From contig JAPWUP010000001.1 in NCBI GenBank assembly GCA_028275505.1, forward strand, positions 19,826 through 83,825: a DNA stretch of 64,000 nt. The letters run 5' to 3'. Of the stretch, positions 1 to 64,000 are shown in pieces. This DNA is from Bryobacteraceae bacterium. GTDB taxonomy: Bacteria; Acidobacteriota; Terriglobia; Bryobacterales; Bryobacteraceae. The notes beneath the pieces were generated by a model that ran no database searches, was not told the DNA's origin, and saw nothing but the letters and a program-made list of their open reading frames with translations. Positions within the stretch are counted from its first letter, which is position 1. Every line of letters starts with the position of its first letter. The translations under genes were made by a program, and so were the position numbers.

Positions 1-605
1 GTGTCCACGCCGTTCGGCCATTTCCATATCGTGACGCCCGGGAAGCGCCGGGCGATATCGGCCACAATTTCCCCGCTCTGCCCCGTCACCACACGCGCCT
101 TGCGGTAACAGAAAGCTTCGAGCTGCTCCGCCATGCGCAGCCACAGCCCCTCGCCGACCGCGCCGAGCTCGACTGCGCTTTTCGGCCACAGATCGGAAAC
201 GTTAAACACCCAGCGAGCCTTCTTGAGTCTGCTGAGCCAGTATCCCGTGATTCCCAGGAACAACGGTGGACTCTCCGTGATCAGCCAGTCGAGCCGCGGC
301 ATCACCGCGGCGCCCGCCAGCGCGGCGGACACGACAAATGAGAAGTAACTGGCCAGCCGTTTCGCCGGGCGAAAACTTTGAGTTGGATACAGCCACGTCC
401 TGAAGATCCTGAAGTCCCCATCGCCTTCGCATCGCCACAGAGCGCGGTAGCCGGGATAGAACCGGCCGAGAGGATAGTTAGGGAGCGCTGTAAGCACCAC
501 GACGCGGTGCCCGCGGCGGGCAAGCTGGGTAGCCAGGGCGGAAAGTCGTGCCTGGGGAGCACCCATCTCAGGTGGATAGTATTGAGTGAGGATCCCGACC
601 GTCAC
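1..605 (-). CDS. Glycosyltransferase family 4 (WbuB-like), N-terminal part, truncated by window edge
   Basis: Manual translation from a GTG at 605: MTVGILTQYYPPEMGAPQARLSALATQLARRGHRVVVLTALPNYPLGRFYPGYR...WVFNVSDLWPKSAVELGAV...YRKARVVTGQSGEIVADIARRFPG; not in the ORF track because it is open at the edge. Confidence 0.85.
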   Translation of the reverse strand, partial: MTVGILTQYYPPEMGAPQARLSALATQLARRGHRVVVLTALPNYPLGRFYPGYRALWRCEGDGDFRIFRTWLYPTQSFRPAKRLASYFSFVVSAALAGAAVMPRLDWLITESPPLFLGITGYWLSRLKKARWVFNVSDLWPKSAVELGAVGEGLWLRMAEQLEAFCYRKARVVTGQSGEIVADIARRFPGVTIWKWPNGVD

Positions 606-622
606 GATCCAAAACCCAAGGG

Positions 623-2026
623 TTAGATCGAGTGGGGTATCCGGCTCCCCGCCTCCTGTGCGATTTTCGAAATGACTGCCCGGAACTTGCCGTTGGGGCC
701 GCGGGGGATGTGTTCGACGGGCTCCAGGATCACTTCCACGGGACCCAAGCGCTCGCGGATCCGTTGACGGATCGCCTCTGCAGCCTTCCCGTCGTACCCG
801 GTCCCCGGCACGAGACGCACCCTCAAGCGGTCGAGTCCCTCTTGAATGATCATGGCTTCGCGGATCGGCAGGTCCGTTTTGAAAACGGGGTCGAGGCGTC
901 CGACCTGCCGGCCATCCCGGGTCAGCACCACATCGTCGTACCTGCCCTCGATCCTCGCCAACCCGGGCAGCCTTCTGCCACAAGCGCACTCGCTGTCCTC
1001 CTGCGCCAGAGCGCCCCGGTCCCCCACGCGGTACCGGATCAACGGCATGTCGGCATTGAGCAAGCCCGTGCAAATCAGCTCGCCCACGCCATCGGAGTCC
1101 GGGTCGAGCACCTCCACCAGCCCCACCTCGGGCCACAGGTGCAAACGCCCGTGCTCGCATTCGCCTGCGGCGGCCACGATCTCCGCCATCCCGTAGGTCT
1201 CCCGCACCGGGCAGCCGAACGCCTCCCCGATCGCCCGCCGCTGGTATTCGAACAGCGGCTCGGCATTCGTCACGACCACCGCGAGACCGCTCGCCCGCCA
1301 TCCCCTGCGCAGGGCTTCCTGCGCCAACGCGTTCAGCGACGAGCTGTACCCGTAAAGGTAGCGGACCCGGTATTGCTCGAGCGCCTCCAGGTAATACGGG
1401 ATCAGGTCGGGCGCCAGGTGGTAGCTGGAGAGGTAAAGCTGATTCAGCGCCGCGTTCCACACCCAGAAGGGCGGTCGCCTCTGGCTGACCGGCGTGACGA
1501 GCTGCCCGCCCAGGATCGCCCAGCGGTCGCGCCGCGAGACGCCGTACCAGCGCCGCCACCGCGCCTCGAACAACGCGTACCATGCGCGGACGGTCTGGCG
1601 GCTCCACCATAACCTGAGCGGCGTGCCCGTGGTGCCGCTGGTGTGTTCCTCGTACATGCGCCGCGGATCGCAGTCCTCGGCCAGAAACGCCTCGGGCTGC
1701 CTGCGGACTTCTTCCTTTTCAAGGATGGGCCAGTTTTCGAGCAGCTCCCAGGACGAACGGTCGCCGCGCCGCCTGCGCTCTTCCCACATTCGCCGGTAGT
1801 AAGGGACCCGGGTGGCCGCGCGGTGGAGCACGTACGCGAGCCGCTCCTGCTGCCAGTTGCGCCAGCGCTCCGCGCTCCAGCGTTCTCGCTCCAGCGCCTC
1901 TTCGACCAGCCGGTCGGTTTCGGAACCATAGCGCCAGCGCCGGAGCCGCCATCCGTGCCAGCTTGCGGCGACCGATCGCAGCGCGGGCGGCAGACGATGA
2001 TAAAGACGCAAGAGTCGTTCGTTCAA
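623..2026 (-). CDS. CapK/phenylacetate-CoA ligase-like AMP-forming protein
   Basis: 467 aa; EEHTSGTTGTPLRLWWSR AMP-binding P-loop-like motif, RETYGMAEIVAAAGEC, YRVGDRG; CapK-family layout within an EPS locus. Confidence 0.85.
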   Translation of the reverse strand: MNERLLRLYHRLPPALRSVAASWHGWRLRRWRYGSETDRLVEEALERERWSAERWRNWQQERLAYVLHRAATRVPYYRRMWEERRRRGDRSSWELLENWPILEKEEVRRQPEAFLAEDCDPRRMYEEHTSGTTGTPLRLWWSRQTVRAWYALFEARWRRWYGVSRRDRWAILGGQLVTPVSQRRPPFWVWNAALNQLYLSSYHLAPDLIPYYLEALEQYRVRYLYGYSSSLNALAQEALRRGWRASGLAVVVTNAEPLFEYQRRAIGEAFGCPVRETYGMAEIVAAAGECEHGRLHLWPEVGLVEVLDPDSDGVGELICTGLLNADMPLIRYRVGDRGALAQEDSECACGRRLPGLARIEGRYDDVVLTRDGRQVGRLDPVFKTDLPIREAMIIQEGLDRLRVRLVPGTGYDGKAAEAIRQRIRERLGPVEVILEPVEHIPRGPNGKFRAVISKIAQEAGSRIPHSI

Positions 2027-3069
2027 GACCTTTCTCGCTCAGCTACCTCGAGCAGGAGTTGTTCCCACTGCGGCAGCACGATGGACCAATCGAACTGCTC
2101 GGCCTTCCGCCGCGCGTTCTCGGAAAGGCGGGCGGCCAGTCCCGGCTCCGTCAGGATACGCCGTACCGCGGCGGCCATGGCCTCGGCATCGTCCGGCGGC
2201 ACGAGCAGCGCATCTCGCTCGTGAGTCCAAAGCAAGGGGATTTCCCCGACGGCAGTGCACACTATGCATAGTCCGCTCGCCGCTGCCTCCATTACCGAGA
2301 CCCCGAAGCTTTCGAACCGAGTTGTGTTCAGGAAAACGTCAGAACGGCTCAGCGCCGAAGGAACCCTGTCCTTCGGGATAACACCCATTAAGCGAACGTG
2401 GCCGTCCAATCCGGAATCCGTAATCATCTTCCGCAAGCTGGCGCCCGTACGTGCGTCGCGCATCCTCCCGTAAAGCTCGAGGGTCGCTTCGGGGAACTCG
2501 GGTAGAAGCAAGGCAAGGGCGCGCAACGCCATCTCCGGGTTATAGATTCGGTCCAGCGCCCGCAGCCAACAGATCTGTGGGCCCGGCTTTGCCCGGAGAC
2601 GGAAGTGATAAGCAGCGATCTTGATCCCGTTCGGCAAGTACCGGATGTCAGATCTTACGGTCCTGAATCCTTCCGCCAAACGCTGCGAGGGAGTGATGAC
2701 CGCTGTCGCGTGCGCCAGCAGGCGAGTAATCCGCTTCGGATGGCTGCCGCCCCAATCCAGCAAGCCGCCCCCGCGGAGCACGAGCACGTAGGGCTTCGCC
2801 AGCCAACGGAGGCATAGGGTCGCGGCCTCGGCCCAAAGGAACGAGCGCCCGGAGAATACATCCACAGTCGCGACCTGGTATTTCGCCGACCATAGTGCCG
2901 GGTGCAACATCATCTCGGCCAGCCGGAGCGGCCGGTTGACACGGCGAGACGTCCGGTAAACGGTCCATCCCCGTTCCGCCAGGAGCTCGGCTACATCTTC
3001 GCAAACCCAACGGTGGGAGATCCCCGCGGACAGGAAGTTACCGATCATCAGCAGGCCCGGCTTCTGCAT
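2023..3069 (-). CDS. Glycosyltransferase family 4
   Basis: 348 aa; ...NTTRFESFGVSVMEAAASGLCIVCTAVGEIPLL...DDAEAMAAAVRRIL; 4-nt overlap with the downstream gene. Confidence 0.85.
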   Translation of the reverse strand: MQKPGLLMIGNFLSAGISHRWVCEDVAELLAERGWTVYRTSRRVNRPLRLAEMMLHPALWSAKYQVATVDVFSGRSFLWAEAATLCLRWLAKPYVLVLRGGGLLDWGGSHPKRITRLLAHATAVITPSQRLAEGFRTVRSDIRYLPNGIKIAAYHFRLRAKPGPQICWLRALDRIYNPEMALRALALLLPEFPEATLELYGRMRDARTGASLRKMITDSGLDGHVRLMGVIPKDRVPSALSRSDVFLNTTRFESFGVSVMEAAASGLCIVCTAVGEIPLLWTHERDALLVPPDDAEAMAAAVRRILTEPGLAARLSENARRKAEQFDWSIVLPQWEQLLLEVAERERS

Positions 3070-3073
3070 TGGC

Positions 3074-3676
3074 CTACTCGCACCGCCCCGAAAAGCTTCC
3101 CCGGGTCATAGGGTCGCTACTGGTGCTCCCCTCAACCAACGGCCTGATTACGCGCGCCGGCGCCCCGGCAGCCAGCACCCCCGGCGGAATGACGCCCGAC
3201 ACAACCGAGTTTGCGCCCACGAGACTACCCTCACCTACGGTCGCCCCCGCCACCACGGTGGTATGCGCTCCCAGCCACGATCCGCGCCCTATGCGAATTG
3301 GCCGCAACTCGGGTGCTCCGAATCGAAAGGATCCCCCGACTCGGGTATGGTTCGAGGAAACAACCACGCAGTAAGGCCCGAGCAGCACCTCGTCCCCAAT
3401 GTTTATTTCGGCGCCAGCCATCAGCCAGCAGCCGTAAGCGATGTAGACGTCGTTGCCCAAGCGAATCCGGGACGGGTTGTAAAACGTGATTTTGCGTCCC
3501 AGGCGGAGGTTGTGGCCGCATTCCGCGAAGAACGGCCTTGCCAGAAGCCCGCGGAGTCTCAGAAAAATGACGTTGTCCGGCAGCCAGTCGGTAAGCAGTA
3601 GAGAAAAATGGAGGGGCCAGTCGTAGCGCAGTAGCCGCCGGAGCTTGGAAGCAGCGTTCACCAGGATTTTCCGCAC
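3074..3676 (-). CDS. Acyltransferase, left-handed beta-helix (hexapeptide) family
   Basis: 200 aa; IRLGNDVYIAYGCWLMAGAEINIGDEVLLGPYCVVVSSNHT...GSWLGAHTTVVAGATVGEGSLVGANSVVSGVIPPGVLAAGAPARVI. Confidence 0.9.
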   Translation of the reverse strand: MRKILVNAASKLRRLLRYDWPLHFSLLLTDWLPDNVIFLRLRGLLARPFFAECGHNLRLGRKITFYNPSRIRLGNDVYIAYGCWLMAGAEINIGDEVLLGPYCVVVSSNHTRVGGSFRFGAPELRPIRIGRGSWLGAHTTVVAGATVGEGSLVGANSVVSGVIPPGVLAAGAPARVIRPLVEGSTSSDPMTRGSFSGRCE

Positions 3677-3677
3677 C

Positions 3678-4871
3678 CTATGAAGCGGATCGCGGGTAGT
3701 CGTCTATATACCGCTTCAGAAGCCCGGCCATGTCGCGCGCGATCGCTTCCACCGTATTGCTCGCTGCCACGCGGCGGCCATTGGAGATCAGCTGGCGCCG
3801 AAGCTGAGCGTTTCGGAGAAGCTGCTCGAGCGCCGACCTCAATGCGCCGGCATCCCGCGGGGGAACCAGCAACGCGGACTCGCGGTCCTTCAGATAGTGC
3901 GGGATTGAGCCCACGGCGGTCGCCACCACGGGCAGGCTGTGCGCCATCGCCTCCCAGATCGTGCGGGGAAAGCCTTCGGACGTGGTGGACGCCAGAACGT
4001 AAATGTCGGCTCGTCGGTAGAAAGCGAAAAGCTCGGGGCCGAGCGGCCGGTAGCCGTGGTACGTGACCCGTTGTTCGATCCCCCGCCGCCGGCAAAACGC
4101 CGCAAGCTCCTCCAGCACCGGATCACCTGGCTCCCGCATGCCCACTAGGTCCAGAACCAGATCCTCGCCAGCTTCCACCAACTGGGCCACCGCTTCTGCG
4201 ATCTCCAAGAGGCCCTTCGCACTGGCCATTCGCCCCGTGTAAAGCAGCCGCACCGGACGCCCCGTGCACGTGTCCTCGCGCTCATAGCCGTCGGCTTCGC
4301 TGAGGGTCGTCGTTCGGGTCAGGTGCAACCGCCCGATCCTGCCGCGGTAAGCCTCATAAAGTTGCGCGCTGTTCACGAAAGTGAGCGCCTCGCGCGCCAC
4401 GCGAAGCTGGGCTCGCGCGTTCCAGTGACACCAAAGCTGCACAGGGAGCTTCTTCCACCACGGAAGCGAGGAATGAGCCGCCCCGGCCACGTAATCGCCC
4501 ACGATCAGCAGCGCCACCGGCAAACCGCGAACCGCGGAGGCAGCGGCAGGCAGCAGCGGCGAAGGGCCGCGGATCAGCATGCAATCGAGGCGATCCCTCC
4601 ACCGACGCAGCGGCCCGGTCAGTCGCCAGCGGCACGCCAGTCGCTCCGGCACGCTGGCGTGCGGCCCGATATCCACCCACTCGACATTGGCCGCCTTGAG
4701 AGCGTAATCCATGATTTCCATCTCATCGGGCCGCGGAGTATGCAGGAAGCAAACCAACCGCTCGCAGTGCCCCGCCAGGGCATCCAGGAAGCATCCTTGG
4801 TAGCCGGGCGTTCGCAGACGGCCCTCCGCGTCGCGAAACATCGGAATGTGGTAGTGGTAGCCCAGCCGCAT
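3678..4871 (-). CDS. Glycosyltransferase family 4
   Basis: Start at MRLGYHYHIPMFRDAEGRL (cat 4869-4871), not the over-extended 625-aa ORF; TSEGFPRTIWEAMAHSLPVVATAVGSIPHYL...LVPPRDAGAL. Confidence 0.85.
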   Translation of the reverse strand: MRLGYHYHIPMFRDAEGRLRTPGYQGCFLDALAGHCERLVCFLHTPRPDEMEIMDYALKAANVEWVDIGPHASVPERLACRWRLTGPLRRWRDRLDCMLIRGPSPLLPAAASAVRGLPVALLIVGDYVAGAAHSSLPWWKKLPVQLWCHWNARAQLRVAREALTFVNSAQLYEAYRGRIGRLHLTRTTTLSEADGYEREDTCTGRPVRLLYTGRMASAKGLLEIAEAVAQLVEAGEDLVLDLVGMREPGDPVLEELAAFCRRRGIEQRVTYHGYRPLGPELFAFYRRADIYVLASTTSEGFPRTIWEAMAHSLPVVATAVGSIPHYLKDRESALLVPPRDAGALRSALEQLLRNAQLRRQLISNGRRVAASNTVEAIARDMAGLLKRYIDDYPRSAS

Positions 4872-6225
4872 CAAGCTCCGAGCGCCCGGGCGGCGACAAT
4901 CCGGCCCGGCGCGGGAATAAGGCCGACCCGCCGGTAGCGGCCCGAGGACACGATGACCCCCGCCAACAGACCGTAGATGAACCATGGGGCGGTGCCCGTC
5001 AGCCCGGTCAGCACCCACAGGTGAATGCTCATGCCCACGAAACTGGCGTAGGCGGCCACGGACCAGATGTCGCCCCGTCGCGCCGCGCGCATCGCCGCCG
5101 TCAGTCCCTTCAGTGCCAGCGCCGCCAGCAACAACGCCAGCGGCACGCTGGCCGCCAGTCCGGTTTCCGCCAGCACCGCAATGTAGGAGTTGTGCGAGGA
5201 CTTCACGTTGAAGTGCTCCTGGCCGGCGTAGCGCAAAATCGGCGGGCGCTCCAGCGGCACGGAGGTGCTCTTGAAGCGATCCAGACCAGCGCCGAAAAGC
5301 GGGTTCTCCCGGAACATTTTCAAGCCTTTCTGGATCATCAGCTTGCGGATCGCGTAAGACTTGTCCTGATCCAGCGTCTGGAAGCTGCGCACCCGCTCGC
5401 CCACCGGCTCGCTCAGCCGCTCCCGCGCAAGCCAGAACACGACTCCCGCCAGCGCCAGCCCGCCCGCCAAAGCGCCCAGATAACGGGGCAACGCGCGCGG
5501 GCTGGCCAAACAGAGAGCCAGAAAAACGCACAGTCCCGCCGAGAGGGCTACCCACGATCCCCGCGAGCCGCTCAGCACCCAGGCCAGCAGCACCATCCCC
5601 AGCGCCGCGAGCGCCCAGCGCCTCCGCCCGCCTCGCAACGTCGCGGGGAGCGCCACCGCAAACGGGGCGAAGGTCGTGAACTCCCAGCCATACGCGTTAG
5701 GGCTCATGAAATACGACTTTCCGTGTCCCCAGAAGCCGAACGCGACCGCCTCCACAACCCGCAGCCCCGCCAGCAAAGTGACTCCCGCGGCCAGCGCCTT
5801 GCAAACCCGGCCACGGAACTCCGGGTTGGCGCAGAAAACCATGCTGAGCGCGAAGGCCGTCATCCAGTAAGCCCAGCGGACCAGCTCGTAGGCTTCGCCG
5901 GGCGTAATCCGTCGCCCGCCCCAGACCTGATTCGCCACGAGCGACATGGCGCAGCCCAGCCAGTACCACACCGCCAGAGCCAGCCAGCCCTCGTATCGCG
6001 CCCAGTGCACGCGCGCCTGGCCGGTGGCGACCTCCAGCGCCACCAGCATGAGAATGGGCGCCGAAAGCGAGATGCCCCAGAACGGCACGTCGAGCAGCGG
6101 GACGGCCATGTAGAACGCGAAGGCGAGAAAGAGAATCTGGGCGCGCGTCCATGGCGCCCGCCGCAGGGCGCGCCCGGCGAACCACCTGCTCCGGCAGGCT
6201 GATACCAACGCCGAGGCGTTCGTCA
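4871..6225 (-). CDS. O-antigen ligase/polymerase-like multi-TM protein
   Basis: Repeated hydrophobic segments; SPNAYGWEFTTFAPFAVALPATL and ENPLFGAGLDRFKS...SSHNSYIAVLAETGLAASVPLALLLA, typical of the Wzy_C/O-antigen ligase family; probable GTG start near 6225 avoids overlap with the neighbour. Confidence 0.8.
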
Positions 6226-6248
6226 CGGGATCCTCCCGGGCGCGAGCG

Positions 6249-7445
6249 TCACGGCAGCGGCCTACCTTCGTAGATCGCAGCCCAGGCTTCCACGTGCCGA
6301 CGCCAGCCAAATTCCGACACGACTCGCGACCGGGCAGCCGACCCCATCCGGCGCCGTAAATCTTCGTCCGAACCCAGACGCTCCATCGCGGCCTCCAGTT
6401 CGCCAACGCTGCCGGGCTTCACATAGAATCCGGTCACGCCCTCTATGTTGGCCAGATCGGTAACCCCGGGGATCTTCGAGACAATCACAGGCAATCCGAG
6501 GGCCATGGCCTCCAGTGGGGCGAGCGGCATACCCTCACGGCGGGTCGGAAACACGAACACGTCTGCCGAGCCCAAGATGGTCCGAAGAAGATCCCTGTTG
6601 TCCACTCGTCCGAAGATCACAACCCCGTCTTGCGAACGTGCTTCAGCCACGAGGGCCAGCGCGTCGTCATCGAGATTCTGACTTTCCGCCCGGCTCGCCG
6701 GTCCAATGACCCAGAGCTGGTAATCCGGATGGCGGTTCCGTAAACCGCTGAAAGCTCGCAAGAGAACGTCAAACCCTTTGCGGCGGGTGGGACTGCCGAG
6801 GAATGCAAACACCGGATCGTGGGGTCCCGCTCCGAACCGCTCGCGGAACGCCGTGCGAGGCCCATCTGCAACGGGGGCCAGCAGGTCGTCGCGTATCCCA
6901 TATGGCAGGCAAACCGTGGCCCCAGCGAGGTGCTTTCTGGCCGATTCGTAGAGCGCCGGGCTCACGCAGACCAAACGGTCGAGCCGGCGCAGGTAGTGAA
7001 GCCGCAGCCATCCCCTGGAGCCGCTCACATCGAAGGCGGACATCTCGCTGTCCGCAAGGCTGTGGACGGCAACCGCTCTCTTGCGTCGCCAGTTGGCGAC
7101 CGCGGCGAACGCCCACCCGAGCAGAGAATCGGTGGCGGGTCCAAGCCCCGGCAGCGAACCGAAGTGCACCACGTCGTAGTCCGATCTTGCCAGATGCAGG
7201 AAGGCCCAGCAAGCAAACAAGAATCGGCGAAGAACCCTTCCAGGCCGACTTTCATGGACGGCCGGGGACTCGACCACTCGCATCCCGGGTGCACTCGGGA
7301 TTCGGCTCAACCTAGTCGTTCCCGCTGTTAGCACCGTTACTCGATGCCCCAGCCTGGCGAGCGACTCTAACCGCTCGATAGCAATGAGCAGCTCGCCGCC
7401 GAAGTGGGGCGGCCAGTAAGTGTAAGACAAAAACAAGATCCTCAT
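6249..7445 (-). CDS. Glycosyltransferase family 4
   Basis: Start at MRILFLSYTYWPPHFGGELLIAIERLESLARLGHRVTVLTAG (cat 7443-7445); FPTRREGMPLAPLEAMALGLPVIVSKIPGVTDL. Confidence 0.85.
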   Translation of the reverse strand: MRILFLSYTYWPPHFGGELLIAIERLESLARLGHRVTVLTAGTTRLSRIPSAPGMRVVESPAVHESRPGRVLRRFLFACWAFLHLARSDYDVVHFGSLPGLGPATDSLLGWAFAAVANWRRKRAVAVHSLADSEMSAFDVSGSRGWLRLHYLRRLDRLVCVSPALYESARKHLAGATVCLPYGIRDDLLAPVADGPRTAFRERFGAGPHDPVFAFLGSPTRRKGFDVLLRAFSGLRNRHPDYQLWVIGPASRAESQNLDDDALALVAEARSQDGVVIFGRVDNRDLLRTILGSADVFVFPTRREGMPLAPLEAMALGLPVIVSKIPGVTDLANIEGVTGFYVKPGSVGELEAAMERLGSDEDLRRRMGSAARSRVVSEFGWRRHVEAWAAIYEGRPLP

Positions 7446-8422
7446 CGCCGGTTCACCCTCCGGGCGAGGCCGATGGCCCGCGGCCCCAGCAAAGCCGCCC
7501 CAAGGTAAGCGAACGCTCGCAACGTGATGCCGGAACGGGCGCAGCGCAAGAAGCACTTGATGGCACTGGCCCTGGCTCCGGCCTTCGCGTGCTCCAGGAT
7601 GGCCGAGCGCCAAACGCAGTGCTCCATACGCCGCGCCAATGGGATCAGGTCCCTTTGGCCGGCAGCCGCAGCCGATCTTCGCAGCTTCTCAAGGACCAGG
7701 CTTACGTACGGCGCCTGCTCGGCCGCACGAAACGACAGACTGGAGGAGTCCTTGAACCGCTCGACCAAGACCCGTTTCAGCATCGCGAAGCGGACGCCGA
7801 GCAAAGCCGCGCGCAACCAAAGATCGAGGTCCTCGGGTCCGAGTAGCGCCGGGTCAAATCCCCCGGTCCCTCCCAAGGCCGTCGCGCGCGCCACAACACT
7901 GCTGGTGGCAATGAAATTCGCCAAGAGCAACCCACGAGCGAGGCCGTCTTGGATCAGGAAGAGGTCTGGCTCGAGGGGAGCTAGCAGCAATCGCTCGATC
8001 CCGGCCCTCGTTTGTTCGAATCCGACGCCCGAGGTTCCCGCCGCGAGGTTGTGGTTTGCGTAGTCGGCAAAGACCACGCCGACGTCGGGGTACCGGCTCA
8101 GGATGCCCACCTGCAAAGAGAGTTTTCCCGGCAGCCACCGATCGTCGGAGTCAATAAAGGCAATGAAGTCACCGCGCGCGACTTCGAGTCCGGCGTTGCG
8201 CGCTACGCTGACGCCGCGATTGGCACCGAACCGTAAGTATCGGATGCGCGGGTCGCCCCAGCTTGTCACAAGCTTTTCGGTCTCGTCATTGGACCCATCA
8301 TCTACAACGATGAGCTCGAGATCCCGGTAGTCCTGCGACAGAACAGACTCCATGGCGCGGGGCAAAACGTGAGCCCGGTTATAAGTCGGAAGCACCACGC
8401 TGACACGGGGCGCGTTAGGCAT
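7442..8422 (-). CDS. Glycosyltransferase family 2
   Basis: MPNAPRVSVVLPTYNRAHVLPRAMESVLSQDYRDLELIVVDDGSNDET...FIAFIDSDDRWLPGKL. Confidence 0.9.
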   Translation of the reverse strand: MPNAPRVSVVLPTYNRAHVLPRAMESVLSQDYRDLELIVVDDGSNDETEKLVTSWGDPRIRYLRFGANRGVSVARNAGLEVARGDFIAFIDSDDRWLPGKLSLQVGILSRYPDVGVVFADYANHNLAAGTSGVGFEQTRAGIERLLLAPLEPDLFLIQDGLARGLLLANFIATSSVVARATALGGTGGFDPALLGPEDLDLWLRAALLGVRFAMLKRVLVERFKDSSSLSFRAAEQAPYVSLVLEKLRRSAAAAGQRDLIPLARRMEHCVWRSAILEHAKAGARASAIKCFLRCARSGITLRAFAYLGAALLGPRAIGLARRVNRR

Positions 8423-9647
8423 CGTCCTCACCAACAGGTTCGCTGATAGCCTCAATAAAAGCCTCGGCGGAGCGGCGGGGTGTGAACTGGACCGCGAAGG
8501 CCTTCCCTGCCGCGGCCATCCTTGCAGCCGCAGACGGGTCTTGGAGCACGCGCAATATCGCCGCCGCCAGCTCTTCTACGTTTTCGGGATCGTCAACCAG
8601 CACTCCCCGACCGGAGCCCAGCAAATATTCGAAACCGGGTCTCCGCGAAGCGACTACGGGCACGCCGCAAGCCATGGCTTCCAAAGCAACCATGCCGAAG
8701 CCCTCTACCCAGCGCGATGGAAACACAGCAACAGTGGAGGTACGATAAGCTTCGCACAGGCTTTGGCCCGACAGCCATCCGCGCCAGACTACCGCGTCCG
8801 GCGGCAAAAGACTTCCGGCGAGATCTCGGAGGGCACGGCTGTAGGATCCCGGGGCGCCATCGGTCGGCCCTTCGGATCCCACGATCACGAGCCGGGTGCA
8901 GGGGTCGCGATCGCGGACCATGGCAAAAGCCTTGATGAGGCAATCCGGACCCTTCACAGGATTCAGCCTGCCTACGAAAAGCACGTTTTTGAAGTCGCCC
9001 GCTCCAGGTTCGGGAGGGCTCGCGTCCAGGAGTTCAGGCGGCAGGCTGTTCGGCACCGTGCGGACCCACGTCACTCCAGGATTCAGGCTGCGCACCCACT
9101 GCCCTAACGCGTCGTTGCTCACGAGGATACGCCCAGCGAGGTGCAACCGGCGACGGCTTTCACCCATGTCTCCCCGGCAGTAAAACGACAGTCTCCCTCG
9201 CGGAACGAAACGCGCGAGAGGGCGGATGAACTGCGGGCCATCATCGAGAACGAGCAGATGCGGATCCAGCTTCCTGTACCACCGCCGTACGGCCCGCACG
9301 TACCACCAGGACTGGAGGCTGCCGATGCCGGTCATGAGCGTGAGTGCAACCCGTGAAAGCGACAATCGGCGAAACAATGACGCACTGACTCGTCTCAGGG
9401 AGTCCGGGACGATGACCCAGCGGTAGGACACGCGCTCTGAGGACCCTACGACGGCGGAGCGTAGAGCCACTAACTGGTCCGCCGAGGCGCAAGACAGGAC
9501 GGTCAGGGACCAATCCGGCCGCAGCCGTCCGGTTTCTTCCACCAGGCGGTAAATATTACCGTGCGGCGCCCCTGAGTCGAGCGGGGGCAGTGGCCGCAGC
9601 CTCGCCGGCGCCTCCGGAACAATACCGCAAACGTAAAGGATTCTCAC
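8415..9647 (-). CDS. Glycosyltransferase family 4
   Basis: 410 aa; NVLFVGRLNPVKGPDCLIKAF...FPSRWVEGFGMVALEAMACGVPVVASRRPGFEYLL. Confidence 0.85.
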   Translation of the reverse strand: MRILYVCGIVPEAPARLRPLPPLDSGAPHGNIYRLVEETGRLRPDWSLTVLSCASADQLVALRSAVVGSSERVSYRWVIVPDSLRRVSASLFRRLSLSRVALTLMTGIGSLQSWWYVRAVRRWYRKLDPHLLVLDDGPQFIRPLARFVPRGRLSFYCRGDMGESRRRLHLAGRILVSNDALGQWVRSLNPGVTWVRTVPNSLPPELLDASPPEPGAGDFKNVLFVGRLNPVKGPDCLIKAFAMVRDRDPCTRLVIVGSEGPTDGAPGSYSRALRDLAGSLLPPDAVVWRGWLSGQSLCEAYRTSTVAVFPSRWVEGFGMVALEAMACGVPVVASRRPGFEYLLGSGRGVLVDDPENVEELAAAILRVLQDPSAAARMAAAGKAFAVQFTPRRSAEAFIEAISEPVGEDDA

Positions 9648-11227
9648 AGGTGGCTATCCCCCCGAAGCAACGCGATGAGTTGCTCGATGGGAACCTCCCT
9701 GTTGCATTCTCCGCGGCTCACCCTCCACATGCCGGCGCGCCCTGCGCCTTCTACGAACAATACTCGGCGGAATTCCGTGCGATCGCGGGAAAGCCGCATT
9801 TTCGCCTCGGAGGGTTGGGACTTTATCAGGTCCACGTGACTGCCGAGTTGGAGCTTGTGAACAAGATAGCGAATTTCCGGCTCCTGAGAGCCGAAACCCG
9901 CCAGCACGACGCGAGACCGGTGATTGTTTCGGCCAATGGCAAGGAGAATTTCGTCCAACCGGCATGGCCATTCCCAGGCGGAGCAAATTACAATGTCCCC
10001 GTCGCGGAGCGAAGGCGGGCCGTCTCTCGCCGTGGCCCCTTCCAGTGACTCGCCAATGGACGCACCGGGTGTCCGCTGGCTACCAGCGTTCGCCGCCTCA
10101 TAGTAGAACCGAGAGAACCGCTCCGCGTGCAATTCTGCCGCGAATATGCCCTTTGCTGTGCACCAGGCTCTTTCCCCCACCTGCCGCATGAGTTCCCTTT
10201 CACGAGCCATAGCTAACTGTTGCCCCCAACTCTCCGGTTCATCCCAAGGAAGGAGAAAACCGTTGACCCCGTCGTGGACGATTTCCGGAGTTCCTCCCAC
10301 ATCAGTGGCGAAGACGGGGCGCCCGGCGGCCATGGCTTCGGCGAGCGAATTGCTCAGCCCCTCCGCTACCGACGACTGGACGAAAGCGTGCGCCCTGCGC
10401 AACAAGCGGTTAATTTCCTCTGGCGGGAGCTTGCCGACCAGACGCACCCGCGCGTGCAAATCCAGTTCGTTGATCCAGTAGGAAACCCGATCCCGCTCCG
10501 GGCCTGCTCCCACGAGGATGAGCTGCGCCCCAATCCCCATGTCCAAGAGAAGCCGGAACGCCTTCAGAAGGTTGGGAAAGCCTTTGCGCCAATGAAACCT
10601 GCCGGCGGCCAGGAGCATCAGCTCTCCTTCCCCCGCGGAATACTCGGGCAAAGCCGCGGGTACCGGCACAGTGGTGTAAATCGTTTGCATCCGTTCGGAC
10701 CGGACTCCCAGATCTCGCGCGGTTTGCTGGATCGCATCACAAACCGTGTGCACGGCCGCCGCGCCCTCGATCGCTTCCTTGACCGCCTCAGCGTACTGGG
10801 CTGACATCAGCGGCTCGACTTGAATATCCGATCCCCGCAGGCTCAGGGTGTAAGGGATGCCCAGCGCTTCCGGGATCCAACGCATCAGGATTGCGAGCCC
10901 GGCCATGTGGAAGTGGATCAGGTCCGGTTGCAGGCGATCGAAAAAGCCCAGAACGGCGCGGTCGCGCAAAGGCCGCCGAAGGCGCCATGAGTTTCCAACC
11001 AGCGCGTAGCGGAGATTCCACACTTTGGCGGGCAACGAAAGGTGATCGTAGTTGGGCATGAGCAGCTCGCCCGCGACCGGCTTGTCCGCGAGGCTGGCCT
11101 GCGGTTGAGTGGCAGGGCTGCGGCCGACGAGGATGACATCCACCGCCGAATATCTCCGCATAGCTTCCACGTGCCGCCGGATAAAGACCTCCGGGGGCAC
11201 CGTGTGGCTGATCTCGCAGACTCTCAT
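9644..11227 (-). CDS. Glycosyltransferase family 4 with C-terminal extension
   Basis: Start at MRVCEISHTVPPEVFIRRHVEAMRRY (cat 11225-11227); GT-B C-lobe SSVAEGLSNSLAEAMAAGRPVFATDVGGTPEIV, then a ~150-aa tail with a second Rossmann-like segment. Confidence 0.8.
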   Translation of the reverse strand: MRVCEISHTVPPEVFIRRHVEAMRRYSAVDVILVGRSPATQPQASLADKPVAGELLMPNYDHLSLPAKVWNLRYALVGNSWRLRRPLRDRAVLGFFDRLQPDLIHFHMAGLAILMRWIPEALGIPYTLSLRGSDIQVEPLMSAQYAEAVKEAIEGAAAVHTVCDAIQQTARDLGVRSERMQTIYTTVPVPAALPEYSAGEGELMLLAAGRFHWRKGFPNLLKAFRLLLDMGIGAQLILVGAGPERDRVSYWINELDLHARVRLVGKLPPEEINRLLRRAHAFVQSSVAEGLSNSLAEAMAAGRPVFATDVGGTPEIVHDGVNGFLLPWDEPESWGQQLAMARERELMRQVGERAWCTAKGIFAAELHAERFSRFYYEAANAGSQRTPGASIGESLEGATARDGPPSLRDGDIVICSAWEWPCRLDEILLAIGRNNHRSRVVLAGFGSQEPEIRYLVHKLQLGSHVDLIKSQPSEAKMRLSRDRTEFRRVLFVEGAGRAGMWRVSRGECNREVPIEQLIALLRGDSHL

Positions 11228-12414
11228 GTACCAGCCGTGCGGCCCTCGATCAGGCCACGGTAGATCTCGGCGAAACGTTCCGCGCAACGCTCGATCGAAA
11301 AACGCTGGGCGGCCACCGCCGCGCGGGCCCCCATGGAGCGGCGACGCCCCTCGTCCAGCATGGCCTCCATGGCGTTTGCCAGATCGGAGGGCGATTCGGG
11401 AGGAACCAGCAGGCCGCAACCGTCTTCCAAAACTTCCGGTACGCCGCCCACGCGCGTCGCCACGCAGGGCAGTCCGGCTGCCATGGCCTCGATCAAAGCC
11501 AACGGCATCCCCTCGGACCTGGAAGGCAAGACGAACACATCGAGTCCGGCGAGAAACTCTTCGATGTGACCTTGATAGCCGACAAAGTGCAAACGGGAGC
11601 CCAATCCCAAGTGAGCAGCCCGGCTCATCAATTCTCCGCGGAGCGGACCGTCACCTGCCACCGCGAACTGACACGATCCGTGGCGCTTAACTAAGATGGC
11701 CGCAGCTTCAATGAAAACGTCATGGCCTTTGACCCAATGCATCCGCCCCGCCGTTCCGTAGAGGACGGCGTCATCGGGAATCCCGAGAGCGCGCCGCCAC
11801 TGGGGACGCGGGAGTCCCGGAGTTGAAACCGTTGCAATCGGGACACCGACCGGCACCACATCTGGGGTTACTTGGGAGCCCAATCCTGACTCCCGCCAAT
11901 GCTGTAGAATCGCGTGCGAATCGGCTGTGATGCGCGTCGGGCGACCGCCCGTCAGTTGTATTGCTCGCTTCCAACGAGCAAGTTCTGCCGCATCTGGTGA
12001 ATAGACACCATGAACAGTCCAAACCCACGGTATCCGGGCATATTTCACGATGGCCTTCGCTTGCAAGTCCATCCATGCGGTCACGTGGGTATGGACCAAA
12101 TCCGCGCGGATCTGGCGAAGCAACCGGGCCAGCCGCCAGGGGAACGTCACAATCATGCGCTGCCTCAACCAGCGCCAGAACCGGTATGGGCGGGGCGGGA
12201 GATGCTCTGGCCAAAGAAACGGGCAGCTCACCAGCAGAACGCCTTCGTCTCGGAAGGATGCCGCGAGCTCTCCGGTGGTCCCGTGGGTGCAAACCACAAC
12301 GTGGCGGCACCAGCGCATTACTTGGCTCCGAACAAGGCCGAGAACGAGCCTCTGCACACCGTAGCCCCCAGCGGTTCCGACCAAGTGCGCCACGCACGCC
12401 ATCTCGCGTCTCAT
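11224..12414 (-). CDS. Glycosyltransferase family 4
   Basis: MRREMACVAHLVGTAGGYGVQRLVLGLVRSQ...LPSRSEGMPLALIEAMAAGLPCVATRVGGVPEVLEDGCGLLV. Confidence 0.85.
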   Translation of the reverse strand: MRREMACVAHLVGTAGGYGVQRLVLGLVRSQVMRWCRHVVVCTHGTTGELAASFRDEGVLLVSCPFLWPEHLPPRPYRFWRWLRQRMIVTFPWRLARLLRQIRADLVHTHVTAWMDLQAKAIVKYARIPWVWTVHGVYSPDAAELARWKRAIQLTGGRPTRITADSHAILQHWRESGLGSQVTPDVVPVGVPIATVSTPGLPRPQWRRALGIPDDAVLYGTAGRMHWVKGHDVFIEAAAILVKRHGSCQFAVAGDGPLRGELMSRAAHLGLGSRLHFVGYQGHIEEFLAGLDVFVLPSRSEGMPLALIEAMAAGLPCVATRVGGVPEVLEDGCGLLVPPESPSDLANAMEAMLDEGRRRSMGARAAVAAQRFSIERCAERFAEIYRGLIEGRTAGT

Positions 12415-12553
12415 AGGGTCAGATGGGCCCTCCCACCCCCAGAACCGGGACATCCACAAGCTGTACTATCCAAACACCCGGACAAGCCTTCCGCAGGGTT
12501 CCTATGCCCCGGGCCCCTGCTGGGACATATCTCACCGCTCAGCCCGAAGCGCT

Positions 12554-13252
12554 TCAGGCAGCTTGGGAATCTTTGCGTCGGAACAATGCCACGACGTGTG
12601 TTGCCGGGTGCCCGAACCAACGCTGCAGAACGCGGGCCAATCTCCGGGTCAGCGCACCCGGGCGAACAGCCTCCGTGAGAAGCGGCCGCGTCGGAAGTTC
12701 TGCCCAATGAACTGCGGTCCAACAGTCGTCGCTGAAATACGACAACGGTTTCAGCTCGTCGCCACCGGCCCATTTGTTGGCCCTACGCCGATCCCACCAC
12801 AGAAACACCGCTCCCGGTCTTGTAACACGGGCGATGGCCCAAGCGAGCCTCCGTCTCTCTTGCGGCTGGCGGATAGAGCTAAACACCGTGCACTGCATAG
12901 CAAAATCGAAGACACCCAGCTCATCTATCCATTCCAGCCCGGTCACCGCCTTGAACTGGATGCCCGGATAACGCCGGCGGGCCTCATCGATGACCCACTC
13001 CCGGAGGTCGATCCCGACTATATTGCCGGGCCGAACGCCAAACTCCACAAGGGCGGCGGAGCTCCTACCAAAACCGCAGCCGACATCCAAGGCTCGTATC
13101 TCGGGGAGGGGCCGCCGAAGTTCCAACAGGGCGTGTCGCAGTGCCCACATCAAGCGGAAGCGGTGCCACATCTCTTTTTCGACGGTCGGGCACCACGTAT
13201 CGGCGCCGGGTGGTTCTATGAGCGCGTAATCCGCAGAAATTTGCTCAAACAT
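12554..13252 (-). CDS. SAM-dependent methyltransferase (class I)
   Basis: 232 aa; IRALDVGCGFGRSSAALVEFGVRPGNIVGIDLREWVIDEAR motif I. Confidence 0.8.
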   Translation of the reverse strand: MFEQISADYALIEPPGADTWCPTVEKEMWHRFRLMWALRHALLELRRPLPEIRALDVGCGFGRSSAALVEFGVRPGNIVGIDLREWVIDEARRRYPGIQFKAVTGLEWIDELGVFDFAMQCTVFSSIRQPQERRRLAWAIARVTRPGAVFLWWDRRRANKWAGGDELKPLSYFSDDCWTAVHWAELPTRPLLTEAVRPGALTRRLARVLQRWFGHPATHVVALFRRKDSQAA

Positions 13253-13404
13253 GGGCGTCGTTCACGCTTTTGAGTCCTAGTAGTTGGCCACCCACACGAA
13301 AGCCCCACGAGCGCGGTCTGGCGGCGAGAATCTTGCCAAGGCAGACCGAGCCAGCGACGTTCTCTCAGGGGATGGTCTTGGCTCCGGCTCGCAAGGGCCC
13401 CCTC

Positions 13405-14691
13405 CTAGTCCAGGTCTGGGGCCGGAAGCTCCAATCGCATCGAAACCCCGGGAACAGCCACCAAGCCGAACCGGTGATCGACACAGCTAGTCCCATAAAT
13501 GGGAGCCTGACATACGTCAAGTCGGATGTCCTTCACCCGGCACAAAAAATTCCGCGCACAATCACGGAGCCAGACCGTCAGAGCGTAGGTGCCGGGCGTA
13601 TATGGGACCCTGGGCAAGGTGATAACCAAGAGGCTCCGACCGCGAGGCAAGGCGCCAAGATCAACGCCCAACTCGTCACTGTTAAGTTCGGTCAAGACTA
13701 CGTCATTCGCGGTTCGTATCGAAAATCCAGCACTGAACCTCCGCAGCGTATTTTCGCTGTCCAACATGATCTCGATAGCCCCGTCGTAGCCAGGGACCAA
13801 GCATGAGTTCGACCTCATCGGGCCACCGAGCGAACGTGCCCGGCAACTACATATTCGCACCGGCCCTGAGCATTGCTCGGCGAAGCTCCCGGGATCCACC
13901 TCAGACCTTACGAAGGAGTCGAGGTAAAAGGCCACAGCCCCTTCCGCGCCACCACCATACACAACCTGTCCCTTGTGCAAGACCACAGCTTTGCTGCACA
14001 ACACCTGCACGGCCGCCATGTTATGGCTCACAAACAACACCGTCCTGCCCTCGCCGGCGACTTCGCCCATTTTGCCCAGGCATTTCTTCTGGAAGGCGGC
14101 GTCGCCGACGGCCAGGACCTCATCCACCAGCAAGATCTCGGGCTCCAGGTGAGCGGCCACCGCGAAGGCCAGCCGCAGGTACATGCCGCTCGAGTAGTGC
14201 TTGACGGGCGTGTCAATGAACTTCTCGACCTCGGCGAAGGCCACGATCTCGTCGAACTTGCGGGCGATTTCGGCGCGCTTCATGCCCAGAATCGCGCCGT
14301 TCAGGTAAATGTTCTCGCGTCCGGTCAGCTCGGGGTGGAAGCCGGTGCCCACCTCGAGCAGCGAGCCGACCCGACCGCGCACCTCGGCCCAGCCCTCGGT
14401 CGGTTCCGTCACGCGCGAGAGAATCTTCAGCAGCGTGCTCTTGCCCGCGCCGTTGCGCCCGATGATGCCGAGAACCTCGCCGCGCTTGACCTCGAACGAC
14501 ACGTCCTTGAGCGCCCAGATGGTCTGCTCATCCGGCTCGCGGCGGCCATCGCGGCTCAGCCAGCCGCGGATCGTCCGGACCGTGCGCTGGGCGCCCTCGA
14601 CCAGTGTGTCGCGCAAGGTGCGGTAGCGCTCCTGCCGCCCGATGCGGTACCGCTTGCCCAGTCCTTCGACCCGAATCGCTATGTCGCTCAT
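13405..14691 (-). CDS. wzt: Polysaccharide ABC transporter ATP-binding protein with C-terminal Wzt-like domain
   Basis: Walker A GRNGAGKSTLLKIL; HYSSGMYLRLAFAVAAHLEPEILLVDEVLAVGD; ~180-aa C-terminal extension. Confidence 0.9.
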   Translation of the reverse strand: MSDIAIRVEGLGKRYRIGRQERYRTLRDTLVEGAQRTVRTIRGWLSRDGRREPDEQTIWALKDVSFEVKRGEVLGIIGRNGAGKSTLLKILSRVTEPTEGWAEVRGRVGSLLEVGTGFHPELTGRENIYLNGAILGMKRAEIARKFDEIVAFAEVEKFIDTPVKHYSSGMYLRLAFAVAAHLEPEILLVDEVLAVGDAAFQKKCLGKMGEVAGEGRTVLFVSHNMAAVQVLCSKAVVLHKGQVVYGGGAEGAVAFYLDSFVRSEVDPGSFAEQCSGPVRICSCRARSLGGPMRSNSCLVPGYDGAIEIMLDSENTLRRFSAGFSIRTANDVVLTELNSDELGVDLGALPRGRSLLVITLPRVPYTPGTYALTVWLRDCARNFLCRVKDIRLDVCQAPIYGTSCVDHRFGLVAVPGVSMRLELPAPDLD

Positions 14692-15656
14692 CGGCCCGCT
14701 CGCACTTTCTTGGCGCGAGGCACAAACGCGTAGATCTGGGTTCTCCCCCGGATGATCTCGTATTCGGGATTGAGTTGCTTTACCAGGCGAGGGATGACGG
14801 CGCGGTCATCCGGCAAGTGGTACACGCACACGGCGAGCTTCGGTGCAAACATACGCAGTGTCTGCTCAGCGCCCGCCAGCGCGTGCCGCTCGGATCCCTC
14901 GATGTCCATCTTGATGAAATCCACCCGTTGCAAACCCAGTTCCCGCACGACCGCGTCAATTGTGGTCGCGCGGACCGAGAGTGCTCCCGCGCCTGATACG
15001 TGCCCCGCCGCAGTGTTATTAAGCCGGGGCTGTTGGAACTTGAGCGTGCCTTGGGTGGACCACGCCGCCGCCTCCACGACCTTCACACTTCCGCGCCGGA
15101 TTTGCTCAGCGAAAGTTTTCCGCAGGCACTGGGCATTGACGGGCTCAGGCTCGAAACCCACGACCAGCCCGGCGCCGCGCTGCAGAGCCAGGCGCGTGAA
15201 AAGACCTAAATGAGCGCCGACGTCCAAAACCACGTCACCGGGCGCGACGGTCACGTCGGCGTATTCATAAACCCCGTCATGGGCGATTTCGTGGGCAATC
15301 ACTTCGATGGTCGGGGCGTCTTCAAAGCGCCCCCAAATAGCCCCCAACGGCGTTTCCCAAAACACGGAACACGCCGTAGGGAGATCCCGTTGGCGCATGT
15401 GAACCGGGCCATCGCCCAGAACAAACCCCACGTTGGCGGCAAGCCTGCGCTGGTAAGTGAGGAGCCGGTCAGGATACAGAGCCATGAAGATGTCCATCCA
15501 GCCCAGTTCTGGGAGCTGCCCCCGGGCCTTCAACCCGATCAGGGAAGCGCGCCAAGCCAGCTTGCTGGTGTCGAAACCGGCCAAGGCAGCGAGCGCCACT
15601 GCGGCGAGCAACACCAAGGCCGGCACCCAAAACTTACGCGAAATACGGACCGACAT
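14688..15656 (-). CDS. FkbM-family methyltransferase
   Basis: VAPGDVVLDVGAHLGLFTRLALQRGAGLVVGFEPEPVNAQCLRKTF...LQRVDFIKMDIEGSERHALAGAEQTL. Confidence 0.85.
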   Translation of the reverse strand: MSVRISRKFWVPALVLLAAVALAALAGFDTSKLAWRASLIGLKARGQLPELGWMDIFMALYPDRLLTYQRRLAANVGFVLGDGPVHMRQRDLPTACSVFWETPLGAIWGRFEDAPTIEVIAHEIAHDGVYEYADVTVAPGDVVLDVGAHLGLFTRLALQRGAGLVVGFEPEPVNAQCLRKTFAEQIRRGSVKVVEAAAWSTQGTLKFQQPRLNNTAAGHVSGAGALSVRATTIDAVVRELGLQRVDFIKMDIEGSERHALAGAEQTLRMFAPKLAVCVYHLPDDRAVIPRLVKQLNPEYEIIRGRTQIYAFVPRAKKVRAGR

Positions 15657-15679
15657 TCACCACCTGCCTTCGTGCATCT

Positions 15680-17260
15680 TTACGGACGAGAAACTTCAGC
15701 GCGTGGCTCCCCCACTCGGCGAGTGGGCGCTCGGTAAAAGGCGCCGTCACCGAGATCCTCGATCAGCTCGAGTCCGAGTTGGCCGGCGAGCTCCTGTTCG
15801 CTCGGCAGGTACCACCTCTGTGTTCCACGCAGGTAGACCAAGAGCGCGCCTTCGGCCTCCATCCGCTCCAGCAGCCGCGCGGACTCGGCCTCGAAGCTCT
15901 CGTTGACCCGCCGGCTCATAGGGTTGGCCTTCCGCGGGATGGGATATGCGGTCCCGCCGGCCAGAAACCAAATCGCGCCCGGATCGTTACTGTAGTAACC
16001 TGCGGCGTTTCCCAGTTCCCGGACCCGCCTGATGGCGGCCGACTCCCTCCAGGCCTTCCCGCTGTATCCCTCACCGACCGCGAGATACTGCTTGCTCCAC
16101 GCCACGGTCCGCCGAACGTGCATGGCGACCAAGAGGCAAAAGGCGGCTGCGGCCGTCACCGTCACGATCCGCCCGCGACCCGAGAGGAGGCGCCAAGCTA
16201 CGCTCACGGCCACGATAAGGCCGGAAGGATAAATCACGAACCGCAGTAGACGCGGGCCCAGGTCCAACGATGCGTCGTAGACCGAAATTGAAGTTGCAAG
16301 AAAGAGCGGGTAGATGGCGAGGAAGAGGGCGTAAAACCCGAGAATCCGCCGGCGGTCGTCCCCGATCGCGTCGCGCAATCGGGCTGGCCTGCCGAACAGC
16401 AACCCTACCAGCAACGCGCAAGCCAGCGCAAGGACCAGTGCAAAAGTGGCAGGCGATGCGAACCGCTCCGGCAATACGAGTTCTACCAACTCGAACGCCC
16501 GGGAGAGCTGTTCGCGCGTGATCGGGTGCCACACCAAACCTCGTCCGGCAAACAGCGCATCACCGCTGGACGGACCGCGGGGCAAGCCCCAGAGCACGGC
16601 TGGCGCGACGCCGAGCACCAGCAGGCCAGCGCAGCGCAAGAATCGCCGCCCGCTGGGAGCCCACAACCAGAGTCCTAACGCGCCAGCCAGCAGCAGGGCG
16701 ATCCCGGCATAACGCGTGAGGCAAGCCAAGGTGAGCGAAACCAGGCCTACCCAGTACCGCCACTCAGCGCCGCGAACCGCGTAGGCGCCAAGCTGATAAA
16801 GACCGAGCAATCCAAAAAACATGAACAGCGGTTCGGTCCACGCATGGGCGTGAACGCCAAGCACGACTTGAGCCGTGGCCGTGAGCGTAGCACCCAGCGC
16901 CGCCGCAACCGCGGAGCAAGTAAGTCTCGTCAGGATGAACCCCACCAGCGCCACGTTGGCCGGAAACAGGAGCAGGTTCAGCAGGCGGGCGGCGCCGGGG
17001 GGATCGAAGCCGAACTTAACTAGCCCTGCCAAAACCAACGGATAAAACGGGGCCTGAAGATTGCCAGAGCTTAGCGGCCCGGACGACTCTGCACCGGCAA
17101 ACTTGAGTGCGGTCCGGAAGTAGCCCAGCGAGTCGGGGCTTAAAGCCACTCCCCAACGCGACGTCACCACCGCCAGCCACACATCCGCAGCCAGGGCTAT
17201 CACACCCAGGAGAACAACCGCCACCCACTTGCTCCGGTCCAGCGATCGCCAGGATTTCAT
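15680..17260 (-). CDS. Multi-TM PMT/ArnT-like (GT39-type) membrane glycosyltransferase, putative
   Basis: 526 aa with many TM segments; SPDSLGYFRTALKFAG...LARYAGIALLLAGALGLWLW. Confidence 0.6.
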   Translation of the reverse strand: MKSWRSLDRSKWVAVVLLGVIALAADVWLAVVTSRWGVALSPDSLGYFRTALKFAGAESSGPLSSGNLQAPFYPLVLAGLVKFGFDPPGAARLLNLLLFPANVALVGFILTRLTCSAVAAALGATLTATAQVVLGVHAHAWTEPLFMFFGLLGLYQLGAYAVRGAEWRYWVGLVSLTLACLTRYAGIALLLAGALGLWLWAPSGRRFLRCAGLLVLGVAPAVLWGLPRGPSSGDALFAGRGLVWHPITREQLSRAFELVELVLPERFASPATFALVLALACALLVGLLFGRPARLRDAIGDDRRRILGFYALFLAIYPLFLATSISVYDASLDLGPRLLRFVIYPSGLIVAVSVAWRLLSGRGRIVTVTAAAAFCLLVAMHVRRTVAWSKQYLAVGEGYSGKAWRESAAIRRVRELGNAAGYYSNDPGAIWFLAGGTAYPIPRKANPMSRRVNESFEAESARLLERMEAEGALLVYLRGTQRWYLPSEQELAGQLGLELIEDLGDGAFYRAPTRRVGEPRAEVSRP

Positions 17261-17272
17261 CGCGTGCCTCCG

Positions 17273-18130
17273 CTACACCACGTCCGCGAACGTCTTTTCC
17301 ATGCGGCGGAAGTAGAAGGCGCCGGTGATGAGCACGATGAGCGAGGCCAGGGCCGAGGCGGCGATCAGCGGCCCGGGCCGCGTCCGGGCGCCCAGCAAAG
17401 CCCAGCGGAAGCCCTCCACCACGCCAGCCATCGGGTTCAATCCGTAAAGCGTCCGCCACGGCTCAGGCAGCAGGCTGCTCGGATAGGCGATCGGCGTCGC
17501 GTACATCCAGAACTGGACCAAAAACGGCACCAGGTAGCGCACGTCGCGATACTCGACGTTCAGCGCCGAAAGCCACAATCCCACACCCAGCGCCGTCACG
17601 AAAGCGAGCAGGAAAAACGCCGGCAGCCACAGCGCCTGCCAGCCGGGCCGCACGCCGTAGAAAAGCATCATCGCGACCAGCAGCGCAAAGGCCAGCGCGA
17701 AATCCACAGCGCCCGCCAGCACGGAGGAAAGCGGAATCGTCAGCCGCGGGAAGTAAACCTTCTTGATGAGATTGGCGCTGCCCACCAGGCTGTTGGAGGA
17801 CTGGTTCAGCCCGTAGGCGAAGAACTGCCAGGGCACCAGGCCCGCCAGGGAAAAGATCGGGTAGGGCAGCCCGTCGGAAGGGATGCGAGCCAGCCGGCCG
17901 AAAAACAGGCTGAAGACCACCATGGTCATGAACGGCTGGAGGATGGCCCAGGCCGCGCCGAGGACGGTCTGCTTGTAGCGGACCTTGATGTCGCGCCACG
18001 TCAGGAAATAAAGCAGCTCGCGGTACTCCCACAGCTCGCGCAGCTTCAGGGACACCCAGCCGCGCGAAGGCTCGATGCGGATGACGGGCGTCGCCTCTGC
18101 GGGCGCGCGAGTTTCAGCGACTACGGCCAC
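17273..18130 (-). CDS. wzm: Polysaccharide ABC transporter permease
   Basis: 285 aa; LWEYRELLYFLTWRDIKVRYKQTVLGAAWAILQPFMTMVVFSLFFG...NPMAGVVEGFRWALLG. Confidence 0.92.
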   Translation of the reverse strand: MAVVAETRAPAEATPVIRIEPSRGWVSLKLRELWEYRELLYFLTWRDIKVRYKQTVLGAAWAILQPFMTMVVFSLFFGRLARIPSDGLPYPIFSLAGLVPWQFFAYGLNQSSNSLVGSANLIKKVYFPRLTIPLSSVLAGAVDFALAFALLVAMMLFYGVRPGWQALWLPAFFLLAFVTALGVGLWLSALNVEYRDVRYLVPFLVQFWMYATPIAYPSSLLPEPWRTLYGLNPMAGVVEGFRWALLGARTRPGPLIAASALASLIVLITGAFYFRRMEKTFADVV

Positions 18131-20106
18131 GGCTGGCTCCTCGCAGGTTCGAAAGCATCAGGTGCGGCTTCTTCTTCGATCAGGATGTTGCGGATGCGTC
18201 GCAGCGACGTGGTCCCGTAAAGGTACAGATCGCGGCCCACGAAAAGCAGGTTCTGCGCGGGCCGGGCCTCCAGGACGCGCTCCACGTACCCGGTCCGCGG
18301 GTCAATGCGGCTGATGAAATTGTCCACGTAGAGCCAGACCCAACCGTCCGGTCCCAGGATCGGACGGCGGTTGTAGGACCTCATGTCGCCGAACGCCTGA
18401 CCGCCCAGATCCTGCACCCACAAAACCTCGCCCGTACGCACGTCGGCCTTGAAGAAACGCGTGCCCAGCAGACCGAGAACGATGCCCGGCTCCACTTCCA
18501 CGAGCTTGTCCAGCGCGGAGAGGCCGGGCACGGGAACGATCTCGCGCTCGATGGCGCGGGAGGCCACGTCGTAGACGAACAAGCGGGCCTCGAGGCCGGG
18601 CTCGATCGCGATGCTGCTGTAAACGATCTTGCGGCCATGGTCGGCGGCGATCAGATCGCGCACGTCGTACTTTTCAAAGGGCGCCCGCAGGCTGCCGCGA
18701 GCGCCGGTGACCGGGTCGTACCAGCCGAGTTGGCCGCCCACGCTGTCGCGCTCGTGATGCACGCCCACGTAAACCAGGCCGTCGGCTCCGCGCGCCAGGT
18801 AGTAGTGGTACTTGTGGAAGCCGGGCAGCATGTAAGGGTTCACGCCGGGATCATAAGGATTCGCCGTCGAATAAACCAGCGTCCAGGGCCTGACGGGATT
18901 CCAGCGCAGGGTGGCCGCAGGGTAGCCTGCGAAGAACCACTCGCCGTTGACGGGCAGGGCCGCGTACAGGCTGCGCTGGGTGCGACCGAGAGGTTTGACG
19001 GCGCCGCTGACCGTGTCATAGATGACCAGCGGGCCGTAACCGAACGGGAAGACCAGCAACTCGGAACCGGAGAAGCGGTAGAGCCGATGGACCGTTTCCG
19101 CCGCCATGCGGATGGGCGCCGATGCCGAGCGCCATTCCGGTTCGCCCGCGCGCCGCCAGCGGATAGTGGCGAGGCCGCCAGTGGCGGTGTCCGGCGTCGC
19201 TTCCGCCAGATCGAGCTGAACGCCGAACTCTTTCATGGCGACGGCCTCGGTCACGTCAGGGACCAGCCCGCGCGGCCAACTGGCCAGAGCCGGCCTTTGC
19301 CCCGGAGGCAGCGGCGCCAGCTCGCCATTTTCCAGCCGGAACCACGCGCCTCCCGGACCCTGCGTGTACCAGCCTCCGTTCGCGCCGCGCGAGACGCCCA
19401 CGTAACTGAGGCGAGCGTCCTTCCAGTACACCTTCTGCTGTTTGGTCTCGCGATCGTAGATCACCAGATACCAGGGCATCTGGCCGATGGCGACGTAGAC
19501 GTAGCGACGGTCGGCGCCCAGCGTGTAGGCGTAGCGATAGTAGGGCGGGCCGGGATCGTCCATGATGCCGAAGTTTTCCAGCACGCCGGTTTCGGGATCG
19601 TAGCGCTCGACGTAGCCCTTCGTGGTTTCGCCCAGGTAGACGGCGCCGTCGTCGCCCTCGATGGCGTACTGGGTGGATTCGGCCAGTTTGCCCAGCAGGC
19701 GCGTCTGGCCGGTCTCGGGATCGTACTCGGTAAGGTGACCCGAGCCGATGTAAATCTTGCCGTTCGAATGGAGGATGGTCCCGTTGGGTCCCGGACCGCC
19801 CGGCGCGATGTCCACCACACGCACCGCGCCCGTGTCCAGGTTCAGATCGAGAGCCTGAAACTGGGCGGTCCCCGTGTACATGAGCAGCAGATGGACCTCG
19901 CCGGTGCGAGGCGACCGGAACATCAGCCGTTGCGAAAGAGTCGCAGCCTCGATGACAGGTCCCAGATTTTCGACCACGTAGGGACCCGGAGCGAGGGTCA
20001 TGCGACGCTGAGTCGGGCGGTCGGACGCCACGACAGCGAGAGCCACCGCACAAAGCGCGGCGGCTTTGCGCGGCGAGGCGGCTTCACTCGCCAGATGATT
20101 CCGCAT
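18121..20106 (-). CDS. Predicted beta-propeller protein within the EPS operon
   Basis: 661 aa with repeated blades such as LTEYDPETGQTRLLGKL, VERYDPETGVLENFGI, LVIYDRETKQQKVYW, LGWYDPVTGARGSLR, FVYDVASRAIEREI. Confidence 0.6.
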   Translation of the reverse strand: MRNHLASEAASPRKAAALCAVALAVVASDRPTQRRMTLAPGPYVVENLGPVIEAATLSQRLMFRSPRTGEVHLLLMYTGTAQFQALDLNLDTGAVRVVDIAPGGPGPNGTILHSNGKIYIGSGHLTEYDPETGQTRLLGKLAESTQYAIEGDDGAVYLGETTKGYVERYDPETGVLENFGIMDDPGPPYYRYAYTLGADRRYVYVAIGQMPWYLVIYDRETKQQKVYWKDARLSYVGVSRGANGGWYTQGPGGAWFRLENGELAPLPPGQRPALASWPRGLVPDVTEAVAMKEFGVQLDLAEATPDTATGGLATIRWRRAGEPEWRSASAPIRMAAETVHRLYRFSGSELLVFPFGYGPLVIYDTVSGAVKPLGRTQRSLYAALPVNGEWFFAGYPAATLRWNPVRPWTLVYSTANPYDPGVNPYMLPGFHKYHYYLARGADGLVYVGVHHERDSVGGQLGWYDPVTGARGSLRAPFEKYDVRDLIAADHGRKIVYSSIAIEPGLEARLFVYDVASRAIEREIVPVPGLSALDKLVEVEPGIVLGLLGTRFFKADVRTGEVLWVQDLGGQAFGDMRSYNRRPILGPDGWVWLYVDNFISRIDPRTGYVERVLEARPAQNLLFVGRDLYLYGTTSLRRIRNILIEEEAAPDAFEPARSQPWP

Positions 20107-22438
20107 GGTAATACCCGCCCGGATAATAATAGCGCCGGTAGTAGGAGTAGTAGCCGGGGCCGGAGGTTTGCGGGTTCCAGTCGTTCAGGATGACGCCCAG
20201 CACCGGGATACCGTCTTCGGCCAGGCGCTGGCGCACGGCCTGGGCGGCGTCGCGCGTGGTTTTGCCGGCGCGCAGGACGAGGACGACGGCGTCCGCCACG
20301 CGTCCGAGCACGCGGGCGTCCGGGATCTGGAGCACGGGCGGGCTGTCAATCAGAACCATATCGAAGTTCTCTCGCAGCCGCTGGATAAGAGCCGGCAGTT
20401 GCGGCGAGTACAGCAGGTTGGTGGCCGCGGCGGTGCTGGGTCCCGCGGTCAGCAGGAACAGGCCGCTGACGCCGGTCTCGCGCACCAGACCGGGCAAGGC
20501 GGCCGCCGGATCCGCGTTGCGGTCGCGCAGGAAGTCGCTCAGGCCGAAGCTGTTGGGCACCGCGAAGATTTCGTGCAGGTGGGGCTTGCGCATGTCGCCA
20601 TCCACCAGCACCACTTTCTGGCCGGCCTCGGCCAGCGCCGCCGCAAGGTTGCTGGCCACCGTCGTCTTCCCTTCGCCGGCAGCGGGGCTGGTCAGGACGA
20701 GAACTTTGGGCCGGCCGCCGTTGTGCGTGGAGAACAGGATGGAAGTGAGGGTGGCGCGGAAGGATTCGGCCAGCGCGGAGCTGCGATGCTTCAGGGTGAT
20801 CAGCTCGAGGCGGTCGCCGTCGGAATTTTCCGCAGCCCCACTTTCCGGTTCGGGCAAGGCGCGGCGCCGGGACTTGCGCAGGTAATAGAGGCGCTTGCGC
20901 CCCGCATCCGCCGAGGGGATCACGCCCAGCTCGGACAGGCCCAGATAGAAGCCGGCATCATCGGGGTTGCGAATGGCGCGATCGTAGCGGTGTCGCAGGA
21001 TCACGAAGCCGACCCCGCCGATCAATCCGACGACCAGGCCGAGGCCGCCGCTGCGAGGCAGGTCCGGCTTGTAGGGCGCCGCGGGCGGCTTGGCCGGATC
21101 CACCACGCGCACGTTGCTGGCGCGAATCGCCGAGGCCACGCTGGCCTCCTTGACGCGCTGGAGCATGGCTTCGTAAAGCTGGCGGTTGGTCTCGACTTCG
21201 CGCTTGAGAATGTTGTACTGGATGGCCTTTTCGGCCTCTTCGCGCACCCGGGCCGCCTGCCGCTCGTAATCGGCCAAGAGCAGCTTCTCGCGACGCACTG
21301 CTTCTTCATAATCGTTTCGGATGCGGTTCAAAACCGCGTCGCGTTCCTTGTTGAAGGCGGCCTCGACGGCGGCGATCTGGGCTTGCACGCGCTTCACGCG
21401 GGAGTGGGCGGGCGTGAAAGTGGTGGAGAGTTCGGCCAGCTCGCGTTGCAGGTCGGCGATGCGGGACTGATAGGCGCGCAAGGAAGCGTCGTTCAGCACG
21501 TCGGGCAGCGCCTCGGGCGGGCTGGTGCGAGCCGTCTCGTAGCGCGACTGTTTGGCGATGCGATCGGCCTGGGCGCGGCTGAGTTCCTCCTGGATCTGGC
21601 GCAGCTTTTCCTCGGAGACGTTGCGGTCGGCCGTCATCATGAGGCCGGCGTTGCGCGCGTAGGTTTGCAGGGCGTCCTCAGAGCGCTCGAGCTTGATGCG
21701 CATGTCTTCGAGCTGGCGCGCGAGCCACTCGCTGGTGCGCTGCGCCATGTTCCAGCGGGACTCCAGATTCTCCCGGATGTACTCGTCGGCCAGGGTATTG
21801 GCGAAGGCGGCGGCGACTTTGGGATCGGTGGAATCGCACAAGATTTCGACGATGCGAGTTTCCTCGTCCGAGCGCACCTTGACGGCGCCGGCCGCCATCG
21901 CCACCGCTTGCTCGTACGCCGTGGCCGGGGGCGGCTCGGGGAGGTTCAGGGCGCGCCGCCAGGCGGAGATGCGGCTGGTCTCAAGGCCCAGGTCGGCGGG
22001 CTTGGCGGCCTTGAGCTTTTGCACGACGCGCTCGATCAGGGTTGCACTTTGGATGAGCTTGACCTGCGTGGGGATGTCGCTCAACCCGTACGCGCGCCCG
22101 CCCGACTGATCCACCGGGCTGACCTGCCGCATGTTGAGGAACTCTTCGTTGAGGGCCTGGATTTCGAGCGTGGTGCGCGCCTGGTAGACCGGGGTTTGGG
22201 GGATCGTCACGAGCACGCCCGCCAGCGCGCCCAGGAAGGCAAACAGGACCAGGGTGCCCTTTCGCCGTCGCAGCAGGTACCAGTATTCGAGCAGGCCGCT
22301 GCGCCCGGTCTCTTCGTGATAGGCGCCGTAGCCGTAGCCATAGGGCGGCACGTCAATGTACTGCGCGGGCGCCGGCTCCCGAGGAGACCGGGGTGCGACA
22401 GGACCCGGACCGGGTAGCTGGGCAGGTTGTTCAGGCAT
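20084..22438 (-). CDS. wzc: Polysaccharide biosynthesis tyrosine autokinase (Wzz domain + BY-kinase, Wzc-like)
   Basis: GRPKVLVLTSPAAGEGKTTVASNLAAALAEAGQKVVLVDGDMRKPHLH, FDMVLIDSPPVLQIPDA; Tyr-rich C-terminus GPGYYSYYRRYYYPGGYYH. Confidence 0.93.
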   Translation of the reverse strand: MPEQPAQLPGPGPVAPRSPREPAPAQYIDVPPYGYGYGAYHEETGRSGLLEYWYLLRRRKGTLVLFAFLGALAGVLVTIPQTPVYQARTTLEIQALNEEFLNMRQVSPVDQSGGRAYGLSDIPTQVKLIQSATLIERVVQKLKAAKPADLGLETSRISAWRRALNLPEPPPATAYEQAVAMAAGAVKVRSDEETRIVEILCDSTDPKVAAAFANTLADEYIRENLESRWNMAQRTSEWLARQLEDMRIKLERSEDALQTYARNAGLMMTADRNVSEEKLRQIQEELSRAQADRIAKQSRYETARTSPPEALPDVLNDASLRAYQSRIADLQRELAELSTTFTPAHSRVKRVQAQIAAVEAAFNKERDAVLNRIRNDYEEAVRREKLLLADYERQAARVREEAEKAIQYNILKREVETNRQLYEAMLQRVKEASVASAIRASNVRVVDPAKPPAAPYKPDLPRSGGLGLVVGLIGGVGFVILRHRYDRAIRNPDDAGFYLGLSELGVIPSADAGRKRLYYLRKSRRRALPEPESGAAENSDGDRLELITLKHRSSALAESFRATLTSILFSTHNGGRPKVLVLTSPAAGEGKTTVASNLAAALAEAGQKVVLVDGDMRKPHLHEIFAVPNSFGLSDFLRDRNADPAAALPGLVRETGVSGLFLLTAGPSTAAATNLLYSPQLPALIQRLRENFDMVLIDSPPVLQIPDARVLGRVADAVVLVLRAGKTTRDAAQAVRQRLAEDGIPVLGVILNDWNPQTSGPGYYSYYRRYYYPGGYYHAESSGE

Positions 22439-22462
22439 GGCAGGACCGTCCCTGCATTGCGT

Positions 22463-23416
22463 TCATCGCGCTCCGCGATAAATGGCGAAGCCAGTGCCGA
22501 TCGCGAACATGGCCTCTACGCTGCGGTAGGCAAGGTTCTTGCTCGTGCTGCCAGGCACAAAGAGAATGTCGTCAGGGCCCAGAGGCACGTCGCTGGCCTT
22601 CCCTTGCAGAATGCGCTTCAGATCAATGGGGATTTCGGTGCGAGTGGTCGAGCCCTGCGAGGCCCGAAGAATCTTGGCGTTCTGCGGCGCCGCACCGCGA
22701 TCGAGACCTTCGGCCAGCGAAAGCGCCTGGAGCACCGTAAGAATTTCCTTGTCGCCGAGCACGAACCCGCCGGGCTTGCGGACGGAACCGATCACGTAGA
22801 CCATTTGCGCGCGCGGCACCGTGATGACGTCAAACGGGCAGACGAGAATGTTCTGCTCGGGGTTTTGCGCCTCCATCACCGACTTGACCGAGACTTCGGC
22901 GATCCAGAACTGGCCGGTGGGATCCTCGGTGGTTCCCGGCAAAGGAATGCGGCCCCATTGCTTGCGGCGCGTAATGCGAATCGTGTCGCCGGCGTCGGGT
23001 CGCAAACCGCCGGCCAGCGAGAGGACTTCGAAGAGGGTCTTGCGGCCCTCCAGTTGCAACACGCCGGGGCTGGCCACGGCGCCGAGGACGGACACCGGCT
23101 GGCTGCGATACTGGTTCACCGAGACTGCGACCTGCGGTTCGACCAGGTAGGTTTTCAGCCGCCGCGTCAACTCGGCTTCCAACTGCTCGATGGTGAGGCC
23201 GCCCGCTTGCACGCGTCCCACCAAAGGCAGATTGATCAAACCCTGCATGTCAATGCGCACGGGGCGATCGGCGATTTCGGGGGCGTCCGGCGCGCGGATG
23301 ACGATCTCGTCGCCGGGACCTAGCACGTAAGTGTTAGGCGGGCCGGGCGACGGTTCCTGCAAGGCAGCCAGAGCCGAGCAGGAGAGCAAAGCGGCCCAGC
23401 TTATCAGACGCCTCAT
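22463..23416 (-). CDS. wza: Polysaccharide export protein (Wza-like, SLBB domains)
   Basis: 317 aa; NTYVLGPGDEIVIRAPDAPEI...INLPLVGRVQAGGLTIEQLEAELTRRLKTYLVEPQVAVSVNQYRSQPVSVLGAVASPG. Confidence 0.92.
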   Translation of the reverse strand: MRRLISWAALLSCSALAALQEPSPGPPNTYVLGPGDEIVIRAPDAPEIADRPVRIDMQGLINLPLVGRVQAGGLTIEQLEAELTRRLKTYLVEPQVAVSVNQYRSQPVSVLGAVASPGVLQLEGRKTLFEVLSLAGGLRPDAGDTIRITRRKQWGRIPLPGTTEDPTGQFWIAEVSVKSVMEAQNPEQNILVCPFDVITVPRAQMVYVIGSVRKPGGFVLGDKEILTVLQALSLAEGLDRGAAPQNAKILRASQGSTTRTEIPIDLKRILQGKASDVPLGPDDILFVPGSTSKNLAYRSVEAMFAIGTGFAIYRGAR

Positions 23417-23436
23417 ATCAAGTCTCCTGGGCTTTC

Positions 23437-23733
23437 CTATGCAGACTGCCGTGGCGGCTGGCTTTCACCGGCCGCCGTCTTGGATTCCACCAGTTGGGCG
23501 AGTCGTTCGACGGCGCGGTCCAGAACGCTGAGGCGACCCGCAAGCCACTCGATTTTGCTTTCCAGGTCACTGGGCCGCATGGCATTGCTGGACAGATAGT
23601 CCTCGATCGCGCGCCGAGCCAACTCGGATATGCTTTGTATGCCGTTATTGGCCGAGAACACCCTGAGCGCCTCGTACTCTTCGGGAGAGAGGCGGAAGCT
23701 CACGATACGACACCGGCGATTGGAAGCGATCAT
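23437..23733 (-). CDS. Ribbon-helix-helix-like DNA-binding protein
   Basis: 98 aa; CRIVSFRLSPEEYEALRVFSANNGIQSISELARRAIEDYL resembles an RHH/CopG N-terminus; coiled-coil C-terminus. Confidence 0.65.
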   Translation of the reverse strand: MIASNRRCRIVSFRLSPEEYEALRVFSANNGIQSISELARRAIEDYLSSNAMRPSDLESKIEWLAGRLSVLDRAVERLAQLVESKTAAGESQPPRQSA

Positions 23734-24045
23734 GCTGCCTCCGTCGGCCAGACGCTTGCGGAGCCTTGGTTAGGAGATGTTTGGCAGGAGGCTCTGTCCG
23801 TTCTTGGGAAAAACTTACCCCGGGAACTGGCCTTCCGCGCAGCGATCTGACTGCCAGCCCGCAGCAACCCCTGCCGTGGATCGTAGGACGCTAGTAAGTC
23901 AGTGTCCTACGCAACTGAGGAAACGCACAGCTCACGCTCTGTGAGCCCCAGCGGGCTTCACCGCGTACACACCCGCACCCGCGTGGTACCACTGGTACCC
24001 CTCTCGGGAGGGTTAACCAAGGCGCCAAGCGAGGCTGAGACTTTG

Positions 24046-24075
24046 TATTTACCATGGAGTGCACCTGTCTGACAA
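24046..24075 (-). promoter_or_regulatory. Candidate sigma70-type promoter for the EPS operon (TTGTCA-N18-TAAATA on minus strand)
   Basis: +strand tattta 24046-24051 and tgacaa 24070-24075, 18-nt spacing. Confidence 0.35.
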
Positions 24076-24240
24076 GACCTTAGGCGATAAAAAGTTTTTA
24101 TACGAGGTGGGCATCAGTCGAATCACCTATCTCCCGAAGCAGCGCGTTACGCGAACCACACAAACAAAGCGCGTCGAAGTTGTGGGCAAGCGAAAGATCC
24201 TGCCGCTGTCAAGCCCGGGCGCCGCGGCGGCTTGAAGCGC

Positions 24241-24327
24241 ATGGCTATGCTAACCCCGCAGCAGCGAGCCGACCTGGCCCGCCGGGCCGCGCTGGCGCGC
24301 TGGCGACGGGCCAAACCGGAGAAGTAA
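24241..24327 (+). CDS. Small ORF (28 aa) preceding the integrase remnant
   Basis: MAMLTPQQRADLARRAALARWRRAKPEK*. Confidence 0.3.
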   Translation: MAMLTPQQRADLARRAALARWRRAKPEK

Positions 24328-24330
24328 GCC

Positions 24331-24901
24331 GTGAGCGTCTTTCGTCCGCCCTACAAGGACCCCAAGACAGGCGAGCGCCGGCAGTCTCGCATCTGGTGGT
24401 ATGAGTTCTGGGTCGGTGGCCGGCGCATCCGCGAATCGGCGCGCACAACGCGCAAGACCGTGGCGATCGAAGCCGAGAACCGCCGGCGGGCGGCGGTGGA
24501 GCTTCACGCATCGAGGCATGCGCGCTGGTTCGGTCCGATCAAGCCGGACTGGTATGTCTTCCCGGCATCGAACCGGCGCAGGCCGGTTGATCCTGCCCGC
24601 CCTGTGGGGAGCCTGAAGCGGGCTTGGGAAGCCGTACGCCGCGCGGCAGGGGTCAACTGCCGGTTGCACGATCTGCGCCACACGTTCTGTACGAAACTGG
24701 CCGAGGCGGGCATCCCCGCTCAGGTCATGTTTGATATCATGTGAGGTGAGCCAGGCGATGCTGAAGCGGTACTCGCACATTCGGCTTGAGGCGCGGCGGC
24801 GTGCGATTGAGGCGCTGGAACGCGCGGGAGCGGAAGTTTCAGTTGGGGTCCCCAAAGAAATCCCAAAGTGTGCGAGACCGCCGCGAAGGCGAAGCCTGTA
24901 A
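24331..24901 (+). pseudogene. Degenerate tyrosine recombinase/integrase: internal deletion plus frameshift before the Tyr box
   Basis: Frame 1: MSVFRPPYKDPKTGERRQSRIWWYEFWVGGRRIRESARTT...HDLRHTFCTKLAEAGIPAQVMFDIM*; next frame continues VSQAMLKRYSHIRLEARRRAIEALERAG* (RYSHI Tyr box). Confidence 0.75.
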
Positions 24902-24921
24902 CTAACTGAAAACAAAGGATT

Positions 24922-24998
24922 GGGCGCGTAGCTCAGTTGGTCAGAGCGCCTGCTTCACACGCAGGAGGTCTCAGGTTCGAGTCCTGACGCGCCCACCA
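24922..24998 (+). tRNA. tRNA-Val (anticodon CAC), CCA encoded
   Basis: GGGCGCG TA GCTC AGTTGGTCA GAGC G CCTGC TTCACAC GCAGG AGGTC TCAGG TTCGAGT CCTGA CGCGCCC A CCA; all four stems pair. Confidence 0.95.
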
Positions 24999-25252
24999 CT
25001 CCCTGGCACGAACCCTCGCTGAATCGGAAAGCCGTGGACCCGTTTAGCCGAGAGCAGGCTATCGCTGCGCAAGTCCGCCATCGCCGAAACGCGCCGCAAG
25101 CGTCACTGGGAGCGTAGCGGTTCGTCGCGCCGGCGCATAGACTACGGGTCTGGGGGCTGCCGACGGCCCGCGGTCATCGTCCTGCCCGATTCGAAACGCC
25201 TCCTTAAAGTGGCCCCCTTGCATTCCCCGGCCCGCGTGTACACTATGATCCA

Positions 25253-26710
25253 ATGACGCGCAGGCAAATGTTTCCGGCCCTCGCCGCGGGGCTCCGCCTT
25301 GCCCGGGCCGCCACACGGGCGCCCAATTTCCTCTTCATCCTCACCGACGACCACCGCTACGACTTTGCCGGAGCTCTCGGTCACCCATGGCTGAAAACGC
25401 CGGGCATGGATCGCCTAGTGCGGGAAGGCGTCCTGTTCCGCAACGCCTTCGTAACCACATCACTCTGCTCGCCCAGCCGCGCTAGCATTTTGACCGGCCT
25501 CTACATGCACGCTCATCGCGTCGTGGATAACTTCACCCCGTTCGATCCGAGGCTGCCCACCTTCCCCGCCCTGCTGCGCGAAGCCGGTTACCGTACCGCT
25601 TTCATCGGCAAGTGGCACATGGGAGGAGAGAGCGATGAGCCTCGCCCGGGCTTTGACCATTGGGTATCCTTCCGCGGCCAAGGCGAGTATTTCGACCCCG
25701 AATTGAACCGCAACGGCACACGCACGCGCGTTCGGGGCTATATCACGGACGTGCTTACCGCCGAGGCAGAGCAGTTCCTCTCCCAAACGGCTGGCCGTCC
25801 TTTCCTGCTCTATCTCTCCCACAAGGCCGTGCACTATGACTTCCAGCCGGCGCCGCGTCACCGGCATCTGTATGCCTGCGATCCGATCCCTCTGCCTTCC
25901 ACCATGCCGTTTCGCGAAGAGCACTACCGTCAGAAGCCGGAGTGGATCCTGCGGCGACGCTATTCGCGCCAAGGGGTGGACGGGTTGTTCGGTCACCAAA
26001 TGACCTTCGAGGCGGCCTATCGCAACTACTGTCGGAGCCTGATGGCGGTGGACGAAAGCGTAAGTGCGCTCCTGGCGGCGCTCGAGAAACACAAGCTTGC
26101 AGACAACACGATCGTGATTTATATGGGCGACAACGGCTATATGTGGGGCGAGCACGGTCTGCTGGACAAACGGTCCATGCACGAACCCTCGATCCGCGTT
26201 CCGCTGATCGTCTGGGCGCCGGCTCTGTTCCGCCCCGCGGTGCGCGAGGAAATGGTGCTCAATCTCGATCTGGCGCCCACCTTTCTTGAGGCCGCCGGAA
26301 TCACACCCCGCTCTCCGATGCATGGGCGCTCGCTGCTTCCTCTGCTGCGTGGCGAGCATCCGCCGTGGCGCACCGACTTTCTCTACGAGTACGAGTGGGA
26401 GTTCGATTTTCCCTACACGCCGACACTCGTCGGTCTGCGCACCGCTCGCTACAGTTACTGCCAGAGTCTGGGTGTGTGGGACAAAGACGAGCTTTACGAT
26501 CTCACCGCGGATCCCGAACAGCGCCATAACTTGCTGGGCGACGTCAAAGTAGGCCTGCGACGGGGAAGGCTGGTGGAGCAAATCCCGGATCCTGCCCTCA
26601 GAGAGCTGGTGCGCGACCTCCAGCGCCGTATCTATGAGATCCTGCGCACGACGGGCGGCGACCCGCGTCGCTCCGGCCTGACGCCCGAAGGTCACGCGTA
26701 TGCTCTCTGA
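25253..26710 (+). CDS. Sulfatase (arylsulfatase/alkaline phosphatase superfamily)
   Basis: 485 aa; FLFILTDDHRYDF, TTSLCSPSRASILTGLYMHAH (CxPxR formylglycine motif), MGDNGYMWGEHGLLDKRSMHEPSIRVPL. Confidence 0.93.
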   Translation: MTRRQMFPALAAGLRLARAATRAPNFLFILTDDHRYDFAGALGHPWLKTPGMDRLVREGVLFRNAFVTTSLCSPSRASILTGLYMHAHRVVDNFTPFDPRLPTFPALLREAGYRTAFIGKWHMGGESDEPRPGFDHWVSFRGQGEYFDPELNRNGTRTRVRGYITDVLTAEAEQFLSQTAGRPFLLYLSHKAVHYDFQPAPRHRHLYACDPIPLPSTMPFREEHYRQKPEWILRRRYSRQGVDGLFGHQMTFEAAYRNYCRSLMAVDESVSALLAALEKHKLADNTIVIYMGDNGYMWGEHGLLDKRSMHEPSIRVPLIVWAPALFRPAVREEMVLNLDLAPTFLEAAGITPRSPMHGRSLLPLLRGEHPPWRTDFLYEYEWEFDFPYTPTLVGLRTARYSYCQSLGVWDKDELYDLTADPEQRHNLLGDVKVGLRRGRLVEQIPDPALRELVRDLQRRIYEILRTTGGDPRRSGLTPEGHAYAL

Positions 26711-26788
26711 CGGCCGCGCGCTCCGGAGGATTTGCCTGAGCCGCGGCGCCTGGCGATCGCAATCAAACCTGGAGGAGCGTGAAACCCT

Positions 26789-28381
26789 ATGTCAGAAAGA
26801 GTCGAATCCTGGACCCGCAGGGAATGGCTGCAAGGCGTGACTTGCGGCCTGGCCTCGGCGGCCGGGCAGGCTAGCCAGGCCGTTACCGAGTCACCCTACC
26901 GAACTTACTGGGGGGATTTGCACAACCACAATCTGATCGGCTACGCGCAGGGCTCCCTGCGACGGACCTTCGAGATCGCCCGCGAGCACCTGGATTTCTT
27001 TGCCTTCACGCCTCACGCCCACTGGCACGACATCGGCCATTACGAGAACGCCATTGAAAACAAGTGGATCAACGGCTTTGCCGTCACGCGAGCGCGCTGG
27101 CCCGAGGTCGTGCGAATGGCGCGCGAGTTCGATTCGCCGGGGCGCTTCGTCCCCATTCTGGGCTACGAGTGTCACTCGGCCAGTTTGGGCGACTACCACA
27201 TTCTCTTCCCCGACCTCGATGCCGAGCTCGAGCTGTTTGACGATTTGCGCCGCTGGCAGGAGTTCGCCCGCCGGCGAGGATGTTTGCTGATCCCTCACCA
27301 CCCTGCTTGCCGGCAAGGCCACCGGGGCGCCAACATCGCTTTTCTGGATCCCTCAGTTTCGCCTGTGCTTGAGGTCTACTCGGAATGGGGCAACGCCGAG
27401 CACGACCGCGCGCCCTTCCCTTACGTCCGCCATACTGAACCCGGTCGCTGGACTCGCAACACCTGGCAATACTTTCTCTCCCAAGGCCACCGGCTCGGCG
27501 TCATTGCTTCCACCGACGATCACCTGGGCTACCCCGGGGCCTATCGCGAAGGACTGGCGGCAGTGAAGGCGCGGGAGCTGAGCCGGCCCGCCATTTTCGA
27601 GGCCCTGCGCGCGCGTCGCTGCTACGCCGTCACCGGGGACCGGATCGCGCTCGAGTTCACACTCAATGGCCACAGGATGGGCGAGGAGCTGCCTTATGCG
27701 CGGCACCGCGAAATCCAGGTGCAAGTGAGCGGCTGGGATCAGGTGGATCGCGTGGAAGTTCTCAAGAACAACCGCGTGCTCCATCGCGATTTCCCCTGCG
27801 ATCGCATCCCGTCAGCTCGAAGCTGGGAGCGACCTGTGCTAGTGCGTTTCGAATTCGGTTGGGGACCCTGGCCGGCGCTTGGCATCACGCGCGTCTGCGA
27901 CTGGGAAATGCGGATCAGCGTGGAGGGAGGTCAGATCGCAGCCTTCCAGACCTGCTTCCAGTCGGGGCCGCTGGACGAGAGTCGGCGTGACCGCGTGCTG
28001 GAGGCCGGCCCCCAGCAGATTCGTGTCCGTTCATTCACTGCGCTGCGCGAGCGCATTGATGATATCTCGACCAAGGCCGTGGTGCTGAAGATCCAGGGCC
28101 GCCCCGACACCCGCCTTACCGTCGCCCTCGAGCAGCCCGTGCGCACGAGCCTGACGCAGACGCTGGCCCAGTTGAGCGAGAGTTCGGAGATGCTGTTCAC
28201 CGGCGACTTTCCCAAGGAGTCGGCCATGCTGCATCGGCTGGTGTTCGCGGACCACTACGATACGCAGTTCACTCTGCGCGACGAGGATCCCGGCGGCGAG
28301 CCCACCTGGTACTACGTTCGCGTGGTGCAGGCCAACGGCCAGCTCGCCTGGTCCAGCCCCATCTGGGTCGCGTCGGCGTAA
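26789..28381 (+). CDS. DUF3604-like (PHP-fold) protein with Tat-like signal
   Basis: 530 aa; WTRREWLQG near N-terminus; YRTYWGDLHNHNLIGYAQGSLRRTFEIAREHLDFFAFTPHAHWHD...IASTDDHLGYPGAYREGLAAV. Confidence 0.75.
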   Translation: MSERVESWTRREWLQGVTCGLASAAGQASQAVTESPYRTYWGDLHNHNLIGYAQGSLRRTFEIAREHLDFFAFTPHAHWHDIGHYENAIENKWINGFAVTRARWPEVVRMAREFDSPGRFVPILGYECHSASLGDYHILFPDLDAELELFDDLRRWQEFARRRGCLLIPHHPACRQGHRGANIAFLDPSVSPVLEVYSEWGNAEHDRAPFPYVRHTEPGRWTRNTWQYFLSQGHRLGVIASTDDHLGYPGAYREGLAAVKARELSRPAIFEALRARRCYAVTGDRIALEFTLNGHRMGEELPYARHREIQVQVSGWDQVDRVEVLKNNRVLHRDFPCDRIPSARSWERPVLVRFEFGWGPWPALGITRVCDWEMRISVEGGQIAAFQTCFQSGPLDESRRDRVLEAGPQQIRVRSFTALRERIDDISTKAVVLKIQGRPDTRLTVALEQPVRTSLTQTLAQLSESSEMLFTGDFPKESAMLHRLVFADHYDTQFTLRDEDPGGEPTWYYVRVVQANGQLAWSSPIWVASA

Positions 28382-28546
28382 GTGAGCCTGCACGCTACCT
28401 CGCGGGCAGCGAAGCCACGTGCGCAGAAGAAGGCATCCACCCATGGCCCAACAATCTCCAGGGTTCGGGCGCGCAACCGCGCCAGCCGCTGGCAGCCGGC
28501 CTACCCAGAAAAATGCATAGAGTAAAATACGCCGAGGGATGAGACT

Positions 28547-29953
28547 ATGAAGCTCACACGTCGCAGCCTGCTATCCGGCGTTGCCGCGCCCGCGATCCTT
28601 CAACAGCCCAAAAACAAACCCAACATCCTTTTCCTGTTGTCCGACGATCACAGTTATCCCTACCTCGGCGTTTACGGCGCCAGGTGGATGTCCACGCCCA
28701 CCCTGGATCGCCTGGCCGCCGAGGGCCTGCGCTTTGACAGGATGTTCACCTCTTCCCCGCAATGCGTTCCCTCGCGTGCGGCGTTCATGACCGGCCAGTC
28801 GCCGGTCGCGGTTCGCGTAGGGCGTTTCAACACTCCGCTGCCGCCCGACGTGAAAAGCCTTCCGGAATATCTGCGCGAACTCGGTTACTACACCGGGGTT
28901 TGCGGCCGGTATTTCCACCTGGACGGCGTGATCAAAGCCGGCCCCATTACCCAGCGCGTCTACGAGAAATACGGATTGAAGACCTGGAACAAACGGGTGG
29001 ATTACCTCGACGTGAGCCCGCAAGGACAGACGCCCGCCAGGTTCCGCGAATTTCTCTCACGCGTGCCCAGGAACACGCCGTGGTTCCTCTGGATCAACTT
29101 CAGCGATCCCCATCACGTGTGGGACAAAGACGCCGGTCACGTAAATCCTGCGGCGATCGAATTGCCGCCGCATCTGCCGGACCTTCCGGGGGTACGAGAA
29201 GACCTGGCCCGATACTGCGGAGAGATCGAGCGTCTGGATTCCCTGGTGGCTGAAAACCTGGAAGTCCTGCGGAAAAGCGGTCAGGAGGAAAACACTCTGG
29301 TGTTATTCGCAGGGGACAACGGCATGGCGTTCCCCCACGGCAAAGGATCCTTGTACGATCCGGGGTTGCACGTGCCGCTCATCGTCCGATGGCCGGGTCG
29401 GGGACGGACCGGCGTAACCGACGCGCTGATCTCGGGCGAGGACCTCGCGCCGACTTTCATCGAGGCAGCAGGCGGGAAACCTCCGGAACGGATGACCGGC
29501 CGCAGCTTCCTGGGATTGATTACGGGCGGTTCTTACCAGCCGCGCAAATATATCTTTGCCCAGCGCCTGCACCACGGTAACCAGCCTTTCACGGCGAATA
29601 CAAAATCCGCAGGCTTCGACCTGGGCCGCTGCGTCCGCAGCGATCGGTGGAAGCTGATCTATAACTGCACGCCGTACATGGAATACCAGCCCACCGACAG
29701 CGCCCGGGATCCGAGCTGGCAACAAATCGTCCAAGCCCACGCCGAGGGTAAACTCCCGCCCGCCATCGAGCGCGCTTACTTCCAGCGACCCCGGCCTGTA
29801 ATCGAGCTTTATGATCTGGCAAAGGATCCCGGCGAACTCAACAACCTGGCCGGCGATCCGAACTACAAAGCGGTTCAGGAAGAACTGATCGCTGCTCTCA
29901 CCGAAAAGATGATCATTGACTTCGACTTCCTGCCGCCACCTACGGCGGACTGA
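28547..29953 (+). CDS. Sulfatase (N-sulfoglucosamine sulfohydrolase-like)
   Basis: 468 aa; LTRRSLLSG Tat-like signal; NILFLLSDDHSYPYLGVYG; SPQCVPSRAAFMTGQSP (CxPxR). Confidence 0.9.
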   Translation: MKLTRRSLLSGVAAPAILQQPKNKPNILFLLSDDHSYPYLGVYGARWMSTPTLDRLAAEGLRFDRMFTSSPQCVPSRAAFMTGQSPVAVRVGRFNTPLPPDVKSLPEYLRELGYYTGVCGRYFHLDGVIKAGPITQRVYEKYGLKTWNKRVDYLDVSPQGQTPARFREFLSRVPRNTPWFLWINFSDPHHVWDKDAGHVNPAAIELPPHLPDLPGVREDLARYCGEIERLDSLVAENLEVLRKSGQEENTLVLFAGDNGMAFPHGKGSLYDPGLHVPLIVRWPGRGRTGVTDALISGEDLAPTFIEAAGGKPPERMTGRSFLGLITGGSYQPRKYIFAQRLHHGNQPFTANTKSAGFDLGRCVRSDRWKLIYNCTPYMEYQPTDSARDPSWQQIVQAHAEGKLPPAIERAYFQRPRPVIELYDLAKDPGELNNLAGDPNYKAVQEELIAALTEKMIIDFDFLPPPTAD

Positions 29954-30112
29954 AAGATGCGAACAGCGCGACGCGGGACCTTCCCACGGGCCGGTTTTGC
30001 TCTGACCCCACGCGATCGAGCCCTGCGCATCAGTCACTTGCCTGGCCGCTGACGGAAAGCGACCTGCCGCCGGCGGCTTTCTTCGTTCCCTCACCGCGCC
30101 GGCGCCAACAGT

Positions 30113-31345
30113 TCAGAAGGACAGCGATTCCGCCAGCAGCTCGGTCACATCGCGAACCACCATGCGCCCGTCGTAGCCAGTCACCTTCAGCGCGTCCTCG
30201 AAACGCGAAAGCTCATAAGGACAGGAGATCGCCAGCACGTCGGCGCCGGTCGCCACCGCTTCCTTGATGCGGCGCTCCGAAAGCCTCTCGTAACCTTTCG
30301 CCTTGAAGTAAGTGTCCAGCCACATCCCGCCGCCACCGCCACCGCAGCAAATCGCGTTCACGCGATTGTGCACCATTTCCACGAGGCGGATGCCAGGGAT
30401 CGCCCGTAACAGCGCGCGGGGCTCTTCGTAAAAGCCGTTGTGCCGGCCCAGGCAGCAGGAATCGTGGTACGTCACGACGTACGGCAGCCTGCGCGTGAGC
30501 ATGGGCCGCAACTGATCCAGGCGCCGCGCCAGAAAAGGAGTCGTCTGCTCGACGGGGTAACGGAAGCCGCGCTCGGGGTATTCGTAAACAAAAGCGTCGT
30601 AGGCGTGTACCCCTGAAGTTACGATCCGGTTGAACCGGTAGCGCGAAAAAACCACCATGTTGTAGTCCATCAGGGTGTCGAACAGCCCCCGTTCGCCGAG
30701 CAAGCGCGCGCACTCCCCGGCGCACTTTTCCTCGTTCCCCAGAATGGCAAAGTCAATACCGAGCGCATGAAACAGCCGCGCCGTGGCTCGGCTCACATCC
30801 TGGCCGCGGGGATGGTACGAGTTATGACACTCCACGATCCACAATACATCCACCGGTCCCGGGTTCTCGGAGAGGATTCTTACCGGTACGCCCGCCGTCT
30901 TTACCCACGCCGCGCGCTTCCGGGAGGGCTCGCCGAACGGGTTGCCGTAGCGGAGGGTATTCTCCAGCGCGCGGTGGAGCTCGGCCGGCACCTCGGAAAG
31001 ATTCAGGAAAACCTGCTCCTTGATCAGGGGCAGCAGAATTTCAGTAAGTCGGATGCCCCGCGGGCATTTGGCCATGCAACTGTAACAGGCGACGCAACCG
31101 AGCAAAGCTTCGCTTCGAATTACTTTCTCGATTTGTCCCGCCCGCAACATGGCTATCAGTCGTCGCGGCGGGTACTCCATCACGTCCCCGTAAGGGCAGC
31201 TCGCCGTGCACATACCGCACTGCATACAGGCGAGGATGCGTCGCCCTTCGGGAAAATCGAATAAGTTGTCCAAACTTAGCTCCACGCCCGCGGGCAGCGG
31301 GAGCTGGCTCGTTGCCCCCCTATCGAACACGGCTGACTGCGTCAC
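30113..31345 (-). CDS. HdrD-like (Fe-S)-binding / CCG-domain oxidoreductase
   Basis: 410 aa; CMQCGMCTASCPYGDV and CVACYSCMAKCPRG ferredoxin motifs; C-terminal CCLGRHNGFYEEP...ICCGGGGGGMW. Confidence 0.85.
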   Translation of the reverse strand: MTQSAVFDRGATSQLPLPAGVELSLDNLFDFPEGRRILACMQCGMCTASCPYGDVMEYPPRRLIAMLRAGQIEKVIRSEALLGCVACYSCMAKCPRGIRLTEILLPLIKEQVFLNLSEVPAELHRALENTLRYGNPFGEPSRKRAAWVKTAGVPVRILSENPGPVDVLWIVECHNSYHPRGQDVSRATARLFHALGIDFAILGNEEKCAGECARLLGERGLFDTLMDYNMVVFSRYRFNRIVTSGVHAYDAFVYEYPERGFRYPVEQTTPFLARRLDQLRPMLTRRLPYVVTYHDSCCLGRHNGFYEEPRALLRAIPGIRLVEMVHNRVNAICCGGGGGGMWLDTYFKAKGYERLSERRIKEAVATGADVLAISCPYELSRFEDALKVTGYDGRMVVRDVTELLAESLSF

Positions 31346-31453
31346 GCTCCACCTCCTCCCGGCCCAGGCTCAGACTTCAGGGCCGCGCAGATAAGCGACT
31401 CTTGGATACGAAGGTCATAGAATCCCGCTAGCTGAAACTTTCGTCCCGCCCAC

Positions 31454-32020
31454 TCAATCCAGCGGCTGTCGCACATCCCAGACTTCCTCCCCGGGCAGCG
31501 AGCCAGTTCCTTCCTTGGCTCCGTTCCCTCGCTCCTCTGTCCCTACCGCAATTCCAGCCGCGCCCGCAGCTCCGGCAGCCCGGACGGCCCCCAAATCATC
31601 ACGCTCTTTTTTCGACCACGCCTCAGCCACCTGGGCGAGCGTTGTCTCCCGGAGGTACCGCAAGATTTCGGACCTCACTTTCTCCCAGGAAGCGTGCATC
31701 GGACAAGGCGACGCTTCATTGCACTCTGCAATCCCCGTAAAGCATTGCCGGAACTGGCCAAGCCCGTCCACCGCCTCCACGACGTCAATCAAAGCAACCT
31801 TGGACGCAGGCACCCGGAGCCGGAAACCTCCCGTTAGCCCGGGGCTGGAACTTACAATGCCCGCACGAACCAACTGGTGGAGAACCTTGGCCAAGAAAGC
31901 GTACGGGATGTTTTCCTTGGCGGCAATCTCACGGGCCTTCAGCGGCGCGCCCGGCCCCTCGCGCGCCAGGCGAACCAAGGCCTTCACGGCGTAAGCGCAG
32001 GCTCGCGAGCAAACGAGCAT
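31454..32020 (-). CDS. Rrf2-family transcriptional regulator
   Basis: 188 aa; CAYAVKALVRLAREGPGAPLKAREIAAKENIPYAFLAKVLHQLVRAGIVSSSPGLTGGFRL; Cys-containing FRQCFTGIAECNEASPCPMHASW. Confidence 0.9.
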   Translation of the reverse strand: MLVCSRACAYAVKALVRLAREGPGAPLKAREIAAKENIPYAFLAKVLHQLVRAGIVSSSPGLTGGFRLRVPASKVALIDVVEAVDGLGQFRQCFTGIAECNEASPCPMHASWEKVRSEILRYLRETTLAQVAEAWSKKERDDLGAVRAAGAAGAAGIAVGTEERGNGAKEGTGSLPGEEVWDVRQPLD

Positions 32021-32147
32021 CTGTCCCCCCCTTGCGCCGCTTGATACGAGCTTCCAAGCTCCCGGCGACCGCTGGCTACGCGCGGCTGCCCGGAATCGGG
32101 CTTTGGCCGTCTCGCAAGAACCTCGCTGCTCGACTTACCAGTCACTA

Positions 32148-32178
32148 AGTCTGGCCTCCGCGAGCGGAGTTTCAGACT
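32148..32178. promoter_or_regulatory. Inverted repeat between divergent Rrf2 gene and hdrC operon
   Basis: AGTCTG-gc-CTCCGC-ga-GCGGAG-ttt-CAGACT: nested perfect arms of 6+6 bp. Confidence 0.45.
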
Positions 32179-32234
32179 CTAAGATCTGTTAGCTCCCGGG
32201 TACCACTTTTTTCGTAAAAATGACCTTAATACCC

Positions 32235-32263
32235 TTGATTCCTTTTGCCGCCCCGATTATTAT
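32235..32263 (+). promoter_or_regulatory. Candidate sigma70 promoter of the hdr/nuo/mvh operon
   Basis: TTGATT-N17-TATTAT; RBS ggaggg at 32311 before ATG 32320. Confidence 0.55.
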
Positions 32264-32319
32264 ACTGTCTGGAAGTTCCGGCCGCCAAGAAAAAAATTTC
32301 GGCGGTCCGAGGAGGGCAC

Positions 32320-32997
32320 ATGATCAGGCAATCCCACCGCCTGCCCGGCGCGCTACCCCCTCGCGAGCGGGAACTCCGGGAAACCTTCCTCAAGCAGGTC
32401 GAACTGGTCCCGGGAGGAGACCGCCTGTCCCGTTGCTTGCAGTGCGGTACGTGCACGGGGAGTTGTCCGGTCAGTTACGCCATGGATCTTTCGCCGCGCA
32501 TGATGATCGCCCTTTTCCGGGCGGGCATGATCGAAGAGATCTTGCACAGCCGCTCGATCTGGATTTGTGCTTCCTGCTACATGTGCACCACCCGGTGCCC
32601 CCAGCAAATCAAGATCACCGACCTGCTGTACGCGCTCAAACGCGTCGCCATGGAAAAGAAACTCTACCCGGATCGCTTCCCGGTCTATCTGCTTTCCAAC
32701 AGCTTTGTGAGGCTGCTTTATCGCTATGGCCGCAACCATGAGCTGCTTCTGCTCCTGCGTTTCCAGCTTCGCCGGGATCCGCTCCAACTGTTGCGCATGC
32801 TGCCACTGGGATGGGCCATGTACCGCCGGGGAAGGCTCGCCCTCTGGCCGAAACGCATTCACGGCGTTTCCGCAATCCGCCAGATGATTGACGCGGCGAA
32901 AACGCTGGAGCTGCCGCGCGAAGCCGCGCCGCTGGAGTTCGTGCCGGGCGCCATCGGCTACCGGGCCGTCGGTCAACTGCCCGAAAAGGCGGTTTGA
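32320..32997 (+). CDS. hdrC: Heterodisulfide reductase subunit C-like ferredoxin
   Basis: CLQCGTCTGSCPVSYAMDLSPRMMIALFRAG...WICASCYMCTTRCPQQIKITDLLYALKRVAMEK. Confidence 0.9.
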   Translation: MIRQSHRLPGALPPRERELRETFLKQVELVPGGDRLSRCLQCGTCTGSCPVSYAMDLSPRMMIALFRAGMIEEILHSRSIWICASCYMCTTRCPQQIKITDLLYALKRVAMEKKLYPDRFPVYLLSNSFVRLLYRYGRNHELLLLLRFQLRRDPLQLLRMLPLGWAMYRRGRLALWPKRIHGVSAIRQMIDAAKTLELPREAAPLEFVPGAIGYRAVGQLPEKAV

Positions 32998-33007
32998 GGA
33001 GGTGGGC

Positions 33008-33874
33008 ATGGAATACCTGTACTATCCGGGATGCAGTCTGGAAGGCGCTGCCCGCCAGTATGACGAAAGCCTTCGTGCGGTATTCCAGGCCCTCGGGGTG
33101 GGTCTCCGCCCGCTCGAGGACTGGAACTGCTGTGGCGCAACCATTTACATGAGCGTGGACGAGACCACTTCGCTGGCGGTCAGCGCGCGCAACCTGGCCC
33201 TGGCCGGGCGCGACGGGCAGCGCGATCTCATCGCGCCTTGCAGCGCCTGCTACACCGTCCTTCTGAAGACGAATCGCTACCTTACCGAAAGTCCTGAACT
33301 GCGCCAGAAAGTAGACGCCCTGCTCGCCAAGGCCGGTCTCAGCTATCGGCTCAATGTCACGGTCCGTCATCCTCTGGACGTGCTGGTCAACGACGTCGGC
33401 ATCGAGCGGATCGCGGCGGCCGCCTCCCGCCGCCTCGATGGGCTGCGCGTGGCCCCATACTATGGCTGCCAGATCGTCCGGCCCGAGCGGGGCTTCGATC
33501 ACTCCGAGTTCCCGGAAACCATGGATCGCCTCTTCCGCGCGCTGGGCGCCGAACCCGTCTACTACCCGGTCAAGACGCGCTGCTGCGGCGGTATGCTCAT
33601 GACCACCTTCCGGGATGTGGCGCTGGATCTGGTGCGCGAACTGCTCTCCTGCGCCGTCGAAAACGGGGCCGAGTGCATCGTCACCACCTGCCCCATGTGT
33701 CAGGTGAATCTGGAACTCTACCAGGACCAGGTCAACCAAGCGTTCAAGACCTCGTATCGCGTGCCGGTTCTCTTCTTCACGCAACTGCTGGGACTGGCGC
33801 TGGGATGCGAGGAGAAATCTTTGGGCCTGCAAAGGAATCTGATCCCCTTCCAGCTGGGCGTGGCAACCGCCTAG
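33008..33874 (+). CDS. hdrB: Heterodisulfide reductase subunit B-like (two CCG domains)
   Basis: MEYLYYPGCSLEGAARQYDESLRAVFQALGV...NCCGATIYM...CSACY ... CCGGMLMTTFRD...CPMCQVNLELYQ; both CCG motifs intact. Confidence 0.92.
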   Translation: MEYLYYPGCSLEGAARQYDESLRAVFQALGVGLRPLEDWNCCGATIYMSVDETTSLAVSARNLALAGRDGQRDLIAPCSACYTVLLKTNRYLTESPELRQKVDALLAKAGLSYRLNVTVRHPLDVLVNDVGIERIAAAASRRLDGLRVAPYYGCQIVRPERGFDHSEFPETMDRLFRALGAEPVYYPVKTRCCGGMLMTTFRDVALDLVRELLSCAVENGAECIVTTCPMCQVNLELYQDQVNQAFKTSYRVPVLFFTQLLGLALGCEEKSLGLQRNLIPFQLGVATA

Positions 33875-33886
33875 GAGGTGCCTGCG

Positions 33887-34732
33887 ATGCAGCAAAACGG
33901 CAACGTCCGCATCGGGGTTTACATCTGCCATTGCGGCGCCAACATCGCCTCCACCGTCAAGGTGGACGAAGTGCGCCAGTTCATCAGCTCGGCGCCGGGC
34001 GTGGTCGTCGCCCGCGATTACAAATTCATGTGTTCGGATCCGGGCCAGGACCTCATCCGCAACGACATCGCGCAACTGGGCCTGAACCGCGTCGTGGTGG
34101 CCGCCTGCTCTCCGCTCATGCACGAGCTGACCTTCCGCAACGCCGCCGCCAAGGCAGGCCTGAACCGCTATCTGGTCCAGATCGCGAACATTCGCGAGCA
34201 CTGCTCGTGGATTCACGACGACGCGCGCATGGCCACGCAGAAAGCCAAGGCCCTGGTTCTGGCCGCGGTGCGGCGGGTGGCGCTCCATCAGCCGCTGGAG
34301 CCGCTGCGCGCGCCGGTGAATCCCAACGTCCTGGTGGTGGGCGGCGGCATCGCAGGCATCCAGGCCGCGCTCGAGCTGGCCGAGGCCGGACACACCGTCT
34401 ATTTGGTCGAGCGTGAGCCTTCCATCGGCGGGCGCATGGGCGTCTTCGACAAAACGTTTCCGACCCTGGACTGCGCCGCCTGCATTCTCACGCCCAAGAT
34501 GGTTTCCGTCGGGCACCGGCCCAACATCAAACTGCTCACGCTGAGCGAGGTCACCGGGGTCTCCGGCTACATCGGCAACTTCAAGGTCCGCGTGCGGCGC
34601 TATGCGCGCTATGTGGACGAAACCAAGTGCACCGGCTGCGGCCAGTGCTGGAACGTGTGCCCGGCCACGCGCGTGCCGCGCAACCGCACCATCTGGCTGG
34701 GCAAGCAAGTGGTCAAGCGGGTGACGTCATGA
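33887..34732 (+). CDS. hdrA: HdrA N-terminal half only (Cys-rich N-domain + first FAD lobe + one 4Fe-4S motif)
   Basis: RIGVYICHCGANIASTVKVDEV...YKFMCSDPGQDLIRNDIAQLGLNRVVVAACSPLMHELTFRNA...VLVVGGGIAGIQAALELAEAGHTVYLVEREPSIGGRMGVFDKTFPTLDCAACILTPKMV...CTGCGQCWNVCPATRVPRN then stop. Confidence 0.9.
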   Translation: MQQNGNVRIGVYICHCGANIASTVKVDEVRQFISSAPGVVVARDYKFMCSDPGQDLIRNDIAQLGLNRVVVAACSPLMHELTFRNAAAKAGLNRYLVQIANIREHCSWIHDDARMATQKAKALVLAAVRRVALHQPLEPLRAPVNPNVLVVGGGIAGIQAALELAEAGHTVYLVEREPSIGGRMGVFDKTFPTLDCAACILTPKMVSVGHRPNIKLLTLSEVTGVSGYIGNFKVRVRRYARYVDETKCTGCGQCWNVCPATRVPRNRTIWLGKQVVKRVTS

Positions 34733-35124
34733 GGCTGGAGGAAATTCGCCGGATCCTGAACTGTGAGGTTCTGAGCGGCGATGAGGACCTCGAGCAGGAG
34801 GTCGTCGCCGGCTGCGGCGCCGATCTGATGAGCGACGTGCTGGCTTTCGCCACGCCCGGGTCGGTTCTGCTCACCGGCCTCACCAACGTTCAGGCCGTGC
34901 GCACCGCGGACGTGGCCGACATCAAAGCCATCGTTTTTGTCCGCGGCAAGCTTCCCGACAGGGAAGCGATCGAACTGGCCAGGATTAAGGGAATCCCGCT
35001 GCTGGCCACGCGGTTGACCATGTTCGAAGCCTGCGGCCGGCTTTGGGCCGCGGGCCTGCGCGGGCAACCGGAGCAGGAACAGCCCCAGAATGCCGGGAGC
35101 GTCCGTCTTCACACAACAGTTTGA
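34729..35124 (+). CDS. DRTGG-like domain protein (copy 1)
   Basis: 131 aa; ATGA overlap with hdrA-N; MRLEEIRRILNCEVLSGDEDLEQEVVAGCGADLMSDVLAFATPGSVLLTGLTNVQAVRTADVADIKAIVFVRGK. Confidence 0.65.
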   Translation: MRLEEIRRILNCEVLSGDEDLEQEVVAGCGADLMSDVLAFATPGSVLLTGLTNVQAVRTADVADIKAIVFVRGKLPDREAIELARIKGIPLLATRLTMFEACGRLWAAGLRGQPEQEQPQNAGSVRLHTTV

Positions 35125-35518
35125 GGTCCGGGGGAGGGATTTTGCCAATGCCGGGAGAGCTTCCACCGCGATCAAAGAGATTCTCAAGGAGATCGGGATT
35201 CCCCCGGCGACTGTGCGCCGTGCGGCCATTGCCGCTTACGAAGCGGAGATGAACGTCGTGCTCTACGCGCGCAAAGGCACCGTGGAGTTGCAGGTCAGCC
35301 CCCGGGAGATTCGCCTGCTCGTGCGCGACGAAGGCGACGGCATCCCCGATATCGAGCTGGCCATGCAGGAAGGCTACTCCACGGCATCGGAGGAAATTCG
35401 CGAAATGGGCTTCGGCGCCGGGATGGGGCTGCCGAACATTCGCAAGAATGCGGACGAGTTCCGCATCGAATCGGTGGTCGGACAGGGTACGGAACTGGAT
35501 ATCAGGATACGGCTTTGA
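35090..35518 (+). CDS. Anti-sigma-factor-like / RsbW-type HATPase
   Basis: 142 aa; AAYEAEMNVVLYARKGTVELQVSPREIRLLVRDEGDGIPDIELAMQEGYSTA...GFGAGMGLPNIRKNADEFRIES. Confidence 0.8.
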   Translation: MPGASVFTQQFEVRGRDFANAGRASTAIKEILKEIGIPPATVRRAAIAAYEAEMNVVLYARKGTVELQVSPREIRLLVRDEGDGIPDIELAMQEGYSTASEEIREMGFGAGMGLPNIRKNADEFRIESVVGQGTELDIRIRL

Positions 35519-35521
35519 GCC

Positions 35522-36805
35522 ATGGGCGATGATCTTCGCTCGGTGCGCGTGAACCCGGAACGCTGCCGGGGGCGCATGTCCTGCATGCGCGCATGCCCCA
35601 CCGAGGCGATTCGTATCCGCCAGGGGCGCGCCGTCATCCTCGAGGATCGCTGCATTGACTGCGGGGAGTGCGTGCGCGCCTGCCCCAACAGCGCCATCCA
35701 GCCCCTGACCGGTTCCTTCACCGACTTCGCCCGATTCAAGTACACCATCGCCCTGCCCTCGCCCGCCATCTACGGCCAGTTCCGCCGCGATATCCTGCCC
35801 GGCACCATCCTGCGCGCGCTCACCAGAATCGGCTTTGATGAAGCCTGCGATCTGACTTGGGCCACGGAAGCCGTCAGCGTCGCCATTGACGAGTTCCTGG
35901 CCGACTATCGCGGCCCGCTGCCGCTGATCTCGCCCTTCTGCCCTGCTGTGGTCCGGCTCGTGCAGGCCCGCTTCCCCGCTCTGGTGGACCAGCTCGTGCC
36001 CATTGACTCGCCCATGGAGATCGCTGCCCGCGAGATCAAGAATCGCAAGGCGCGGGAGCTGGGCTTGCCCATGGACGAGATCGGCGTGATCTATCTCACT
36101 CCCTGCCCCGCCAAGATCGTAGCCGTCGAATACCCGCCGCGCAAGCGCGCCTCCTATCTGGACGGGGCCATCGCGATCTCCGATATCTATCAGCCGCTGT
36201 TGGCCGCGGTGTCGCGCGAGGCCGAGCAACCCGCAGATGCCGAGGCCGTCAAGGGACTGGGTCTGGGCTGGCCCGTGCTGGGCGGTCAGGCGGCTTGTCT
36301 GCGAACCGAAGACACCCTGGCCGTGGGCGGGCTGCGCGACGTGGCGCGCATCCTCGAGGACGTGGAGAACGGCAAGCTGGGCGAACTCCAGTATCTGGAG
36401 TGTCACGCCTGCCCGCAGGGCTGCTGCTCTGGCCCGCTGACCGTCGAGAATCCTTACTTCGCGCGCAGCAAGATCCTGCACCTGGTGGATCGCTACGGGC
36501 GCCAGCCCGGCTGCTCCCGCGAGGAGATCCAGCGGCTCTATCGGCTGGGCTACTTCTCCCTGCCCGGGCGCTTCTCGCCGCAACCGTTCCCGCCGCTGGA
36601 CGCCGAAATCTCGCGGGCCATCGAGAAACGCGCACGCATGAAAGAGATCCTGGAGACGCTGCCGCACATTGACTGCGGCGCCTGCGGCGCGCCCACCTGC
36701 CACAGTTTCGCCGAAGACGTTGTGCAGGGACGCGCCGTGATCGAGGACTGCGTCGTGCTGGCCGCCGAACACGCTCGACGGAACCGGCACACCGCCCTGG
36801 CTTGA
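35522..36805 (+). CDS. [FeFe]-hydrogenase-like (putative sensory/non-catalytic) protein with N-terminal ferredoxin and C-terminal 4Fe-4S domain
   Basis: 427 aa; 2x4Fe-4S N-terminus; H-cluster-like motifs PLISPFCPAVV, TPCPAKIVAVEYP, LECHACPQGCCSGPL; C-terminal IDCGACGAPTCHSFAEDVVQG. Confidence 0.85.
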   Translation: MGDDLRSVRVNPERCRGRMSCMRACPTEAIRIRQGRAVILEDRCIDCGECVRACPNSAIQPLTGSFTDFARFKYTIALPSPAIYGQFRRDILPGTILRALTRIGFDEACDLTWATEAVSVAIDEFLADYRGPLPLISPFCPAVVRLVQARFPALVDQLVPIDSPMEIAAREIKNRKARELGLPMDEIGVIYLTPCPAKIVAVEYPPRKRASYLDGAIAISDIYQPLLAAVSREAEQPADAEAVKGLGLGWPVLGGQAACLRTEDTLAVGGLRDVARILEDVENGKLGELQYLECHACPQGCCSGPLTVENPYFARSKILHLVDRYGRQPGCSREEIQRLYRLGYFSLPGRFSPQPFPPLDAEISRAIEKRARMKEILETLPHIDCGACGAPTCHSFAEDVVQGRAVIEDCVVLAAEHARRNRHTALA

Positions 36806-36811
36806 GGAGGC

Positions 36812-37156
36812 ATGCCGATGACGGTACGCAGCATCGTCGAGGCGTTGGGGCTGGAGGTCCTCAACCAGGCGGATCCGGATCGCGAGGTCACCAGCGCCTA
36901 CGCCTCGGACCTGCTGAGCGACGTCATGGCTCATGCCTCGCCGGGTGCCCTGTGGTTGACGCTGCAAACCCATTCCAACGTCGCCGCGGTGGCGGCGCTC
37001 AAAGAACTGGTTGTACTGCTGGTCAACGGGCGCAATCCCGATTCCGACATGCTGGAACGCGCCCGCGAACACAAGGTCACCGTCCTGCGCACGTCGCTGC
37101 CCGCTTTTGAAGCGGCGGGACGGCTGTACGCGCTCGGTCTTCGTGGGGGGGCATGA
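36812..37156 (+). CDS. DRTGG-like domain protein (copy 2)
   Basis: MTVRSIVEALGLEVLNQADPDREVTSAYASDLLSDVMAHASPGALWLTLQTHSNVAAVAALKELVVLLVNGRNPD...LPAFEAAGRLYALGLRGG; parallels copy 1. Confidence 0.6.
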   Translation: MPMTVRSIVEALGLEVLNQADPDREVTSAYASDLLSDVMAHASPGALWLTLQTHSNVAAVAALKELVVLLVNGRNPDSDMLERAREHKVTVLRTSLPAFEAAGRLYALGLRGGA

Positions 37157-37926
37157 TGCGAGTCTGGCGCGCCGACCTGCACGTGCACACCTGCCTGTCG
37201 CCCTGCGCCGATCTCAGCATGGCGCCACGCACGATCGTCGCCGCGGCGCTCGAGCGAGGCCTGGATGCCATCGGCGTGGCTGACCACAACTCCGCAGGCA
37301 ACATCCCGGCCGTCGTGGGCGCAGCGCGCCAGACTCGCCTTGCGGTTCTGCCCGCCATGGAGATCACTTCGCGCGAGGAGGTTCACATCCTCGCCATCTT
37401 CGGCGACCTGGAGGCGGCCCGGGCCATGCAGGAGGTCGTCTACCAGCGCCTCCCCGGCGAGAACCAGCCCGAGATCTTCGGGCTTCAGGTCCTGGTCAAC
37501 GAAGACCACGACGTGCTCGGATTCGAGCCACGCCTGCTGGCGGGCGCCACCGAGATGAGCGTCAGCGAAATCGTCCAGCGCGTGCACACACTGGGCGGGC
37601 TGGCCATCGCCGCCCATGCCGATCGCGAAGCGTTCGGCCTTCTCGGCCACTTGGGGTTCGTTCCGCCGGACCTGGCGCTGGACGCGGTGGAGCTTTCCCC
37701 GCACATGCCCGCGGCCGAATTCCGCAAGCGTTGGCCCGAATGCGCCGCCCTTGCCGTGGTGCGTTCTTCGGACGCCCACTGGCCCGAGCAGATCGGCGCC
37801 TGCACAACGAGCTTCCGCTTGCAGCGGATTACAGTGGACGAACTGCGACAGGCCTTCGCCCGCCGCGAGGGCCGCTGCGTGGTGAACGAGGGCAACGAAG
37901 GGGCGAGTGAGCCATGGAGGAACTAG
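37153..37926 (+). CDS. PHP-domain metal-dependent phosphoesterase
   Basis: 257 aa; WRADLHVHTCLSPCADLSMAPRTIVAAALERGLDAIGVADHNSAGN...GLAIAAHADR...RSSDAHW. Confidence 0.85.
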   Translation: MMRVWRADLHVHTCLSPCADLSMAPRTIVAAALERGLDAIGVADHNSAGNIPAVVGAARQTRLAVLPAMEITSREEVHILAIFGDLEAARAMQEVVYQRLPGENQPEIFGLQVLVNEDHDVLGFEPRLLAGATEMSVSEIVQRVHTLGGLAIAAHADREAFGLLGHLGFVPPDLALDAVELSPHMPAAEFRKRWPECAALAVVRSSDAHWPEQIGACTTSFRLQRITVDELRQAFARREGRCVVNEGNEGASEPWRN

Positions 37927-38495
37927 CCTTGCACATGCTCGACCTGGCTGAAAACTCCATCGCCGCGGGCGCCCGGCGCGTGGACATCCGCGTGACGGAA
38001 GATCCCGCGAGCGACCGGCTCGTCCTGGAAGTTCGCGACGACGGCTCGGGGATGCCGGAGGAAGTCGCCCGGCGCGCCGCCGACCCCTTCTTCACCACGC
38101 GCCAGACGCGGCCCGTGGGCCTGGGACTGGCGCTTCTGGACCAGGCCGCTCGCATGGCTGGCGGAAGCCTGCGCATCGAGTCCGAGCCCGGCGTCGGAAC
38201 CACGGTCAGGGCGGAGTTTCAACTGAGTCACCCGGACCGCCAGCCGCTGGGCGATGTGGCGGCTACTTTGCTCGCCTTGGCGGCCGGACATCCCGAGATC
38301 GAGTTCTCCTACGAACATCGCGGCGCAGATTTCTCGACCCGCTTCGATACGGCGGAATTCCGGCGCAGCCTAGGGGACGTGGCGCCCCACAGCCCTGCCG
38401 CCATCTCGGCTCTGCGCCGGGCGCTGGCGGAAGCGCTGCGCGCCTTGCACCGCGATAGCAGGCAGGAGGTCAGTCATGGATCTGGCAACCATTGA
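37914..38495 (+). CDS. Histidine-kinase-like ATPase domain protein
   Basis: MLDLAENSIAAGARRVDIRVTEDPASDRLVLEVRDDGSGMPEEVARRAADPFFTTRQTRPVGLGLALLDQAARMAGGSLRIESEPGVGTTVRAEF; N, G1, F and G2 boxes; no His phosphorelay domain. Confidence 0.85.
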   Translation: MEELALHMLDLAENSIAAGARRVDIRVTEDPASDRLVLEVRDDGSGMPEEVARRAADPFFTTRQTRPVGLGLALLDQAARMAGGSLRIESEPGVGTTVRAEFQLSHPDRQPLGDVAATLLALAAGHPEIEFSYEHRGADFSTRFDTAEFRRSLGDVAPHSPAAISALRRALAEALRALHRDSRQEVSHGSGNH

Positions 38496-38955
38496 GAGCA
38501 TCATCCGGCAGCATGGGGGCCAGAAAAGCGCCCTGATCGCCATGCTCCAGGACGTCCAGCAACAGTACACGTACTTGCCCAAGGACGTCCTCCAGTACCT
38601 TTCACGCACGCTCAACGTGCCTCTCAGCCGGGCTTACAGCCTGGCCACCTTCTACCGCGCTTTCAGCCTGAAACCGAAAGGCCGGCATCCCATCTCGGTC
38701 TGCCTCGGTACGGCCTGTCACGTCAAGGGCGCGGTGAAGATCCTGGAGAAGTTCGAGCGTGAGCTGGGCATCAAAACCGGGCAGACGACGCCCGACCTCA
38801 TGTTCGGCCTGGAACAGGTGCGCTGCCTGGGGTGCTGCGGGCTGGCGCCCGTGGTCACCGTGGGACAGGATCTCTACGGCAAGGTCACCGTGTCCAAGGT
38901 GGATCAGATCATCAAGCGTTACCAGAAGCAGGAGGCGGCACATGCCAAAGCTTAA
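38476..38955 (+). CDS. nuoE: NuoE/HydC-like 2Fe-2S subunit
   Basis: VCLGTACHVKGAVKILEKFERELGIKTGQTTPDLMFGLEQVRCLGCCGLAPVVTVG. Confidence 0.92.
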   Translation: MDLATIESIIRQHGGQKSALIAMLQDVQQQYTYLPKDVLQYLSRTLNVPLSRAYSLATFYRAFSLKPKGRHPISVCLGTACHVKGAVKILEKFERELGIKTGQTTPDLMFGLEQVRCLGCCGLAPVVTVGQDLYGKVTVSKVDQIIKRYQKQEAAHAKA

Positions 38956-39325
38956 GATCGAGGACCTGGCGCGCATCCGCGAGCAAGCCCGCCGCGCCAC
39001 CCTGCTGCGCGAAGGAGCCGGACGCGTCAAGATCACCGTGCACCTGGGCACCTGCGGGATCGCCGCCGGCGGGCGCAACATCATGACCGCCGTGCTGCGC
39101 GAGATCGAGGAACGCAACCTGCACGACGTGCTGGTCACGACCTCCGGCTGCGCCGGCCTGTGCAGTCGCGAACCCATGATGACAGTCGAGGTGCTCGGCC
39201 AGCCCCCGGTCAAGTACGTGGACCTGACCGAGGGCAAGGTCAAGGAAATCTTCGCCGAGCACATCGTGGGAGGAAAGATCGCCGACCGCTATGCCCTGGC
39301 TGTGGGCAGCGAGCGGGTGATGTGA
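38942..39325 (+). CDS. Thioredoxin-like (2Fe-2S) ferredoxin
   Basis: ITVHLGTCGIAAGGRNIMTAVLREIEERNLHDVLVTTSGCAGLCSREPMMTVEVLGQPPVKYVDLTEGKVKEIFAEH. Confidence 0.85.
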   Translation: MPKLKIEDLARIREQARRATLLREGAGRVKITVHLGTCGIAAGGRNIMTAVLREIEERNLHDVLVTTSGCAGLCSREPMMTVEVLGQPPVKYVDLTEGKVKEIFAEHIVGGKIADRYALAVGSERVM

Positions 39326-39334
39326 GGAGGAGCC

Positions 39335-41194
39335 ATGCCTTATCGCGTCCATTGCATGGTTTGCGCCGGGACGGGATGCGTCTCCAACCGGTCCCTGGAA
39401 GTGCGCGACGCCCTCGAAAACGAAATCCGCAAACGCGGCCTTCAGGACGAGATCCAGATCGTCACCACAGGCTGCAACGGCTTCTGCGCCGTCGGCCCCC
39501 TCATGGTCGTGCAGCCGGATGGAATCTTCTACCAGCAGGTTTCGGCCAAGGACGTCCCGCTGCTCGTGGAAGAGCACTTCATCAAAGGCCGGCCGGTACA
39601 GAAGCTGCTGTACAAGCCGCCCGAAGCCGCCGCGCCCATCCCCAAAATGTCCGACATTCCCTTCTTCAAGCACCAGCGCCTCATCGCCTTGCGCAACCGC
39701 GGACTGATTGACCCCGAGAAGATCGAGGACTATATTGCGCGCGACGGCTACCAGGCGCTGGTCAAGGCACTCACCGAGATGACGCCCGAGCAGATCATTG
39801 AGGTGATCACCAAGTCCGGACTGCGCGGGCGCGGAGGGGCCGGCTTCCCCACTGGCGTTAAGTGGCAGAAGGTCCGGCAGGCCAAGGGCGAGCCCAAATA
39901 CATCATCTGCAACGGAGACGAGGGCGACCCGGGCGCCTTCATGGACCGCTCCATCTTCGAATCCGACCCGCACTCGGTCATCGAAGGCATGCTCATCGGA
40001 GCCCGCGCCATCGGCGCGCGTTACGGCGTGGTGTACATCCGCAACGAGTATCCGCTGGCGCTGGAGCGTATCCAGATCGCCATTCAGCAGGCGCGCGAGT
40101 ACGGGCTGCTGGGCGAAAACATCCTGGATTCCGGCCTCGACTTCGACATTTCCGTCACTCGCGGCGCTGGCGCTTTCGTCTGCGGCGAGGAAACGGCCCT
40201 GATCGCTTCGGTGGAAGGGCGCCTGGGCGATCCCCGCGCACGCCCGCCTTATCCGGCCGAGTACGGGCTGTGGGGCAAGCCCACCTGCATCAACAACGTC
40301 GAAACCTGGGCCAACGTGCCGCCCATCATCCTGCACGGCTGGGAGTGGTACTCGCAAATTGGCACCGAGCGCAGCAAAGGCACCAAGGTCTTCTCGCTGG
40401 TGGGCAAGGTGCGCAACACCGGGCTGGTGGAAGTCCCCATGGGAATCACGTTGCGCCAGCTCATCTACGACATCGGCGGCGGCATCCCGGGCGACAAGAA
40501 GTTCAAAGCCGTGCAGACGGGCGGCCCTTCGGGCGGCTGCATCCCGGCGGGCATGATGGACCAGCCCATCGAGTACATCGCACCCGACGGCAAGCGGGAA
40601 GCTCGCGATTACCTCGACCTGCCCATTGATTACGAGAGCCTCACGGACGTCGGCTCCATGATGGGGTCGGGCGGCCTGGTGGTCATGGACGAGGACACCT
40701 GCATGGTGGACGTGGCCCGCTACTTCCTGGCCTTCACGCAGGACGAGTCCTGCGGCGCCTGCACGCCTTGCCGCGAGGGCACCAAGCTCATGCTGGACAT
40801 CCTGAACCGCATCGTGGATGGCCACGGCACCATGGACGATTTGCGGGCGCTGGAAGAGATCGCCTGGGTCGTCAAGCAGACCTCGCTCTGCGGTCTGGGC
40901 AAGACGGCGCCCAATCCTGTGCTGACCACCCTGAAGTATTTCCGGGACGAGTACCTGGCCCACATCGAAGCGCACAAGTGCCCGGCCCACGTCTGCCGCG
41001 CGCTCAATACCTATCGCATAGATCCCGTGATCTGCGTCGAGCGCGGACACGGCTGCGGCGTCTGCCGGCGCGAGTGTCCGGAAAAGGCCATCTTCGGCGA
41101 AAAGAACCAGCCGCACCGCATTGACCAGACGCTGTGCAAGAAGTGCGGCGTATGCGTGGAGGTCTGCCACTTCAACGCGGTGATCGTGGAATGA
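39335..41194 (+). CDS. nuoF: NuoF/HydB-like NADH-binding (FMN, Fe-S) subunit with N-terminal 2Fe-2S and C-terminal 2x4Fe-4S domains
   Basis: SGLRGRGGAGFPTGVKW, YIICNGDEGDPGAFMDR, GAGAFVCGEETALIASVEGRLG, DESCGACTPCREGT; C-terminal CVERGHGCGVCRRECPEKAI...CKKCGVCVEVCHFNAV. Confidence 0.95.
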   Translation: MPYRVHCMVCAGTGCVSNRSLEVRDALENEIRKRGLQDEIQIVTTGCNGFCAVGPLMVVQPDGIFYQQVSAKDVPLLVEEHFIKGRPVQKLLYKPPEAAAPIPKMSDIPFFKHQRLIALRNRGLIDPEKIEDYIARDGYQALVKALTEMTPEQIIEVITKSGLRGRGGAGFPTGVKWQKVRQAKGEPKYIICNGDEGDPGAFMDRSIFESDPHSVIEGMLIGARAIGARYGVVYIRNEYPLALERIQIAIQQAREYGLLGENILDSGLDFDISVTRGAGAFVCGEETALIASVEGRLGDPRARPPYPAEYGLWGKPTCINNVETWANVPPIILHGWEWYSQIGTERSKGTKVFSLVGKVRNTGLVEVPMGITLRQLIYDIGGGIPGDKKFKAVQTGGPSGGCIPAGMMDQPIEYIAPDGKREARDYLDLPIDYESLTDVGSMMGSGGLVVMDEDTCMVDVARYFLAFTQDESCGACTPCREGTKLMLDILNRIVDGHGTMDDLRALEEIAWVVKQTSLCGLGKTAPNPVLTTLKYFRDEYLAHIEAHKCPAHVCRALNTYRIDPVICVERGHGCGVCRRECPEKAIFGEKNQPHRIDQTLCKKCGVCVEVCHFNAVIVE

Positions 41195-41198
41195 GGGG

Positions 41199-42974
41199 GT
41201 GAACATGATCTCACTGACGATCAACGGAACCCGAACCGAGGTCCGCGAGGGAACCACGATTCTGCAAGCGGCCAGGTTTTTGGAGATCCCGATTCCCACG
41301 CTCTGTTACCACCCGTGGCTGAAGCCCTTCGGCGCCTGCCGGATCTGCACCGTGCAGGTCCAGCGCCCGCGCGGCTACGAACTGGTCACCGCCTGCAACA
41401 CCCCCTGCGAAGAGGGCATGGTCATCCAGACCGACACGGATCATGTGCGGCAGGCGCGGCGCGTGGTGGTCGAACTGATGATGGCGCGCTGGCCCAACGT
41501 CCCCATCGTCCAGAAGCTGGCGGCCGAGGTGGGACTGGAGAAGCCGCGCTTCATCAGCGAAATGCGTGACGAGGCGCCCGATGCTTGCATCCTTTGCCTG
41601 CGCTGCGTGCGCATCTGCGAAGAAGTGGTGGGGGCGTGCGCCATCGGTTACGAAGACCGCGGCATCAAGCGCAAGGTGGTGACGCCCTTCCACGAAGAGT
41701 CGGAAGCCTGCGTGGCCTGCGGCGCCTGCGCGCACGTCTGCCCCACCGGGCACATGAAGTTCGAACCGGAGGACTACCGCGGCAAGCCGCCCGAGTTCCT
41801 GCTCGGTCCGAACACGGCCATCCACGTCATGACGCCGCAGGCCGTGCCGAAAGTCCCTCGCATTGACCGCGAAAGCTGCATCCATTTCAAGACCAACGGC
41901 TGCCAGAAGTGCGTCGAGGTCTGCGAGGCCAAAGCCGTCAACCACGAGATGACGGACCAGGAGTTGGAGATCGAAGTGGGCCAGATCCTGGTGGCCACCG
42001 GCTACGACCTGTTCGACGCCTCGGTCATGGCCCAGTACGGCTACGGCCGGCTGGACAACATTTACACCGCCCTGGACATCGAACGGATGCTCAATGCGAC
42101 GGGGCCTACCGGCGGCCAGATCCGCCTGAAGAACGGCCAGCCGCCGCGCGCCGTGGGCATCATCCACTGCGTGGGTTCGCGCGACGAGAACTACCACCGC
42201 TACTGTTCGCGCGTCTGCTGCATGTACGCGCTCAAGTTCGCGCACCTGATCAAGGAACGCTGCCCGGAGGCCGAAGTCTACAACTTCTACATTGACATGC
42301 GCGCCTTCGGCAAAGGCTACGAGGAGTTCTATTCCCGCGTGCTGCACGAGGGCGTCAATGTGATCCGCGGCAAGGTAGCCGAGGTGGTCCAGGCAGGCTG
42401 GTCCAAGCAGGAGGAAGGGACCCTGCTCATCCGTTGCGAGGACACGCTCATCGGGAAGCTCCGCGAGATCCCGGTGGATATGGTCATCCTGTGCAACGCG
42501 ATCGAGCCTCGCCGCGACGCCGAACGGGTGGCGCGGCTCTTTGGCCTCAGCCGCAGCCCGGACGGCTTCTTCCTGGAGCGCCACCCCAAGCTGGACCCGG
42601 TGGCGACTTCCTCCGACGGCCTGTTCGTGGCCGGCTGCGCGCAGGGGCCCAAGGATATTCCCGATACGGTGGCCCAGGCCAGTGCCGCCGCCGCCCGCAT
42701 GCTGGCCACCATCGCCAAAGGCGTGGTCGAAATGGATCCGGTGCGCGCCGAGATCAACGAGGAGTATTGCAGCGGATGCAGGGTCTGCAACGCCTTGTGT
42801 CCTTATGAAGCCATCGAATACCTCGAGGACAAGAACGTTTCGCGCGTGAATTCTGCCTTGTGCAAGGGCTGCGGCACCTGCGTGGCCGCATGTCCGGCGG
42901 GCGCCATCACGGGTTACGGTTTCAGCGACCTGCAATTGCACGCGGAACTGGAAGGTCTGCTGGCGGTTCGCTGA
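41199..42974 (+). CDS. Fusion: NuoG/HoxU-like 2Fe-2S + 2x4Fe-4S module joined to HdrA C-terminal half
   Basis: N-term ISLTINGTRTEVREGTTILQAARFLEIPIPTLCYHP...GACRICTVQVQ; ACILCLRCVRICEEVVGACAIGYEDRG; then HdrA signatures PQAVPKVPRIDRESC, VATGYDLFDASVMAQYGYGR, HCVGSRDENYHRYCSRVCCMYALKFAHLIKE, FYIDMRAFGKGYEEFYSRV, GLFVAGCAQGPKDIPDTVAQASAAAARM, 2x4Fe-4S. Confidence 0.92.
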   Translation: MNMISLTINGTRTEVREGTTILQAARFLEIPIPTLCYHPWLKPFGACRICTVQVQRPRGYELVTACNTPCEEGMVIQTDTDHVRQARRVVVELMMARWPNVPIVQKLAAEVGLEKPRFISEMRDEAPDACILCLRCVRICEEVVGACAIGYEDRGIKRKVVTPFHEESEACVACGACAHVCPTGHMKFEPEDYRGKPPEFLLGPNTAIHVMTPQAVPKVPRIDRESCIHFKTNGCQKCVEVCEAKAVNHEMTDQELEIEVGQILVATGYDLFDASVMAQYGYGRLDNIYTALDIERMLNATGPTGGQIRLKNGQPPRAVGIIHCVGSRDENYHRYCSRVCCMYALKFAHLIKERCPEAEVYNFYIDMRAFGKGYEEFYSRVLHEGVNVIRGKVAEVVQAGWSKQEEGTLLIRCEDTLIGKLREIPVDMVILCNAIEPRRDAERVARLFGLSRSPDGFFLERHPKLDPVATSSDGLFVAGCAQGPKDIPDTVAQASAAAARMLATIAKGVVEMDPVRAEINEEYCSGCRVCNALCPYEAIEYLEDKNVSRVNSALCKGCGTCVAACPAGAITGYGFSDLQLHAELEGLLAVR

Positions 42975-42986
42975 CAAGGAGGAGCC

Positions 42987-43451
42987 ATGAACCAGCAGCA
43001 ACGATTTGAGCCTCGCATCGTGGGCTTCCTTTGCAACTGGTGCTCGTACACGGGCGCTGATCTGGCCGGCGTCAGCCGGATGAAATCAGCTCCCAACCTG
43101 CGCACGATCCGCGTCATGTGCAGCGGCCGCGTGGATCCCACGCTGGTACTGCGCGCGTTTCAACTGGGCGCGGACGGCGTCCTGGTGGCAGGCTGCCATC
43201 CCGGCGACTGCCACTACCAGGAGGGCAACTACAAGGCCATGCGCCGCGTGCTGCTGCTCAAGCGCGTGCTCCGAGAGTTCGGAATTGACGAGCGGCGCCT
43301 GCGCCTGGAATGGATCTCGGCCAGCGAGGGCGAAAAATTCGCGCGGGTGGCCAACGAGTTCACCGAGCAGGTCCGGGCGCTGGGACCGCTCCAGCTCGAG
43401 GAGGCGCCCGCGGCCGTCGCTGAGCCCCAGCTCGAGGAGGTGCGGGCATGA
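42987..43451 (+). CDS. mvhD: MvhD-like hydrogenase/Hdr linker subunit (2Fe-2S)
   Basis: RIVGFLCNWCSYTGADLAGVSRMKSAPNLRTIRVMCSGRVDPTLVLRAFQLGADGVLVAGCHPGDCHYQEGNYKAMRR. Confidence 0.93.
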   Translation: MNQQQRFEPRIVGFLCNWCSYTGADLAGVSRMKSAPNLRTIRVMCSGRVDPTLVLRAFQLGADGVLVAGCHPGDCHYQEGNYKAMRRVLLLKRVLREFGIDERRLRLEWISASEGEKFARVANEFTEQVRALGPLQLEEAPAAVAEPQLEEVRA

Positions 43452-44419
43452 GCAAACCCAAACTGGCTCTCTACTGGGCGGCCAGTTGCGGCGGTTGCGA
43501 AATCGCCGTGCTCGACGTGGAAGAAAAAATCCTCGACGTGGCCGCCTTCTTCGACATCGTCTTCTGGCCCTGCGCCATGGACTTCAAGTACAAGGACGTC
43601 CAGGCCATGGAAGACGGCAGCATTGACCTGTGCCTGTTCAACGGCGCCATCCGCACCAGCGAAAACGAAGCCATGGCGCGGCTGCTGCGGCGCAAGTCCA
43701 AGGTGCTGGTCGCTTTCGGCTCCTGCGCCACCGAGGGTTGCATTCCCGGCCTGGCCAACCTGACCACGAAAGAAGAAATCCTGGACTGGGTCTATCACCG
43801 CTCGCCCAGCACGGTGAACGAAAATGGCGTGCGGCCGCAGCCGCGTTTCCACGTGCCCGAGGGCGAGCTCGAAATCCCCGAATTTTACGAGGAGGTACGC
43901 ACGCTCGCCCAGGTGGTCCCCGTGGATTACTTCATCCCCGGCTGCCCGCCGCAGGCGCCCCAGATCGTCAACGTGCTCAGCGCCATCATGACCGGGGCGC
44001 CCCTGCCCCCGCCGGGATCGGTGATCGGAGCGGGCGAGAAGACCTGCTGCGACGAGTGCGGGCGCAAGCGGGAGGAGAAGCGGATCAAGCGCTTCTACCG
44101 GCCGTGGGAAATCGTCCCCGACCCCAACCAGTGCCTGCTCGACCAGGGCATCATCTGCCTGGGTCCGGCCACGCGCAGCGGCTGCGGCGCGTTGTGCGTT
44201 AAAGCGAACATGCCCTGCCGCGGCTGCTACGGCCCGCCGCCCAACGTGATGGACCAGGGCGCCAAAATGATCAGCGCTCTGGCCAGCGTGATTGACTCGC
44301 AGGATCCCGAAGAAGTGCAGCGGATTCTCGATCAGATTCCGGATCCGGCCGGGACTTTGTATCGCTTCAGCGTCCCGGCTTCCTTGCTGCATCGCAAGCG
44401 AACCCAAGTCACAGCATGA
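43448..44419 (+). CDS. mvhG: [NiFe] hydrogenase small subunit, group 3c/Mvh-like
   Basis: LALYWAASCGGCEIAVLDVEEKILDVAAFFDIVFWPCAMDFKY...VAFGSCATEGCIPGL...FIPGCPPQAPQI...CLGPATRSGCGALCVKANMPCRGCYGPP. Confidence 0.93.
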   Translation: MSKPKLALYWAASCGGCEIAVLDVEEKILDVAAFFDIVFWPCAMDFKYKDVQAMEDGSIDLCLFNGAIRTSENEAMARLLRRKSKVLVAFGSCATEGCIPGLANLTTKEEILDWVYHRSPSTVNENGVRPQPRFHVPEGELEIPEFYEEVRTLAQVVPVDYFIPGCPPQAPQIVNVLSAIMTGAPLPPPGSVIGAGEKTCCDECGRKREEKRIKRFYRPWEIVPDPNQCLLDQGIICLGPATRSGCGALCVKANMPCRGCYGPPPNVMDQGAKMISALASVIDSQDPEEVQRILDQIPDPAGTLYRFSVPASLLHRKRTQVTA

Positions 44420-44428
44420 GGAGGGGCT

Positions 44429-45895
44429 ATGCGGACCATCACGATTGATCCCATTACGCGGCTGGAAGGGCACGGCAAGATCACCATCTTCCTCAACGAC
44501 GACGGCGAAGTGGCCAACTGCTACTTCCAGGTCCCCGAGCTGCGGGGCTTCGAGCAGTTCTGCGTCGGGCGTCCGGTGGAGGAAATGCCGCGCATTACCA
44601 CGCGAATCTGCGGCGTCTGTCCGGAAGCTCACCACATGGCCAGCGTCAAGGCCTGCGATGCGGTCTATCACGTCGAGCCGCCGCCGGCCGCCAAAAAATT
44701 GCGCGAGCTGCTGTACTCGGCCTTCTTCGTCTCCGATCACACCCTTCACTTCTACGCTCTGGGCGGACCCGATTTCGTGGTCGGTCCGGACGCGCCTCCT
44801 GCCGAGCGGAACATCCTGGGAGTGATCCGCAAGGTCGGCCTGGAGGCGGGCAGTAAAGTCATCGAATTGCGCAAGCGTGCGGGCCGTACGGTGGCATTGA
44901 TTGGGGGCAAGTACGTTCACCCTGTCACGGCGCTGCCGGGCGGCATGGCCAAGCCGCTGACCCGCGAGGAGCGCGACGAGATCCTGGGTCACACCGATTA
45001 CTTCGTCGAGTTCGCCAAGTTCACCCTCGGCGTGATCGAAAACGTGGTTCTGAAGAACCCGGCCTACGTGGACATGATCCTGAGCGACACGTTCACCCAC
45101 CGCACGTACTCGATGGGCACGGTGGACGCCAACAACAAGGTCAATTTCTATGACGGCATGATCCGGGTAGTGGACCCCGATGGCAAGGAATTCGTGAAGT
45201 TCCATCCCAAGGACTACCTGGAGGTGCTGGGCGAGCACGTCGAGCCCTGGTCCTACCTGAAGTTCCCGTTCCTCAAAAAGGTGGGCTGGAAGGGGTTCGT
45301 GGATGGCAAGGACTCGGGCGTCTATCGCGCCACCCCGCTTTCCCGCCTCAACGCCGCCGACGGCATGGCTACCCCGCTGGCCCAGCAGGAGTACGAAAGG
45401 ATGTATTCCACGCTGGGCGGCAAGCCCGTGCACCACACCCTGGCCACGCATTGGGCGCGCGTCATCGAGCTGGTGTACGCCGCCGAGCGGGCAGCCGAGC
45501 TGGCGCGCGATGAGGAAATCCTCAGCGACAAAATCCGGAACATCCCGACCGCCACACCGGATGAAGGCGTCGGCTGCGTCGAGGCGCCGCGCGGCACCCT
45601 GTACCATCACTACGTGACCGACGAGCGGGGGCTGCTGCGCCGGGTCAACCTGATCGTTGGCACAACCAATAACCATGCCCCCATCGCCATGTCCATTCGC
45701 AAGGCTGCCTTCGGCCTGATCAAGCGCGGCGCTGAGATCACCGACGGCGTGCTGAACCGGATCGAAATGGCTTTCCGCGCTTACGACCCGTGCTTTGCCT
45801 GCGCCACGCACAGCTTGCCGGGCGCCATGCCCTTGGAAGTCGAGGTCATTGACTCGGATGGAACCCGCATCGCGGTCCGCCGGCGAGGGTGCTGA
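44429..45895 (+). CDS. mvhA: [NiFe] hydrogenase large subunit, group 3c/Mvh-like
   Basis: L1 TRICGVCPEAHHMASVKACD and L2 DPCFACATH with a 27-aa C-terminal tail SLPGAMPLEVEVIDSDGTRIAVRRRGC. Confidence 0.95.
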   Translation: MRTITIDPITRLEGHGKITIFLNDDGEVANCYFQVPELRGFEQFCVGRPVEEMPRITTRICGVCPEAHHMASVKACDAVYHVEPPPAAKKLRELLYSAFFVSDHTLHFYALGGPDFVVGPDAPPAERNILGVIRKVGLEAGSKVIELRKRAGRTVALIGGKYVHPVTALPGGMAKPLTREERDEILGHTDYFVEFAKFTLGVIENVVLKNPAYVDMILSDTFTHRTYSMGTVDANNKVNFYDGMIRVVDPDGKEFVKFHPKDYLEVLGEHVEPWSYLKFPFLKKVGWKGFVDGKDSGVYRATPLSRLNAADGMATPLAQQEYERMYSTLGGKPVHHTLATHWARVIELVYAAERAAELARDEEILSDKIRNIPTATPDEGVGCVEAPRGTLYHHYVTDERGLLRRVNLIVGTTNNHAPIAMSIRKAAFGLIKRGAEITDGVLNRIEMAFRAYDPCFACATHSLPGAMPLEVEVIDSDGTRIAVRRRGC

Positions 45896-46376
45896 GAAGC
45901 GGCGCAACCTGCTAGTTGGCGCCGGGAACACGCTGTGCGGTGACGACGGGGTGGGCGCGATCGTAGCCCGCCGCATTTACCAGCTCCTGGACAACCCCGA
46001 GGACTGGGATCTCGAGGAGATTTGTTCCTCCCCGATGGAAGTGGTCGAGCGCATGGCGGGCTACCGGCGCGCGGTCGTAGTGGACGCGCTCGTGGACTGG
46101 GAAGCACCGCCCGGAACCGTCGTGCGGGCCACCATGGAAGACGTGACGACGGATTCCGGGCCGCCTTCCCACGCCATCGGCTTTGGTGCGGCGCTCGGGT
46201 TGGCGCGCGCCGCGGGCCTGCCCCTCCCGGACTCCATTCATTTCTACGGAATCGTGGTCCGGGGGCCCCTGGTCTTCGGGGCCGGGCTATCGGAAGAGCT
46301 GGCCGCCCGGGTCGAGGACATCGCCCGGCAAATTGCCGACGAGCTCGCGACCGGCCCGGCTGCGGAAGTGAGCTAG
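45858..46376 (+). CDS. Hydrogenase maturation endopeptidase (HycI/HoxW-type)
   Basis: RNLLVGAGNTLCGDDGVGAIVARRIYQLL...CSSPMEVVERMAGYRRAVVVDALVDW; overlaps the end of mvhA. Confidence 0.88.
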   Translation: MEPASRSAGEGAEKRRNLLVGAGNTLCGDDGVGAIVARRIYQLLDNPEDWDLEEICSSPMEVVERMAGYRRAVVVDALVDWEAPPGTVVRATMEDVTTDSGPPSHAIGFGAALGLARAAGLPLPDSIHFYGIVVRGPLVFGAGLSEELAARVEDIARQIADELATGPAAEVS

Positions 46377-47017
46377 GGATCCCAGCGGCGCGCATCCGGC
46401 GCGGGCAATCCCAAAAGATCGAGGACCCTCTCGACGGAATAGTCCACCAGATCCATCACGTTCTGCGGGCGATGATAGAACGCGGGAATGGGCGGGGCGA
46501 TGATGGCGCCCATCTCGGCCAGCGCCACCATAGTCCGCAAGTGCCCGAGATGGAGCGGACTTTCCCGGATCATGAGAATGAGCCTGCGACGCTCCTTGAG
46601 GGTAACGTCGGCGGCGCGCAGCAGCAAGTTCGAGCTCAGCCCCGCTGCGATGGCCGACATGGTGCGGATCGAGCAGGGGGCAATCACCATGCCGTGGACA
46701 GGGTAGGATCCCGAAGCGATCCTGGCGCCAACGTCATGAATGGGATAGTGTACGTCGGCCATGGCTCGCAGGTCGGGCAGGCGCAAGCCCGTTTCCATCT
46801 CCACGGTCCGGATGCCGGAACGGCTGACCAGCAGGTGGATTTCGACGCCGGGACGACGGAGGCGTTCGAGCAGACGGATCCCGTAGATGGCGCCGCTCGC
46901 GCCGGTAATGCCGACGATGACCCGGGCGGGTTCGGCGCGATTTGGGGTTTGTTCCGAATTCGGAACAGACCGCGAGGCTTTTTCTTGCTCTTCGGAACCG
47001 GGATCGCTATAATTCAA
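46373..47017 (-). CDS. ubiX: UbiX-like flavin prenyltransferase
   Basis: ARVIVGITGASGAIYGIRLLERLRRPGVEIHLLVSRSG...GMVIAPCSIRTMSAIAAGLSSNLLLRAADVTLKERRRLILMIRESPLHLGHLRTM...IAPPIPAFYHRP; apparent TTG start, start uncertain. Confidence 0.9.
   Translation of the reverse strand: MNYSDPGSEEQEKASRSVPNSEQTPNRAEPARVIVGITGASGAIYGIRLLERLRRPGVEIHLLVSRSGIRTVEMETGLRLPDLRAMADVHYPIHDVGARIASGSYPVHGMVIAPCSIRTMSAIAAGLSSNLLLRAADVTLKERRRLILMIRESPLHLGHLRTMVALAEMGAIIAPPIPAFYHRPQNVMDLVDYSVERVLDLLGLPAPDARRWDP
46950..46967. promoter_or_regulatory. Perfect 18-bp palindrome TGTTCCGAATTCGGAACA, candidate operator
   Basis: Read directly; sits 17 nt upstream of the -35 element of the XRE/S24 regulator promoter. Confidence 0.6.
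46985..47013 (+). promoter_or_regulatory. Candidate sigma70 promoter TTGCTC-N17-TATAAT for the XRE/S24-like regulator
   Basis: Consensus -10, optimal spacing. Confidence 0.65.
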
Positions 47018-47087
47018 TTCCAGAACATCCTAACACTGCGGCCAGCCGCCCGGCAGCGCCGGTCCCCGGCCGGCCCACGGACTCGAC

Positions 47088-47870
47088 ATGCAGGAGGCCG
47101 GGCAGAAGCTCAAACGGGCGCGTGAACGGCTCAACCTGCGTTACCGCGACGTCGAGGAGGCCAGCCTCCGCATCGCCGAACGCCACAAGAACGACGAATT
47201 CATTATCGCTCTGAGCCGCCTCGCCGACATCGAGAATAAAGGCACCGTCCCCAGCATCTACCGCCTCTACAGCCTCTGCACCATCTACCGCCTCGACATC
47301 CACGAAGTCATGGAGTGGTACGGCGTGGACATCTCCCAGATGCCGGCCGACGCCATGAGCATCCAGATTGAGCGCACCCATACGGTTGGCTTTGACACGG
47401 ACGGGCACGGAGAAGTCCAACTGCCTCTGTCCCTGGATCCGGGTCTGGACTGGCGCCGTACTACCTACCTGAGCCGCATGATCCAGCGCTGGGGCAAGCT
47501 CCCCCTGATGCTATTGAACGGTCTCGACCTCAAGAACCACCGCTACGGGTTCATCGGCACGGAGGACTGGACCATGTATCCCCTGCTTCAACCCGGCTCC
47601 TTCGTGCTCATTGACGAGACTCGCCGCAGAATCGTTAACACGGGTTGGACCAACGAGTTCGAGCGGCCCATCTACTTCCTGGAACACCGCAAGGGCTTTG
47701 CGTGCGGCTGGTGCACCCTCAACGAATCGCAGTTGATCCTCCAGCCCCACCCCGCTTCCATGTGCAATCCGGAAGTTTACTCCTACCCGGACGAGGTCGA
47801 GGTGATCGGACAAGTGACCGGGGTGGCTATGCGTCTGGATCAGGGCAAGCGACGCCGTACTCGTTCTTGA
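47088..47870 (+). CDS. XRE-type HTH regulator with S24/LexA-like C-terminal domain
   Basis: 260 aa; AGQKLKRARERLNLRYRDVEEASLRIAERHKNDEFIIALSRLADIENKGTVPSIYRLYSLCTIYRLD HTH; C-terminal DWTMYPLLQPGSFVLIDETRR. Confidence 0.75.
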   Translation: MQEAGQKLKRARERLNLRYRDVEEASLRIAERHKNDEFIIALSRLADIENKGTVPSIYRLYSLCTIYRLDIHEVMEWYGVDISQMPADAMSIQIERTHTVGFDTDGHGEVQLPLSLDPGLDWRRTTYLSRMIQRWGKLPLMLLNGLDLKNHRYGFIGTEDWTMYPLLQPGSFVLIDETRRRIVNTGWTNEFERPIYFLEHRKGFACGWCTLNESQLILQPHPASMCNPEVYSYPDEVEVIGQVTGVAMRLDQGKRRRTRS

Positions 47871-48285
47871 GCAACTCCAGAAGCGCCTGCAAATCCGACA
47901 GATAGAGCTGGCGTTCCGCCTGCGGGGCCGCGGCCGGGATGAGGTTGCGGTACGGCTCGACCCTGGACCAGGTTTCCAGAATCGCCCGCGGATCGCGGTG
48001 TAAGCCGGCCAGGTACTGATCCAGATCCTGCTTCTGCCGCTCCAAGCCGAAGCCCAGCCATTGCTGGAAGGTCTCCCAATGGCTCTGGCGCAGGGCGCGG
48101 TCGGCCTCGTCCTCGCCGAACATTTGGGCCAGCCCGAAGTGCTCGTAACGCCCTGTATTGGGATCGCGCAGGGAAGCCAGGTAGACAAGCCGCCCGAAAA
48201 CCGTCGGGATCTGGGACAGGGTGCGCCGCCATACGTTGGCCACGGCGTCCCGCTCGAACCTCCCGGGCCTTCCCGAAGTTCCCAT
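47827..48285 (-). CDS. Conserved-looking hypothetical protein
   Basis: Probable start MGTSGRPGRFERDAVANVWRRTLSQIPTVFGRLVYLASLRDPNTGRYEHFGLAQMFGEDEADRALR. Confidence 0.6.
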   Translation of the reverse strand: MGTSGRPGRFERDAVANVWRRTLSQIPTVFGRLVYLASLRDPNTGRYEHFGLAQMFGEDEADRALRQSHWETFQQWLGFGLERQKQDLDQYLAGLHRDPRAILETWSRVEPYRNLIPAAAPQAERQLYLSDLQALLELLKNEYGVACPDPDA

Positions 48286-48496
48286 TTTTGGACTGAACCC
48301 TCTATTGTATCGGAAGGGCCGAGGCCGGTACGGCGGGCTTTGGGGGTGAAGGGGTTTTCTGGAGCGCGGCAAGGGGGAAGTTTAACTGTTCTGAATGGAG
48401 AAATTCCTCTTGCGCGGACTGGAGGATCTGCCGTAGGAGTACTAGACTCGGGGTTTGTAGTAAACATTTTTGGAAAGTACCAGGGAGGTCAAGAAA

Positions 48497-48616
48497 ATGC
48501 GTCGCTGGCTGTTTGCTATCTTGTTGGTTCTGCAGACCTTGGGGTTCGCTACGATCCTCAATGCTTCCGAGGCCGAGCCGATCCCGATCTGCCTGCCTTG
48601 CCCGGACGGCCGCTGA
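48497..48616 (+). CDS. Small secreted peptide precursor (39 aa), putative
   Basis: MRRWLFAILLVLQTLGFATILNASEAEPIPICLPCPDGR*; RBS agggagg upstream; too short for the ORF track. Confidence 0.5.
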   Translation: MRRWLFAILLVLQTLGFATILNASEAEPIPICLPCPDGR

Positions 48617-48696
48617 TCGTAATTGCAGCCACCCCTATTTTGTTTGATCGTTTGGTATTGCCAAAGCTTGGCGCGATATGATAGACTGGCGCTGAC

Positions 48697-49470
48697 GTGC
48701 AAAGCGCAGAGCTCCTGCACGCATGGCGCCTCGCTAATATCGCCTTACAGGCGTGGCTGCTCCTTTGTCTGCTGCGGCGGCGCCTCTACCGAGTACGCCC
48801 GTTCTTTTTCGGTTACGGTGTCTTCGTCCTAGCACGGGGCATCACCCTCATTATTCTCCCGTACGGGCGTAATGCATACGGGTGGACCTACGTGGCCACC
48901 GAGCCCATCGCTTGGCTGTTTTACGTCCTTATCGTCGTAGAGCTTTACAGCGCAGCCTTATCAAGCTACAGGGGTATAGCGGCCCTCAGTCGCTGGCTGC
49001 TCAGCGTGATAGTAGCAGCAGCATTGATGCTCTCTCTCGCATCGCTGATTCCCGATCTGAGCAGCTCCCATCCCTTCCCCATCATCCACGCAGTTACCGC
49101 CGCCGGCCGCGCCATTTGCACCAGTCTCGCCCTCTTTTTGCTCGGCATCACGGTCTTTTTCCTCTCTTATCCCATCCCGCTCAGTCGGAATACGATCATC
49201 CATAGCGCAATTTGCTCGGTTTACTTCCTGACGCTGGCCGCGGCGTACTTCGTCCACAACGTGGTCGGGCCCAGCTCCTGGGCGGTGGTCAACCTCGCGC
49301 TTGTCGCGATCACGGGCGCCACACTGCTGGCTTGGATCCTCTTCTTGCGACCGGAGGGAGAGCGGATCATCGTCGAGCACCGGCCCCAGTGGAGCCCGGA
49401 AACCGAGGAAGAGTTGCTCAATCGGCTGAACGCGCTCAACAGCGTTCTGGTGCGATCATTGAGGAAATGA
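48697..49470 (+). CDS. Multi-TM (about 7TM) membrane protein with soluble C-terminal helix
   Basis: 257 aa, GTG start; hydrophobic segments ending in RPQWSPETEEELLNRLNALNSVLVRSLRK. Confidence 0.65.
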   Translation: MQSAELLHAWRLANIALQAWLLLCLLRRRLYRVRPFFFGYGVFVLARGITLIILPYGRNAYGWTYVATEPIAWLFYVLIVVELYSAALSSYRGIAALSRWLLSVIVAAALMLSLASLIPDLSSSHPFPIIHAVTAAGRAICTSLALFLLGITVFFLSYPIPLSRNTIIHSAICSVYFLTLAAAYFVHNVVGPSSWAVVNLALVAITGATLLAWILFLRPEGERIIVEHRPQWSPETEEELLNRLNALNSVLVRSLRK

Positions 49471-49526
49471 TCCGATATGTTTGATAAGGGCATTATGTCG
49501 GCGGGAATCGAGGAGGCAGAACCCAA

Positions 49527-50069
49527 ATGAGCACAGTGATTCCAGCGGCCGCGATCCTGTTCGGGTTCATCGCCGCTGCCCTTGTGTTCGCATTCCGCAG
49601 ATTGGCGGCAACCCGCCAGGATGCCTTGCCGAGCGGCGAGTGGTGGGCCAATTTCTCGCTCGAGAAATACCGGCCCATGGAACGGCTGTTTGCGCCCGAA
49701 GATTACGAGTTTCTCGCCGCACAACCTGGCTTCACCCCGGCCCTGGCGCGACGGCTCCAGGCCGAGCGGCGGCGGATTTTCCGTCGTTACCTCAAGTGCC
49801 TGAGCCGCGATTTTGACCGGCTGTACTCGGCCACGAAGCTGCTCTTGCTGACCGCCGCCGAGGACCGATCCGAGCTGGCTCTGGCCCTGTGGAAGCAGCG
49901 GCTCGCCTTCAAGCTCGGTCTGGCCTCGGTTCACGCTCAGCTCGCCTTGCAGACGCTGGGCTTGGGCACCGTTCAGGTTCATGGGCTGGTGCGCGCGCTC
50001 GAGCGGATGCGGGAGCAACTTCAGCTTCTGAGTCCGCAGCCGGCGCCCGTGCCGGTCTACCGCCAATAA
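49527..50069 (+). CDS. Hypothetical protein with one N-terminal TM segment
   Basis: 180 aa; MSTVIPAAAILFGFIAAALVFAFRRL then a helical domain. Confidence 0.6.
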   Translation: MSTVIPAAAILFGFIAAALVFAFRRLAATRQDALPSGEWWANFSLEKYRPMERLFAPEDYEFLAAQPGFTPALARRLQAERRRIFRRYLKCLSRDFDRLYSATKLLLLTAAEDRSELALALWKQRLAFKLGLASVHAQLALQTLGLGTVQVHGLVRALERMREQLQLLSPQPAPVPVYRQ

Positions 50070-50080
50070 GGCAAGGGATC

Positions 50081-51589
50081 TCAGCGGGGCTGGCGGCGGT
50101 CGGGCAGCCTGCCGGCTGCCCACAGAATGGCGTTGCGCACGAGGCGGCGGTAGCCAGGGTGGTGCAGCGTACCCTCGCTGTGGCCGAGCTGGATGTAGAT
50201 CGCCCTGCCACCGCCCCCCGGCCCGATGTATACGACCGGACGGTCATTCAACGGGTGGTCGGTCTCCATCAGAACCTGAATCCGCGGCGAGTGCCACATC
50301 CCTTTGTAAGCCTCATCATTGACCACCAGCGGAAAGACGCCTCGCAGGACGGGGTGGGATCGCATTTCGGCCACCGGCCTCACGACGAGGTCAACGCCCT
50401 CCTTGAACGTGGACGCCGGCCTGCCCGCTTGCGGCTTGGTGAAATATTTGCCGCCGATGACCTCCTCGTACCACCAGGGCCATGAAGTGAAATCCACGAT
50501 CGCGTGATGGATCGAGACCACGCCCTTGCCTGCCTCCACGAAAGCCCGCAGGCTGGCCCGCGCTTCCAATCCCAAGTCCTCCCGCATGTCGTGGAAGACC
50601 AGCACGTCCCAGCGGTCCTTCAAATTCGGGCGAAACGCCTCCTGCTCCGTTGCGGCGTGCGCCCACACCAGGTCATCGTAGCCCTCGAATAACGAATAAA
50701 AAGCGGATGGATACGCGTGCCCGCCGGTGACGACCAGCACGCGCACGGGATCCGCCGCCCTGCGAGCCAGATCCAGCCAGCCTTCCAGCGTCACCGTCCC
50801 CATCGCCGCCCACTCCACAGCGCGCGCCATCAGTGTCGCAAAGCCCGGCTGGTACATGGCGGCCTCGTCATGTCCGAGAGTGGTGTGGAAGGTGCGCCCC
50901 TTGCCAAAGCTGCCCGCCCAGAAGACCGGCTCATCGCGTCCCGTGCCCCGCCACGCCTGATCGCTGAAAGCCACGCCGAGCACACGGACACCCGGCTCCA
51001 GCTCCAGCTTGTGATAGAGCTCGTCGCTGAAGGTGAACTCGGGCGGCATGCCGCGCGTGACGGGATGGTCGCGATCCACCAGCCTCACGCGAAAGGCGTG
51101 CGGGATGGAGTGGCCGATGTTCTGTGGCGGCCAGAAAGCGCCCAGCAGCCGCCGCCAGGCCGGCCACGCGGCTTGTGGATCGTAGCTCCAGCCGCTGCCG
51201 CGCTGCTCGGTGCCCAGGAACGGCCCATAGCTGACGCCGTGAAAGCTCACCAGGCCCTTTCCCGAAGCCACGAACGCTTCCAAGGCGGCCTCCGTCTCCG
51301 AACCCCAGCGCGGCCCGTTGTAGTTGACGATCACCGCGTCGTAGCCCTCGAGCGTGGCCGCGGTGATCCCCCGCGGCTCTTCGAGTCTGCGGACGGTGAA
51401 GCGCCGGGCAGCGCCCAGGATGCGCTCGAGCATGGCAGAGGTTTGCTGCCAGTTATGGGAAGGGTCGCTGGCGCCCGTCAGGATCAGGATGCGGACGCTG
51501 GCGGGAGCCGCGGGCCAGACAGGCTGGCCGGCCAGCCCCACGACGCCGATCAGCGTGACCACAAGATTGCACGCGTGCCGCGAATGCAT
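50081..51589 (-). CDS. Tandem ThuA-domain secreted protein
   Basis: 502 aa; VRILILTGASDPSHNWQQTSAMLERIL... and VRVLVVTGGHAYPSAFYSLFEGYDD...VLVFHDM...GVVSIHHAIVDF...GRAIYIQLGHSEGTLHHPGYRRLVRNAILWAAG. Confidence 0.85.
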   Translation of the reverse strand: MHSRHACNLVVTLIGVVGLAGQPVWPAAPASVRILILTGASDPSHNWQQTSAMLERILGAARRFTVRRLEEPRGITAATLEGYDAVIVNYNGPRWGSETEAALEAFVASGKGLVSFHGVSYGPFLGTEQRGSGWSYDPQAAWPAWRRLLGAFWPPQNIGHSIPHAFRVRLVDRDHPVTRGMPPEFTFSDELYHKLELEPGVRVLGVAFSDQAWRGTGRDEPVFWAGSFGKGRTFHTTLGHDEAAMYQPGFATLMARAVEWAAMGTVTLEGWLDLARRAADPVRVLVVTGGHAYPSAFYSLFEGYDDLVWAHAATEQEAFRPNLKDRWDVLVFHDMREDLGLEARASLRAFVEAGKGVVSIHHAIVDFTSWPWWYEEVIGGKYFTKPQAGRPASTFKEGVDLVVRPVAEMRSHPVLRGVFPLVVNDEAYKGMWHSPRIQVLMETDHPLNDRPVVYIGPGGGGRAIYIQLGHSEGTLHHPGYRRLVRNAILWAAGRLPDRRQPR

Positions 51590-51644
51590 CGTCGAAGATA
51601 ATAGCAGGTAGGGGTGCGCATTGCCGCCCCGGGGGAGACATCAC

Positions 51645-52100
51645 ATGAAATCCAGCCGCGGCTTCTCTTTGATCGAGCTGCTCATCGTCATCTCGATCAT
51701 CCTGATCATCGCCATGATCGCTGCCCCAAAGCTCGGACGCGCCCGCATGTACTCGCAGGAAATGGCGGCCATTCAGCACATCAAGACCCTGCACACGGCC
51801 CAGGCGCAATACTACTCGCAATACGGGCGTTACGCCGCTTCGCTGGCCGAGCTGGGACCGCCGACTGCAGGGAATCCCGGTCCCCAAGCCGCCGATTTGA
51901 TCCCTGGCGATCTGGCCTCGGGCGAGAAAGGCGGGTACCGGTTCAGGCTCGAAGCAACGCCTTCCGGCTACGTCATCCACGCCGAGCCTGTGCAGTTCAA
52001 CACCAGCGGGAGCCGGACCTTTTACTCGGACCAGACCCTGGTGATCCGCAACAATTTCGGACCTGAGCCGGCCACGGCCTCCAGCCCTGAAATCAAATAG
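51645..52100 (+). CDS. Type IV pilin/pseudopilin-like protein
   Basis: MKSSRGFSLIELLIVISIILIIAMIAAPKLGRARMYSQEMAAIQHIKTLHTAQAQYYSQYGRY. Confidence 0.9.
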   Translation: MKSSRGFSLIELLIVISIILIIAMIAAPKLGRARMYSQEMAAIQHIKTLHTAQAQYYSQYGRYAASLAELGPPTAGNPGPQAADLIPGDLASGEKGGYRFRLEATPSGYVIHAEPVQFNTSGSRTFYSDQTLVIRNNFGPEPATASSPEIK

Positions 52101-52112
52101 GTAGGGCGGCGG

Positions 52113-52739
52113 TCAGAAGCTCACGCCGATCTCACCAAAGATTTGCAACCAGTGATCGCGCGTCCGGATGCCGGGCGCAGCCCCCAGCGGATCCCCTTCC
52201 GTGTGGCCGCGATACATCTTGACGTTCACGCCGGTTCGAAAATGCCGCCCGCGGTCCATGAACACGGCCACGCCGCTGAGGGCATAGTTCGCCCACCCGC
52301 TGCGGGAGCCACACACCGGGCATTCGATTCGCAGGTACTCGATGGGCTGCCGGATCAGCTCGGCGTAGCGCAGCCAGGCGATGCCTCCGCCCCCGAAAAT
52401 CTGGAAGCGCTCAGCCCCCAGCGGCAGGATCACGCGGCCCCCCACGGGCAGCAGGAACTGGAAGTCCCGGATCCGCACCAGACCCAGCGGGCTCTCGTAA
52501 TAATCGCGCACTCCCGCGGCCCCGAACACGGTGTCCAGGCCGGTCTCGACCTGAAAATTGCGCAGGAACCGGTAGCCGTAGGAGATGGCCACCGCCGGGC
52601 GCGTCGTGAAGTATGCTCTTAACCCGGCCCGCGGGCTGGCCCCGCCTGCGCCGAAGGTAATGTTGTGGCGGGGATAACTCGGCTGCCCCGAACAGCAGGC
52701 TGCCAGCGCCGCCACCAGAAAAACCGTTTTCCTCGCCAT
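52113..52739 (-). CDS. Outer-membrane beta-barrel-like protein
   Basis: MARKTVFLVAALAACCSGQ signal; alternating strand pattern, terminal LQIFGEIGVSF. Confidence 0.55.
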   Translation of the reverse strand: MARKTVFLVAALAACCSGQPSYPRHNITFGAGGASPRAGLRAYFTTRPAVAISYGYRFLRNFQVETGLDTVFGAAGVRDYYESPLGLVRIRDFQFLLPVGGRVILPLGAERFQIFGGGGIAWLRYAELIRQPIEYLRIECPVCGSRSGWANYALSGVAVFMDRGRHFRTGVNVKMYRGHTEGDPLGAAPGIRTRDHWLQIFGEIGVSF

Positions 52740-52762
52740 CTTGGACGCCCTCCCGTGAACTG

Positions 52763-53002
52763 TCACTTGCGGTAGGCCTCCAGAGTCCAGAAATCTACGT
52801 TGGCGAACGAGCGATGCCGCAGGACGTAACAGCAGCCATCATCAGCGCGCACGCGGAACCAGGTATCGTGGGGCCCGTACCACTGATCGAGGACCTCGCG
52901 AACTTCGTAGCGGCGCTCGCCGAGAGTAAAGCGGAGAGGACGCTCATCGGCCTTGTATCCCGAATACGTTTCCACCCGCAGCCGCAGCATCGCTCTTTCC
53001 AA
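52763..53002 (-). CDS. Small hypothetical protein (79 aa)
   Basis: MERAMLRLRVETYSGYKADERPLRFTLGERRYEVREVLDQWYGPHDTWFRVRADDGCCYVLRH; non-phage SH3-like look, conserved-type. Confidence 0.6.
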   Translation of the reverse strand: MERAMLRLRVETYSGYKADERPLRFTLGERRYEVREVLDQWYGPHDTWFRVRADDGCCYVLRHRSFANVDFWTLEAYRK

Positions 53003-53125
53003 CGGGCGCCGTTTTTGCGGCCGCCGACAGTCTCATTATCGCGCCCCGAACGCCCATCCCACCAGAGCGTGGGCCTGCGTTAGGCTGAGAGAAAGGGGGC
53101 TCCGTCTTGCCCCGGGGAACGCAGT

Positions 53126-55978
<2,853 letters not shown>

Positions 55979-55987
55979 AATAAAGGC

Positions 55988-57205
55988 ATGCAGTGGCTGG
56001 CGGCCGCTCTCTGGTTCGCGCTGGCCTGGCAGCAGGACCCCGCACAGCACGGCCTGAAGGCGCTGGAAGAGCGAAAGTATCAGGAAGCCGCTGAGTGGTT
56101 TGCGCGAGCCGTGGAGTCCGACCCCAACGACTACGGCGCCTTGTTCCACCTCGCGCTGGCGCAGAGTTTGCTGGGCAAGGACGAAGAAGCCATCGCCGCT
56201 TACCGCCGCGTTCTCCAACTCAAACCGGGCCTCTACGAAGCCGAGCTCAACCTCGGCATCCTGCTGCTGCGGCAGAAACGTGCGCAGGAAGCGATTCCGT
56301 TGCTGGAAGCGGCAGCGCAAAAGAAACCCGAGATTGCGCGGCCACGGTTGCATTGGGGTCTGGCTCTGCTCGAGGTCGGGCGCCATGAACAGGCGCGGCA
56401 GGTGCTCGGCGAAGCCCTTCAGCTCGATCCGAATTCGGCGCTCGCGCACCTCGGACTGGCCCGCGCGCTCGCCAAATTGAACCGTTTGGATGAGGCGGCC
56501 ACGCACTTCCGCAGGGCCGCCGAGCTGGATCCCGACTTCAAGGACGCGCTCTGGGAGCTGGCTGCCCTTTACGAAGCCGCTGGCCGGCGGGAACAGGCCA
56601 TCGAGATCTACGCACAGTTCCCCGAGCACACCGGCGCACGCGAACGCCTGGGACAGCTCCTGCTCCAAACGGACCGCGCCAGGGAGGCCATCCCTCACCT
56701 GGAATGGGCTGTGGCGCACTCACCGACAGCGGCCAACCGCTCTGCGCTGGCGCTCGCCTACTCGAAGGCCGGAGAGCCGGAAAAGGCCCTCGAGCAAATG
56801 CGGCAAGCCGTGGCCATGGCGCCAAGCGATCCCGAGCTTCACTTGCTCTACGGGCGGCTCCTGCGCGATCAGAAACGCTTCGCAGAAGCCGCCAGTGAAT
56901 TCCAGCGCTACACTCAAGTGCGACCGGATTCTGTGGAAGGCTGGAGCGAGTTGGCCGCCATGCTCGTCTCCCTGGAACAGTATCCCCAGGCGCTCATGGC
57001 GCTCGATCGCGTGCGCGCCCTCAACGGAGAAACCGCAGGACACCATTTCCTGCGGGCCATCGTGCTGGACAAGAGCCGGGATTACAAGGGGGCTCTTGCC
57101 GCTTACCAGGCCTTTCTCGCGGCCAGCCAGGGCAAGTTTCCCAACGAGGAATTCAAGGCCCGGCAACGGATTCGCATCCTCCAGAAGGAGCTCGAACGGC
57201 GATGA
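55988..57205 (+). CDS. TPR-repeat protein with signal-like N-terminus
   Basis: 405 aa; repeated YQEAAEWFARAVESDPNDYGALFHLALAQSLLGKDEEAIAAYRRVLQLKPG units. Confidence 0.85.
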   Translation: MQWLAAALWFALAWQQDPAQHGLKALEERKYQEAAEWFARAVESDPNDYGALFHLALAQSLLGKDEEAIAAYRRVLQLKPGLYEAELNLGILLLRQKRAQEAIPLLEAAAQKKPEIARPRLHWGLALLEVGRHEQARQVLGEALQLDPNSALAHLGLARALAKLNRLDEAATHFRRAAELDPDFKDALWELAALYEAAGRREQAIEIYAQFPEHTGARERLGQLLLQTDRAREAIPHLEWAVAHSPTAANRSALALAYSKAGEPEKALEQMRQAVAMAPSDPELHLLYGRLLRDQKRFAEAASEFQRYTQVRPDSVEGWSELAAMLVSLEQYPQALMALDRVRALNGETAGHHFLRAIVLDKSRDYKGALAAYQAFLAASQGKFPNEEFKARQRIRILQKELERR

Positions 57206-57633
57206 CCAGGGCGATTCTGGCGCTGCTCGTGATGGCCTCCACCGGAGGCGCGGATCTATCCGCCGTCCTCGCCGAACGGAACCTTGAGAAACGGTCCCGA
57301 AAAGCGCTGGACTACGCCGCCCAGGCCCTGAAGGCGGCCCGTAACGCTTACCAGCAGGGCCAGCTCGATCAAACCCGCCAGCATCTCCAGGAGCTGAACG
57401 AGGCCGTCCAGCTCGCCTACCGTTCCTTGCAAGAAACCGGCAAGAATCCCGTTCGACACCCCAAGCACTTCAAGCACGCTGAGATCAAAACGCGCGAGTT
57501 GCTGAAACATCTCGGCCATTTCCGGGACCAAATGGCCTACGACGATCGTGCTGTGGTCGAGCCCGTGATCCAGAGCATCGAAACGATCCACGAGGATCTG
57601 TTGCTGGCCATCATGGGCAAGAAAAGCAAATGA
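57202..57633 (+). CDS. Helical secreted hypothetical protein
   Basis: 143 aa; ATGA-like coupling to the TPR gene; signal-like N-terminus. Confidence 0.6.
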   Translation: MTRAILALLVMASTGGADLSAVLAERNLEKRSRKALDYAAQALKAARNAYQQGQLDQTRQHLQELNEAVQLAYRSLQETGKNPVRHPKHFKHAEIKTRELLKHLGHFRDQMAYDDRAVVEPVIQSIETIHEDLLLAIMGKKSK

Positions 57634-57643
57634 GAGGTGCGAC

Positions 57644-58279
57644 GTGACTGCTTTGTTGCTTGCTTTGCACCTGCTGATGCCCGCGGCCCAGGTCCAGCGC
57701 GACTTCCTCACCGCGGACGAAGCCGACCAGATCCGCCTGGTCCAGGATCCCAACGAACGCATCAAACTGTACTTGCAGTTCGCACGCCGACGACTGGAGC
57801 TGGTCCGGCAGGCGCTGGAAAGCCCCAAGCCCGGACGGGCCTCTCTGATCCACGACACCCTCGAAGATTACGAGCGCATCATTGACGCCATTGATACGGT
57901 CATTGAGGACGCCCTCCGTCGCAAGCTCCCCGTCGAAGACGGCATCCGCGCCGTGGCTGGCGCGGAGAAAGAATTTCTCGCCCTATTGGAAAAGATCGAG
58001 GCGATGGAGGCGCCGGATCGCGACCGCTACGAATTCATCCTCACGCAAGCCCTGGAGACCACGCGCGACAGCCTCGAGCTGGCCGAAGAGGATGTGGGGC
58101 GCCGCTCCCAGGAAGTGGCGGAACGCGACGAGCGGGAGCAAAAGCAGCGCGAAGCCCTGATGCAGCCCAAGGACCTGGAGGAAAAACGCGCCGCGGAAAA
58201 GAAAGCCGCAGAAGAGGCCCAAAAACGGAAAGCTCCTACCTTGCTGCGCAAAGGCGAGACCCTGAAGAAGAAACCGTAG
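57644..58279 (+). CDS. Helical secreted hypothetical protein with charged C-terminus
   Basis: 211 aa; KDLEEKRAAEKKAAEEAQKRKAPTLLRKGETLKKKP. Confidence 0.6.
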   Translation: MTALLLALHLLMPAAQVQRDFLTADEADQIRLVQDPNERIKLYLQFARRRLELVRQALESPKPGRASLIHDTLEDYERIIDAIDTVIEDALRRKLPVEDGIRAVAGAEKEFLALLEKIEAMEAPDRDRYEFILTQALETTRDSLELAEEDVGRRSQEVAERDEREQKQREALMQPKDLEEKRAAEKKAAEEAQKRKAPTLLRKGETLKKKP

Positions 58280-58369
58280 CACCCAACTCGGGTACTGGAA
58301 CCGGATCCCGAGTACTAAGTAAATTCTGCCCGCCTGAAGGGATTTACGTTTTCCAGCTTCTCTGGCAGA

Positions 58370-58855
58370 ATGAAAGCAGTGCAGATCCGAAGCCAATGGG
58401 TTGCCTCGCTGAAGCTGGCGGCAGCCTTGTCACTCCTGCTGGCGTTGCCCTTGGGCGCGGGGCCCGTCAACTGCATCCCTCTGCCCTTGCCCGACGGAAG
58501 CTTCGTGCCCGGCTTGTGCGAAGACGATTCGTGGGTGCCCCAGCCGCCGTGGTGGTATCTGCCGCCGTGGCCGCCCGAACCCACGCCGCCACCGCCGTGG
58601 TTCTTCCTGCCCCCGACGCCACAGCCGGACCCGCCACCGCCGCTGTGGTTCTTCCAGAACGACCCGCTGCCGGACCTGCTCCTTCCCGATCCGGGCGCGC
58701 CTCCCTCGCTGGCGTCTTTCGATGACGGCTCGCGCCTTGCGCCCGGCGACGATCCCCAGCCCGCTCCTGAACCCGGCGGGCTGGCGCTGATCGGCCTCGG
58801 CTTGCTCGCGCTGGGGATTCTGGGGCGGTGGCGCAGCATGCGGCGACCGCGCTAG
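58370..58855 (+). CDS. Pro/Trp-rich secreted protein with PEP-CTERM-like sorting signal
   Basis: 161 aa; signal peptide, PPPPWFFLPPTPQPDPPPPLWFF low complexity, terminal PEPGGLALIGLGLLALGILGRWRSMRRPR. Confidence 0.75.
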   Translation: MKAVQIRSQWVASLKLAAALSLLLALPLGAGPVNCIPLPLPDGSFVPGLCEDDSWVPQPPWWYLPPWPPEPTPPPPWFFLPPTPQPDPPPPLWFFQNDPLPDLLLPDPGAPPSLASFDDGSRLAPGDDPQPAPEPGGLALIGLGLLALGILGRWRSMRRPR

Positions 58856-59700
58856 CGTACCGAGTACCGCGTCCACGCCTCCAGAAAATCGCGCCCGCGA
58901 TAACGGATCGTTCGGTCGTCCACAACCTCGGCGCCTGCGCGCAGCGCTGCGTCTATGGGCAGCGAGTTGCGCGTCGTATATTCGACCTCGATCGTGACGG
59001 GTCCCTCGATCCTGTAAGGCCGGATTTTGCCAATCTTGCTCATGGCGCGCCGCGCAGCAGCGCGGATGGCTTCTTGGGCAGCCTTGGCGGACATCGTGAT
59101 GCACGAGTAACGACCGAGGCCCTCCTTGACGGACAATAGCTCTGCGTCGGGCACAATCGCCTGGAGTTCTTTCACCGCGGCATCGTCGCCGGTCAAAAGG
59201 ATCACGGGCACGCCGAACCAGCCTGCCAGCGCCGCCCGCGTTTCGATCTCGCCCACCGGCTTGCCGTTCAGCCGCAGATTCTGGATCCCGAGCGAGCTGT
59301 AGCTGTGCGCCATGATGCCGCCGCGGGTGTTCGCCATGCTGTGCTGACCGATGAAAGCGAGACCGGCATAGCCGCGCTCCATCGTCATCGTGACCCCGAG
59401 GCTCCCGATGATCAACCGCGCGCGGGGATGGATCGTGAGCGCGGACAAGGTCTGGCTGCCGTCATGGCCGTCCCAAACCACGACTTCATCCGCTCCGCCT
59501 TCGAGGAATCCCTCCACTGCGGCGTTGACCTCGCCGGTCAACAACTGCCGTAGCTCCGGATCGCGCGGCTCGGTCTGCTCCTGACGGCAGATGCCGGCTA
59601 CGCCTTCCGCATCGGTGATCACGAAGATGCTCCTGCGGCCCTGACCGAACGCCCAAGGCGCGCACACCAGAATTGCCGCACAAATGATTCGCCTTGTCAT
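58852..59700 (-). CDS. M55 D-aminopeptidase (DppA-like) with signal peptide
   Basis: SIFVITDAEGVAGICRQEQ...EVNAAVEGFLEGGADEVVVWDGHDGSQTL...GLAFIGQHSMANTRGGIMAHSYSS. Confidence 0.88.
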   Translation of the reverse strand: MTRRIICAAILVCAPWAFGQGRRSIFVITDAEGVAGICRQEQTEPRDPELRQLLTGEVNAAVEGFLEGGADEVVVWDGHDGSQTLSALTIHPRARLIIGSLGVTMTMERGYAGLAFIGQHSMANTRGGIMAHSYSSLGIQNLRLNGKPVGEIETRAALAGWFGVPVILLTGDDAAVKELQAIVPDAELLSVKEGLGRYSCITMSAKAAQEAIRAAARRAMSKIGKIRPYRIEGPVTIEVEYTTRNSLPIDAALRAGAEVVDDRTIRYRGRDFLEAWTRYSVR

Positions 59701-59728
59701 GCCCGAAAGTATACTGCGGGTGGGGTCG

Positions 59729-61357
59729 TCAGGCGCCGATGTGGAACTCGGCTTCGACCTCGGGACTGTCGTGCCAGCCCAGACGGCAGGCTTTGGCGCG
59801 CAGCCGGGCGCTCTGCTCGAGCCGGATGGGACGCGCGTACAATTCCCAGTGCGCTTTCTCGCCGGGCTCAGTCGTCCACGCGATCGAGGCGCCCTCGGTC
59901 GGGCAGCTCAGACGCACCTCCACCGGCCCGCGGAAGCGGCCGCCTGCAGGCTCGATCACGGGCCGCGCCGTCGTCTGCCAGACGCCGCCCGGGCGCATCC
60001 GTTCCTGAAGCTCCGGCTCAGGAATCAATCCCAGATCGCCGCTTTGCTTCATGAAGTCGTCCAGCACGCGCCGCATCCGTTCGAGCACCTCGCGATGCGC
60101 CGGCGAGCCGGCCAGATTGTTGACCTCGTGCGGATCTTCGAAGGTGTCGTAAAGTTCCTCGGGCGGTTTTTCGGGAAGGAAGAAATTGCGCTGCGGCCCC
60201 ACCAGCTTGCCTTCCTTGTTCAACCGGCGCATCTCGCGCATGGTGGGCATCTGCTCCATGTAATCAATGTACTGGGCGTACGGCTTGCAGGCCTGATAAT
60301 TCCGGATGTAACGGTAACGGCGGTCGCGGACCGCGCGCATCATGTCGTAGGCCTCGTCCATGCGATCGCGCGCGTTGAACACGTACTCGCGCGGCGGCGC
60401 CGCCTGCGGGCCCAGAAACGCGCGACCCTGCATCCAAGAAGGAATCTCGACGCCGGCAATCGAGAGCACGGTCGGCCCGAGGTCCATCAGACTGACCAGT
60501 TCCTCGCGCACGGTCCCCGGTTTGATCTGACCGGGCCAGCGGATGATCAGCGGCACGCGGCAGCCCGAATCGTAAGGCCAGCGTTTGGCCCGCGGCAGGC
60601 CTCGCCCGTGATCGCTCCAGAAAAAGACCACCGTGTTCTCGGCCAGCCCTTCCTCTTCCAGTTGCTTGAGCCAGTCGCCGATCCAGTAATCCAGGGCCGT
60701 GATCAGGTCATAGTAGTTCGCCCAGTCGCGCCGCACCACGGGAGTATCCGGATAATAGGGCGGCAGCACGGCCTTGGCCGGATCGTGCCGCTCCTCGGGC
60801 TTCAGGCGCGCCGTCTGTTTGGCGAACACGGCAGGCTCGGCGCGGATCTGGCTCTCGTGCGTCACCGTGTTGTTGAACACGGCGAAGAAAGGCTGCCCCT
60901 TGCGCCGGTTGCGGTAGTGCGCGCGGTTGGAACACTCGTCCCACGCCGTCAGTGGCGCCGGGAAATTGTAGTCGGTCTTGACGTTGTTGGTGCAGTAGTA
61001 ACCCGCCGCACGCAGGTACTCCGTGAAGCACTTCACGAAAGGCGGCGGAACGCCCTGCGACCGCATGTGATGCGTGCCGATCGAGGCCGGCCACATCGCG
61101 GTGATGATGGAAGAGCGGCTGGGCGCGCAGACCGGATAGGTGGAAAAGGCGTAACGATACAAGGCGCCCTCGCGCGCCAGACGGTCGAGATTCGGCGTAT
61201 GCGCGTAGGTGTCGCCGTAGCAGCCCAGATCGGGACTCAGATCCTCGCAGCTCAGCCAGAGAATGTTCGGCCGCGTCTCGGCTCGCAGACCGGGGACAAA
61301 AACCGATGCGGTAGAGGCGGCAAGAAACTCTCGCCGGGTGGGGGCGGTCTCGCTCAT
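59729..61357 (-). CDS. Sulfatase with Tat-like signal
   Basis: 542 aa; TRREFLAAS; NILWLSCEDLSPDLGCYG; YPVCAPSRSSIITAMWP (CxPxR); FFWSDHGRGLPRAKRWPYDSGCRVPLI. Confidence 0.93.
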   Translation of the reverse strand: MSETAPTRREFLAASTASVFVPGLRAETRPNILWLSCEDLSPDLGCYGDTYAHTPNLDRLAREGALYRYAFSTYPVCAPSRSSIITAMWPASIGTHHMRSQGVPPPFVKCFTEYLRAAGYYCTNNVKTDYNFPAPLTAWDECSNRAHYRNRRKGQPFFAVFNNTVTHESQIRAEPAVFAKQTARLKPEERHDPAKAVLPPYYPDTPVVRRDWANYYDLITALDYWIGDWLKQLEEEGLAENTVVFFWSDHGRGLPRAKRWPYDSGCRVPLIIRWPGQIKPGTVREELVSLMDLGPTVLSIAGVEIPSWMQGRAFLGPQAAPPREYVFNARDRMDEAYDMMRAVRDRRYRYIRNYQACKPYAQYIDYMEQMPTMREMRRLNKEGKLVGPQRNFFLPEKPPEELYDTFEDPHEVNNLAGSPAHREVLERMRRVLDDFMKQSGDLGLIPEPELQERMRPGGVWQTTARPVIEPAGGRFRGPVEVRLSCPTEGASIAWTTEPGEKAHWELYARPIRLEQSARLRAKACRLGWHDSPEVEAEFHIGA

Positions 61358-61404
61358 CGTGAACTATCTTTACGCCGCCAGCGCACCGCGCGCAAGCTCG
61401 CGTC

Positions 61405-63780
61405 TCATTCCACGACCAGCACTTCTTTGCCCCAGCGTCCGGCCATCAGCGCCCGCCCGGCGCGAACCGCGTCCGTGAAACCTGCAGGACCGGCGGCCCC
61501 TGGCGCAAGCTGGACCCAGGCCTCGCCCGTCCCCGCGCCCATGCGCAGCCGCAACCCGAGCCAACCCCGCTCCTCGAGAAGCTCCGTCTGGAAGTCCTCA
61601 CCCGGACCACGTACGGTCATCAGGGCCGCAATGCGCGTGGCCGCCACGGGCTCGCGCGTCTCAGCCCGGAAATGCCACTGGTTGGGACGCTCCTCGTGGT
61701 ACTCGGGCGGATTTCCCGCATTGTAGGGCGTATCGAACTGATCGGTCAGGTGGAAAGCCAGCCCTTGCGCACAGGCCAGGCGCACTTCGAGCGACGCTCC
61801 CCGACGTCGCGCGATCACCGTGGCCGCCTTTTCGTCGCACTCCATTTTTTCCAAAGCATGGAGCAGCCACTGGTAACGGGCCGGCGCCGGGGCCTCCAGT
61901 TCGTCCAGCAAAAGGAGGACGCCGGGTCGCAGGAAAAGCACATGGCGGAGGAAACGCTTGAGACGCCCGCCGTAGGCTTCCGCCGCATCCCCGCAGACGT
62001 AGGTCAGGGCCTGCTGGTGACGGAAGGCGGCGATCCGCCCGCGGGCCCGCGCACTGCGCACGATCTGGCCTTCGCCGTTTACGAGCACGCAGTTGTTGGC
62101 CTTGGTCTGCCGCGTCCACTCCGCATGGTGCGGCATGCCGTACGCCGGCCCGTAATAACCCGAGGGAATGGCCAGGGCTCGACCGCCCTTCAGAATGGCG
62201 AAGGAGTTCTGATCCGCGTGGCTGTGACTGACGCTGCCGTAGGGACTTGATTTAAACAAAAAGAAGGTGTCCTGTTCCGGTCGGTCCAGCGCGCTGTGCA
62301 GCGCCGCCCACCCGATGCCGCGGAAAACCGCTGCCGAGGGCAGCTCCGAAGGCGGCCTGGGAGGCACGTTGTCTTCCGTCAGCACAGCGACCAGGGCGTC
62401 CGAGACGCCCTCCGCCAGCCCGCCCGCCTGCTGCGCCCACCACACGCAGGCCGGATCCTTCAGGCGCCGGCCGTGGTGCGCCATGAGTACGGCGCCGGCG
62501 GGGCCGGACGCCGGGCGGTCCGATCCGTCCCCGAACGGCCGCTGCTCGCCGATGGGCGAGGCGCAGTAAAGGAAGAACCGCCGCACGCGGTTGAAGAACG
62601 GCTTGCGATAAAGATCGAAACCGGTAGCCGTCCGCAGCGCCTCGATCGCCGGCAAATAAAGCGTGTTGTAACTGAGGGCGTAACTGACTCCTTCGGCCCA
62701 GCCCCCGTCGCTGTCGCCCCAGTGCGGATAAAAGGTGAGCAGCGCGCGCAACGAGTAATCGAGCCACTCGGCCGCATCCTGGGCTTCGCCTTTCAGTACT
62801 ACCGCGTACTCGGTCAGATAGGCGATCAGCCGCCCGTTGTGGCTCTCGGCGGGAGTGGCCAGATAGTCGGCGCGTCGCAGACGCCGCAGCACTTGCCGCG
62901 CCCGCCCGGCCGTCATCTCGCGCACGCGCTCGCGCTCGGAGGGATCCAGCAACGGGTACAGCCAGTCGTACGCGCGGTGGCCGAACCGCGCCATCGAAAG
63001 TCCCGGCTCATCGCCGAACTCCGAAAGCACCGACATCGGCCCTTCGATGCCCCACCGCTCGATCTCCAGCAGAATGCGCTTCGCCGCCAGCCCGTAGCGC
63101 TCGTCCCCGCTCAGCAACCAGGCCAGCGCCAGCGTGTTCATGGCGCCGTCCACCACTCGCCGGAACTCGCGGAAATACACGGTGTAGCCCATGCGCTGGC
63201 GGACCTTGTCGGGGAACGTATGGTAGCGCGGCGGCTCGGGCGGGGGCGTGTTCAAAGCGCGGTCGGCTGCGCGCCGGATGGCTTCCCAGGCATCGCGCCG
63301 GGTGGACCCCAGAGTCGCGCGCACGCGCTCCAGTTCATCCTCGAGGAAGATGTATCGCGGATGCCCGTCTGGCACGCGATCGAGCAGTCTGGCCGGGTCT
63401 TCCCAGGGCAGCTCCGGCACACCTTTGGGAATGCGGAATCGCCACCAGCCGCGTCGGGCAACCACCCGATCCCGATCCAGCGCTTCCACATCCCACGCGT
63501 AATCTCCGGGCGGCAGCACGGTGGTGGGCAAGTGAACGGGATCCGGATGCGGCTGGCTCTCGTAGACCACTTTGCCGTGCCCGCGGCGGATCACCACCCG
63601 GTATGCCGTAGCGCCGGCTGCGCGCCACCAGGCAAAGCCCGGCGGGTTGATGGCCACCTCGGCGCCGTCGGACGGTTGCATGAAGCTGGCGCGCTCGGGT
63701 TGCTCACGGGGAAAGCCGCCGGACGCCAACGTCCAGGGCAAGGCAGGAACGGCCAGGAAACCTCGTCGCGTGAATCGCAT
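61405..63780 (-). CDS. Heparinase II/III-like polysaccharide lyase (DUF4962-type N-terminus), Tat-like signal
   Basis: 791 aa; FTRRGFLAVPALPW; YGSVSHSHADQNSFAILKGGRALAIPSGYYGPAYGMPHHAEWTRQTKANNCVLVNGEGQ. Confidence 0.85.
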   Translation of the reverse strand: MRFTRRGFLAVPALPWTLASGGFPREQPERASFMQPSDGAEVAINPPGFAWWRAAGATAYRVVIRRGHGKVVYESQPHPDPVHLPTTVLPPGDYAWDVEALDRDRVVARRGWWRFRIPKGVPELPWEDPARLLDRVPDGHPRYIFLEDELERVRATLGSTRRDAWEAIRRAADRALNTPPPEPPRYHTFPDKVRQRMGYTVYFREFRRVVDGAMNTLALAWLLSGDERYGLAAKRILLEIERWGIEGPMSVLSEFGDEPGLSMARFGHRAYDWLYPLLDPSERERVREMTAGRARQVLRRLRRADYLATPAESHNGRLIAYLTEYAVVLKGEAQDAAEWLDYSLRALLTFYPHWGDSDGGWAEGVSYALSYNTLYLPAIEALRTATGFDLYRKPFFNRVRRFFLYCASPIGEQRPFGDGSDRPASGPAGAVLMAHHGRRLKDPACVWWAQQAGGLAEGVSDALVAVLTEDNVPPRPPSELPSAAVFRGIGWAALHSALDRPEQDTFFLFKSSPYGSVSHSHADQNSFAILKGGRALAIPSGYYGPAYGMPHHAEWTRQTKANNCVLVNGEGQIVRSARARGRIAAFRHQQALTYVCGDAAEAYGGRLKRFLRHVLFLRPGVLLLLDELEAPAPARYQWLLHALEKMECDEKAATVIARRRGASLEVRLACAQGLAFHLTDQFDTPYNAGNPPEYHEERPNQWHFRAETREPVAATRIAALMTVRGPGEDFQTELLEERGWLGLRLRMGAGTGEAWVQLAPGAAGPAGFTDAVRAGRALMAGRWGKEVLVVE

Positions 63781-63839
63781 GAGTACCCAAGACTACGCGA
63801 GGCCGGCCGCGACTGTCAAATCGCGGGCGACTTTCACGT

Positions 63840-64000
63840 TTACGCTTCTTCACTCAACGCCGCATCCACCAACGCTGCGAAATTCTCGCCCGACTCCGAC
63901 CACAACTGCCGCTGGGCGACCGGCAGCGCTTTCGCCACTTCCTCGGCCAGACGCACCACGCTGCGCAGATTCGATCGCGCGATCAGGTCGGCCCGCGGCA
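63840..64000 (-). CDS. C-terminal end of an unidentified protein (truncated at window edge)
   Basis: Manual reverse translation ...PRADLIARSNLRSVVRLAEEVAKALPVAQRQLWSESGENFAALVDAALSEEA*. Confidence 0.45.
   Translation of the reverse strand, partial: PRADLIARSNLRSVVRLAEEVAKALPVAQRQLWSESGENFAALVDAALSEEA

Follow-up and report, generated by a model that had tools for sequence, protein, structure and literature searches.

The protein encoded at 35522 to 36805 (+) of the window (the whole 64,000-nucleotide stretch of DNA analysed here) is, on balance, probably a relative of the group D [FeFe]-hydrogenases which lacks the [2Fe] subsite and serves as an Fe-S redox sensor, controlling the co-encoded Hdr-NuoEF-Mvh complex through a cassette of regulatory proteins. 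Three observations lead us to this reading: i) no maturases could be found in the source genome assembly; ii) relay residues have been lost; and iii) the gene is embedded in a regulatory gene cassette. The same observations support the original prediction that the protein is not a hydrogen producer; of the further proposal of a redox or H2 sensor, the redox part is supported, while sensing of H2 through the H-cluster is poorly supported because without HydE, HydF, and HydG there is no known route to the [2Fe] subsite.

Domain structure and closest known group

The open reading frame has an ATG start, encodes 427 amino acid residues, and occupies the interval originally predicted; the four motifs read from it at that time (ISPFCPAVV, TPCPAKIVAVE, ECHACPQGCC, and IDCGACGAPTC) are all present. 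Pfam recognizes, each above its cut-off, an N-terminal double 4Fe-4S domain, an Fe_hyd_lg_C domain at residues 74-305 (E 1e-25), and a PF04060 FeS domain at residues 380-411, the last agreeing with the C-terminal 4Fe-4S domain that had been proposed. The top PDB fold matches of an AlphaFold2 model (pTM 0.84) are [FeFe]-hydrogenases (best E 2.4e-18), and sequence similarity to the solved relatives is low. The C-terminal tail reads C385-x2-C388-x4-C393-x16-C410, which is the Cx2Cx4Cx16C motif given for [FeFe]-hydrogenase groups C and D (PMC8163306); the chain stops 17 residues past C410, and no PAS domain was found by Pfam.

Judged by sequence, the closest known group is group D of the TamHydS type: the N-terminal motifs, H-domain, and Cx2Cx4Cx16C are there and PAS is absent, the one departure being Arg18 in place of the second Cys of the first N-terminal cluster. 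Like TamHydS of Thermoanaerobacter mathranii (group D, M2e), the window protein has this domain order and C-terminal motif, no PAS, no C299, Ser or Thr at M353, and an adjoining gene for a histidine-kinase-like ATPase (PMC8163306); unlike TamHydS, it lacks E252, D265, K58, and one N-terminal Cys, has a [NiFe]-Hdr partner rather than HydABC, and comes from a genome in which maturases were not found. With group C (M2f) proteins such as TmHydS it shares the N-terminal clusters, H-domain, C-terminal cluster, and missing motif-1 Cys, but it has neither the PAS domain that follows the C-terminal cluster in group C nor any output domain, and our tree places it outside the group C outgroup.

The gene neighborhood

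The genes from 32245 to 45895, HdrC through MvhA, lie on the same strand and overlap or are separated by short gaps:

32245 to 32997 (+): HdrC-like subunit; the true start is probably inside the ORF
33008 to 33874 (+): HdrB-like subunit with CCG domains; start inferred inside ORF 32888-33874
33878 to 34732 (+): N-terminal part of HdrA
34729 to 35124 (+): DRTGG-domain protein 1; the ATG start overlaps the stop of the preceding gene
35090 to 35518 (+): SpoIIAB-like (HATPase_c_2) ATPase, directly upstream of the H-domain gene
35522 to 36805 (+): H-domain protein, with 2x[4Fe-4S] N-terminal domain, Fe_hyd_lg_C, and C-terminal FeS domain (Pfam and AlphaFold2)
36812 to 37156 (+): DRTGG-type protein 2 (24.2 bits, just below the Pfam cut-off of 25.2)
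37153 to 37926 (+): PHP-domain protein
37914 to 38495 (+): protein with a histidine-kinase-type ATPase domain
38476 to 38955 (+): NuoE-like subunit
38942 to 39325 (+): small ferredoxin-like protein, conserved between NuoE and NuoF; start inferred
39335 to 41194 (+): NuoF-like subunit
41199 to 42974 (+): Fer2 domain fused to the C-terminal part of HdrA
42987 to 43451 (+): MvhD (FlpD domain)
43448 to 44419 (+): MvhG, [NiFe] hydrogenase small subunit (Oxidored_q6)
44429 to 45895 (+): MvhA/VhuA-type [NiFe] hydrogenase large subunit

Since the RICGVC and DPCFAC motifs of MvhA are intact, we assign the H2 chemistry of the operon to the [NiFe] site. Inside this Hdr-NuoEF-Mvh operon lies a conserved cassette consisting of DRTGG, SpoIIAB-like ATPase, H-domain, DRTGG, PHP, and ATPase proteins.

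Three further features of the neighborhood deserve mention. HdrA is apparently split within its FAD domain, the N-terminal part (profile positions 1-257, with GGGIAG) adjoining HdrB and the C-terminal part (profile positions 238-641) lying 6.5 kb downstream in the Fer2 fusion, an arrangement which recurs in many related loci. An Rrf2-family gene at 31454 to 32020 (-), divergent from the start of the operon, is a candidate transcriptional regulator; proteins of this family often use Fe-S clusters. Upstream of the operon, at 25253 to 29953 (+), a DUF3604-like protein is flanked by two SGSH-type sulfatases.

A constant cassette with exchangeable partners

We searched for relatives in 297 genomes of the same phylum and in GTDB contigs, and recovered about a hundred full-length proteins, many from MAGs, spread over many phyla. 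Of 102 loci, 98 encode a homolog of the SpoIIAB-like ATPase directly upstream, and 94 of 96 have a DRTGG gene within 3 kb; NuoE and NuoF are the usual companions of the cassette. The catalytic enzyme adjoining it is [FeFe] HydA at 27 loci, Mvh-type [NiFe] hydrogenase at 22, and a molybdopterin protein, probably formate dehydrogenase, at 15, some of these on weak matches (the first formate dehydrogenase query was too broad owing to its ferredoxin domain and had to be replaced); at 42 loci none was seen on the fragment. That the ATPase and DRTGG genes are nearly constant while the catalytic partner varies among [FeFe], [NiFe], and molybdopterin enzymes supports a regulator working without [2Fe].

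The main competitor to a regulator is an electron-transfer subunit of Hdr-NuoEF-Mvh, or a component of a hybrid [FeFe]/[NiFe] complex. The gene does belong to the same operon as every subunit of the complex, the protein is rich in Fe-S sites, and hybrid [FeFe]/[NiFe] hydrogenases, which would provide a precedent, have reportedly been found in archaea. We nonetheless think this unlikely, because the constant neighbors are the SpoIIAB-like ATPase and DRTGG genes and not any one catalytic partner, the enzyme encoded by HydABC operons is complete without an H-domain protein of this kind, and a Cys is missing from the first N-terminal cluster.

The NuoEF-type electron-bifurcating Bfu family (PMC9304861) also has a NuoE/NuoF core with exchangeable [FeFe], [NiFe], and formate dehydrogenase partners, as do the enzymes adjoining the cassette. 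The paper describing that family mentions no DRTGG protein, PHP protein, or sensor, and the cassette seemingly goes untreated there; nor did a literature search pairing DRTGG with hydrogenase return any match.

H-cluster and proton-pathway residues

The original prediction that H-cluster ligands are retained holds for all four Cys of the cubane (C140, C195, C297, and C301), and as the equivalents of P354 and K358 are also kept (Pro194 and Lys198), the H-cluster pocket is not wholly degraded. Around the diiron site, C299 is replaced by Phe139, M353 by Thr193, M497 by His295, and E361 by Ala201, so that in the alignment bulky or polar residues (Phe139 and His295) occupy diiron-site positions. 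The M to T change originally read in motif 2 is thus correct, but the Glu read there is two residues off register. The first Cys of motif 1 is indeed lost, as had been noted, but this cannot carry the non-catalytic role that was built upon it: sensory groups C and D normally lack C299, its loss is uninformative alone, and we dropped the C299-to-Phe change as a main argument. In group D, loss of C299 is usual, and so is Ser or Thr at M353; TamHydS, with A137, S191, and L291, still turns over H2 (PMC8163306, PMC11803613).

The proton pathway proposed for group D comprises E252, E289, and D265 plus the moderately conserved S249, and TamHydS carrying E252V or E252D retains under 0.01% of H2 oxidation (PMC10407848). 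When TamHydS residue numbers are transferred by offset and alignment, E252 corresponds to Gln256 and D265 to Gly269 in the window protein, and of the three acidic residues only E289 is retained (Glu293). Lys58, which is conserved in group D near the N-terminal clusters (PMC13104023), is Ile59. The original prediction had taken in neither these three replacements nor His295 and Arg18.

A tree of the relatives, rooted on group C and built without the trait columns, places the window protein in a separate clade of 48 members (SH-aLRT 98) beside the HydABC-linked sequences; the branching order is left open, and TamHydS lies outside the sample. The clade, mostly attached to [NiFe]-Hdr or molybdopterin modules in place of [FeFe] HydABC, takes in the [NiFe]- and molybdopterin-linked members, except for L092 ([NiFe]) and L080 (a weak molybdopterin match), which are placed among the HydABC-linked sequences. 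D265 occurs in 0/48 clade members versus 50/57 others, and Lys at position 58 in 0/48 versus 55/57; E252 is kept in 17/48 (lost in 31/48) versus 53/57, and the second Cys of the first N-terminal cluster in 25/48 versus 57/57. Viewed by partner, the combination of Ala or Ser at C299 with glutamate at E252 is found in none of the 22 [NiFe]-linked proteins as opposed to 26 of the 27 [FeFe]-linked ones.

Maturases in the source genome and in related genomes

The statement that no HydEFG maturases are visible in the window can be extended by profile search to the whole source genome assembly, a 392-contig draft that is 98.9% complete with 3.4% contamination. There HydG had no match, HydE reached only 34 bits against a cut-off of 255, and HydF only 96 bits against 326; the matches to the HydF profile (TIGR03918) fall mainly in its GTPase part and were rejected. 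HypD is present (505 bits), and the H-domain protein is the sole Fe_hyd_lg_C protein of the genome. HydG, HydE, and HydF are described as required for [2Fe] assembly in vivo (PMC12752695).

In seventeen other phylum genomes (92-100% complete) every H-domain protein belongs to the clade, and neither HydF nor HydG was found in any of them; both are present in all eight phylum genomes in which a group A HydA occurs as well (0/18 versus 8/8 with the source genome included, p = 6e-7, kinship ignored). For three genomes HydG was read under a second handle (G302 for G060, G305 for G111, and G327 for G083). G060 agrees in coordinates and scores with the Aminicenantes MAG JdFR-78 (L045, G302), which makes Acidobacteriota the probable phylum. 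There are exceptions: i) G316, a Coatesbacteria MAG, has HydF and a partial HydG with a clade protein (L059) as its only H-domain protein, and is either a counter-example or an incomplete MAG; ii) G064 lacks HydF although it encodes a group C-like protein; and iii) G211 (84% complete) lacks it although a group A-like fragment is present. The protein of G064 (L131) is sensory and about 730 residues long, and as neither HydF nor HydG was found in that genome, maturase loss may also touch group C.

Absence from a single MAG is weak evidence, since HydF and HydG also went unfound in eight MAGs in which the neighbor is [FeFe] HydA. Over all genomes HydF correlates modestly with residue state (p = 0.003) with no support among independent pairs, and we therefore rely on the near-complete genomes of one phylum. 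Likewise, partner type and HydF switch together in the tree in only about two independent pairs, and much of that link may reflect kinship.

For the protein to be a normal group D sensor of H2 with its H-cluster complete, hydEFG would have to have been missed in the draft, or the cofactor would have to arrive by an unknown route. The 392 contigs leave some room for the former, and the retained cubane Cys, Lys198, Pro194, and Glu293 speak for such a sensor, as does the C-terminal cluster motif, which is exactly the one found in groups C and D (PMC8163306). However, the missing HydE, HydF, and HydG here, the lack of HydF and HydG in the 17 related genomes, and the loss of the E252, D265, and K58 equivalents make this distinctly improbable, more so than an electron-transfer role.

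Selection without maturases

The clade proteins of HydF-less genomes are under purifying selection: dN/dS is about 0.01, 0.12, and 0.25 in three pairs, the first near saturation at silent sites. Nar1/NARF are the other known H-domain proteins without [2Fe], and an Fe-S assembly factor of that kind would likewise combine an H-domain with Fe-S clusters and nothing more; this is very improbable, since the domain make-up, with PF04060 at the C-terminus, is that of groups C and D, and the gene lies in a regulatory cassette next to redox enzymes. Scarcely credible at all is the idea that a former [FeFe]-hydrogenase sensor is decaying here and no longer has a function, as loss of relay residues, of one ferredoxin Cys, and of maturases might suggest, given full-length ORFs in many phyla, nearly invariant cluster cysteines, and dN/dS well below 1 in all three measurable pairs.

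A proposed redox sensor

We most likely have, then, an H-domain protein without [2Fe], which would carry the [4Fe-4S]H cubane, the second N-terminal cluster, the C-terminal [4Fe-4S] cluster, and a first N-terminal cluster altered by replacement of one Cys ligand with Arg. From gene order, it probably senses redox state, and the signal could be that of the ferredoxin/NADH pool served by NuoEF or of the neighboring enzyme; the signal would then pass, probably by a change of shape, to the SpoIIAB-like ATPase (the path to which gene order also makes probable) and to the DRTGG, PHP, and second ATPase proteins, which in turn would control the Hdr-NuoEF-Mvh [NiFe] complex. TamHydS reportedly undergoes a change in secondary structure when it reacts with H2 (cited in PMC13104023), suggesting that the group D scaffold can switch shape, but H2 left the redox state of the C-terminal cluster of TamHydS unchanged.

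More tentatively, and with slightly more doubt than belief, we suggest that there is a widespread H-domain family which never acquires [2Fe] and for which the signal is redox rather than H2; the cassette would then be a general regulator of NuoEF-bifurcating enzymes with any partner, and H2 sensing by group D a special case. Land et al. reasoned from the good conservation of HydEFG that the H-cluster is arguably common to all [FeFe]-hydrogenase groups (PMC8163306). By gene content the 48-member clade looks like an exception, in which selection maintains the H-domain fold and the cubane in the absence of maturases and of the group D proton pathway. This suggests that signalling by the group D scaffold may go with the bifurcating NuoEF module rather than with H2. 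Doubt about H2 sensing has been voiced for the group C1 [FeFe]-hydrogenases of Hydrogenedentota, whose H-cluster motifs were hard to find (PMC11406978); unlike those proteins, which adjoin group A3 enzymes, the window protein keeps the cubane Cys, has a [NiFe] partner, and comes from a genome with maturases missing.

Two small groups of relatives depart further from the H-cluster consensus. In a subclade beside NuoEF and molybdopterin enzymes (L158, L159, L164, L104, L171, L067, and L167), K358, the residue expected to hold a [2Fe] cyanide, is replaced by Ile or Met; in L166 and L173 the cubane ligand C499 is replaced by His and P354 by Thr, and the genomes that encode them (G030 and G068) have HydF and a group A HydA.
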